Shown piece by piece: positions 1 through 38,792 of a stretch of DNA of 38,792 nucleotides. Location: the IMG/VR virus record IMGVR_UViG_3300042923_000395, positions 1-38,792 of that record; one strand, written 5' to 3'. Position numbers and translations under genes: made by a program. Under the pieces are notes generated by a model. That model was not told the origin of the DNA, made no database searches, and saw only the letters and a list, made by a program, of their open reading frames with translations. The DNA is from a virus. Numbering within the stretch: position 1 is the stretch's first letter; each line of letters opens with the position of its first letter.

Positions 1-1
1 T

Positions 2-319
2 CGCAGGGAATACATTAAGCAGCTTAAGCAATTAAGTGTAATAAACGTATACAATGCTTTAAATGGTAAAGTACTTCTTTGTTATGAGAAAGAGGGAAAA
101 TGCCATAGGCATATTATTGAAGAGTGGTTTAGACGAAATGATTTACCATGTGGTGAACTTCTCACAGGTAGTGAATGTACAACCTGCAGCAAGTGTAGGA
201 GAGGGTTTACCGCTTCAAGAGGTGGTGAAGTCAGCTGGGTATGTATGGAAACAGGTGAAATGATGACCATACATGAAAGTATGCTAAACTCTTGTGAGGA
301 TTGGAGGTATTTTGCATGA
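2..319 (+). CDS. hypothetical phage protein, 5' end outside window
   Basis: An open frame runs from the first bases of the window to a TGA that overlaps the next gene's ATG (ATGA), so this is the last 105 codons of a gene that starts upstream. The visible part has a Cys cluster (CTTCSKC, then further Cys residues near the end), which suggests a small metal-binding or zinc-ribbon fold. I do not recognise the family. The tight overlap with the next gene places it in the same rightward operon as the DNA polymerase. The frame is supported by the overlap and by the absence of internal stops; the function is unknown. Confidence 0.6.
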   Translation, partial: RREYIKQLKQLSVINVYNALNGKVLLCYEKEGKCHRHIIEEWFRRNDLPCGELLTGSECTTCSKCRRGFTASRGGEVSWVCMETGEMMTIHESMLNSCEDWRYFA

Positions 320-708
320 GGAATGAAACCATCAGTGTTTACATTGGTGTAATGCATTTACCTGTACCTTACATGTATAGTGTGTTTCCAAATCTTGAAG
401 ACCCTAAAGATGAATTGCAGTATCAATTACTTAAGCTAGAATATGCAATACTGCAAGCAGCTCAAGAAATAAGAGGAACTATTGAAACAATGGTTGATGC
501 TTTAAAACCATCTATTGAAGCTTTGGCTGAGGACTTTAGAGAGCTTAGTAATAAACTCTTTTACAATGAAATTAGTCCTGATGATGTTTTATATGAGCAA
601 ATGGAAGAGCTGCGACAGCACAGGTGCAATAACGTGATTAGTGATTATCATTACATGAGAGATAAAAGGAAGGAGGCACGAATGTATGTACGCAACCATA
701 GATATTGA
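316..708 (+). CDS. hypothetical protein upstream of the polymerase
   Basis: The start is taken as the ATG at 316, eight bases after GGAGG; an in-frame TTG at 301 lies before the RBS and is unlikely. The product has 130 residues: a hydrophobic N-terminal part (VYIGVMHLPVPYMYSVF) followed by mostly helical, charged sequence. No signal peptide, clear membrane span or known catalytic motif is visible. It overlaps the upstream gene by 4 nt and the polymerase gene by 23 nt, so the three are translationally coupled. The function is unknown; its position suggests a replication-linked accessory protein. Confidence 0.6.
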   Translation: MRNETISVYIGVMHLPVPYMYSVFPNLEDPKDELQYQLLKLEYAILQAAQEIRGTIETMVDALKPSIEALAEDFRELSNKLFYNEISPDDVLYEQMEELRQHRCNNVISDYHYMRDKRKEARMYVRNHRY

Positions 709-2419
709 AAGTACGGGACTAGACCGCTACAAAGAAGAGATTACATTTATAGGTGTGGGACTTGCCAAGAATGTCGGTGAACCAATATATAAATACTTCT
801 TTTATGATATGTCTGACCCTGAAGATGTAACGAAGTTTAGGAACCTGTGCAAAAATCTGAGGGAGCGTAAGGTAAAGACGGTATTCCAAGGAGGTAAATT
901 TGATACCCTTTTCATTGAATTGAAGGAAGACATTAAGTTACCCATAAGTGAGGACATATTGTTAATGGGTACAGCTTATGACCTTGCAGCTAACCATGCT
1001 TTGAAGACTAAAGGCAAAGAAAAAGGTATGGCTGAGAGATACTTAGGAGTATCTAATTGGGATATAAGCACTAAAGAAAAGACATCTAGAGATAAGAAAA
1101 AGGTCATACCATACTTGAAATTAGATGTTAAGTACACATGGGAGCTGTTTTGTTTCTTCTATGAGGAGCTATCACCTATACAGTGGAAGCACTACAGAAA
1201 GCTGTTAAAACCAGCATACCTTATGTATCGTGATGCAGAGAGACTTGGTATCTATTTTGACCGTAAAGAATACAAAGTCGTTAAGGCTAAATACAAAAAG
1301 CTTGAGGCTGAGAAGCTTGCTGAGCTTAAAAAGAAATATGATATCAATTGGAACAGCCCACAACAAAAGGCAAAGATACTATTCACGGATAAGAATGGTG
1401 AAAGATTGCCAGTCATAAAGAAGAGTAAGAAAACAGGTGCTCCTAGTGCAGATGCGGAAGTGTGTAAGAAGTTGGCAGTACAGGGTTATACCCTACCAAT
1501 ATTGCTATCAGAGTATACTGATGCCAATACACTTAATAAAATGTTCCTTAATAGATGGGGAGACGACAGCAGTTACGATGGAAGAATACACCCTAACTTT
1601 GGTTTATTCAATGTAAGAAGTGGCAGAACATCCTGTTCTAACCCAAACCTTCAACAAGTTCCTCGTAAAAAAGATGTTAGGTCACTATTCCACACTACAA
1701 AAGGTAAAGTATTCTTTGAAGCGGATTATTCTCAGTTGGAGCTTAGGATTGCTGCTGACTATGCTAATGAGCTTACCATGTTGAACATTTACAAGAACCA
1801 TGGAGATATACATACTGAGACTGCTAAAACTCTAACCAATGGAAGAGAACCTACCAAGGAAGAAAGAGGTGCAGCAAAAGCCGTTAACTTTGGTTTTATT
1901 TATGGTATGTTTGCAAAAGGCTTTGTAGATTATGCTTTCAATAGCTATGGTGTTGTGTTCACTTTAAACGAAGCCAAACATTACCGAGACTTATTCTTTG
2001 CGAAGTACCCAAGGCTATTGCCGTGGCATGAGGAGCAGAAGGAAATGGCACGAGCTCTTGGTGGTGTTAGTAATAAGTTTGGTAGATTTAGAAAGCTACC
2101 TGACATCTATTCCGATAATTGGTCATTGCGTGGAAGTGCTGAACGCATCAGCTTGAATACACCTGTTCAGGGTACTGGTTCAGATATACTGCTATCTGCA
2201 GCTATAGAAATCCACCAAGAGTATAAGAATGAAGGTGTAAGTATTGTTGGAACTGTACATGACTCTATCCTAGGAGAATGCTGGGAAGATGACGTAGAAT
2301 GGGTAGTACCAGAAATTCGTCGCATCATGACAAAGCCGAAACTGCTTGATGAGTTCGGTGTGCATTTGAAAGTGGAGCTGGAGTGTGACATAGGTGTTGG
2401 CAAGTGGGGAACTCACTAA
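686..2419 (+). CDS. family A DNA polymerase with 3'-5' exonuclease domain
   Basis: This is the replicative polymerase of the phage (577 residues). The N-terminal DEDD exonuclease shows D6-x-E8 in the DIEST motif, D73 in GGKFD and Y143-x3-D147. The polymerase domain carries motif A with D347 (DYSQLELR), motif B R394-x3-K398-x3-F402-G-x2-YG, and motif C VHDS with D526. The Phe in motif B, rather than Tyr, is the form usually linked to discrimination against dideoxynucleotides. There is no 5' nuclease domain, as is usual for phage family A enzymes. The ATG at 686 lies about 10 nt after AAGGAGG and starts directly with the exonuclease fold. No replicative helicase or primase is recognisable in the window; they may lie to the left of it. 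Confidence 0.95.
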   Translation: MYATIDIESTGLDRYKEEITFIGVGLAKNVGEPIYKYFFYDMSDPEDVTKFRNLCKNLRERKVKTVFQGGKFDTLFIELKEDIKLPISEDILLMGTAYDLAANHALKTKGKEKGMAERYLGVSNWDISTKEKTSRDKKKVIPYLKLDVKYTWELFCFFYEELSPIQWKHYRKLLKPAYLMYRDAERLGIYFDRKEYKVVKAKYKKLEAEKLAELKKKYDINWNSPQQKAKILFTDKNGERLPVIKKSKKTGAPSADAEVCKKLAVQGYTLPILLSEYTDANTLNKMFLNRWGDDSSYDGRIHPNFGLFNVRSGRTSCSNPNLQQVPRKKDVRSLFHTTKGKVFFEADYSQLELRIAADYANELTMLNIYKNHGDIHTETAKTLTNGREPTKEERGAAKAVNFGFIYGMFAKGFVDYAFNSYGVVFTLNEAKHYRDLFFAKYPRLLPWHEEQKEMARALGGVSNKFGRFRKLPDIYSDNWSLRGSAERISLNTPVQGTGSDILLSAAIEIHQEYKNEGVSIVGTVHDSILGECWEDDVEWVVPEIRRIMTKPKLLDEFGVHLKVELECDIGVGKWGTH

Positions 2420-2600
2420 TTCGACAAAATTTTCGTGCTAGGTGTTAAAACTTATGTGAAAATAGGTGCTATGAGTTTTCAAAAAATAATTAAAAATTCG
2501 ACAAAAAAGTACTTGACTTTTTTCCAAAGGTGTGCAATAATTCATTTACAACCAAATGCGACACAAAACGACACCAAAAATCGTGTGTGTTCGACAAAAT
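2420..2600 (+). repeat. five CGACA-type direct repeats around a promoter
   Basis: The sequence TTCGACAAAA(T) occurs at 2420-2430, 2497-2506 and 2590-2600. Two variants, CGACACAAAA and CGACACCAAAA, sit head to tail at 2560-2579. All five are on the same strand, and they lie upstream of the -35, next to it, and downstream of the -10 of the promoter at 2513. This is the arrangement of operators for a DNA-binding regulator, or of iterons. No gene fits in this 207 bp gap. Confidence 0.6.
2513..2542 (+). promoter_or_regulatory. sigma-A type promoter for the recombination operon
   Basis: TTGACT at 2513-2518 is followed after 18 bases by ATAATT at 2537-2542. The bases around the -35 (AAGTACTTGACTT) are the same as in the promoter at 36876. 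It would start transcription about 80 nt before the gene at 2627 and could serve the genes from there through the helicase. Confidence 0.6.
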
Positions 2601-2626
2601 AAAACAATTTAAAGGAGGACATTAAC

Positions 2627-3061
2627 ATGTCAGTAGCAAAAGTAAAAAAGGGTAGTAAGGTAATCTTATGTGGCTTCACAGGAATGAAGCTCGGTGTGTA
2701 TGCGGTAACAGCTGCAGATGAGAAGAAAGTCACAATCGAAAAGGCAGACGGAACTCAGTTGAGCTTCTCCCGCAAGGACGGTAAGCAGATTGGTGCGAAA
2801 AATCCTAAATATGGTAACTTCATTATTGAAGATGATGGTAGCTATGTGAACCCTCGTGAAGCTAAGAAGGCAGCTGAGAAAAAGGCAGGTAAGAAGGCTG
2901 ATACCAAGACCAAGAAGGTTAAGGAAGAAGTTATCGAGGAAGAGATCGAAGACGAAGAGGAAGAGAAGTCTAAGAAATCTAAGAAGGCTGATAAGAAGGC
3001 AGCTGGCAAGAAGTCTAAAAAGGCTTCTGACGATGAGGATGATTATGAGGAAGTAGAATAA
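2627..3061 (+). CDS. small beta-domain protein with Lys/acidic tail
   Basis: The start has a strong RBS (AAAGGAGG) and a promoter just upstream. The product has 144 residues. Residues 1-75 look like a compact beta fold, possibly SH3/KOW-like, with alternating hydrophobics and glycines (GSKVILCGFTGMKLGVYAV). Residues 80-144 are a low-complexity tail of Lys-rich (KKAEKKAGKK) and acidic (EEEIEDEEEEK, DDEDDYEEVE) blocks. The same kind of tail ends the SSB-like protein encoded about 2.4 kb downstream. A DNA-bound accessory role is plausible, but the family is not recognised. Confidence 0.7.
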   Translation: MSVAKVKKGSKVILCGFTGMKLGVYAVTAADEKKVTIEKADGTQLSFSRKDGKQIGAKNPKYGNFIIEDDGSYVNPREAKKAAEKKAGKKADTKTKKVKEEVIEEEIEDEEEEKSKKSKKADKKAAGKKSKKASDDEDDYEEVE

Positions 3062-3146
3062 TCCGTATTCCAACAACACAACAGGATAGGTAGTACAATG
3101 GTACTACCTACTCTAATGCTACTACACACTGGATAACAATAAAAAT

Positions 3147-3176
3147 TTGAACCGCTTTCAAACATAGTTGTATCAT
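3147..3176 (+). promoter_or_regulatory. possible promoter for the structured leader
   Basis: TTGAAC at 3147-3152 is followed after 18 bases by TATCAT at 3171-3176. Both boxes differ from consensus at two positions. If used, the transcript would begin near 3183 and contain both structured elements as a leader of about 230 nt. Confidence 0.35.
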
Positions 3177-3224
3177 GTGCAAAGGTCACAAGTCCTTATA
3201 AAAAGCAGAGTGGAGAACAAAACA

Positions 3225-3401
3225 TATAAAAGCTCCTGAGGGTGGGAGGTGGGGTCTTAGGTGGAAAACCTTCGAAGACAGTAAGGAGCTTTTATAAATT
3301 AAAACAGGCTTACCGAGGGAATGGCAAATGTGGAGGGCAGGTTGCGTCAAGTGTTGTTCTATAGGTACATTCACAGCGAGACAAGTAGGTAAGCCTATTT
3401 T
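3225..3401 (+). ncRNA. tandem structured RNA elements (candidate leader or small RNA)
   Basis: Element 1 is closed by a perfect 13 bp stem (TATAAAAGCTCCT at 3225-3237 with 3284-3296). It contains a hairpin (GTCTT/AAGAC outside AGGT/ACCT) near 3254-3279. Element 2 is closed by AGGCTTACC (3306-3314) with GGTAAGCCT (3388-3396), extended by four A-T pairs across one mismatch. It has an inner GAATG/CATTC pairing (3319-3323/3368-3372). In both elements the left stem arm is followed at once by GAGGG, and the right arm is preceded by AGACAGTA or AGACAAGTA, so they look like two members of one RNA class. No known riboswitch was recognised. The strand is inferred from the flanking plus-strand genes. 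Confidence 0.45.
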
Positions 3402-3410
3402 AGAAAGTAG

Positions 3411-4412
3411 GTGATTTACATCAAGATAAGCTATTCTAGAGTGTCATGTATGTTAAGTTGTCCTTACAAACACTATCTAGGGTATGTAAAGAGATTGCGA
3501 TTAAAAAAGCCTGTTAGACCGTTATATTTTGGTAGTGATTTTCACAAGCTACTAGAGTTTAGAAATGACAAAAAGGGCTTAAAGGTTGCTTTATCTGAAA
3601 TCAAAGAGAAGTTTTATGAGATGCCTGCATCATGGCAAAGTGACTTAGGTGAGGACTATGTACAAGACATTAGAGAAATTTTTACTGACTATCGCAGGGT
3701 ATATAAAGACACACCTCAACCACACGAAACAGAAAGACCCTTTGAAATCCTTATTGGATACTACAAAGGGGAGCCAGTTTACTTCATAGGAATAATTGAT
3801 GAGTTGTATAAGTACAAAAGGCACGGAGAAAAGTTCATTAAGGTAGGAGAGCATAAGACATTTAATAGAGCTCCCGACTTAAACACATTAGTAATGAATA
3901 CTCAGTCAAGCCTATATGCTAAAGCAACTCTATTAGAAACTGGCATTTTACCCAGTTCGGTAATTTGGGATTACATAAAGTCAACTCCTGCTAAGAGACC
4001 TATCTGGTTGGAGAAGACCCAGAGATTTAGTAATGCCAAGTCAGCCGATATCACACACTACAGCTGGAATAGAGCTTGTAAGGAACGTGAAATTGACGAT
4101 GAGAAAATCCTTAACCAAGGGTTAATTTACCAATCAAATATCACCAATTACTACAAGCGGATTGAGCTGGACTTACACCCTGGGATGGTGGACTCTGTTT
4201 GGGACGGTTTTGTGTATACTGCCAAACAGATTGTAGCTCACGGGGAGAAGAACAAGACCAAGAACATAACCATGAATTGTAAATGGTGTAACTACCGAGA
4301 TATCTGTTATGCTGAATTTACAGGTGGTGACGTTGACTATCTTATTAAGAAAAATTATGAAGTCAAAGAGGATAAGGTAGAAAGTATAGAACCAATTGAA
4401 GAGGAGACCTAA
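3411..4412 (+). CDS. PD-(D/E)XK nuclease, RecB/Cas4-like with Fe-S cysteines
   Basis: This is a RecB-family nuclease, 333 residues as drawn. Visible motifs are the N-terminal YSRVSCMLSCPYKHYL, GSDFHKLLE (His motif), D130 in GIIDELY, E147-x-K149 in VGEHKT, and the later QSSLYAKAT motif. Cysteines near the N-terminus (C13/C17) and the C-terminal C290-x2-C293-x5-C299 match the cluster that holds a 4Fe-4S centre in AddB/Cas4-type nucleases. The start is uncertain: GTG at 3411 lies too close to any RBS, and AGGTGA (3408-3413) would better serve an ATC at 3420. The next gene begins 1 nt after the stop. In related phages such nucleases sit with Sak4-like ATPases and SSBs, which suggests recombination or end processing. 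Confidence 0.85.
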   Translation: MIYIKISYSRVSCMLSCPYKHYLGYVKRLRLKKPVRPLYFGSDFHKLLEFRNDKKGLKVALSEIKEKFYEMPASWQSDLGEDYVQDIREIFTDYRRVYKDTPQPHETERPFEILIGYYKGEPVYFIGIIDELYKYKRHGEKFIKVGEHKTFNRAPDLNTLVMNTQSSLYAKATLLETGILPSSVIWDYIKSTPAKRPIWLEKTQRFSNAKSADITHYSWNRACKEREIDDEKILNQGLIYQSNITNYYKRIELDLHPGMVDSVWDGFVYTAKQIVAHGEKNKTKNITMNCKWCNYRDICYAEFTGGDVDYLIKKNYEVKEDKVESIEPIEEET

Positions 4413-4413
4413 A

Positions 4414-5169
4414 ATGGGATATTTAGATAGCGCAGTACCTATTGCTGAGTTAGGTCAAAGAAATCTATGGGTGCTGTGGGGTAAGAGTAACAGTGGTAAA
4501 ACGGAACTCGGCTCAACTTTCCCAAAACCCATACTATACTTAAGATTTGGTGACGATGGTAGTAACACTATTGCAAATGTGGGTGGTGTTAAGGCTATCA
4601 GTATCGAGGGTATGGAAAAGCCTAAGAAGCTAACTGCTACAGAGCACCTTAAAGAAGTGGCAAAAGAGCTACAAAAGGATAAGCAGTATAAGACCATTTT
4701 CGTAGACACATTTAGTATGCATACAAATGTATGGATTGATGAGAATGCTGTTCAGAAGAATAAGAAAATGACACAGCAGATGTGGGGAGACCTTAAGGTA
4801 GAGCAAGAGGAACTTGTGAAGATATTTCACAAGGTTGCATCTAACCACATAGTGGTTCTGTCGTGTCACGAAGCCTCAGATAATATTGAGGGTATGGAAG
4901 ACGAGATACTCCCTGACATTAGACCATCTATCACCAAAGGAGCTAGAACGTTCCTTGAGGGTATGGCTAACTATGGTATCCACACCACAAAGCTTAAGAA
5001 GACTATTACAAAAGGTGGTGTCGATAAGGAAGTGGTAAGATATGCAGCACATCTTGGTGCTAACCCGTATTACTGGACTAAGTTTCAAGTTGACAAAGGC
5101 ACAGATATACCAGAGGTCATGTTCAACCCAACTTATGATAAGATTATTAAGCTATTAGGAGGTGAATAA
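4414..5169 (+). CDS. Sak4-like RecA-fold ATPase
   Basis: The product has 251 residues from the ATG at 4414 (GAGGAG 7 nt upstream; a TTG at 4396 is a worse choice). It has a Walker A motif G23-KSNSGKT30 and a Walker B ending in D98 (TIFVDT), followed by regions typical of the AAA_24/Sak4 group of phage single-strand annealing or recombination ATPases. It lies between a RecB-like nuclease and an SSB-like protein, the usual company of Sak4. It probably loads on single-stranded DNA with the SSB to drive strand annealing or exchange. Family assignment rests on motifs, size and context. Confidence 0.75.
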   Translation: MGYLDSAVPIAELGQRNLWVLWGKSNSGKTELGSTFPKPILYLRFGDDGSNTIANVGGVKAISIEGMEKPKKLTATEHLKEVAKELQKDKQYKTIFVDTFSMHTNVWIDENAVQKNKKMTQQMWGDLKVEQEELVKIFHKVASNHIVVLSCHEASDNIEGMEDEILPDIRPSITKGARTFLEGMANYGIHTTKLKKTITKGGVDKEVVRYAAHLGANPYYWTKFQVDKGTDIPEVMFNPTYDKIIKLLGGE

Positions 5170-5170
5170 A

Positions 5171-5422
5171 ATGAGTCAAGCACAATGTGGTAGTGTAGCC
5201 CCTTCCCCTATAAGCATCTCAGGTTCTATCAATACCATTGAAGACCAGCAGGTCACAATTGCTAATATGGTTACCTCCATAGAGAGTGTTCTATATGGCA
5301 GTAACAATGAAAAACAGGCTAATGAGGCAGGCGGTGAAAGTATGGAGATAAGATTGAATAATATCGTAGCTGCTAATGAAAAGGTAATGTGCAAGTTAGA
5401 GCGCATTCTCACAAGAATGTAG
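5171..5422 (+). CDS. small hypothetical coiled-coil protein
   Basis: The start ATG follows GGAGG by 8 nt and directly follows the previous stop. The 83-residue product has a Ser/Pro/Ile-rich N-terminal third and a helical second half (VANEKVMCKLERILTRM style heptads), which could dimerise. No family is recognised. It sits between the ATPase and the SSB-like gene, so it may be part of the recombination complex. Confidence 0.55.
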   Translation: MSQAQCGSVAPSPISISGSINTIEDQQVTIANMVTSIESVLYGSNNEKQANEAGGESMEIRLNNIVAANEKVMCKLERILTRM

Positions 5423-5458
5423 TACAACCAATAATAAAATATTAGGAGGAAATGAGTA

Positions 5459-6256
5459 ATGGCATCAAGAAAAATTAAGGTAGATATGACTGGTGTAGAG
5501 TCATACCAAAAAGCATCTGAGGGTAGACATAAGGTGAAGATTGTATCAGCAGAACCCAAAGAGTCACAGGGTGGTAATGATATGATACAGGTAGCTTTCG
5601 AAGTCACAAATGGCAGTGATAAAGGCAGCCGTGTGTATGAGAAGTATCCACTCGTTGATACTGCCCTCTGGAAGCTTAAGGGTATGCTGCAGGCAATAGG
5701 CTTAAAGGCTGATAGCAAGATGGTTATTGACCTTGACAAGCTTATCGGTAAGAGCCTTGAGATTGAAGTAAAACATGAGGAATACAATGGTTCACTTTAT
5801 GCTAAGATTGACTCATATTACAAGTTAGGTGATACCTCTGATGAAGAGGAAGATGACGAGGACGAAGACGAAGAGGAAGAAAAGCCTAAGTCCAAGAAAT
5901 CCTCTAAACCAGCTCCAAAGTCCTCTAAGAAGAAGGTTGTTGAAGAGGATGAGGACGAAGACGAGGATGAGGAAGATGAGGATGAAGATGAGGAAGAGGA
6001 AGATGAGAAGCCTAAAAAGTCCTCTAAAAAGGCTCCTGCTAAGCCCTCAAAACCCACTAAGGGTAAGAAAAAGGTAGAAGAGGAAGACGATGAGGAAGAT
6101 GAAGAGGATGAGGATGAGGAAGAAGAGGATGAAAAACCTAAGAAATCCTCTAAGAATAAGTCTTCTGACAAGTCAAGCAAGAAATCCTCTAAAGGTAAGA
6201 AAAAACCTAAAGATGATGACGAGGACGATGATGAAGAGGACTGGGAAGACGCTTAA
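5459..6256 (+). CDS. SSB-like protein (DUF669 type) with long acidic/Lys-Ser tail
   Basis: The start ATG is 9 nt after AGGAGG. Residues 1-122 of 265 resemble the DUF669-type OB-fold of phage single-strand binding proteins, with a core containing DMIQVAFEVTNGSDKGSRV and LWKLKGMLQAIG. Residues 124-265 form a tail in which acidic blocks (DEEEDDEDEDEEEE) alternate about four times with basic Ser/Lys/Pro blocks (KPKKSSKK). SSB tails are usually acidic and recruit partners, but this one is unusually long and mixed in charge. The repeated codons make the tail prone to length change. The upstream Sak4-like ATPase fits with a joint recombination role. Confidence 0.75.
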   Translation: MASRKIKVDMTGVESYQKASEGRHKVKIVSAEPKESQGGNDMIQVAFEVTNGSDKGSRVYEKYPLVDTALWKLKGMLQAIGLKADSKMVIDLDKLIGKSLEIEVKHEEYNGSLYAKIDSYYKLGDTSDEEEDDEDEDEEEEKPKSKKSSKPAPKSSKKKVVEEDEDEDEDEEDEDEDEEEEDEKPKKSSKKAPAKPSKPTKGKKKVEEEDDEEDEEDEDEEEEDEKPKKSSKNKSSDKSSKKSSKGKKKPKDDDEDDDEEDWEDA

Positions 6257-6291
6257 TTCATCTGTTAACTAACACTATAGGGGGAGTTTAA

Positions 6292-7275
6292 ATGGCTCCC
6301 CTCTATAATTTGGAGGGTATTACCTTGGAAAGAAAAGAAATGTTAAGGACGCTTGCACAACTAGACCTATCTAAGATGCCTCATATCTTCATACCATCTT
6401 GGAATAGACCTGACTTTGTAAGTGCAAGGTTATTTGAGAATTTTAGCAGTAAAGAGCGTGAAAAGGTGCACATCGTAGTAAGGCATAACCAATACAAGAA
6501 ATATGCAAAAGCTCACCCCAATTTACATATTCTACCTATACCAGCAGATTACCCCGTTAACGGGCTAGCAAGCACACGGCAGTTTATATTTGAGTATGCC
6601 GTGGAACATCGTTACTCCGTAATCATAGATATGGATGATGATATTAAGCACCTAAGATTTATGTACGAGGGTGTTTCTAGTCGAGGAGTTGCCACCACAA
6701 AGCACTCATTAAAAGAGGATGAAGAAAAAGACCATCAGTTCAACCAAAAAATACTTTGTTTGGCTGCGTCCATATCAAAAGATATTTTTAGAGAACATCC
6801 TAGAGTAATGCTTGGTAACCTACATCGGCAAAAGGCTTGCTTTAATGTGCAATATGGCAAGCTTAAATATGTGGTCAACCGTGAAACAACTCCACGGCAG
6901 GTGACCTTACTAAATGTAAAGGCACTGCATAAGGCAGATATCAACCGAAACACTAAATTGTTTGACACACATGGTGACGACATTGGATTTACCGCTGAAA
7001 TCCTTAAACATGGTGGCTGGTGCTTCAATATCCCGTGCCTTGGCTATGAGTACTTAAGTGAGAAGTGTGACTCTGTAATGCGTACTCCTGAAAATGAGAA
7101 GGAGCTCCATGCATATGAATATGCTGTGCTTCAAAATTACCCTATCAAAGACTACTTAAGATGTACATTCTTAGATGAGGATGGTAACCCTATGTGGAAT
7201 GATGTGGACTGGCGAAAGTATCATAAGGTACACGGCACACAACCTATCATGAAGTATTGGAGGGATTGCGAATGA
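6292..7275 (+). CDS. GT-A glycosyltransferase, TET-associated (TAGT) type
   Basis: The 327-residue product shows a GT-A nucleotide-sugar transferase layout: IFIPSWNRPD at residues 32-41, GLASTRQFIFEYA near 91-103, and the metal-binding acidic motif IIDMDDDI with D113 and D115-D117. An acidic GDDIGFTAEIL stretch at about residue 226 is a candidate for the general base or acceptor site. The pattern PSxxR...RxxxxEYA...DDDI is what I know from the glycosyltransferases found with TET/JBP and hydroxymethylpyrimidine genes in phages. A thymidylate-synthase homologue and nucleotide kinase lie downstream, so the likely substrate is a hydroxymethylated base in phage DNA. An RBS (GGGGGA) precedes the ATG. 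The sugar donor cannot be told from sequence. Confidence 0.65.
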   Translation: MAPLYNLEGITLERKEMLRTLAQLDLSKMPHIFIPSWNRPDFVSARLFENFSSKEREKVHIVVRHNQYKKYAKAHPNLHILPIPADYPVNGLASTRQFIFEYAVEHRYSVIIDMDDDIKHLRFMYEGVSSRGVATTKHSLKEDEEKDHQFNQKILCLAASISKDIFREHPRVMLGNLHRQKACFNVQYGKLKYVVNRETTPRQVTLLNVKALHKADINRNTKLFDTHGDDIGFTAEILKHGGWCFNIPCLGYEYLSEKCDSVMRTPENEKELHAYEYAVLQNYPIKDYLRCTFLDEDGNPMWNDVDWRKYHKVHGTQPIMKYWRDCE

Positions 7276-7556
7276 GCCAAATATCTGTTGTCGTAAAGAA
7301 TGGTGATAACACAGAGCTTAATACCAAACTATCAGAGGGCTGGAAGTTTGTGAGTGCTACTCCTGTTTCCAACCATGTGACTGTTTCCACATCCTGTGGC
7401 AGCCAGTACTTTGGTTACTTACGAGAGAGTGAGCGTGGAGATACCCTCATTCTTGTCATCCTTGAAAGTCACGGGTGTGTACAGTATCTCGATGGTATTC
7501 CTCGAAAGGAGGAAACAGCTTGTGATGAACCGTTTGGAGCAAACTGGAATAAGTAG
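7272..7556 (+). CDS. hypothetical protein
   Basis: The ATG at 7272 overlaps the glycosyltransferase stop (ATGA) and follows GGAGGG by 8 nt. The product has 94 residues: an N-terminal beta-rich part (SQISVVVKNGDNTELNTKL, GWKFVSATPV) resembling short phage DUF1737/DUF4177-type single-domain proteins, then a polar C-terminus. The function is unknown. It is coupled to the glycosyltransferase. Confidence 0.6.
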   Translation: MSQISVVVKNGDNTELNTKLSEGWKFVSATPVSNHVTVSTSCGSQYFGYLRESERGDTLILVILESHGCVQYLDGIPRKEETACDEPFGANWNK

Positions 7557-7713
7557 TGCTTGTGATATGATATGTGCAGGAAATGTAGAAAAGATGGAGT
7601 TACCTAAATCTTCACTAGCATCTACACATAAAGCTATCAAAGCCTACAAAGTACCAAGTAAAAACCCTAAGAAGTATACAGTTAGGGTAGACATTCAAGT
7701 AGAGGAGGATTAA
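7525..7713 (+). CDS. small hypothetical protein
   Basis: The 62-residue frame begins at ATG 7525, or GTG 7522, 9-12 nt after AGGAGG and inside the end of the preceding gene. The open frame extends further upstream but without an RBS. The product is basic in the middle and ends in a beta-like YTVRVDIQVEED. No family is recognised. The gene is supported by its RBS, its overlap and the 2 nt gap to the next gene. Confidence 0.5.
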   Translation: MNRLEQTGISSACDMICAGNVEKMELPKSSLASTHKAIKAYKVPSKNPKKYTVRVDIQVEED

Positions 7714-7715
7714 TT

Positions 7716-8015
7716 ATGTCATATGGTGTTCCTAAGAAGAAAATGGTTTCAAAGAGCAGCCCAAAAAGACATTCACCAACCGCATTTGAACTGTTGGTAG
7801 AGGAGTTAGACGAATTGGACAGTGATTTAGACCGTGAGGAAAAGAAAATCGAAGGTCTAAAAGAGTCATTATATGAAGCAGAGACTAAATTTAATGCGCT
7901 TAGTATTAAGCGTAAGTACTTAGCACAAGCGGTAGAGGAATGCCGTGAGTTATGTGAAGAGCTCACAAGCAACGATGACAGTAACAAGTCATGGGAAGAG
8001 GAGGATGAAGAATAA
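7716..8015 (+). CDS. coiled-coil hypothetical protein
   Basis: The product has 99 residues. After a basic N-terminus (GVPKKKMVSKSSPKRH), residues 24-85 form a strongly predicted coiled coil with heptad leucines (LVEELDELDSDLDREEKKI), and the C-terminus is acidic. The RBS is GAGGAGG, and the stop overlaps the kinase start (TAATG). It may dimerise. No function is assigned. Confidence 0.6.
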   Translation: MSYGVPKKKMVSKSSPKRHSPTAFELLVEELDELDSDLDREEKKIEGLKESLYEAETKFNALSIKRKYLAQAVEECRELCEELTSNDDSNKSWEEEDEE

Positions 8016-8497
8016 TGCTAATAGTATTAGAAGGTTGTGACGGAACAGGAAAGACCACGCTTGCAAACAGTTTGGCAGCTATCATGAATGCTGAGGTAAT
8101 ACATTGTAGTCAATACACACCAAATGACTACTTCTTTTTCCATCAAATAATTGAGGCAAGCAAGACCAAGAATATCGTAGCAGATAGGTTTATGTATGGT
8201 CAATTCATATACCAAGAAGAGGAAGACCGTCACTTAAGTGGTATTGGTATGGATGAACGCTACCGCTCATCTTTGGAGCATTTACATATACTTGAAGCGG
8301 AATTACTTGCTGCTGGTGGTAAGTTGGTGCATGTTACGGCTCCAGATGATGAGATTAAGGAACGACTTGCTGCACGAAATGAACTCCTCATAAATGGCTT
8401 AACCGTTGAAGATGTGCAAGCCCGTTTCAGGGGAACATTTAAGCTCTCCATGTTACCTATTGTTACTTGGAATACAGGTAGATACCAATTCGATTAG
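8015..8497 (+). CDS. P-loop deoxynucleoside monophosphate kinase-like protein
   Basis: The 160-residue product has a Walker A at residues 7-15 (GCDGTGKTT), a DR motif at D57-R58 in VADRFMYGQFIY as in thymidylate and deoxynucleoside kinases, and a short lid region (IKERLAARN). It is shorter than dTMP kinase (about 210 residues) and T4 gp1 (241), so the lid and base-recognition parts are reduced. It lies directly before a dCMP hydroxymethylase-like gene. The probable job is to phosphorylate the modified dNMP on the way to its triphosphate. A plain dTMP kinase role is the main alternative. Confidence 0.75.
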   Translation: MLIVLEGCDGTGKTTLANSLAAIMNAEVIHCSQYTPNDYFFFHQIIEASKTKNIVADRFMYGQFIYQEEEDRHLSGIGMDERYRSSLEHLHILEAELLAAGGKLVHVTAPDDEIKERLAARNELLINGLTVEDVQARFRGTFKLSMLPIVTWNTGRYQFD

Positions 8498-8509
8498 GAG
8501 GATATTGTA

Positions 8510-9577
8510 ATGGTGTATAAAAAGAGGTTAGAAGAAAGCAAGAGAAGTAATCACCGACCCGTCATGAACGTTCAGCACACTGCAGTCACTTTAGATGATG
8601 CATGGTTATTTTGGTACAATGAGTTGGCAAAAAGGGCTGCAGGAGGCTCCAGTGACAGCAGAGACGGTGCTGTTGTAGGTGAAATAATTAATGCAACAAC
8701 AGTAATTCTTAATCCCACCATGAATATCATGAAGAATCAGGTACGTAAGTTACCAATGAGATATATGATTGGGGAACTTCTTTGGTATCTAAGTGGTAAT
8801 CCGTCATTGGATGCTATTAGAAATTATACAGATGCATGGGACAGAATGTCTGACGACGGTAAGTATGTTAACAGTAACTATGGTAATTTAATACAAGAGT
8901 GTGTAGACTTCCATGGAGACACCGCTGTATTCAATCAATATGACTATGTAAAAGACTTGCTTAAGAGGGATAAAAATACTCGTCAAGCTGTCATCCACAT
9001 AAAGACACCAAGAGACACAAGGGTTCACCCGACCAAGGACTTGAATTGTACCGTTTGTCTTCAATTTTTTATCCGCGATGGTGCCTTACATATGACTACA
9101 TACATGCGTAGCAATGATTTATGGATGGGCTTCCCTAACGACATCTTCCAGTTCACCTGTATCCAGATACGTCTTGCTATGGAGCTTGGTGTTGACGTTG
9201 GGTATTACACCCATATTGCTGGCTCGTTGCACTTATATGAAAGAGATTATAACAAGTCTCTTGAAAATATGACAACAGGTGTTTGTACCGATGGTATCAC
9301 CACAGGTAGAACAGGGTGTAAAACCCCTAATGTCAGTGCCGTTCCTCGTACAATTAATGAGCTAAGAGAAAGACATGGGTGTACCATTCCGTGTGAAGAG
9401 TGTAAACCAGAACGCTTTCACGCTTGCTTAGAAGGTAACCAGTTACCCATGGAAGAGACTATAGAGGAACTTGTAGGTCAGGATGAGGGTCATTATGGTG
9501 TAGACCCTGCTTACTTTGAGGAGTGTGTTAAGTCACCTATGACTGACCCTGATGACAGCTGGGAAGATTGCCTGTAG
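8510..9577 (+). CDS. thymidylate synthase homologue, probable dCMP hydroxymethylase
   Basis: The 355-residue product aligns by eye with ThyA through ELLWYLSGN, the catalytic C180 in LNCTVCLQF, R200-S-N-D203 (E. coli R166), and H241-L-Y243 (E. coli H207/Y209). The position matching E. coli N177 is D211 in GFPNDIF. In T4 gp42 the same Asn is Asp, and this shift changes substrate preference from dUMP to dCMP. With a kinase and glycosyltransferase nearby, dCMP 5-hydroxymethylation is the best guess; dCMP methylation is possible. About 60-80 residues beyond the usual ThyA length form a Cys-rich extension (HGCTIPCEECKPERFHAC) and an acidic end. The RBS is AGGAGG. Confidence 0.8.
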   Translation: MVYKKRLEESKRSNHRPVMNVQHTAVTLDDAWLFWYNELAKRAAGGSSDSRDGAVVGEIINATTVILNPTMNIMKNQVRKLPMRYMIGELLWYLSGNPSLDAIRNYTDAWDRMSDDGKYVNSNYGNLIQECVDFHGDTAVFNQYDYVKDLLKRDKNTRQAVIHIKTPRDTRVHPTKDLNCTVCLQFFIRDGALHMTTYMRSNDLWMGFPNDIFQFTCIQIRLAMELGVDVGYYTHIAGSLHLYERDYNKSLENMTTGVCTDGITTGRTGCKTPNVSAVPRTINELRERHGCTIPCEECKPERFHACLEGNQLPMEETIEELVGQDEGHYGVDPAYFEECVKSPMTDPDDSWEDCL

Positions 9578-9593
9578 GGAGGGGCTTATACAA

Positions 9594-9959
9594 ATGAAGC
9601 TTAAGAAAATTCTACTTAAAGTGGTAGATGAAGAAACTGACAAGCTAGGATGGTATCATCTTGCATACGCAGACGAAAGGGTATATCTTGGATTTTTAAG
9701 TAAACTTGGATGCAGCCGTATTGAGTTCGCTGAGTATGTCGGAAAGTGGGCACAAAATGATTTTAATATATCGCTCTCTATGACTCACAAAAACGACATA
9801 TTGGTGCTTAAGAAGCTTGTGCAGGAAAGATACCACAAAGCTCATCCATATCTGTTTGTGCCTACGAAAACGGATAGACAGGGATGGATGAGGGCTTGGG
9901 TAATGAAGAAAATGGTGGAGGAGATAAGATATTATGGACAACCAAAAGAACAAGCCTAA
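9594..9959 (+). CDS. hypothetical protein
   Basis: The ATG at 9594 follows GGGAGGGG; an upstream in-frame ATG at 9552 would overlap the previous gene without an RBS. The 121-residue product has an N-terminal beta segment, a mixed middle (GFLSKLGCSRIEFAEYVGKW) and a basic C-terminus. No known motif is visible. It overlaps the next gene by 26 nt, which suggests translational coupling with the HAD phosphatase. Confidence 0.6.
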   Translation: MKLKKILLKVVDEETDKLGWYHLAYADERVYLGFLSKLGCSRIEFAEYVGKWAQNDFNISLSMTHKNDILVLKKLVQERYHKAHPYLFVPTKTDRQGWMRAWVMKKMVEEIRYYGQPKEQA

Positions 9960-10407
9960 CTGTATAGGATGGGTTGACAGGCATAGTATAGACTGCGCTG
10001 TATGTGGTAGCTTAGAGGAGTGCCAGCAAAAAAGCAACCCGAAATCTGAAAACAAGCAGGATGAGACAAAACTACCTAGGATTATAGTAACAGATTTTGA
10101 CGGGACTCTTGTAGAGAACAGGTTCCCCGAGATTGGTAGGATTATGCCATATACATGGGACAGGATTAAGCAGGAGCAGGAAAACGGTGCTAAGATTATT
10201 CTGTGGACTTGTAGAAATCATGAAGCTGTGGACGCTGCAGTAGCTTTTTGTGCTGAAAACGGGCTAGTGTTCGATGCCGTGAACGAAAATCTTCCTGAGG
10301 TACAAAAAATGTTTGGTGGGGATACACGTAAAGTATTCGGAAATGAATACTGGGATGACCGTGCTAATCCGGAGTTTTCCTTCAATTTTCATAAGGCGGT
10401 GGGCTAA
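9934..10407 (+). CDS. HAD-family phosphatase with N-terminal Cys cluster
   Basis: The product has 157 residues. Residues 10-30 carry C10, C21-x2-C24 and C30, a possible zinc site. The HAD domain follows, with nucleophile D54 and D56 in IIVTDFDGTL, a motif II-like IILWTCRN, and YWDDRANPE near the end as the acidic motif IV. The domain lacks a large cap, as in phage and polynucleotide-kinase-type HAD enzymes. In this nucleotide-metabolism operon it could act on nucleotides or DNA ends. The stop overlaps the next start (TAATG). Confidence 0.75.
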   Translation: MDNQKNKPNCIGWVDRHSIDCAVCGSLEECQQKSNPKSENKQDETKLPRIIVTDFDGTLVENRFPEIGRIMPYTWDRIKQEQENGAKIILWTCRNHEAVDAAVAFCAENGLVFDAVNENLPEVQKMFGGDTRKVFGNEYWDDRANPEFSFNFHKAVG

Positions 10408-10637
10408 TGAAGGTGATTTTAATCAGTGTTGCCTACATAGTTATTGCTTTGATTGTCACGGGAATTATGTACCATTTACGACCATTCAAACATGACTTCC
10501 GCTCAATCGAGGAGGAGAACGGGTGCTATGTGGTAGCAGGTTGTTTATTTCCTGTGGTAGTGATACTACTTATTACATATCACGTATTTCTAATCCCATT
10601 TAAAGTTGTTGACAGGATACATGGTAGGAGGAAATAA
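10407..10637 (+). CDS. small membrane protein with two spans
   Basis: The product has 76 residues and two hydrophobic helices, at about residues 3-22 (ILISVAYIVIALIVTGIM) and 42-66 (VAGCLFPVVVILLITYHVF), joined by a charged loop, with a basic C-terminus. It overlaps both neighbours by one base (TAATG). It has no recognised family. Its site within the replication genes suggests an early membrane-acting accessory protein rather than a holin. Confidence 0.65.
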   Translation: MKVILISVAYIVIALIVTGIMYHLRPFKHDFRSIEEENGCYVVAGCLFPVVVILLITYHVFLIPFKVVDRIHGRRK

Positions 10638-10999
10638 TGCCATTAGAGAGCACGATACAGAGTAGTATACTTAAGTATCTAAATAGTTTGCCAGATTGCG
10701 TAGCCGAAAATGTGAGTGGAAACGCTGCACAGTCTGGTAGACCAGATATAAATGCATGTATAGAGGGTTGCTCCTACCGTATCGAGGTAAAGAGTCCTGA
10801 CCATGGGTATATGCCATCAAAGAAACAGATAACCAATCTTAAAAGGTGGGCTCGTGCAGGTGCTATTTGTGTGGTAGTTTGGAGTCTTGATGAGGTTAAG
10901 TTCATTGTCAAGAAAAAAGGAGCATTCAGCAGTAAATTTACTGGCTGGTATATATTTGAAGATGGTGCAATATGGAAGGGGTCACACCCAGATGATTAA
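10637..10999 (+). CDS. VRR-NUC domain nuclease
   Basis: This is a stand-alone VRR-NUC (PD-(D/E)XK) protein of 120 residues, a usual length for phage versions. Visible catalytic residues are D37 in SGRPDI, E50-V-K52 in YRIEVKSP, and the following SKKQ with Q64, then WARAGAICVVVWS as the last core strand. Such proteins act on branched DNA as structure-specific nucleases. The RBS is AGGAGG. It lies in the cluster that ends with a SNF2 helicase, the usual pairing in Clostridia phages. Confidence 0.9.
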   Translation: MPLESTIQSSILKYLNSLPDCVAENVSGNAAQSGRPDINACIEGCSYRIEVKSPDHGYMPSKKQITNLKRWARAGAICVVVWSLDEVKFIVKKKGAFSSKFTGWYIFEDGAIWKGSHPDD

Positions 11000-11011
11000 G
11001 GAGGTTAGCAT

Positions 11012-11431
11012 ATGCGTTCAAAAAGACATCTTTGTGATAGCTGTACTCAGAATTTCCCTGAATGTGATACAACCAATGAAGACATTGTGTATGGTAACGG
11101 GGTAGGAAATGATAATGTGATGGAGTGCCAGAAGTACCAGAGCAAAGAGTTATCCATATCAGAAGATATCAAGGAGAGAGTTATAGCTTGTTTACAAGAC
11201 ATTATAACAAAAAGAGGGTTGAGGGTAAGTTTTGAAATTATCAATATCTTGCCAGTTGAGTGGGGTACGTTAAGAGTCATTGTTAAGTACAAAGGAGTAG
11301 ATTTAAGGCTTGCTGAGGAGTTTAACTACAAGCAGATACACACAGGTGAAACAACCATTACTGAGGTGTGTGATTTCATAATAACCAGTATCATCTGCAC
11401 ATGGAATGCACGCCTATTTGAGGAGACATAA
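11012..11431 (+). CDS. hypothetical protein with N-terminal Cys motif
   Basis: The product has 139 residues. Residues 8-39 hold C8-x2-C11, C18 and C39, which could bind one zinc ion. The C-terminal 90 residues look like a mixed alpha/beta domain (RVSFEIINILPVEWGTLRVI). The start follows GGAGG, and the stop overlaps the helicase start (TAATGA). No family is recognised; coupling to the helicase suggests a partner role. Confidence 0.6.
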   Translation: MRSKRHLCDSCTQNFPECDTTNEDIVYGNGVGNDNVMECQKYQSKELSISEDIKERVIACLQDIITKRGLRVSFEIINILPVEWGTLRVIVKYKGVDLRLAEEFNYKQIHTGETTITEVCDFIITSIICTWNARLFEET

Positions 11432-12849
11432 TGAAATACTATCTTAAGACAAAGCCTTGGGAGCATCAGCTCAAGGCTTTGCACTATCTTTACAAGCATG
11501 ATGCAGCTGCTCTATACACAGATATGGGTACTGGAAAGACCAAGGTGATGATAGACCTCATTCAAAATAGAGGGTTTAAGAGAGTGCTGATTGTCTGTCC
11601 TAAGAAAGTCTGTGATGTATGGGAGAGCGAAATTGCAAAGCACGGATTTAGCTCCAAATTCCGTGTAATTAACCTTGCTGACTTGGGTAGTGAGAAAAGG
11701 ATAGACTTGCTCAAAAAACAGCTCCAGTGGTTAAAATTCGACAGCACAGAAGGAGTATCCACGGTGCTGATTATCAACTACGAAAGTGTGTGGAGAGAGC
11801 CTTTAGCATCTTACCTTATGCGTAAAACTGTTGGTATAGATACAGTTATATGCGATGAGAGTCATAAAATCAAGTCACCATCTAGTAAGTGCAGCAAATA
11901 TCTCACACGCATAGGGAAGACTGCCAAGCACCGTTATCTCGTTACGGGTACACCACTAGCAGAAAATCCTTTAGATGTGTATGCACAGTACCGTTTCCTT
12001 GACCATAGAGTATTTGGTACTAACTATGGAGACTTCAGAGATGAGTATGAGAATTTAGACATACGGAAGACTGCAAGACTAGGATATCGAGTGCGTAAGA
12101 AAAGTAAGCCATTCAAGAACTTGGATAAGCTTGAGAAAAAGATGTTCAGCATAGCATTCTCTATCGAGTCTACTGTTGTTCTTCCTGAAGTAACCGATAT
12201 CACCATACCATTTAAACTCAACAAAAAGACAGCTGAGTTATACAATGAGGCTGTCGAAGAAGGGGTATTGGAGCTTAATGGTGGTGTAATGGCAACAAGC
12301 AACATACTTTCTTTAATCACACGACTTCAGCAGATTGTTTCAGGTTATGTACCCGTGGAAAAAGATGATGGTACGGTAAAAACAATCAACATAGACCGCT
12401 CTAGGATAGAGCAGCTTGAAACCATCCTAGACGGGTTACCTCCTAGTGAGCCTGTTGTTGTCTTTGCCAAGTATACAAAGGACTTGAAGAATATTCGAAA
12501 GCTTTGTGAGGAAATGGACTATGGATACTCAGAATTAAGTGGTAAGAAGGATACCCTAAAAGAGTGGAAAGCTGGTGACACCAAAGTACTAGGAGTGCAG
12601 TATAAGAGTGGCTCTGAGGGTATTGACCTAACCCGTGCACGGTATTGTATTTATTACAGCTTAACACACTCACTTGCATTGTATAAGCAATCTCGTAAGC
12701 GTATCCATAGACCTGGACAGACTAGACCGTGTTATTACTATCACATCGTAGCCAAGGCCAAAGGGGTGAAAACCATTGATGAGAAAATCATGGAAGCCTT
12801 AAAGAGTAAGCAAGATGTAGTAAAATATATCATGAAGAATTTAGCATAA
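11431..12849 (+). CDS. SNF2-family DEAD/DEAH-box helicase
   Basis: The 472-residue product carries Walker A MGTGKTK (K36), the DESH box at D142-H145, motif III LVTGTPLAENP, and motif VI QSRKRIHRPGQ beginning at residue 420. This is the compact SNF2-like ATPase common in Bacillota phages, with no extra domains. It moves on duplex or branched DNA, and in these phages it lies with VRR-NUC and polymerase genes. It is the last gene of the rightward cluster and is followed within about 5 nt by a bidirectional terminator. Confidence 0.92.
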   Translation: MKYYLKTKPWEHQLKALHYLYKHDAAALYTDMGTGKTKVMIDLIQNRGFKRVLIVCPKKVCDVWESEIAKHGFSSKFRVINLADLGSEKRIDLLKKQLQWLKFDSTEGVSTVLIINYESVWREPLASYLMRKTVGIDTVICDESHKIKSPSSKCSKYLTRIGKTAKHRYLVTGTPLAENPLDVYAQYRFLDHRVFGTNYGDFRDEYENLDIRKTARLGYRVRKKSKPFKNLDKLEKKMFSIAFSIESTVVLPEVTDITIPFKLNKKTAELYNEAVEEGVLELNGGVMATSNILSLITRLQQIVSGYVPVEKDDGTVKTINIDRSRIEQLETILDGLPPSEPVVVFAKYTKDLKNIRKLCEEMDYGYSELSGKKDTLKEWKAGDTKVLGVQYKSGSEGIDLTRARYCIYYSLTHSLALYKQSRKRIHRPGQTRPCYYYHIVAKAKGVKTIDEKIMEALKSKQDVVKYIMKNLA

Positions 12850-12853
12850 GAAA

Positions 12854-12880
12854 AGCTCCCTATTTGGGAGCTCTTTCTTT
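12854..12880. terminator. bidirectional intrinsic terminator between convergent genes
   Basis: AGCTCCC (12854-12860) pairs with GGGAGCT (12866-12872) around a TATTT loop. The plus strand continues CTTTCTTT, and the minus strand continues TTTTC. It ends the helicase transcript and the convergent minus-strand transcript. Confidence 0.85.
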
Positions 12881-13208
12881 AGTCTTTCCATATAGGATTT
12901 TCTTCCGTGTATGTGATACCACGGCTACAAATTGGGATTAGATAGTTTCCTTCAACCCTCCATTCCTCTTTGTAGGGTGTGTTATTATAGCTTGTCGCAT
13001 ACCAGCTTACTTCTTTGATGTCTCTAAACCTCTTGAACCCATTTTTCATACATTTAGCATATAGTTTATTCCCAGCGTCTCTAGTTGAACCTGAGATATG
13101 AACTGATGAACCACCGAACCCATTCTGCTCAGTTACCACTTCATAGCGGTTTCTATCCTGTCGGAAAGTTATTCTGGTGTCTTCATTTTGAATTATTACT
13201 ACATTCAT
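12879..13208 (-). CDS. hypothetical protein of the reverse-strand island
   Basis: The product has 109 residues and is mixed alpha/beta, with FRQDRNRYEVVTEQNGFGG and a C-terminal stretch of aromatic residues. No motif is recognised. An AGAGG precedes the ATG. It lies 46 nt after the stop of the other small island gene and is read from the same promoter at 13628-13656. Its 3' end meets the bidirectional terminator. Confidence 0.6.
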   Translation of the reverse strand: MNVVIIQNEDTRITFRQDRNRYEVVTEQNGFGGSSVHISGSTRDAGNKLYAKCMKNGFKRFRDIKEVSWYATSYNNTPYKEEWRVEGNYLIPICSRGITYTEENPIWKD

Positions 13209-13254
13209 ACCATGCCTCTTTCTGACGGTTTTGGTTTACCGACAACCATAAACC

Positions 13255-13590
13255 CTACTTGCACATCTGCACTTTTTGTTGGAATATCTTGTTAGCTTCT
13301 TCTTTATCAGTGGTATGGTCTACTGCTAGTGCAATTCCCTTTTCGTACTCGCAATCTAAATAAACTCTAATGGTATATTCTCTTCCAACTACCTTTAAGC
13401 CCTTTAACTTCCAACCATCTTGATGCACTATGTTTTTCTGCTCACATACAATGATGAAATCTCCAACGTGGTATTTCTTTTCTTGCTCATCTATCATCTT
13501 GATGAGTGCTGGTGCGAATATCCTATCATAATACTCATTTAACTCATGATTAGTTTCTGTTCTATACCCATCACCTTGTCTCTTGCTCAT
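13255..13590 (-). CDS. hypothetical protein of the reverse-strand island
   Basis: The product has 111 residues, with a helical N-terminus (ELNEYYDRIFAPALIKMIDE) and a beta-rich middle (YHVGDFIIVCEQKNIV, LKVVGREYTIRVYLDCEYE). No family is recognised. GGAGG lies at normal distance from the ATG, and a consensus promoter starts about 30 nt upstream. Confidence 0.65.
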   Translation of the reverse strand: MSKRQGDGYRTETNHELNEYYDRIFAPALIKMIDEQEKKYHVGDFIIVCEQKNIVHQDGWKLKGLKVVGREYTIRVYLDCEYEKGIALAVDHTTDKEEANKIFQQKVQMCK

Positions 13591-13627
13591 CTATTTTCCC
13601 TCCGAATAAGTTTTCTTTGATAAGTGT

Positions 13628-13656
13628 ATTATATCATGAGTTATACGAAAAGTCAA
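13628..13656 (-). promoter_or_regulatory. consensus promoter for the two small island genes
   Basis: On the minus strand TTGACT is followed after exactly 17 bases by TATAAT, with an extended -10 (CATGATATAAT). A TTTTAAAA-type double box lies upstream at 13663-13683. The same architecture is seen at 14987-15015, 36876-36904 and 38535-38563. Confidence 0.85.
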
Positions 13657-13683
13657 CACTTATTTTAAAATATTTTTTAAAAA

Positions 13684-13709
13684 CAGAAAAGTCCTAGTTT
13701 CCTAGGACT
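13684..13709 (-). terminator. intrinsic terminator of the zinc/OB-fold gene
   Basis: AGTCCTAG pairs with CTAGGACT around a 4 nt loop (GAAA on the minus strand), and the minus strand continues TTTTCTGTTTTT. The stop codon of the upstream gene lies inside the stem, so the terminator overlaps the coding end. Confidence 0.9.
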
Positions 13710-14944
13710 TTGCATCTTGTTAGTATAGTTTGTTTGGTGTCACCATGTATTGAGTGTTCTTTGATTGTACCCTTAATGGTAAACACTTCACCATATTCAC
13801 GTCTTACACAAGCACCATTGACAACCTTTTCAAGACAATTGGATGTAGACCACTTAAAAGTATTTCCTTCCACATCTTCGAATAAGTGAATGTAGGCCAA
13901 CCCGTACTGAGTCTCGTAGCAAAATCTGTTTACATAGGTAAGGGAAAGCTCTAATTTATCACCAACCTCACCAACAAACTTATTACTCTTAACTAATCCC
14001 CTACGAGCTTCTCTTTCAAGTCTTTCTTTTTCAGTTTCCATAGCCTTGAAGTAAGCAGCTGGAAGACTTGCTAGTATGCCTAAATCACGGTATTCAACAT
14101 ATTCGTTCTTACAAGCAATTTGCAAATTACTAATATACTGGCTTGTAGTTTCTTGTGAGCTTAACCATTCAAGCATCAACTTAACGGTTTCAATGTTTTC
14201 GGTTCGGTCATGCTTAAAATCATACTTGATGATGTCTTCATAGTCTGCTTTAGAATAAGGTTGTAAGCAACTAAGTGCGATTGAACTTGTAGAACGAGTC
14301 TCCTCATCCATGGCTCTTTGCTTGCTAACAAAACCACATTTGTTAACAATTTCAACAGCTGCTTGAAGGTAGCTAACAGCGTTTACGTATCTTTTGGAAT
14401 AACCACCTAACGAACAGGAGTCATTCAATTCTTCTATTGCACTAAAGTATGAAAGATACTGAGCAACTGCTTCAGCGGATAAGCCATTAGTGAAGTCTTT
14501 CAAGCATCCTTTACCAACTTGCTTAAACTCACCAGTTACAGTGTTTTGTATAACATAGGTGTCTTTTCTGTAACGATTGCTATTACAGTGGTCACATTTT
14601 GGAGCACTTGTGCGGTACACCTCAGGAAGTTCAACACCTGAGCAACCACGAATGATATTACCATTTTCGGTGTGTTCAAGGGTAGCCACGAATTTCCAAT
14701 CATTTATAATAGCTGTGCCACCAGCTTCAATGACTATAAATCTTTCTGTGCTAACACCTGTGCGAACATTTTCTACAACACCATAAGCACCACGAACTTC
14801 TTTGCTATGTTGTACATCTCTGAACTCCTCACCAACTTCTTCATAGTGAAATTCACAGCCATACTTAGAACACTTCTTTGCGATACGTGTGAACTTTTCT
14901 TGAAGCTTTACCATGTTATTTTCGTGAATAGTGTATATTGACAT
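13694..14944 (-). CDS. conserved phage protein with zinc motif and C-terminal OB-like domain
   Basis: The product has 416 residues. The N-terminal 100 are alpha/beta. A treble-clef-like motif follows at about residues 115-148 (CDHCNSNRYRKDTYVIQ, then KQVGKGCLKDF). A helical middle section follows, and the last 95 residues look like an OB fold (GDKLELSLTYVNRF ... GTIKEHSIHG ... TILTRCKVL). I have seen this domain set in phages and plasmids without an assigned function; nucleic-acid binding is likely. It is transcribed alone from a perfect-consensus promoter and ends in its own terminator. Confidence 0.75.
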   Translation of the reverse strand: MSIYTIHENNMVKLQEKFTRIAKKCSKYGCEFHYEEVGEEFRDVQHSKEVRGAYGVVENVRTGVSTERFIVIEAGGTAIINDWKFVATLEHTENGNIIRGCSGVELPEVYRTSAPKCDHCNSNRYRKDTYVIQNTVTGEFKQVGKGCLKDFTNGLSAEAVAQYLSYFSAIEELNDSCSLGGYSKRYVNAVSYLQAAVEIVNKCGFVSKQRAMDEETRSTSSIALSCLQPYSKADYEDIIKYDFKHDRTENIETVKLMLEWLSSQETTSQYISNLQIACKNEYVEYRDLGILASLPAAYFKAMETEKERLEREARRGLVKSNKFVGEVGDKLELSLTYVNRFCYETQYGLAYIHLFEDVEGNTFKWSTSNCLEKVVNGACVRREYGEVFTIKGTIKEHSIHGDTKQTILTRCKVLGN

Positions 14945-14986
14945 TTATTTTACCTCCATAAGTAATTTTGTTTTCCTTGTAAACAC

Positions 14987-15015
14987 ATTATATCACGTTA
15001 TAAAGCAAATGTCAA
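14987..15015 (-). promoter_or_regulatory. perfect-consensus promoter for the zinc/OB-fold gene
   Basis: On the minus strand TTGACA and TATAAT are separated by 17 bases, with an extended -10 (CGTGATATAAT) and a TTTTAAAA-type double box upstream at 15022-15040. This is the strongest promoter match in the window. Confidence 0.9.
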
Positions 15016-15065
15016 CACTTATTTTAAAGAATTTTAAAATTATTTTTGCTGTCGTTTTTGTAGGG

Positions 15066-15160
15066 GAATTTTCGTAGTAGAAGTTCAAAAGATGCAATTT
15101 ATTGCCTGAGACAATTCAGAAGAGCTGCAAGAGAAATTCGTGTATGAAGTGGAGGAGTAA
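15066..15160 (+). pseudogene. possible coding remnant with in-frame TGA
   Basis: On the plus strand a short frame reads VEVQKMQFIA, then TGA, then DNSEELQEKFVYEVEE before TAA. The residues on both sides look protein-like, but the frame has no RBS and is broken by the stop. It may be a decayed gene end or chance. Confidence 0.2.
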
Positions 15161-15194
15161 AGCCACTCCCTGTTTTCACAGTGAAATGGCTTTA
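15158..15194 (-). terminator. hairpin after the late operon (weak terminator)
   Basis: TAAAGCCA (15158-15165) pairs with TGGCTTTA (15187-15194); the loop contains the inverted repeat TTTCAC-A-GTGAAA (15174-15186). It lies after the last late gene, where a terminator is expected, but the T-run after the stem is short (TTTACTCC), so efficiency is doubtful. Confidence 0.4.
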
Positions 15195-15211
15195 AGTAGC
15201 AAATATTAAAA

Positions 15212-15574
15212 TTATACTTCTAACCTTTGGGAGATTTCAGCTAACTTGATATTAGCTGTTTCTTGATTGTCAAACACTTTTCGGAACAAGTCCCTCTGCT
15301 CCTTTTTGCATTCATCACAATGCTTTTGGTCTTGCTCAATAAGTGTTTTTAGGGCAGCGTTGACCTCTGTATTTCTTTCTACCACTTGCAACAGCTTATC
15401 TTCTCGTTTCAGTAACATATCTTCCCTTGCATATGTATCATTCCTTTTTCTTTGTCCAATCTCAGAAAAGGTCTTAAATAAAGGGATTAACGCAATTGCA
15501 AGGATGACTACTATAACGAGCAGTACAATTATGGTACTGTCACTCTGCTTTGCTAAGTCCACGGCTTGTTCCAT
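15212..15574 (-). CDS. membrane-anchored coiled-coil protein, BhlA/UviB holin-like
   Basis: The product has 120 residues. One strongly hydrophobic helix spans residues 15-35 (IIVLLVIVVILAIALIPLF), followed by a long charged coiled coil (RKRNDTYAREDMLLKREDKL) and a short CDEC. This layout matches BhlA/UviB-type holin-like proteins, although it is longer than usual. It is the last late gene, a common place for lysis genes, while the main holin and endolysin lie far upstream in this operon. It could be a second holin, an antiholin or a membrane accessory. Confidence 0.6.
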   Translation of the reverse strand: MEQAVDLAKQSDSTIIVLLVIVVILAIALIPLFKTFSEIGQRKRNDTYAREDMLLKREDKLLQVVERNTEVNAALKTLIEQDQKHCDECKKEQRDLFRKVFDNQETANIKLAEISQRLEV

Positions 15575-15601
15575 ATGTTGTCTCCTATCATTAGTGAGTA
15601 T

Positions 15602-15626
15602 AGGGGCTGAGCCTTACCCAGCCCCT
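15602..15626 (-). other. hairpin between the last two late genes
   Basis: AGGGGCTG pairs with CAGCCCCT (15602-15609/15619-15626) around a 9 nt loop. No T-run follows on either strand, so it is more likely an mRNA stability or attenuation element than a full terminator. Confidence 0.5.
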
Positions 15627-15635
15627 CTTAGGGTA

Positions 15636-15794
15636 CTACTTGGTCTTGTCAATCACATCTTCAAGACCTTTTTCAATGATGTACTGGTCAATCTGAGTCT
15701 TTAACTCAGGCTTTTTAGTAACAACCTGCAGATAAGTCAAAGCTCCAAGAATAATCTGATTAACCAAATAAGGTACTAACGGACTATAAGTCAT
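15636..15794 (-). CDS. small phage protein, CD1375/XkdX-like size class
   Basis: A 52-residue frame starts at an ATG with GGAGG upstream and reads MTYSPLVPYLVNQIILGA at its beginning. It resembles the tiny CD1375-type proteins found after the tail genes of Clostridia phages (YxVxxILxG then a Lys-rich helix). The function of that group is unknown. It lies in the late operon between the tail accessory gene and the BhlA-like gene. Confidence 0.6.
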   Translation of the reverse strand: MTYSPLVPYLVNQIILGALTYLQVVTKKPELKTQIDQYIIEKGLEDVIDKTK

Positions 15795-15811
15795 TTTGTT
15801 TTCCTCCTTTC

Positions 15812-16066
15812 TTAAAATCCTATTATTGAATTAACTACACCCTCTAACATGGTAATTCTTTCTTGAAGAATTACTGTCTCAGGCACAGGTAAATCCGTGT
15901 AAATTGGTGCATGAACCTCTTTACTTACATCTATGCTTGCTATGAGCTTGCCTGCTGGCACTATGACCTCTAGGTAAAATAATTCACCTTGAGGGACAAC
16001 ATAATTTCCTGTCATTGAGCTTACTAGAGCTCCAGTACTATCATAAATTACTAATGTCTTATCCAT
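15812..16066 (-). CDS. tail/baseplate accessory protein
   Basis: The product has 84 residues: a beta-rich N-terminal domain (TLVIYDSTGALVSSMTGNY, VPAGKLIASIDVS) and a short C-terminal helix (ETVILQERITMLEGVVNSI). Similar small proteins follow the receptor-binding protein gene in many Bacillota siphophages. The exact role is unknown; baseplate association is likely from position. The RBS is AAAGGAG. Confidence 0.6.
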   Translation of the reverse strand: MDKTLVIYDSTGALVSSMTGNYVVPQGELFYLEVIVPAGKLIASIDVSKEVHAPIYTDLPVPETVILQERITMLEGVVNSIIGF

Positions 16067-16081
16067 ATGTTTTCTCCTTTC

Positions 16082-17983
16082 TTATTCCCATGCTTCCCAT
16101 GTTACGGGTTGAGCAGGGTCTGCCCCTGCCATAAGTGGTACACGAAAACCACCAGACATTATATATATTGAAGCATTACCAGACCATGGTATTCTATACG
16201 GGTCACCAGTTTGTGAACCAGCCCATACACCACCTTGTTCTGCTACTGTACGTATGCCTGTGTTAGCATTCATATAAACTCTAACAATCTTTGGAGCAAA
16301 TGTAAGACCACTAATAGTGATACAATAGAAATTCTGTGAGGACTGCGTACCACCATAATAGTATACTAAACTGTGAATTGTACCTGACACACTAGGGGTT
16401 AGCCCACCACTTGCATACCTTTTTCCAGCAATGGCTGTGCCTCCCATACCAAATATGTTTGCAGTGTTCAAGATGTTAGATGGTATAAAGTCTGGGTCAT
16501 CCGTATACACATAGTACCCAGAACTATTCCAATACGTATCAACTGGAGGTCTAAGATATACCCTACCATTCTGTGCTACAGTGTTAATTGCTGCTGTATC
16601 TACTCCAATCACAGGAATACTACCCTGCATACCAAATATATTCTTGCTTGCTACAAAATTTCCAGGCAAAAAGTCAGGGTCAGCCAAGTACACCCAGTAA
16701 TCTGCCCCATTATAATAGCCAGCTGGGGGTCTTAGGTACACAAGACCATTTGCGTATGTAGACTGTACAGCTTGTTGGTTTGCGCCACTCATGAGGGGTA
16801 TAGCTCCTTGAAGCCCAAACACATTTTTGTTAGCTAAAAAGTTAGAGGCAATAAAGTCTGGGTCTTCAGAATAAACAGTAGTGCCAGACACACCATCGTA
16901 ATAACCTGCTGGTGGTCTTAATTGGAGCCCTCCACTATACCCATAACTAGCCAAAGCTGCTGTGTTTGCTCCTGATTTATCAGGCATTGTGCCTACGATA
17001 TCTCCTGCATCCGTCGTAGCTGTTTTACCAGAGAGAAGGTTAGATGCAGTGGCATTACCAGAAGCTCCCTCACCCTGTAATATAAAATTTGTACCATCAT
17101 ACCTCAGTGTGTAGATGCCATTAAGTTTTAAGGTTGCGTTAGCACCATTAGGTTTCTTAATGGATTTTGCCCCCTTGCCATCCCAATCTAATGTGCATGA
17201 AGCACCACTAGCAATGTGGGCTTTTATAGCAACAGCCATTCCCTCAACAAGTGAAGATATAGTAGGAGTTGCTATTGTGTAGGCACTTGAAGTACCTGAG
17301 GTAATGCCAGCATAGGGAACTTGAAGCATGTAATCCTGCTTGTGGTTGTTAATGGCATCGTTAAGCTGTCCAGCTGGGTCACCAGCTAATTGACCTTTTA
17401 TGGTATCAAACCACTCATCAAATCTTGACTCAAACTGCGTGAATAAGTTTGTAGCATCAATCTGGCTTACTACACCTGTTACATAACCACAAACTGCTGA
17501 GTCACTTCTCTTATCTGTGATTTTTGCATCTACTATTGAAGTTGTACCCTTTGGCACATCTACATATGCCAGCGCAAGTTCATAAGTGTTACCATCACGG
17601 GTAAGAGCTTTTGGAAATGCTATGTCACCATAGTCATCACCCTTCTTTACCGTAACTGATATAGCTCTGGAGGTAGCATCCCATCTCATCACGATTGTGT
17701 CTATTCTATTAGTAGTGCCTCCTGCAAGAGGTACACTTAGAGACAGCTCACCATCATTCTCATACCAGTAACCATTGATAAATCCTGCCCCAGCCCTTAC
17801 CTTGACAGTCATATCAGGTATGGTATTTTGTATTACTTGAAGCTGTGTAGCAGGATTAACAAATATACCGTTACCGATAAATCTTGCAAAGTAACTTGCG
17901 AAACTTTCAGCGAGGTATACTCTGTCATAGGTAACACCATCTTGACTGAGCTCTGCATTGAAAAATCCACTTTTTTCTGACAT
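16082..17983 (-). CDS. receptor-binding tail protein with 61-residue repeats
   Basis: The product has 633 residues. The N-terminal 170 (SGFFNAELSQDGVTYDRVYL, then NRIDTIVMRWDA) is the anchor domain seen in Bacillota baseplate and fibre proteins. Residues about 310-500 contain a repeat of period 183 bp (61 residues), each unit with DPDFxxxNxLxxxNIFGMxG and VYLRPPxGYY; the aligned DPDF sites fall near 16860, 16677 and 16494. A distinct globular C-terminal domain (about 510-633), rich in Gly, Ser and Tyr, is the likely receptor-binding tip. It follows the Tal gene in the expected order. Confidence 0.8.
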   Translation of the reverse strand: MSEKSGFFNAELSQDGVTYDRVYLAESFASYFARFIGNGIFVNPATQLQVIQNTIPDMTVKVRAGAGFINGYWYENDGELSLSVPLAGGTTNRIDTIVMRWDATSRAISVTVKKGDDYGDIAFPKALTRDGNTYELALAYVDVPKGTTSIVDAKITDKRSDSAVCGYVTGVVSQIDATNLFTQFESRFDEWFDTIKGQLAGDPAGQLNDAINNHKQDYMLQVPYAGITSGTSSAYTIATPTISSLVEGMAVAIKAHIASGASCTLDWDGKGAKSIKKPNGANATLKLNGIYTLRYDGTNFILQGEGASGNATASNLLSGKTATTDAGDIVGTMPDKSGANTAALASYGYSGGLQLRPPAGYYDGVSGTTVYSEDPDFIASNFLANKNVFGLQGAIPLMSGANQQAVQSTYANGLVYLRPPAGYYNGADYWVYLADPDFLPGNFVASKNIFGMQGSIPVIGVDTAAINTVAQNGRVYLRPPVDTYWNSSGYYVYTDDPDFIPSNILNTANIFGMGGTAIAGKRYASGGLTPSVSGTIHSLVYYYGGTQSSQNFYCITISGLTFAPKIVRVYMNANTGIRTVAEQGGVWAGSQTGDPYRIPWSGNASIYIMSGGFRVPLMAGADPAQPVTWEAWE

Positions 17984-17984
17984 G

Positions 17985-19103
17985 TTATAATACTCCTTTC
18001 TTTCTAAGTTTTTGCATTAAGGTAGGTTGGCTGTACCCAAAAGTAGGTTCAACACTATAGCCCTTTTCATCCAGTGTAACAGTAACCTCTGTAACAACAG
18101 CTGAGGTACTTATATTCAGCAGAGTGTCTACAACTGTTACCTTATCTCCTAAGAAGTAGTCCCTGCCATATAAGAATTGTGAGGAGTTGTCGTTTCTTAC
18201 AACTGACTCAAAGCTCTCAATTTCTATATGGCTTTGCAGTTTTTCTGCACCTCTTTGTTGTAGGGCAATTTGATACTCTTCAGGAGTCATGGACAAGCCC
18301 TCTATGTCATCTGGTATGCTTTGAATGTCTCTAGCATCAACGAATAGCTCTCTACGGCTGAACCCTATCACATCAGGACTCTCAATAGTGCTTACAACTC
18401 GTTGTGCACCCTCACCTTCACCTGCTATGATAGCAGTATTGCGGTAGTCTTCACGATTGTTAAGGTATGAAGACTCAAGTATGTTGTTGAACTGCCTAGA
18501 AAAAACTACTGATTTATTACCACTTGTATTCTTTAATGTTCTATCCTTACCGTACAAAGTGCGAAACACAAACTGTTCAGTTTTAGGTCTAAACTCTACG
18601 CAAAACCCAAAATTGTGTGATTGTGCTATAGATGTGCACTCCATACCTACATAAGAACCCGTTTGCTGGTACACAGTCTGCTCTAAAGTGTGGGGTGTGT
18701 CAGCTTGCACGCTAAATCTTGGTATGGCTCTTACACCACTTGATACAAGATTTTGTGTGACTAACTCACGTACGATGTCATCTGGGTATCCTTTTTTGGA
18801 ATACTGTGGATAAATGTACCTCCAATTAAGCATAACGGGAAGTAGGCTACCCTTTACTGAGATATTGTCATTATCGCTACCAGCTACACGCTCATTGAAC
18901 TGTATAATACCAGCAACCTCATCTTCAATCCACAGTATTCTGTCTTTAGAACCAAACAAAAGATTGATGTTGTCCTCTGATAAGGGGCAGACAAGCTCAA
19001 ATGCCCCTACATCAGAAAACATGTTATTGTATTGTATCATCGAAAATGAATTTAAAACACCATAACGATTGAACTCGTTGTCCCATACCTCTAATTTTAT
19101 CAT
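17985..19103 (-). CDS. tail-associated protein (Tal), ReqiPepy6 Gp37-like
   Basis: The 372-residue product starts at the ATG at 19103 with GAGGAGG upstream; the frame extends five codons further without an RBS. Its N-terminus (KLEVWDNEFNRYGVLNSF) and the later GVRAIPRFSVQ and DYFLGDKVTVVDTLLNI fit the Gp37-like Tal family, which forms the baseplate hub. Unlike longer Tal proteins it has no peptidoglycan hydrolase domain. It lies between Dit and the receptor-binding protein, the standard order. Confidence 0.8.
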   Translation of the reverse strand: MIKLEVWDNEFNRYGVLNSFSMIQYNNMFSDVGAFELVCPLSEDNINLLFGSKDRILWIEDEVAGIIQFNERVAGSDNDNISVKGSLLPVMLNWRYIYPQYSKKGYPDDIVRELVTQNLVSSGVRAIPRFSVQADTPHTLEQTVYQQTGSYVGMECTSIAQSHNFGFCVEFRPKTEQFVFRTLYGKDRTLKNTSGNKSVVFSRQFNNILESSYLNNREDYRNTAIIAGEGEGAQRVVSTIESPDVIGFSRRELFVDARDIQSIPDDIEGLSMTPEEYQIALQQRGAEKLQSHIEIESFESVVRNDNSSQFLYGRDYFLGDKVTVVDTLLNISTSAVVTEVTVTLDEKGYSVEPTFGYSQPTLMQKLRKKGVL

Positions 19104-19104
19104 A

Positions 19105-20010
19105 CTATTCCTCCTCAAGATTGAATAAACTCGGAGTATAAGATACTGTAATCACTAGACTTCTATAGGACTCATCAAGAACACCGTCAAGTTCTGTAGT
19201 AAACGACAAGTTTGTGACTCCTGGATTTAACTGCAACCATGAGCTGTCTAAGTCAAGAGCATCATAGTAGCTTTGCTCAACACCACCAATGTAAGCTTTA
19301 ACATATCGGCTACCATTTACTGTACTTACTTCAATTCGGTCTCCAACGTTGATTACCGCATTAAGCTTAAGAAATTCCTGAGTGCCAATATTGATAAGCT
19401 TTGGATTGTTTACAACACCGTTTGAAGAGAAGGTAATAACCATACCTGCCTGATTGATGCCCGTGTTTGTAATACTTGAGATAAGTGAGGTCTCCCTTGC
19501 TCCTAGAATAATGCCTCCTGGCTTAAACGTTAATGGAAACCCAAATTTCGGTATCACACTAGCAATAACTGTAGAGACTGGTTCAACAAGCTCAAATACA
19601 GGATTAGCACAAAACAGGGATATGAAAAACTTACATATGATGTCATTGTTATCCGTGTACTCCTTTGAGTATTTCACTTGAGCATCAGGCTTACCAGTTA
19701 TGCAGTAATTGTCACTTATGATTAGATACTCATGCAACGGGGTGATAAATCTGTTCAACATAGATTTCTTAGACTTTACCTCATCATAGGTCTTACCAGC
19801 AACCCAACCATATATAGTGACTGTTCTACCACTTATGATAGTTGATGATACAAACTCACCAATCTGTTGCGGAAAACTAAAAGTACTATGACTAGTTTTC
19901 ACCTCACCCCAATCAATACTACCATCCTCAATTAAGAATGTGGCATCATAGTTATTGAAGCTGTAAGCCAGACCAGATTGTTTATCTTTAATTACAATAC
20001 TACTAACCAA
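19105..20010 (-). CDS. distal tail protein (Dit)
   Basis: The 301-residue product has the Dit layout: an N-terminal ring-forming domain (FLIEDGSIDWGEV, RTVTIYGWVAGKTYDEV, NRFITPLHEYLII) and a C-terminal galectin-like domain (FKPGGIILGARETSLI ... VINVGDRIEVSTVNGSRYV). It connects the tail tube to the baseplate. The start is TTG with AGGAGG 7 nt upstream; no ATG is available at that distance. Confidence 0.88.
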   Translation of the reverse strand: MVSSIVIKDKQSGLAYSFNNYDATFLIEDGSIDWGEVKTSHSTFSFPQQIGEFVSSTIISGRTVTIYGWVAGKTYDEVKSKKSMLNRFITPLHEYLIISDNYCITGKPDAQVKYSKEYTDNNDIICKFFISLFCANPVFELVEPVSTVIASVIPKFGFPLTFKPGGIILGARETSLISSITNTGINQAGMVITFSSNGVVNNPKLINIGTQEFLKLNAVINVGDRIEVSTVNGSRYVKAYIGGVEQSYYDALDLDSSWLQLNPGVTNLSFTTELDGVLDESYRSLVITVSYTPSLFNLEEE

Positions 20011-20021
20011 AATGCCACCTC

Positions 20022-23000
20022 CTAATTAAATCCTAAAGCAAGCTCCTTATGAGCCCTCTTCATCTGTCGTGCAGACTCAGCAGGGGTTAAAGCTTTAGGT
20101 GAATAGAAATTGTAGGTATTACCACTTGCATTACTACCTTGTGCTTCTTCTCTAGTAAGTACTTTTTCACCCTTGTGTAACTCTGCTACATAGCCATCGT
20201 AAGGAACATAGTCTAAACCATTCTTATGGCTACCACTGATGTAAACAGAAGCTGAGCCCACTATATTACTTACTTTTAATGAACGTGCCTCACTTGCAGC
20301 TGACCTGATGGAGGAAACAATACTGTTGGCATAGTCTGCAAGGTCTTGTAAGTAAGACTTTACTCCACTCTCAGTAGACTTAAACCCTGTTAAAAGTGCA
20401 TCACCATACTTGTCACTAATGCCTTTGAACTCTTTGGTGTACCCAGATAACGTTTTCTTGTTGTTATCCATTGAAGTCTTAAGCTCACTCTCACGCTCTT
20501 TTAGTTCTTTAATTTCATTTGTTGTTTGCTGTTTCTGCTCCTTACTTAGGTTGCCAGTCTGAAGCTCGTGTTCTTTCTTCTTAATTTCGGTCTGCGTTTC
20601 TTCAAGTAACTTACGCTCTTGATAATCCTTATTAAGGAGCTCTTTAATCAGGGTTAAGTAGTTGAGCTCAGCTTGATACTGCTGTTGGAGCTGATACACC
20701 TTGCTGTCATACACTTGCTGTAGAATTTCTTTCTGTTCCTCAGCGTTATTCTGTGCTTCTTCTATCTGTAACCTAAGGGAGTCTTTTTCATCCTCACGTT
20801 GCTGTGCTAAAAGGTCTTTCTGTCGTTCGGCAGCAAGCTCCTGAAGTTCCTTAAGGATTTCCTGCTTTTCCTCTTCCGTAGCAGCTTGAAATTCAACAAG
20901 CTTTTTACTTACTTCTTTTTGGTAGTTGGCTTCTGCTTCAGCTCTTCGTTCAGCCTCTTCTTGTGCGTCAATGGCATCAATCTGAGCTTGAAGGGCTTTC
21001 ACTTGTTCATTGGTAGCATTGTCAACAAGAGCCTGCTTTGCTTTAAACTCCTGGTCATATAGCATTAGTCTGGTATTGTATGCTGCTTTGGTAGCTTCGA
21101 GCTCTTTGTCGATTGCATCAATACTAGCCTGTGAACCTTTTTTGATGGAGGCAATTCTCTTATCCCTATCTTTGTAGTACAAGTCAATCTTTTTCATAAC
21201 CGTTTTGTAGGTCTGGTCATAAATCAAACTGTTTGTAGTTTTTTCAATAGATATAAGTCCTGTTGAGATAGCATCACCTGTGTCTTCGAGTAAATCAGCA
21301 ATCTCTTGCATTGCATCAGCTGTCATTTGCTTCTTGTCGAGTATACCATTAGCGAGACCCTCAGTAATGAAGCCACCTAAAGTCATAAACAGCACAGAAG
21401 GGGAATGAATACCGAGTGCATTTTTAAATCCGTCCACAAAGCTACCGCACCAACCTGTAATCTTTTCTGTTACCCATGAAGTCATACTGGAAACACCATT
21501 CCATAGACCCCTGATAACATTCGCACCAACGTCAACTACTTTATCTGGCAGCTCCTCAAAGAATATTAGGATACCTGCAATAACTCGTGGCAAGTTCTCC
21601 TCAGCGGATTTCACCATATCCTCACAGAATGCAATGAATTTCACTATCATACCAAGTAAAGCGTCCCATGTCTTCTCAGGCAACTCGTTAAAGAACTTGA
21701 TAATATTGCTTATCAGTTTTGGAACTTCTTCTTTTATGGTCTTTGCCATATCAGTATTCCATTTGATAAGCTTACCTAAAACAAACCCAAAGATATAAGC
21801 AATTTTATCAGGCAAGTCTTGAAAAAACCCTGTTATCTTGCCAGGTATCTCACCAAACCAATCAACTAATTGTGTGAATATCTTTGTAGCAACTGTCTTA
21901 AGTGTTTCTAGAGCACTAGTCCAAAACTTTTTCAAGGTGTCATACCAAGCTTTGAAGAAGTTGGTAAGATGATTCCAAGCCCCTTCCCAGTCACCCTTCA
22001 ATAAGTCAGCAAAGAACCCAAAAGCTTCAACTAGCATATCCAAAGCACCAGTAAATATAATAACAATCCCATCCAGTATGCCATCCACGTACGTCTTCAT
22101 ACCTAAGAAGTCATTATTGAATGCCTTTATAAATGACTTGACAACTTTTGTAATCCCTTCCGTAACGCTTTCGAATATAGATTGGATTTCTCCCCAGATA
22201 ATGGCAGTCTTTTCACGGATACCACCAATATCATTATCCCATGCGTACTTCAAAGCTGCAACTGCAGCAATAACACCTGCTATAATTGCAATAACGGGTA
22301 GAATAGAAGCAGCAATACCACCAATAGCAGCACTAGCACTACCTGCCGTTGCAGAAGCAGCAGTGAAAGAAGCACTAAGTGAGCTAAATGTAGTTGCAAT
22401 TGAGGTAATAGTAGTCACCAGCTTACCAGCAACTATCAAAACTGGACCGATTGCAGCTGCAATACCAGCCATCTTAACAATCTGTTCTCTTTCCGCTTCA
22501 GACATAGCATTTAGTTTGTCTACTATCCCTGATATGCTATCCGCAATATCTCTAATGACAGGAGAGAGGATATCTCCAAAGGCAATTGCCAAGGACTCTA
22601 TACCGCCACCAAGTTGTTCTAAACTACCTTTAAGATTGTCCTGCATAATCTCAGAGGCTTCTTTTGCTGCACCACTAGAGTTGTAAATGTTCTCAGTTAA
22701 GCTATTCCAGCTTTCATCTGAGGCATTCATAACTGCTAGTAGACCAGACATACCCTCTTTACCAGCAAGAGTGGCTGCAAGGCTAGCTTTTTCTGCTTCC
22801 CCTAAACCATCGAATAAGTTTCTTAGGTCATCTAGGGACTCACCTAACGGTAACATGTTGCCTTTAGCATCCATTAAGGATATGCCATACTTTTCCATAG
22901 CGTCACGCATCTTGTCCGTGGGCTTTACCATGTTTGTAAGGAACGCTCTTAATGATGTGCCAGCTGTTGAAGCTTTGATACCACTATTCGCCATTGCACC

Positions 23001-23663
23001 AAGAGCTATAGTAACGTCCTCAACATTATAGCCAAGTGCACCAGCAACAGGAGCAATGTACTTGAAGGACTCACCAAGTTCAGCAACACCTGTGTTTGTA
23101 GCGTTAGCTGCCATAGCAAGTGTGTCGGCGAATTTTGCTGAGTCTTTTGCGCTTAAACCAAATGCAGTTAATGTGTCCGTAACGATACTGGATGTCAGTG
23201 CTAAGTCCTCACCGCTTGCAGCAGCAAGTGCCATAACACCCTCGATACCACTAATCATGTCAGAAGCACTCCAACCAGCTTGTGCCATAAACTTAAAAGC
23301 ATCTGCGGACTCTGAAGCACTAAATTTTGTCTTAGCACCCATTTCAAGAGCTTTTGCCTTTAGACTATCCATTTCCGAACCAGTAGCCCTAGAAATAGAC
23401 TTTACTTCAGACATACCAGCCTCAAAATCTGCAGATGTCTTTACGGCAGCTGCCCCTAGTCCTGCTAAGCTAAGCGTAACTGTCTTTGTTAAGGTAGTGC
23501 CGACAGAAGTTAAAGTACCACCAAGTGCATTAAATTTGTCCTTAAGCGTTGCTGATTGCTTTCCAAGTACAGATAGTTGATTAAATGCACCTAAGATACC
23601 TTTGTCAAACTTCGTGGTATCAAGCTCCAAATACCCTACAGCACTACCTACGTCAATAGCCAT
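20022..23663 (-). CDS. tape measure protein (TP901 family)
   Basis: The 1213-residue product is the longest in the window. Residues about 70-330 match the TP901 core (MSEVKSISRATGSEMDSLK, then TLAMAANATNTGVAELGES). Hydrophobic helices lie at about 395-465. Repeated amphipathic helices with IPGKITGFFQDLPDKI motifs occupy about 600-780. A long coiled coil rich in Glu/Gln/Lys covers about 880-1090, and the C-terminus has GLDYVPYDGYVAELHKGE, a common end of Bacillota tape measures. At about 1.5 angstrom per residue the tail would be near 180 nm. The RBS is GGTGGTGATG. Confidence 0.95.
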   Translation of the reverse strand: MAIDVGSAVGYLELDTTKFDKGILGAFNQLSVLGKQSATLKDKFNALGGTLTSVGTTLTKTVTLSLAGLGAAAVKTSADFEAGMSEVKSISRATGSEMDSLKAKALEMGAKTKFSASESADAFKFMAQAGWSASDMISGIEGVMALAAASGEDLALTSSIVTDTLTAFGLSAKDSAKFADTLAMAANATNTGVAELGESFKYIAPVAGALGYNVEDVTIALGAMANSGIKASTAGTSLRAFLTNMVKPTDKMRDAMEKYGISLMDAKGNMLPLGESLDDLRNLFDGLGEAEKASLAATLAGKEGMSGLLAVMNASDESWNSLTENIYNSSGAAKEASEIMQDNLKGSLEQLGGGIESLAIAFGDILSPVIRDIADSISGIVDKLNAMSEAEREQIVKMAGIAAAIGPVLIVAGKLVTTITSIATTFSSLSASFTAASATAGSASAAIGGIAASILPVIAIIAGVIAAVAALKYAWDNDIGGIREKTAIIWGEIQSIFESVTEGITKVVKSFIKAFNNDFLGMKTYVDGILDGIVIIFTGALDMLVEAFGFFADLLKGDWEGAWNHLTNFFKAWYDTLKKFWTSALETLKTVATKIFTQLVDWFGEIPGKITGFFQDLPDKIAYIFGFVLGKLIKWNTDMAKTIKEEVPKLISNIIKFFNELPEKTWDALLGMIVKFIAFCEDMVKSAEENLPRVIAGILIFFEELPDKVVDVGANVIRGLWNGVSSMTSWVTEKITGWCGSFVDGFKNALGIHSPSVLFMTLGGFITEGLANGILDKKQMTADAMQEIADLLEDTGDAISTGLISIEKTTNSLIYDQTYKTVMKKIDLYYKDRDKRIASIKKGSQASIDAIDKELEATKAAYNTRLMLYDQEFKAKQALVDNATNEQVKALQAQIDAIDAQEEAERRAEAEANYQKEVSKKLVEFQAATEEEKQEILKELQELAAERQKDLLAQQREDEKDSLRLQIEEAQNNAEEQKEILQQVYDSKVYQLQQQYQAELNYLTLIKELLNKDYQERKLLEETQTEIKKKEHELQTGNLSKEQKQQTTNEIKELKERESELKTSMDNNKKTLSGYTKEFKGISDKYGDALLTGFKSTESGVKSYLQDLADYANSIVSSIRSAASEARSLKVSNIVGSASVYISGSHKNGLDYVPYDGYVAELHKGEKVLTREEAQGSNASGNTYNFYSPKALTPAESARQMKRAHKELALGFN

Positions 23664-23677
23664 ATCACATCACCACC

Positions 23678-23932
23678 TTATGTAAAATTTTTGTACATAG
23701 CACTAAAACTAGTGTAATGTTTACGGAAGACAGGTTCTTCACCATTGTCCATCCTAAAAATGATAAGTGCACAGGCTTCATCTAGGCAGTATGCAGTGTA
23801 AGCGTCATCTTGAATACCAATAAGTTCGCTGGGTCGCTTATTATAAATCCTCACCATCTTTACTAACTCCAGTATCATCTGACTGCCCACGAAAGGACTC
23901 CAATGCCTTAACACCTTTTTGGGAGTATCCAA
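23678..23932 (-). CDS. gpT-like extension of the tail assembly chaperone (frameshift product)
   Basis: This 84-codon frame overlaps the end of the gpG-like gene and ends just before the tape measure gene, the position of gpT. It has only a TTG at its 5' end and no RBS, so it is probably made as a gpG-gpT fusion by ribosomal frameshifting. The frame is +1 (or -2) relative to gpG and is open from 23938, after a TGA. The tract CCCAAAAAGG at 23914-23923 is the best slip site. The translated part after the gpG stop includes YNKRPSELIGIQDDAYTAYC, a typical gpT-like sequence. Confidence 0.75.
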   Translation of the reverse strand: MDTPKKVLRHWSPFVGSQMILELVKMVRIYNKRPSELIGIQDDAYTAYCLDEACALIIFRMDNGEEPVFRKHYTSFSAMYKNFT

Positions 23933-24275
23933 ACAGGGTCATTAACTGGTCATCTGTTAATTCCACTCCTGCCTCTTTAATCTGATTGTAGGTGGGCTCA
24001 ACAAGTGTAGCCTCTGCAAAGATTTCAAGGATTTCATGTAGGTCATTAAGCATTGCGTCATCATCCGCATCAAGGGTAGCAGTGCCACCAGCGAATAACT
24101 CATTTGCCTTGACCTTTAAGCTGTTAGGGATTTTACCCTTTGACATAAGAGCTAATAGTGATGTACGCTTAACCCTTACAACAAGAGGTTGCCCCTCATC
24201 GAACTCAGGTAGAGCAATGATACTGCCCTCAGCATATCTTTGTAAATCGCTAAATGATGTTACCTGTGCACTCAT
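23841..24275 (-). CDS. tail assembly chaperone (gpG-like)
   Basis: The product has 144 residues and is mostly helical and acidic, with FDEGQPLVVRVKRTSLLALM and LNDLHEILEIFAEATLVEPT typical of Bacillota gpG proteins. It lies between the tail tube and tape measure genes. It helps polymerise the tube around the tape measure together with its frameshifted longer form. The RBS is GGAGG. Confidence 0.85.
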   Translation of the reverse strand: MSAQVTSFSDLQRYAEGSIIALPEFDEGQPLVVRVKRTSLLALMSKGKIPNSLKVKANELFAGGTATLDADDDAMLNDLHEILEIFAEATLVEPTYNQIKEAGVELTDDQLMTLFGYSQKGVKALESFRGQSDDTGVSKDGEDL

Positions 24276-24291
24276 AATTTATACCTCCATC

Positions 24292-24864
24292 TTAGACCGC
24301 TACAGGGAGCGTGTCTACGTAATCCATGTCATAGGGTGCTACACCAGTGTCAGGTGTAGATGTAATCTTGTACTCCGGAGCTCTGAATACACCATCCTCA
24401 GAACCAAATGCGACAGGCGCACCAGCACAGTTCGGATAGGTGATTTTTTCATAACGGGTAATTTGACCAGCAGCATTGTACTGTGCGGAGTAAGCACACA
24501 ATTCTAATGGTTCAAGTGTGGTGATATCACCAGTCACAGGCGGTGTATAACCAATGACCTTAGTGGTCTCCACCTCATCAAACTTGATTGTACCACCTTG
24601 AAGCAGCTTAACCAGCTCAGGTGAGAACACATTGTCCGTTAAGGTAATGTTGTGACCGATTAATGTTGATTTCTCAGGCTTCTGAGCGATAAGCCTATTC
24701 TTAATAATAAGCTTAGTACCCTCAGTAACCTCAATCAGAGGCTCAACAGCAATCTTATTAGATGTCATGATAATGTACTCATTAGTATCAGCACCACTGG
24801 TAGCTTTTACAGTTACCATAACGACATCTATGGTAGGGATTTCTGTAACTTTCTTAATAGGCAT
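24292..24864 (-). CDS. major tail tube protein
   Basis: The product has 190 residues and is beta-rich, matching the phage major tail protein family in size and in the pattern MPIKKVTEIPTIDVVMV, FSPELVKLLQGG and an EYKITSTPDTG end. Its position after the tail terminator and before the gpG chaperone is the standard order. It should be one of the most abundant virion proteins. The RBS is AAGGAGG. Confidence 0.85.
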   Translation of the reverse strand: MPIKKVTEIPTIDVVMVTVKATSGADTNEYIIMTSNKIAVEPLIEVTEGTKLIIKNRLIAQKPEKSTLIGHNITLTDNVFSPELVKLLQGGTIKFDEVETTKVIGYTPPVTGDITTLEPLELCAYSAQYNAAGQITRYEKITYPNCAGAPVAFGSEDGVFRAPEYKITSTPDTGVAPYDMDYVDTLPVAV

Positions 24865-24879
24865 TTTAAACCCTCCTTA

Positions 24880-25224
24880 TTATTGTTTTGTAAAGTTTCT
24901 ATACGAGACACTAATCATGTGTGCCTTGTATTTGTCGTCATAAAAGCTCGGACTCTTAGAGTTCATTGGCTTAACTTTAGGCTCAATCTTCTTCATAACG
25001 TCCTCAACCTGTTTGACGAATGGCAACAAAGTACTATACTTTAGCTGAGGTACATAGCACATTACATCGTAGTAATTAACATCAGTTGAGTAACCATTGT
25101 ATTCGGAGCTACCACTGGCTTTAACCACTACATAAGGTGCTTTACATTCATCCTGCTTAGTCCCAGGAGAGTACACATCAATACCGTTGCTCTTAAGATT
25201 ATCCTTAATATCGTCCCATATCAT
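24880..25224 (-). CDS. tail terminator / tail-completion protein
   Basis: The product has 114 residues (MIWDDIKDNLKSNGIDVYSP, APYVVVKASGSS) in the SPP1 gp17-like tail-to-head joining class. Its order after the HK97 gp10-like gene and before the tube gene is diagnostic. It caps the tail at the head end. The assignment is from size, sequence style and order. Confidence 0.7.
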   Translation of the reverse strand: MIWDDIKDNLKSNGIDVYSPGTKQDECKAPYVVVKASGSSEYNGYSTDVNYYDVMCYVPQLKYSTLLPFVKQVEDVMKKIEPKVKPMNSKSPSFYDDKYKAHMISVSYRNFTKQ

Positions 25225-25235
25225 TGTACACCCTC

Positions 25236-25598
25236 CTAAACTTTCACATTGATTTTATTCATCATGCCTGTGAATTGTCGCATGATTTTTGGTGAGCTCA
25301 GCTTTATCGTTGGTTCAATAATAGCATAATTCTTTTCGTTTGCTAACTCCAGCCACATACCATAGTCAACACTATGAGAAAGAACAATTTTGTATCCTTT
25401 AGGGGTTTTGATGTAAGTGCCTTTAAGACCTTGTCGAGCTCGTCCTGTTCGGTCTGTCCATACTGCATTCTCTTGTGCAGTAGATTGTATCTCCTGAGAT
25501 TTCGTATCAACGAACATCTCTACAGCTAGCTGCATCTTTACGTCCATCATGGTAACACCGTTAAGGAGTTTACTAAAGTCCATCTTAAAACCGCTCAT
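25236..25598 (-). CDS. HK97 gp10-like head-tail / neck protein
   Basis: The product has 120 residues. ENAVWTDRTGRARQGLKG and the following VDYGMWLELANEKNYAII are characteristic of the HK97 gp10 family of neck or tail-completion proteins. The start overlaps the previous stop (ATGA), showing translational coupling with the head closure gene. Confidence 0.8.
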   Translation of the reverse strand: MSGFKMDFSKLLNGVTMMDVKMQLAVEMFVDTKSQEIQSTAQENAVWTDRTGRARQGLKGTYIKTPKGYKIVLSHSVDYGMWLELANEKNYAIIEPTIKLSSPKIMRQFTGMMNKINVKV

Positions 25599-25957
25599 GT
25601 CTCTACCTCTAAGGAGATACTTCCGATAATACCAAAGTTTCCAAGGTCTTTAACATCTACAACCTTGTATACGATACCATTACTTAATGTGATTTTGTCA
25701 TCTAGGATTAACCCTTTGACTTCATCATACACACCAAGAATTTCAGGTTGCGGTTTCGCCTTTACTCTTGCATTTTCGGATGAAGCAATGACCACATGAC
25801 CTGCAACTTCATGGAAAATACCCTTAAAAACTGTGGTAGTATTTTCACCATCAATAGGTTCATGTGAGTCATTTACTGCTTGTCTTACAGCAGTATATGT
25901 GTTACCATTCCACTGTATGACCTTCTTTATTCTGTTAAGCTCAAACTTAGGGTACAT
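25595..25957 (-). CDS. head closure (stopper) protein
   Basis: The product has 120 residues and is mainly beta, with AVNDSHEPIDGENTTTVFKG and KITLSNGIVYKVVDVKDLG. It fits the SPP1 gp16-like stopper class by size, fold pattern and place between the adaptor and gp10-like genes. The RBS is AAGGGGG. Confidence 0.65.
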   Translation of the reverse strand: MYPKFELNRIKKVIQWNGNTYTAVRQAVNDSHEPIDGENTTTVFKGIFHEVAGHVVIASSENARVKAKPQPEILGVYDEVKGLILDDKITLSNGIVYKVVDVKDLGNFGIIGSISLEVET

Positions 25958-25958
25958 G

Positions 25959-26213
25959 TTACACCCCCTTAAGAATGCCTGAGTTATTCGGTCGATATCG
26001 TTTAGCCAATCTTCTAAAGTAAGAAGAGGTGTCAGCAGCTGTGTAACCGCTTAGAGCCAAACCCATATCCTGTGACTTTATAATGAGGCACTGGTAAGCT
26101 GTGTCAGATACGTTGTCAGAGTTTACACCAAGGTAATATGTGAGCTCCTCATCCGTAAAGAACGGGCAATCATTTTCCCTAAGTATAATTTTTAACTCTT
26201 CCGTTGGTGTCAT
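25959..26213 (-). CDS. head-tail adaptor (connector) protein
   Basis: The product has 84 residues and is helical (EELKIILRENDCPFFTDEEL, DTAYQCLIIKSQDMG), as in gp6/SPP1 gp15-type adaptors that bind below the portal. It is directly followed by the stopper gene with a 1 nt gap. The RBS is GGAGG. Confidence 0.7.
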   Translation of the reverse strand: MTPTEELKIILRENDCPFFTDEELTYYLGVNSDNVSDTAYQCLIIKSQDMGLALSGYTAADTSSYFRRLAKRYRPNNSGILKGV

Positions 26214-26224
26214 TTAGTCACCTC

Positions 26225-26629
26225 CTACAGCTTAGATTTCAGCTTGTTCCTTATTTCTTTCTTACTTCTTAATCCAGTTATGTCAACATTCTTAAGTTCT
26301 GCTACTCTTTGAAGCTCGGTGAATGACAGTTCGCTAAGTGGCTTTTCAAGCAAGTCCTCATCAGACTCCTCATCACCATCTAATTCTTCATCGGACTCTT
26401 CGTCCTCATCTTTAGAATTATCAGGCTCCTCGTCTGTGTCGTCTTCCTCTTCATCAGAACCGTTTTGATTGTCTTCCTCGGTATCTGTACCGCTTTGACC
26501 ATCATCCTCGGTTTCAGCAGAGTTAACGACAGGCTCTTCCACTTTAGTCCACCCCTGGGGTGCATAAATCTCTTTAAACACCCCACGAGTAACTGTCATA
26601 TGATTAACACCGTTAGTAATATTAACCAT
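26225..26629 (-). CDS. acidic-linker protein with C-terminal HeH/SAP-like domain
   Basis: The product has 134 residues. A short N-terminal segment ends in EIYAPQGWTKVEEP, the middle (about 35-95) is an almost purely acidic linker of Asp/Glu/Ser, and the C-terminal 37 residues (LSELSFTELQRVAELKNVDI) look like a helix-extended-loop-helix (HeH/SAP-like) DNA-binding fold. Such proteins follow the capsid gene in many Bacillota phages. A role at the head-tail junction or in DNA contact is an inference. Confidence 0.7.
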   Translation of the reverse strand: MVNITNGVNHMTVTRGVFKEIYAPQGWTKVEEPVVNSAETEDDGQSGTDTEEDNQNGSDEEEDDTDEEPDNSKDEDEESDEELDGDEESDEDLLEKPLSELSFTELQRVAELKNVDITGLRSKKEIRNKLKSKL

Positions 26630-26645
26630 ATGTGTGTCCTCCTAA

Positions 26646-27677
26646 TTAAGCAACGTCTGCAATGATAATCTTATCAGCCTGCTCAAAGGAAGGGAGATAA
26701 ATCATTGTGACCTTAGTGTCAACAGTTACGGGGTCGGTTTCCTTCATGGTAGTAACCGCTACACCAGTATCTGTAATAGATACATTAGCAGCAGTACCTG
26801 CATTAAGGTCAGACTCTTCAGGTGTAGTACCGAACCAGCCAGTACCCAAAGCACCTGCAGGGAATAATACAAATGTGTCGTCAGCTACATACTTAGTAGC
26901 AACCTTAGCCTCATTGAGGTATCTCTTTGTGTATACCACAACTTCAAGGTCGAGCTCAGAAAGTAAGTACTGTCTAACCTTTGCATCGGAAACAGGTGCA
27001 GCGGAGTTATTACCGAGGATACCATTTCTGATTTCGGTGTTCTTGAGGAAGTATCCCCAAGTCTTACGGGAACATATTGCTCTAGTAGGTCTTACGCCAG
27101 TAGCATCCTCACGTTCATCCTGCCATGTACGGATATCATCGATGATGGGAGCGGTAACAGTAGACCAAACAGTCTGAGCTGTTTTAAGCTGTTCTGCTTC
27201 AACACCATAGTCAAAGGTTAATTCCTGACCATTAGCGTTGATTGCAATAGCACCAGTAGTCAATGCCATCATTCTCATGCGCTCACGCTGAGCTGCAGCA
27301 CCTTGTAACATTCCAATCTCATCATTGTAGACACGATTGATAACGGAGTCGATGTAAGCCTGATTACCAGTTTCAAGTACAATGTTAAGCTCCTGACGCA
27401 ATTCTTCATCAATGTACATAGACTCTTTGAAGAATGGCATCTGTGCAGATAGCTTTTCAAAGCCAATACGATCTCTCTTAATTGCCTTAACATCAAATGC
27501 GGAAGGGTTAAGTACTACAGGTAGACCATCCTTACCCTTAATCCACTTGAGGTTTAAGCCTAGTTTCTTCTGGGCAGGGAATAACTCCTCACCAAGAAAA
27601 GGTTCTCTGTCCTGAGCCAAGGTATCCCAAAATGCTGTGATTTCCTGAGCTACAACTAATTCGAAAATTGTTGCCAT
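26646..27677 (-). CDS. major capsid protein (phage capsid E family)
   Basis: The product has 343 residues. FPAQKKLGLNLKWIKGK, PFFKESMYIDEELRQELN and a late NAGTAANVSITDTGVAVTT stretch fit the capsid E (HK97-fold) family found after scaffold and decoration genes. The length is normal for the family. It forms the icosahedral shell. The RBS is AGGAGG. Confidence 0.9.
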   Translation of the reverse strand: MATIFELVVAQEITAFWDTLAQDREPFLGEELFPAQKKLGLNLKWIKGKDGLPVVLNPSAFDVKAIKRDRIGFEKLSAQMPFFKESMYIDEELRQELNIVLETGNQAYIDSVINRVYNDEIGMLQGAAAQRERMRMMALTTGAIAINANGQELTFDYGVEAEQLKTAQTVWSTVTAPIIDDIRTWQDEREDATGVRPTRAICSRKTWGYFLKNTEIRNGILGNNSAAPVSDAKVRQYLLSELDLEVVVYTKRYLNEAKVATKYVADDTFVLFPAGALGTGWFGTTPEESDLNAGTAANVSITDTGVAVTTMKETDPVTVDTKVTMIYLPSFEQADKIIIADVA

Positions 27678-27711
27678 AATTTATTTCCTCCTGTTCTTCA
27701 CGTATGTGAAA

Positions 27712-28107
27712 TTATGCACCAATAAAGGTGATTTTAGTGAGTACCGCTTTTGCTTCAGTAACAGGCTTAGCAGCTGTTTCCAACTTAGCTAAGTCAACAA
27801 AGCCGAATACCAACATAGTTGCATTAGCGTTACCAGCTGTTACATCAACATCATGTAACAAAATACCCTGAGATTTTGCACCAAGTGCTGCTGTGTTAGT
27901 AACACTTAATACAGTGCTTCTTGTTGCCAGTGCGCTTACGTCACCACCTACTGCTGTGCCTGCAGGAATAATTTTCTTACCAGCTGCGTTAGCAACAACA
28001 CTAGTGTTAGCAACTACAACACCTACGGAGAACTGCATGTCTGTGGTAGCTAAAATCTGCTTTGTAGCTAAACCACTTGTCTTAGTAATACCATTTTGAT
28101 TAAACAT
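27712..28107 (-). CDS. head decoration protein
   Basis: The product has 131 residues, rich in Ala, Thr, Val and Gly, with an IPAGTAVGGDVSAL motif as in gpD-like decoration proteins. It lies between the scaffold and major capsid genes, as in related phages. It probably stabilises the expanded shell. The RBS is AAGGGAG. Confidence 0.75.
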   Translation of the reverse strand: MFNQNGITKTSGLATKQILATTDMQFSVGVVVANTSVVANAAGKKIIPAGTAVGGDVSALATRSTVLSVTNTAALGAKSQGILLHDVDVTAGNANATMLVFGFVDLAKLETAAKPVTEAKAVLTKITFIGA

Positions 28108-28129
28108 TGTTTAATCTCCCTTCTTTAAG

Positions 28130-28876
28130 TTATTTGGAAAAGTAGGAACTTTTCGCCTGTGTGGTAGGTTTATTAGCTGTTGCCAATCTTGAACCTAGCC
28201 CAGTAGTAGCCCCGTTACCATTGCCTCCCTTTTTACCAGAACCTACACCAGTTCCAGTACCGTTGGATGAACCAGCGGAGGAGCCATCGGTGAAAAAACT
28301 AGCATACGCAGCATTAGTCTTCATTTCAGCAATAACAGCCTTTAAATCCTTAGTTTCCGTTACCTTTAAGGTAGCGATTGCTATTACATCATCTACCACT
28401 TCGAGTTTAACACCCTCACCCATTGCTGTGAATTTATTACTTAAGTGTGCAGCCTCTTTCTTAGCTTCAGCTGCTTCATTCTTAGCGGTAGTTAATGCCT
28501 CATCCTTCTTCTCTTGCTCAGTCTTTTGGGAGTCTAACAGAGCTTTTACCTTTGCAATTTCTTTAGGGTCGGTAAGACCAAGTTCCTTAAGGATTGCACG
28601 CTTGCCACTATCTTTCTCCTTTTTCATCATTGCATTAAGCTCAGCCTGAGTAAGAGTCTTATTGTCTCCAGCTTTGTTCTGGTTCTGGTCACCAGCTTCT
28701 TTGCCATCGGAATTGTCATCATCGTTTTCTCCACCTTCGCTGTCGCCAGCTCCGTCTGCAGCTCCTGTACCGCCATCAGCAAAGAACTGAAGGTGCATGG
28801 GTAAAAATGTCCCAGATTTTTTACGAGGAATGATTTCAATTTCTTCCATAGCTTGTTCGATTTCAACTGTGTTCAT
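28130..28876 (-). CDS. scaffold protein (DUF4355-like)
   Basis: The product has 248 residues from the ATG at 28876 (GGAGG upstream). An LQFFA motif, common near the N-terminus of Bacillota scaffolds, is at residues 29-33, preceded by an unusual 25-residue acidic/basic leader. A low-complexity acidic linker (GGENDDDNSDGKEAGD), a long coiled coil (about 75-155) and a Gly/Ser-rich C-terminus follow. It lies before the decoration and capsid genes, as expected. Assembly around it is followed by its release or loss. Confidence 0.8.
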   Translation of the reverse strand: MNTVEIEQAMEEIEIIPRKKSGTFLPMHLQFFADGGTGAADGAGDSEGGENDDDNSDGKEAGDQNQNKAGDNKTLTQAELNAMMKKEKDSGKRAILKELGLTDPKEIAKVKALLDSQKTEQEKKDEALTTAKNEAAEAKKEAAHLSNKFTAMGEGVKLEVVDDVIAIATLKVTETKDLKAVIAEMKTNAAYASFFTDGSSAGSSNGTGTGVGSGKKGGNGNGATTGLGSRLATANKPTTQAKSSYFSK

Positions 28877-28924
28877 ATCAATACCTCCATCCACACTAAG
28901 GTAGTGGTCAACACTATATCCAGA

Positions 28925-29329
28925 TTAGTTAGTATCTTGTTCTGACTTCTGGTAGAAAGAACCATTATATGTAGAGTCAAGTCTTGCATACTCTTTTGTT
29001 AAGAGCTTGCGATACTTGTTAACTCTATCAATCTGAGTTTGGGTGATTTCTTTGCCTCTTGCTCTTGCCCGTGCTAAGTTATTTACATGGCACTCAATAA
29101 GTTGTTTTAAGTTAGCTGTTTTCATGTTGTCTATGGCAATCTTGTAGAGCTTATTGCAGTGTGGACACACAAAGTATGTAATAGCTATGTGCTCACCCTT
29201 TGGATTAAGCTCTGAAACAAGTAATTTGTCATTCGTTAGGATGAACTCCCCACGGCACTCATCACAGTATGTGATTTTAAGTTTTGCCTTTTCTTGTTCA
29301 TATACTTCTTTATCAAAATTAGTACCCAT
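28925..29329 (-). CDS. zinc-ribbon protein of the head module
   Basis: The product has 134 residues. C22-x2-C25 (CDECRGEF) and a later CPHC pair form a zinc ribbon, followed by basic helices (NNLARARARGKEITQTQIDR). Such proteins lie between the Mu F-like and scaffold genes in some Clostridia phages. The function is unknown; nucleic-acid or capsid binding is possible. The RBS is AGGAGG. Confidence 0.65.
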   Translation of the reverse strand: MGTNFDKEVYEQEKAKLKITYCDECRGEFILTNDKLLVSELNPKGEHIAITYFVCPHCNKLYKIAIDNMKTANLKQLIECHVNNLARARARGKEITQTQIDRVNKYRKLLTKEYARLDSTYNGSFYQKSEQDTN

Positions 29330-29335
29330 ACAGTA

Positions 29336-30247
29336 CTACCTCCTACCTGCTAATACAGCAGCGTATTTATCTATGTCTGGATAAGAGCCACTAGGGCTAC
29401 TCACCCATTGCGCTAACTTATCACCAATCTCAGGGTCAGTAGCTGCTTCATAATGACACATACCATTCGGATGGTCTAAAGGTAACTCATCCTTTGTATA
29501 GAACTGGCTGTCACGTTCGGCACATATTTCACACACTCTAGAAGAATGAGCGGAATGCCATATAAACCCTGTTACGAATGGGTTAGGCTTTGCTGTTAGT
29601 ACCATGGATTGCTGGTAAGCATGTGATACTAATGTCCTAGCAAGCCTTTGTGCATTGTAATCTATTTTACGGGAAGTGTTTGGATACACTTTAGACCACT
29701 CCCAAGTCTTTACTGCTTTTGGGTCTACGAAAGTTTCAAGGTCTTTTGCTATGTCATATGTGGACTTGTTAAGTGCAACTCCTTTGGCAACAATCTCTTC
29801 AATCTGAGATTGCTTAGATAACACATCTGACCAAATAGCTCTTGATAAATTCCAGTTACCACCATAAATTCTTCCGCTTGTAATGCGTGCAACGACATCT
29901 GTAGGCACATTGGAGAAAGCCCCCTGTATCTCAAATACAGATAAACTTTTTGCAAATAGTATGTTGTCTTCTACAACTGCCTTTGCAACTTCATCCATAC
30001 CCTTAGTGATATCAGTACGTAATGTCCTTCCGAGGTGCTCTATTTCAATCTTAAGCTGTTTACTTATAGTGTTGAGATAGGACATTCTCATTGCATCGGA
30101 CATAGTAATTGACCCTTTAATACCTTTAAGCTCATCCTGCACTATGTGCAGTAGGTCGGAGTACATGGCAGCTATATTCTTTTTTTGCCTTTCAGACAGG
30201 CTCTGTCTAGCTTGTAGACTTCTATCAAGCTCTAATTTTACTGCCAT
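29336..30247 (-). CDS. head morphogenesis protein (Mu F / SPP1 gp7-like)
   Basis: The product has 303 residues. The C-terminal half carries HSSRVCEICAERDSQFYTKD followed by ELPLDHPNGMCHYEA, the Cys/His pattern of the Mu F-like minor head proteins. The N-terminal half is helical. SPP1 gp7 binds the portal and controls DNA ejection. It lies directly after the portal gene, as in SPP1. The RBS is AAAGGAGG. Confidence 0.88.
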   Translation of the reverse strand: MAVKLELDRSLQARQSLSERQKKNIAAMYSDLLHIVQDELKGIKGSITMSDAMRMSYLNTISKQLKIEIEHLGRTLRTDITKGMDEVAKAVVEDNILFAKSLSVFEIQGAFSNVPTDVVARITSGRIYGGNWNLSRAIWSDVLSKQSQIEEIVAKGVALNKSTYDIAKDLETFVDPKAVKTWEWSKVYPNTSRKIDYNAQRLARTLVSHAYQQSMVLTAKPNPFVTGFIWHSAHSSRVCEICAERDSQFYTKDELPLDHPNGMCHYEAATDPEIGDKLAQWVSSPSGSYPDIDKYAAVLAGRR

Positions 30248-30275
30248 GCACGCTCCTCCTTTATGTTAACGATTG

Positions 30276-31775
30276 TTAGTCGTTATCACCAAACACTTTG
30301 TTACCAGTCGGCGGTATGTTACTGAAGCTGTCTTCGAGAATTTGTTTCTCTTTTTGTATCTGCTTAATCTCCTCGTCAGCTTCTTCATCCGTAAGTTTTC
30401 GCCATTTCTTCATGTAAGATTTCTTAGACATTGTTAAGGAGAGTACCTCAGACATATCAATAGTCTTTTCCTCAGCCTCATCCTCAGGTAGGGGATAGTT
30501 GTTCTCTACATCTATTGTAAATAATACCTCAGGAGTTGCTTCTTCAACGTAGTACTCAGCACTCTCAGGATAGAGTATTGAACCATTGATAATAGTTCTA
30601 CCAATAAACTCTAGGGCAGGTCTCCATACAAGCATCTTTTCATCACATCTTACGATTAGACTCCAATAGATTGCTTTTAAGGTCTTACCACTTGTAACAA
30701 CACCTTGTAAGGCTTCACTAGATACGTTAGGAACATCCACTTGCTCATGCATCATTTCATTGATACGGTCAAGAGTGACCTTAAGGGCATCCTTGTATGT
30801 CATGTTAGCCTCAAGCACACCAACCTTACCTTGTCTATCAGCGGATTGATTTTCATCCGATGTTAAGTCCCAGAAGGAGCCAGCTGCGCTAGATAAGCTC
30901 TTAGTAGACTGATTGTCACAGTCAATAGCATACTTAGTAGGGTTCATAGACTTACGCTCAGCATCTTTATCTGAGTTAGCCATCTTTGAGTACCATGCTT
31001 CATAGTCATTGAGCTGTTCAACTTCACTTTCACCAAGTAAATCACCCGTTAAGCCATCATTAAGGATTACAACAGCTGGTATGTATGTGAAACGTGTGGG
31101 CTGCTCAGGTGTGACATCTTCTACCTTAATGCCGTGACCATCATAAAGGATTTCTTCTACGTAGCAAGTACCATCTTGCATCCAGTATTTCTTCTTGAAT
31201 ATCCTTACCTCACCTGTACTGCTAGAGTCATGTACACGTATAAACGCTATGAACTTGCTCAGTATGTCAGGGTTGATATCGTCCATTTCGTAGTAAAACT
31301 CCAAAGCACTCATAAACGATATGGTAATACCAGAGTTAGGATTGAAATTCAGCATACAAGCAGCTCTCTTACCAATAAAACAATCCTTTGCTGCCTTAAG
31401 GAGCTTGCCTTGAAACATGTTAGACTTAAGCACCTCATCTACAAGTGTTTGTAATGTGCTTGAAGCTTCTTTATCCAGCTTACCATCTTTAAGTGGTACA
31501 CTCAGATTGAAGTCTGGTGACTTGCTGAATAGGAAACGTGCTTCTTTGTCAATAAGGCTCTTAATCTTTTTGTACTTTAATTTTGCAGGTACATAGTCAC
31601 CATTTGCACCCTCAGTAGTGAAGTCAGAACCCTTCTTGTAAATCTCATATAGCTCAAATATCTTGTTAAGTTCTTCCGTAAAAGCTGTTTTTGTAGCTCC
31701 TTGCAGTTCGAGTCCGATGATACTATATGGAATTTGTCTATATGATGTTATAACCTCAGTTTTATTCTCATCCAT
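30276..31775 (-). CDS. portal protein (SPP1 gp6-like)
   Basis: The product has 499 residues from the ATG at 31775 (AGGAGGG 6 nt upstream; GTG at 31781 abuts the RBS). The pattern DKEARFLFSKSPDFNLSVPL, the later YEMDDINPDI and the C-terminal acidic region after TIDVENNYPLPEDEAEE fit the SPP1-type portal family. It forms the dodecameric ring for packaging and ejection. It lies 10 nt after the endolysin gene, not directly after TerL. Confidence 0.88.
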   Translation of the reverse strand: MDENKTEVITSYRQIPYSIIGLELQGATKTAFTEELNKIFELYEIYKKGSDFTTEGANGDYVPAKLKYKKIKSLIDKEARFLFSKSPDFNLSVPLKDGKLDKEASSTLQTLVDEVLKSNMFQGKLLKAAKDCFIGKRAACMLNFNPNSGITISFMSALEFYYEMDDINPDILSKFIAFIRVHDSSSTGEVRIFKKKYWMQDGTCYVEEILYDGHGIKVEDVTPEQPTRFTYIPAVVILNDGLTGDLLGESEVEQLNDYEAWYSKMANSDKDAERKSMNPTKYAIDCDNQSTKSLSSAAGSFWDLTSDENQSADRQGKVGVLEANMTYKDALKVTLDRINEMMHEQVDVPNVSSEALQGVVTSGKTLKAIYWSLIVRCDEKMLVWRPALEFIGRTIINGSILYPESAEYYVEEATPEVLFTIDVENNYPLPEDEAEEKTIDMSEVLSLTMSKKSYMKKWRKLTDEEADEEIKQIQKEKQILEDSFSNIPPTGNKVFGDND

Positions 31776-31785
31776 CGTCACCCTC

Positions 31786-32499
31786 CTACACCTCTGCTAC
31801 AAGAGCTGCTATTGTCTTGCTACCTGCTCTACCATCTACTTCTAAGTTGTGTTCCTCTTGGAATTTCCTAACTGCCTTATCAGTAGCTGGGCCGAATGAG
31901 CCATCAGTGCTTATACCAAGTTCGAATTGTAGCCACTTTACATCATATCCCGTGCACACAACCTGCTTATCCTCTTTATCATAGTAAAGAGTCCTAGTAG
32001 GCTTAGTGTAAGGGTTGGATTTCTTAACGGGTTTTTCATTCCATGTTGCCATGAACTTAGCAGGAGTACCATACAGCTGCTTAAGCTTGCTAGGAGTAGA
32101 ACCCCAATCAGGTAACTGGAAGTGAGGTCTATCTGGCTTTGACCAATTACCTCCCCATTCTAACCCAATGCTTTTACCAATCTTCCCTACCTTGTCGAAT
32201 AGTGCTGTGCTGTTGTTGAATGCATCGTCAGACGTTTTTCCGTCTTTATCCACATCTTCATCTAGGTAGAAGTCAAAAGCGATACCCCACTGATGCATTG
32301 AGGAGTATGTACTACCTTTTGCATTTGAAACCACCTTACCAGGAGTTGTTCTTCCTTGTGCGTATATGGCATCTTGCTCGGCTACAGTACGAACGCATTC
32401 ACCAATCTTTATGTCGATACCTTCTTGCTTACACCTGAATATGAGCTCACCGACAAGGGCTTGCAGTCTTGGATGAAGTTTTGTAATATCTCTTGCCAT
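31786..32499 (-). CDS. endolysin: M15 L-Ala-D-Glu peptidase with peptidoglycan-binding domain
   Basis: The product has 237 residues. The N-terminal peptidase has the zinc ligands H69 and D76 in SSMHQWGIAFDF and H126 in PDRPHFQLP, as in VanY/Ply500-type M15 enzymes. The C-terminal part (about 175-237, VKWLQFELGISTDGSFGPA) is a PG_binding_1 domain. It cuts peptide cross-links of the cell wall at lysis. There is no signal peptide, so export depends on the holin encoded just upstream (1 nt overlap). Confidence 0.92.
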   Translation of the reverse strand: MARDITKLHPRLQALVGELIFRCKQEGIDIKIGECVRTVAEQDAIYAQGRTTPGKVVSNAKGSTYSSMHQWGIAFDFYLDEDVDKDGKTSDDAFNNSTALFDKVGKIGKSIGLEWGGNWSKPDRPHFQLPDWGSTPSKLKQLYGTPAKFMATWNEKPVKKSNPYTKPTRTLYYDKEDKQVVCTGYDVKWLQFELGISTDGSFGPATDKAVRKFQEEHNLEVDGRAGSKTIAALVAEV

Positions 32500-32771
32500 T
32501 ACTCATCATCCTCCTTCTTGCTCATACCAATTAGATTTCTACCAAGTTCGAATGCACCTGTTGAAGCTAACCCACTAGCAATGCCTGCTAGTATAATCTC
32601 AGGTGTAACCGTCCAACCATTCATCCATATGTTAAGGAATACACCGATTAAGGCAACAGCTGTAGGGATTAACTTATTGTCAACGTCCTTAACCCATTTC
32701 TTAAGGATATACCCAACAGCAAGGCAAAAAGCAACGATTATTGCAACAGTATACTGACCTAAAATATCCAT
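32499..32771 (-). CDS. phage holin (superfamily V, Hol44-like)
   Basis: The product has 90 residues, with an N-terminal helix (YTVAIIVAFCLAVGYIL) and further hydrophobic segments (IPTAVALIGVFLNIW, IILAGIASGLASTGAFE). LIPTAVALIGV with the later GLASTGAFELG is the signature of this holin group. The C-terminus is charged (KKEDDE). It makes membrane lesions that release the endolysin. The RBS is GAAGGAGG. Confidence 0.85.
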   Translation of the reverse strand: MDILGQYTVAIIVAFCLAVGYILKKWVKDVDNKLIPTAVALIGVFLNIWMNGWTVTPEIILAGIASGLASTGAFELGRNLIGMSKKEDDE

Positions 32772-32883
32772 AATGTTCCTCCTTCTTAATTATTAACAGT
32801 TTCTATCATAAACCTCCTAAGTACTACTGAGTACCTCACCTCCTAAGAAAGATACTCCCATTCGTACACAGATTTTAGGAGGT

Positions 32884-33009
32884 TTATTTCTTTTTCTTGT
32901 GTTTCCGTGTTTTCTTAAGGTGTTCACCATACTGCTTAGGAGTGACTACCTTATTAAACAGGTTTGGGTTATATTTGTCATGTATAAAACTACAAGGCAA
33001 TGCCATCAT
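32884..33009 (-). CDS. small basic protein (41 residues)
   Basis: A short frame starts with ATGATG overlapping the upstream gene's TGA (ATGA) after GGAGGAG, and ends in a lysine-rich tail (EHLKKTRKHKKKK). The N-terminus begins MMALPCSFIHDKYNPN. A good RBS and coupling support it as a gene. The function is unknown; the basic tail could bind nucleic acid. Confidence 0.6.
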   Translation of the reverse strand: MMALPCSFIHDKYNPNLFNKVVTPKQYGEHLKKTRKHKKKK

Positions 33010-33179
33010 GAGTACTCCTCCTCACTAAAACCACTTAACCAAGAGTTGTTTAGCTCCCTTAAGGGTTCACCCTTTACCCATGTAAGAGTCCTGCCATCAG
33101 GCTTATGTGAGTCTATCTGCTTATCTATACAAGCAAGTATAACACCATGATTTACTTCAATTTTAGGTAATTCTACCAT
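33006..33179 (-). CDS. small hypothetical protein after terminase
   Basis: The product has 57 residues and starts at ATG 33179 right after the TerL stop, with GAGGTG 7 nt upstream; a GTG at 33188 is the alternative. It contains WVKGEPLRELNNSWLSGF. No family is recognised. It is coupled to its neighbours in the late operon. Confidence 0.6.
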   Translation of the reverse strand: MVELPKIEVNHGVILACIDKQIDSHKPDGRTLTWVKGEPLRELNNSWLSGFSEEEYS

Positions 33180-33180
33180 A

Positions 33181-34509
33181 TTAAGCACCTCTTCTACTAT
33201 TTCTTATGATTTCCTTCACATTAGCAACCGTGTAACCATCCAAGCCATACCAAATAGCCGAAAATGTATGAGGGTCAATGTTGAACTCATCATATATAAG
33301 CTGGTCTTTAGAGTCCTTTGCGTAGGTCAATGTCTTTAGCTCCCTAACCGTGTTCTTACACTCAGGAGATACAACTATTTTCCTAAACCTCTTGACCTTC
33401 TTAGTATTAGCAAGTCTTGAGCCAGCGAATTTCTTACAACCTCTTATCTTAAACCCTTCCTGCTTGTAGAATTGGATTGCTTTAGGGTCTTCACAATCAG
33501 CTATAATCTGCTCCTCTTGAATATTGCTATCCCATACGAGAAGTTCCTTAACTGTCTTATCATCTGTCATCTTGTTCTTATAGAACTCTTTGTAAATGTA
33601 GAGTATTTTATTTTTATCATCAATCGCCATCTTGATAACGGCATTGTATGAAGTCTCAAAACCAAAGTCAAAGCCAATTCTCCTAAGCTTCTTAGGTATT
33701 GCTACCACTTCACGCATTACATCTAAATGAGAAGCAGCAACCTCCAACTGAGGTAAAACCCTGATACCATTCATACCGAACCTACCAAGTCTTGCAACCC
33801 TATATAGGTCTGGGTCATAGCTTTGTAACTCATCCAGTGTCTTAAGGTAAGACTTAGGAAGGAATAGGTTGTCGTCAGGTAGTGAGTGGTGATAGTAGAC
33901 ACCATTCTTAATGATTGTGTGCTTTGCGTAGAGTCGTTCATCATCCAGTACTATAATCTCATTACCATCCTCATCTACCCTCTTGAAGAAATGGGTGTAA
34001 ACCCAGTTTTCCGTACCAACAGGATTAGTGGATAGTATAAAGTGAAGAGATAATGTCGGATGTCTTAAACGTCCTAAGAGCTCTTTGTAGCCTGCATACT
34101 TAATTTCGCTACACTCTTCTAACCAAACAATAGAAACACCATTTATAGACTTAAGCTTTGCAGGCTTATCCATGCCTTTAAAGATTATCTTACTACCGTT
34201 AGGGAATGTTAGAGTAAATGGACTTTCCTTCGCCATTACCTTACGTTTCCTTTGCCTAGGAGAGTCAGCTAGTAAATCAAGCTCTTCCAGTATTTCACAG
34301 AATAGGGAATAAGTACTTTCACGGTGTGTATCGTATACTTCACGTACAACCAATACTTTTCGCTTCTCCTCAAGGCACTTAGTAATAATTTTAAATGCAA
34401 TATGATAGGATTTCGATGAGCCATAGCCACCAACAAGTAAGTAAGTTAGGTAATCCCAGTCAAATATGAACTCTTCAAACCTAGGATTGACTTCCTTCTC
34501 AATGTTCAT
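33181..34509 (-). CDS. terL: large terminase subunit (PBSX/SPP1 type)
   Basis: The product has 442 residues. The ATPase domain has Walker A G27-GYGSSKS34 and Walker B ending IVWLEE (E131/E132). The nuclease domain has the RNase H-like metal ligands in RIGFDFGFE (about residue 285), IIADCEDPKAI, and a final NIDPHTFSAIWYG. This is the Terminase_3 class that packages DNA by headful cutting in SPP1-like phages. The start is ATG 34509; GTG 34524 is possible. It overlaps the upstream small gene by a few bases. Confidence 0.95.
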   Translation of the reverse strand: MNIEKEVNPRFEEFIFDWDYLTYLLVGGYGSSKSYHIAFKIITKCLEEKRKVLVVREVYDTHRESTYSLFCEILEELDLLADSPRQRKRKVMAKESPFTLTFPNGSKIIFKGMDKPAKLKSINGVSIVWLEECSEIKYAGYKELLGRLRHPTLSLHFILSTNPVGTENWVYTHFFKRVDEDGNEIIVLDDERLYAKHTIIKNGVYYHHSLPDDNLFLPKSYLKTLDELQSYDPDLYRVARLGRFGMNGIRVLPQLEVAASHLDVMREVVAIPKKLRRIGFDFGFETSYNAVIKMAIDDKNKILYIYKEFYKNKMTDDKTVKELLVWDSNIQEEQIIADCEDPKAIQFYKQEGFKIRGCKKFAGSRLANTKKVKRFRKIVVSPECKNTVRELKTLTYAKDSKDQLIYDEFNIDPHTFSAIWYGLDGYTVANVKEIIRNSRRGA

Positions 34510-34703
34510 ATGTAAATCACCCACACTCCAATGTATTTAACTACATTTATAGACTCTACATTTCGATGGTGTACTTCAGCAGTTATCATAGGGTCAAAGC
34601 TCTTTACAGTACCATGATACACTTCTTCTTTATCAACCATGATAGTAACTGTAAGGTTATCATTCAGTTGTGTCATTAGCTCTTGAAATTCGATACTGTT
34701 CAT
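34506..34703 (-). CDS. small hypothetical protein between the terminase subunits
   Basis: The product has 65 residues and is alpha/beta, with LNDNLTVTIMVDKEEVYHGT. No family is recognised. ATG 34703 follows GGGGTGA at fair distance, and an in-frame GTG lies 6 nt upstream. Its stop overlaps the TerL start. Confidence 0.55.
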   Translation of the reverse strand: MNSIEFQELMTQLNDNLTVTIMVDKEEVYHGTVKSFDPMITAEVHHRNVESINVVKYIGVWVIYI

Positions 34704-34756
34704 CACCACTCACCCCTATCTTTATAGTATTCGTGAAACAAAAGTTTTGCGAATAG

Positions 34757-34834
34757 TTGCATATTGCAATACAAAATCCTTATATAAACTTATGTTGCAG
34801 CGTTTTGACTTTTTAGTGCTTTGCATTTTGCAAA
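34757..34834 (-). promoter_or_regulatory. two TTGCA inverted repeats in a late-operon gap
   Basis: TTGCA-TAT-TGCAA (34757-34769) and TTTGCA-TTT-TGCAAA (34820-34834) are inverted repeats with 3 nt centres in the 131 bp gap before the small gene. The shared half-site looks like an operator for a dimeric regulator. No strong promoter is seen between them. Confidence 0.4.
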
Positions 34835-34960
34835 TTATTTTTTCTCTTTTGCCTTACTGCTGATGAAAACTGCCACGGCACAAAGGACTAACACACCAAC
34901 TATTGAACCAGCTCCAAACCCTAACCAGAATACTTGTCCAGCGGATAAACTAATCGTCAT
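34835..34960 (-). CDS. 41-residue membrane protein, DUF3789-like
   Basis: The product is a single transmembrane helix (FWLGFGAGSIVGVLVLCAVA) with a short N-terminus and a basic end (SSKAKEKK). This size and the GxGxxxG-type N-terminal helix fit the tiny DUF3789 membrane proteins of Bacillota phages and mobile elements. The ATG at 34960 has GGAGG 8 nt upstream and overlaps the TerS stop by 11 nt. Confidence 0.65.
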   Translation of the reverse strand: MTISLSAGQVFWLGFGAGSIVGVLVLCAVAVFISSKAKEKK

Positions 34961-35660
34961 CGTTGTCTTCCTCCTTCTTCTTTCTGGTAACAGTGATTGT
35001 AATATTGTTATCACCTTCTTCACCATCCAGTAAGTCTTTCTTAAGTTGAAATTCTTGTTGTCGTAACTTACGAAGTTCAACCATGTTTTCTATCTCAGCT
35101 TGTTCTTTTCTGGATAACCAATTAAAAGCATTGTCTAAGACAAATCTACTACCGTTGTATCCATCTTTATCGTACAGCCTACATTCTGCATATGCTTCTA
35201 TACGCTGCCGTGCCCTTTTTATTACCGTACTATACTGGTCACTTTCATTTACATCGAACCCTAAGTCATCTTTATAGCCTTTTTCGTATCGCTTTAAGAC
35301 GTTTGTGTCGATATCCAGATACAATGCTAGACCACTAATAGTATAGGGCTTTATCTGTCCCGTTACTGGCATTCCTCTTTTGTCTAAATAAGGTTTACCA
35401 GTTTTATGATTGTACAGGACACCATCACATGATGCAAAGTATTCCTCACATAAGGCTCTTAAGTGGTCTGGGCTTTGAAATTTTCTTCTTTCGTAGTTGT
35501 TAGAGCCACCAAAGATAGGTCTGCGTATCGCACGCATGTCTAATTTCACTACCCTATCGCTTACCCATTCGTATCGTCGTGGAGTGCGTTTCGGTACTCT
35601 AATGACGAGAATGTCTTCATTATTTTTCACAGCCATTAGTCTGCTAACGTCTCCTTTCAT
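34950..35660 (-). CDS. terS: small terminase subunit
   Basis: The product has 236 residues. FQSPDHLRALCEEYFASCDG, then GQIKPYTISGLALYLDIDTN (helix-turn-helix) and the later KRARQRIEAYAECRLYD fit the Bacillota TerS family. It recognises the packaging site and regulates TerL. The C-terminus is acidic/basic low complexity. The start at 35660 has a weak GAGG; ATG 35636 has AAAGGAG but 14 nt away. It is the first gene of the late operon. Confidence 0.85.
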   Translation of the reverse strand: MKGDVSRLMAVKNNEDILVIRVPKRTPRRYEWVSDRVVKLDMRAIRRPIFGGSNNYERRKFQSPDHLRALCEEYFASCDGVLYNHKTGKPYLDKRGMPVTGQIKPYTISGLALYLDIDTNVLKRYEKGYKDDLGFDVNESDQYSTVIKRARQRIEAYAECRLYDKDGYNGSRFVLDNAFNWLSRKEQAEIENMVELRKLRQQEFQLKKDLLDGEEGDNNITITVTRKKKEEDNDDD

Positions 35661-35686
35661 TCTGTCGTTTCGTCCTCACAGGAAAC

Positions 35687-35715
35687 ATTATCCATCATGC
35701 GTGAAGAAATGTCAA
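35687..35715 (-). promoter_or_regulatory. late operon promoter
   Basis: On the minus strand TTGACA (35710-35715) and GATAAT (35687-35692) are separated by 17 bases. The expected start is about 20 nt before TerS. It lacks the TTTTAAAA double box and extended -10 of the early-type promoters, so it may be controlled differently. Confidence 0.75.
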
Positions 35716-36015
35716 TCTTTACCTTTAAAGTAAATAAAGTGTTTACAAAAAAGATTTTTCAACCAAGAAAAACGTCAGTTTTGGGGTGACCGTTTGCATA
35801 GACCACTAACAGAAGCACAGCGCAGCGTAAGAGGCAGGACACAGTCCGTAACCATGCAAAACAAAAACACCGAAAAATCAAAAGATATGCCTTTTTTTGA
35901 CAGGGGTTCGTTGTAGGCAGTTGATGTCTTTTTTCATTACCTGCTCCAGTAAAAGGCAAGACGAAACTGTTAGCGGAGATAGTAAATTTTCATATCAACC
36001 TTATGAGCTTATCCG

Positions 36016-36572
36016 CCTGTTTTTGCTGCAGTCCCATTCAATTTAAAAATTTTCGATTTTCAAAAAATAAATTTTTTTCTTTTCTTTTTCTGCAGAAATC
36101 GGTGATAGAAAAGATAGAAAAAAGATATACCTAAAGATATAGAGCGTCTCTCGTAATTTTACCTTTGATTTTCTCCTAGCTGCTTTATGACGTTCCAGTA
36201 TCTTTGAAGCCTGTCAACGCAAAACCTGTTTTTGCAGAAAAAGATATACGAAAAAAACCTGTTTCTGACGTTTTTTCTGCTGCGCTTTCGCACACGAAAG
36301 TGAGCCAATCGAAAATTTTCGTCTCCAGTCCTGCGGAAGAGGAACAAAAACAGGTTTTTCTCGAAGCAAAGTTACAATCTTTGTATAAATGTTTGCCTTT
36401 TTTTGCAGAGTCAGTCGAAAAATCCTTATGAAAAAAGCCTGTTTCTGCAGGAAAAAACCTGTTTTTGAAATTTCAAGATACAAACTCCGACGATTTCTGA
36501 TTTCCTGGAGAGGAAAAATCTGTGCAGATTTTCAGAGTTTTGAGATACAAAAATTTTCAAAAACAGGTTTTT
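36016..36572. repeat. CCTGTTTTTG repeat array
   Basis: Copies begin at 36016, 36225, 36258, 36438 and 36458 (plus orientation), and at 36345 and 36558 (inverted). Several are flanked by A-runs on one side and GCAG on the other (AAAACCTGTTTTTGCAG). Two inverted pairs form long perfect stems: 36221-36234 with 36345-36358 (14 bp), and 36453-36470 with 36555-36572 (18 bp). A degenerate copy is at 36396. Confidence 0.8.
36453..36572. ncRNA. nested inverted-repeat element (structured RNA or cruciform)
   Basis: The outer 18 bp perfect stem (AAAAACCTGTTTTTGAAA) encloses an inner AAACTC/GAGTTT stem (36482-36487/36535-36540). Inside that are two hairpins: TTTCCT-GGAG-AGGAAA (36501-36516) and AAAATCTG-TG-CAGATTTT (36515-36532), which overlap by two bases and may alternate. 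It ends about 40 nt before a promoter. No known RNA family is recognised, so it could act as DNA or RNA. Confidence 0.4.
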
Positions 36573-36613
36573 ATACATACTTCAGGATTTCGAAAAATTC
36601 TTTACAAAAATGC

Positions 36614-36642
36614 TTGACAAATTTTCAAACTTAGTGCATAAT
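36614..36642 (+). promoter_or_regulatory. promoter of the rightward small-gene cluster
   Basis: TTGACA (36614-36619) and CATAAT (36637-36642) are 17 bases apart. It precedes the gene at 36679 by about 30 nt. Its upstream sequence differs from that of the early promoter family. Confidence 0.8.
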
Positions 36643-36678
36643 ACCTTTAAAGCAAAATTTTACAGAGGAGGAAAGAAA

Positions 36679-36852
36679 ATGATTTTCACAATCATAATCA
36701 AGGAAAACGGGAGTGAAAATGCCTTGTACCAGTACTGTAACGAACCCAATTATGAAGCAGCAAAACAATATGCAAAAGAAAATTATGCATCTTACGTGTA
36801 CAGTTCCACTCACACTGTTAGCATAAGTATGATTAGACACAGTTTAAGATAA
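36679..36852 (+). CDS. small hypothetical protein
   Basis: The ATG at 36679 has GAGGAGG upstream; the frame is open further upstream into the promoter, which argues for this start. The 57-residue product begins MIFTIIIKENGSENALYQYC and has an alpha/beta feel, similar in style to the protein encoded at 38102. The function is unknown. It is the first gene of the rightward cluster. Confidence 0.65.
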   Translation: MIFTIIIKENGSENALYQYCNEPNYEAAKQYAKENYASYVYSSTHTVSISMIRHSLR

Positions 36853-36875
36853 TTTAAAAATATTTTAAAAAGTAC

Positions 36876-36904
36876 TTGACTTATTTTTTAATCCATGATA
36901 TAAT
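36876..36904 (+). promoter_or_regulatory. early-type promoter with double TTTTAAAA box
   Basis: TTGACT and TATAAT are 17 bases apart, with an extended -10 (CATGATATAAT) and the TTTAAAAATATTTTAAAA box at 36853-36870. It starts transcription about 25 nt before the gene at 36935. Confidence 0.9.
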
Positions 36905-36934
36905 ACTATCATCACCAAAACGGAGGGAAACAAA

Positions 36935-37153
36935 ATGAAATATTACTTGTTAGCAAACGGATTTACACAAACACATGAAGAAAGATTTACCCGTGGCAAC
37001 TTAGTAGTGTGCTCCGTCATGAAAAGACAAAGAGCTGGCAGCACCAAGACAACAAAAGTATGGGCAATATCAGTAGACGGACGTGAAATGTACGTAGGTA
37101 CGATAGCAAATATTAGAAGAGTGTTAAGAAACCAATTCGGATTTAATAACTAG
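36935..37153 (+). CDS. small basic hypothetical protein
   Basis: The product has 72 residues (pI clearly basic by composition), with a beta-rich fold suggested by NLVVCSVMKRQRAGSTKTTK and VWAISVDGREMYVG. GGAGG precedes the ATG, and a strong promoter lies just upstream. The function is unknown; early takeover or regulation is possible from position and promoter strength. Confidence 0.65.
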   Translation: MKYYLLANGFTQTHEERFTRGNLVVCSVMKRQRAGSTKTTKVWAISVDGREMYVGTIANIRRVLRNQFGFNN

Positions 37154-37165
37154 GAGGATAGCAAT

Positions 37166-37390
37166 ATGACAAACAAAGCATCAGATATTTACATGCAATC
37201 ACAAAGCGGAATGAACTTTATGTGTGGAAGGAAAAGGGTAAGTATTAACAGCATGTGCGGAAGGAGCTTTAAGATAATAGACAATGGAGTTGAGACATTT
37301 GTAATCCAAGCTACACCTGAAGACCTTAAGCCATTCTATTTTAGAAAGCATGGAGAAGTAAAAGTACAATTCATAGATGGGAGGAACTAA
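37166..37390 (+). CDS. small hypothetical protein
   Basis: The product has 74 residues: FMCGRKRVSINSMCGRSFKI carries a duplicated MCGR motif, then a beta-like end (EVKVQFIDGRN). The RBS is AGGAGG. No family is known. It is read with the preceding gene (12 nt gap). Confidence 0.6.
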   Translation: MTNKASDIYMQSQSGMNFMCGRKRVSINSMCGRSFKIIDNGVETFVIQATPEDLKPFYFRKHGEVKVQFIDGRN

Positions 37391-37392
37391 TT

Positions 37393-37701
37393 ATGATGAA
37401 GCAAGAATTTGAGCAAGCCATTGGCATTACCGTGTCCGCAGAAGCATTTGAACATATTGAAGCTGTGTACCTTAACAGTGAATTTTTTGCATCTAAGGAA
37501 CAGTTGTATAGCTTCTACAAGCAATACGACATGAATGGCATCGAGCGTATGTACAAGGACGTGTTAGTACGCTTAAGACAACAGGTGTCCATCAAAAACC
37601 TACAGGATAGAATAAGCAACCTACAGAGTGTCATTAGAGCACTTAGGGGATTTAAGAGCGCAATAGTAGATGCACTTGCGAAGTATGGGGAGGTGATTTA
37701 A
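37393..37701 (+). CDS. small helical hypothetical protein
   Basis: The product has 102 residues and is largely helical, with QQVSIKNLQDRISNLQSVIR and other heptad leucines. It starts with ATGATG after GGGAGG and overlaps the next start by one base (TAATG). The function is unknown. Confidence 0.6.
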   Translation: MMKQEFEQAIGITVSAEAFEHIEAVYLNSEFFASKEQLYSFYKQYDMNGIERMYKDVLVRLRQQVSIKNLQDRISNLQSVIRALRGFKSAIVDALAKYGEVI

Positions 37702-37931
37702 TGAATAAGGAGCGTAGAGCAAGACTTTTAAAAGCTCTTGATATGATAGCCGATGCACAAGCGATATTAGAAGAATGCAAGTCCGAGGAAGAGGATTACC
37801 GTGACAACATGCCAGAAAACTTACAAGCTAGCCAGAAGTATGAAACAGCTGACCAGGCAGTTAATGAGCTTGATAGTGCGATAGACTCATTAAATGATGT
37901 AATGTCTAATACCAATACCGCAATGGAATAG
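37701..37931 (+). CDS. small acidic helical protein
   Basis: The product has 76 residues: helical and acidic (ILEECKSEEEDYRDNMPENL), with a C-terminal helix AVNELDSAIDSLNDVMSN. It is coupled to the preceding gene. No family is recognised, but short acidic proteins of this kind are common among phage early genes. Confidence 0.6.
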   Translation: MNKERRARLLKALDMIADAQAILEECKSEEEDYRDNMPENLQASQKYETADQAVNELDSAIDSLNDVMSNTNTAME

Positions 37932-37940
37932 GAGGAGAAT

Positions 37941-38093
37941 ATGAATAAACGTAAGGTAGCAAGGCTGCTGTACTTAGAGACAGTGCTATCAAATATTATA
38001 CACCAAGCAGTAGAGGAAGAAATTAACGGTCATGAAGTAGACTTGGAAAAGACTAAGAAGAGCCTAGAGTATCATATCAATGAACAGATATAG
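37941..38093 (+). CDS. small hypothetical protein (50 residues)
   Basis: The frame begins at an ATG with GGAGGAG upstream and reads MNKRKVARLLYLETVLSN, then a helical stretch to the TAG, which is itself part of the next gene's RBS. It is mostly helical and charged. The function is unknown. Confidence 0.55.
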   Translation: MNKRKVARLLYLETVLSNIIHQAVEEEINGHEVDLEKTKKSLEYHINEQI

Positions 38094-38101
38094 GAGGGAA
38101 T

Positions 38102-38272
38102 ATGGAAACATACAACATATTAGTAATGTTTAAGTACACCAATCAAATAGCCTACTGGTATATCATAGAAGCTGCTAGCATGGATGATGCTAAAGCAATG
38201 GCAAAAGAGCTGTATCCTACATTTGTCAATTCACCAAGTTATTCCGTGGTTGTAGGTCAGGAGGTGGCATAA
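38102..38272 (+). CDS. small hypothetical protein (56 residues)
   Basis: The ATG follows AGGAGGG and the stop overlaps the next ATG (TAATG). The product begins METYNILVMFKYTNQIAYWY and ends SVVVGQEVA, an alpha/beta pattern similar in style to the protein encoded at 36679 (beta strand, helix with DDAKAMAKE, beta strand). They may be distant paralogues. The function is unknown. Confidence 0.55.
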   Translation: METYNILVMFKYTNQIAYWYIIEAASMDDAKAMAKELYPTFVNSPSYSVVVGQEVA

Positions 38273-38475
38273 TGAGTAATCTGTTAGAGGTTAAGTATAA
38301 CAATGCTTTAGAAGAGTACAAAGAGTCCAGGGAGAATTTTATACAGTTTGTTACTGATGAAGTGAATACATCTTGCTTTGAAAGAAATGCAATAACAAGG
38401 CTGGCTATCATGATTGAGCAAAAGGCAAGGATGGAAGCCCTCAGAGTTGCATTAAAGCCCTATACTAAGAAGTAG
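38272..38475 (+). CDS. small helical hypothetical protein
   Basis: The product has 67 residues, helical and charged, with ALEEYKESRENFIQFVTDEV. The RBS is AGGAGG, inside the end of the preceding gene. It is followed by an intrinsic terminator that overlaps its stop. The function is unknown. Confidence 0.6.
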   Translation: MSNLLEVKYNNALEEYKESRENFIQFVTDEVNTSCFERNAITRLAIMIEQKARMEALRVALKPYTKK

Positions 38476-38501
38476 GGAGCCAATAAGCTCTCTTTTCTTT
38501 T
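38474..38501 (+). terminator. intrinsic terminator of the small-gene cluster
   Basis: AGGGAGC (38474-38480) pairs with GCTCTCT (38487-38493) around a CAATAA loop, followed by TTTCTTTTG. It closes the operon that begins near 36935. Confidence 0.8.
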
Positions 38502-38534
38502 GTAAAAAGATTTTAAAATTTCTTAAAATAGTGC

Positions 38535-38563
38535 TTGACTTCTTTAAAATCTCGTGATATAAT
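38535..38563 (+). promoter_or_regulatory. early-type promoter with double TTTTAAAA box
   Basis: TTGACT and TATAAT are 17 bases apart, with an extended -10 (CGTGATATAAT) and a TTTTAAAATTTCTTAAAA box at 38511-38528. It reads into the gene at 38605. Confidence 0.9.
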
Positions 38564-38604
38564 AAGGTATAAGGAACGAAAACACTATCTTAGGAGGTTA
38601 GAAT

Positions 38605-38792
38605 ATGAAGAAGGAATTTGTAGCAAATTGGAACAACCACAGCACACAGACAATCGAAACAGAAGGACTAACCGATAACGAAGTAGCAGCCATGATAGCT
38701 GCAAGAAATAATGAGTTTAATGATGCACTCGAAGAGAGACGTTGTGGTACATGGAATTTCACCGTGCAAGAGAATAGCGGTATCAATGCTAA
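38605..38792 (+). CDS. hypothetical protein, 3' end outside window
   Basis: The ATG has AGGAGG upstream and the frame stays open to the last base of the window (62 codons seen). It begins MKKEFVANWNNHSTQTIETE and contains a helical NEVAAMIAARNNEFNDALEE. No family is recognised. It is read from the promoter just upstream. Confidence 0.6.
   Translation, partial: MKKEFVANWNNHSTQTIETEGLTDNEVAAMIAARNNEFNDALEERRCGTWNFTVQENSGINA

Follow-up and report, generated by a model that had tools for sequence, protein, structure and literature searches.

A putative iteron-containing replication origin in the divergent region of an uncultivated phage

Introduction

The alpha protein of the satellite P4 carries a primase, an SF3 helicase and a C-terminal winged helix in one polypeptide; this last domain binds the origin repeats, and the primase is of the bacterial (Toprim) type (PMC4234260). 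In the Rep protein of SaPI elements and the Cch2 protein of SCCmec, short iterons are recognised by the C-terminal domain, and the SaPI and SCC origins are found directly downstream of the helicase gene (PMC7581432).

In our study, a 38.8-kb virus record without end repeats (IMGVR_UViG_3300042923_000395; the whole stretch of 38,792 nucleotides is called the window) was analysed computationally, and a repeat array in its non-coding divergent region was identified which is very probably the DNA replication origin of the phage. We give a probability of about 0.78 to the reading in which the iterons are bound and opened by the phage's own Prim-Pol/D5-type SF3 primase-helicase. To our knowledge, origins are rarely known for uncultivated phages, and our literature searches found no paper on the origin of this lineage.

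The divergent region of the window

A non-coding region of about 1 kb separates two diverging gene arms, the left arm consisting of the terminase and structural genes and the right arm of early genes. Each arm edge bears a near-consensus sigma-70 promoter and the array sits between both. The relevant features are as follows:

35662..36678, no strand: putative replication origin, non-coding divergent region with the iteron array
35687..35715, minus strand: sigma-70-type promoter TTGACA-17-GATAAT, driving the leftward terminase/structural block
36614..36642, plus strand: sigma-70-type promoter TTGACA-17-CATAAT, driving the rightward early block
34950..35660, minus strand: small terminase subunit, TerS (GP3_package)
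33181..34524, minus strand: large terminase subunit, TerL
36679..36852, plus strand: first rightward early ORF, 57 aa, with a GGAGG ribosome-binding site
686..2419, plus strand: family A DNA polymerase (PolA), part of the shared replication module
3411..6256, plus strand: exonuclease, Sak4-like ATPase and DUF669 protein, also in the shared replication module

The record is incomplete at its ends (window 1-700 and 38700-38792), where the primase-helicase and further early genes, found just upstream of PolA in relatives, are missing. A 15-mer, TACCTTTAAAGYAAA, is present as a direct repeat at 35720 and 36642. The TerS of the window, used as a query against viral and genome collections, retrieved no relatives, and a host search among genome contigs gave no match.

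Window positions 6292-10407 encode a TET-associated glycosyltransferase (PF20691), nucleotide-kinase-like and thymidylate-synthase-like proteins and a HAD phosphatase, which likely form a DNA hypermodification cassette; relatives add a protein with a 5-hmdU DNA kinase domain (PF18723) to this gene set. A small unclassified protein family (window 2627-3061; 4941-5294 in G021) is encoded after PolA, and in several relatives another copy lies close to the array.

Iterons, stems and the AT-rich tract

The version of the motif in the window is an asymmetric iteron of about 10 bp, an A-tract followed by CAGG, and its copies are distributed as follows:

35890..35899, minus strand: iteron variant CAAAAAAAGG
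36016..36025, minus strand: iteron CAAAAACAGG, exact
36225..36234, minus strand: iteron CAAAAACAGG, exact
36258..36267, minus strand: iteron variant CAGAAACAGG, spaced 33 bp from the copy before it
36345..36354, plus strand: iteron CAAAAACAGG, exact, inverted
36396..36405, minus strand: iteron variant CAAAAAAAGG
36438..36447, minus strand: iteron variant CAGAAACAGG, spaced 42 bp from the copy before it
36458..36467, minus strand: iteron CAAAAACAGG, exact, spaced 20 bp from the copy before it
36558..36567, plus strand: iteron CAAAAACAGG, exact, inverted; forms an 18-nt perfect stem with 36453-36470

The first-pass annotation had described seven motif copies in both orientations, and these were recovered as five exact copies of CCTGTTTTTG, which is CAAAAACAGG read on the other strand (36016, 36225 and 36458 on the plus strand; 36345 and 36558 on the minus strand), together with two copies of CCTGTTTCTG (36258 and 36438, plus strand). 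Two copies of CCTTTTTTTG (35890 and 36396, plus strand) bring the total within one mismatch to nine. The best 10-mer family of the region has these nine members, whereas in 300 dinucleotide shuffles its size averaged 3.7 and never exceeded 7. Exact CAAAAACAGG/CCTGTTTTTG was not found in the rest of the window, so that, as in iteron origins, a short asymmetric motif is confined to one non-coding region. An exact 15-mer sought among viral contigs gave scattered single chance matches, and a paired-motif pattern search gave no match.

The long-range stems of 14 and 18 nt reported earlier are present. The stretch 36221-36234 pairs perfectly over 14 nt with both 36345-36358 and 36558-36571, a perfect stem of 15 nt also occurs in the region, and the 18-nt perfect core belongs to a 21-nt stem of 95% identity (36453-36473/36552-36572). 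A perfect inverted repeat of at least 18 nt was reached by 4 of 300 shuffles, which makes it uncommon and not unique. The palindrome CTGCAG does lie in the array (36026, 36090 and 36445); it is however common elsewhere too (17 in the window). A second palindrome, CGAAAATTTTCG, was found at 36310 as described. The proposed secondary motif AAGATATAC occurs in the array at 36122 and 36241 and outside it at 16553 and 9681.

The strongly AT-rich tract noticed in the first pass was located, and its low thermodynamic stability makes it a candidate unwinding element next to the iterons, as in iteron origins:

36042..36141, no strand: candidate DNA unwinding element, AT-rich and the least stable tract in the region

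It is 80% AT, and by nearest-neighbour stability just 0.07% of window positions are less stable, among them the early promoter region nearby, at 36,822. In 16 of 17 cases (14 of 15 records, together with G033 and G036) the array contains the contig's least stable 100 bp, the window being a near-lowest case in which the tract falls in the lowest 0.1% with other positions lower. The cumulative GC skew, suggested earlier as a check, does turn at the array; this adds little because it is confounded with gene direction, which the skew tracks.

Equivalent arrays in related phages

Related contigs were gathered by scans with the large terminase, PolA and later a primase-helicase, and arrays were detected through an unbiased screen of 1-kb windows for over-represented words. 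An equivalent array was found at the equivalent place in 18 uncultivated phage contigs. Each phage has its own version of the motif within a family pattern of A4-6, one to two nucleotides and mostly CGG, AGG or TGG, the word heads after the A-tract and its one or two bases being [CAT]G[GT]. The versions found were:

AAAAATAGGC: G002, G003, G005
AAAATTAGGC: G004
AAAAAGTCGG: G001, G010
AAAAATCGG: G008, G016, L134
AAAAATTGGC: G023
AAAAATCG[GT]C: G021, G029, G030, G035, G037
AAAAATAGTC: G031

The arrays of G033 and G036 are weaker and still significant. All 17 arrays tested exceeded 100 of 100 shuffles, and exact copies of each phage's own word numbered 55 within the arrays against 3 outside.

Across the set of arrays, same-strand neighbours are spaced by 10-12, 20-23, 31-33, 41-44 and 61-66 bp. 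This corresponds to a helical phasing of about 10.6-10.7 bp (Rayleigh R 0.69, n=78, reached by 0 of 5000 jittered nulls; an all-pairs version was also run), and same-strand iterons lie on one helical face. The phasing expected of an iteron origin is a property of the array set, the window alone contributing three spacings (20, 33 and 42 bp) and being less regular than its relatives. In L134, G008, G023 and G031 a repeated unit was recognised which consists of three direct copies 31-33 bp apart and one inverted copy.

Other repeats and inserts were also observed in this material. In L162 (1501-3000), a different dense repeat family, TGACGCACAA, reaches 17 copies per kb when one mismatch is allowed; it precedes a related gene for the large terminase, on its upstream side. 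G038 (49001-50770; L308), whose primase-helicase is distant (27%), has its own repeat cluster of TGTAAAAAC (11 per kb), which is possibly another divergent origin. The PolA gene is split by inserts in two relatives, G001 (7947-11152; inserts of about 0.6-0.9 kb) and G010 (6103-8001; about 0.2 kb), as inteins or introns would do (loci L215 and L227).

The candidate initiator

A fused protein of about 640 aa is encoded in all seven of the genomes with other terminases and in the five W-type genomes compared. Its signatures are Prim-Pol, PriCT, D5_N, SF3 helicase (DUF5906) and an RFX/Pox_D5-like winged helix, the domains having been read on G002 (Pfam). Among the core proteins, a sequence-specific DNA-binding fold was recognised only in this primase-helicase, and the solved structure closest to it is 7ola, the primase-helicase of SaPI5 (HMM E 1e-20; also by Foldseek). 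The C-terminal domain was folded and searched alone because the fold search with the whole model was dominated by D5-type helicases. The resulting AF2 model (pLDDT 82) matched RFX DNA-binding domains (Z 10.6 for RFX5, and 9.2) and also 1ka8, the origin-binding domain of P4 (Z 8.0 over 74 residues, 2.5 A); since the tool quotes a background level not far from Z 8, the Pfam RFX/Pox_D5 evidence matters here. A C-terminal winged-helix origin-binding domain of the P4/SaPI type is thus predicted in the relatives.

In the relatives the gene lies just upstream of PolA, and the corresponding place in the window falls off the left contig end. We infer the identity of the initiator for this reason, and the pairing of the window array with a primase-helicase rests on analogy with the relatives. 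By the same analogy, the primase-helicase would be the iteron binder; another early protein, e.g. of the p2627-like family, could be the binder instead. A RemA-like protein (PF04025) was considered and rejected in this role, as it is present in just 4 of 15 records (near the array in G002 at 23696-23932, with equivalents in G001, G005 and G010).

In 12 phages the wing strand sorts with the class of motif, REA[SC]W going with AAAAATCG-type and similar C-G motifs and RDY/EY/EL with the others. This covariation is striking, yet it is suggestive only and serves as a lead, because the tree leaves just one informative contrast (G008 versus G023).

Alternative explanations

The strongest rival is a purely regulatory array, at which a phage DNA-binding protein would shift transcription from early to late at the two divergent promoters in the manner of operators or stoperators, without a role in replication. 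The array is situated exactly between these promoters, in a region which may also serve transcription control, the helical phasing would also suit cooperative regulators, and RemA, to which a protein of some relatives is similar, binds periodic AT-rich repeats (PMC8481266). However, most array-bearing phages are without the RemA-like protein, the exact motif is absent from the other early promoters, and a strongly destabilised tract would be superfluous for regulation alone. A stoperator or immunity system would further go with a temperate lifestyle and sites at several promoters, but no integrase or resolvase was found in the 15 records and the exact motif occurs in this region only. A purely regulatory role is unlikely in our judgement; regulation could nevertheless coexist with origin function.

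Pac and cos sites are often located upstream of the gene for the small terminase subunit, and many relatives have the array immediately before this gene, as would be expected of a packaging site whose repeats are bound by the adjacently encoded small subunit. Such a site should follow the small subunit in evolution, and the array does not. In G021 the array and its motif family persist between TerS and the early block, although its TerS has no similarity to that of the window and its TerL is barely similar; the homologues shared with the window are PolA, exonuclease, Sak4, DUF669, thymidylate-synthase-like, HAD, VRR and SNF2 proteins. The array is likewise kept in G029, G030, G031 and G035, with TerL 25% identical and a TerS homologue undetectable, and these four together with G036 and G037 extend it to other terminase types. 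PolA, exonuclease, Sak4, DUF669 and SNF2 are homologous in the array carriers with other terminases. Conversely, 66 loci of the same TerL family at TerL identity of 66% or less (L136-L201) showed an A-tract array in one by word scan (L147, which is G016), a further short contig with the array being L134 (TerL 66%). Because it is kept across terminase swaps and is mostly absent at the loci with TerL identity of 66% or less, the array tracks the replication/early module, at whose side it is present wherever this module is visible, and not packaging, and terminase recognition is improbable as its function.

The nested stems could also form RNA according to the first-pass annotation, as a structured non-coding RNA or a processing site, and the folding energies are indeed below those of shuffles (z -4.6 on the plus strand, -3.3 on the minus strand). 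This reading was not supported. The long stems arise because motif copies are inverted and are a by-product of the iterons; no stem is kept among the relatives since the number, order and orientation of copies differ from phage to phage, and an Rfam search of the region gave no match. With neither a conserved secondary structure nor a known family, an RNA function is still less probable than a packaging site. Partition loci, too, can have iteron arrays at divergent promoters, but a ParA-type ATPase (PF13614), the type that was searched for, is absent from the 15 records, which leaves a centromere-like site for plasmid-like maintenance the least credible explanation.

Proposed mechanism

The origin reading, already favoured in the first pass from the motif and the AT-rich tract, is supported by sister arrays in the same place with phage-specific motifs, by the helical phasing, by the location of the least stable DNA in the array and by the association with the replication module across terminase swaps. 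Replication would start at the array. The asymmetric iterons of about 10 bp on one helix face may be bound by the C-terminal winged helix of the fused Prim-Pol/D5-type SF3 helicase, and cooperative assembly would bend the A-tract-rich DNA and melt the neighbouring unwinding element (about 36,042-36,141). Helicase hexamers would then be loaded, unwind and prime, with the phage PolA extending the primers, and forks would probably leave both ways along the divergently transcribed arms.

More tentatively, this may be a virulent lineage with hypermodified-DNA genes in which large A-tract arrays are read by a single Prim-Pol/D5 primase-helicase. The arrays would often be modular (three direct copies 31-33 bp apart and one inverted, often duplicated), and iteron and wing would co-diversify, leaving related phages unable to share origins; this wider picture is possible, but less likely than not. 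With about 18 related candidate origins, many having aligned initiators and differing motifs, a winged helix-iteron code becomes directly testable.

Comparison with known systems

The nearest named phage is bajarodcaudo virus 5 (PQ006096.1), which has homologous PolA, SNF2 protein, terminase and primase-helicase (about 39%). Like the window, it has a divergent region with tandem short repeats (44,967-46,437), and like the array phages it has the least stable 100 bp of its genome (at 45,844) inside this region. Unlike in the window, its repeats are tandem units of TTTCGCTACTTAA/TTTCGCAATCAATAA, TerS lies about 9 kb from the region, and A-tract-CGG iterons were not recognised in this region.

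In comparison to SaPI and SCC elements, where the origin directly follows the helicase gene, the array is about 9 kb from this gene (G002), between the terminase and early operons; the likeness to SaPI5 lies in the phages' primase-helicase, for which 7ola is the nearest solved relative. In comparison to P4, the relatives' protein similarly joins a primase, an SF3 helicase and a predicted C-terminal winged helix aligning to 1ka8. Its primase is however an archaeo-eukaryotic Prim-Pol and not of the Toprim type, the motif sequence and the layout of copies differ, and the system here serves a larger phage with its own PolA in place of a satellite. The array is most likely a P4/SaPI-like iteron origin driven by a primase-helicase in a new phage setting, and this would extend SaPI/P4-style initiation from satellites to larger phages with 5-hydroxymethyluracil-type DNA-modification genes.
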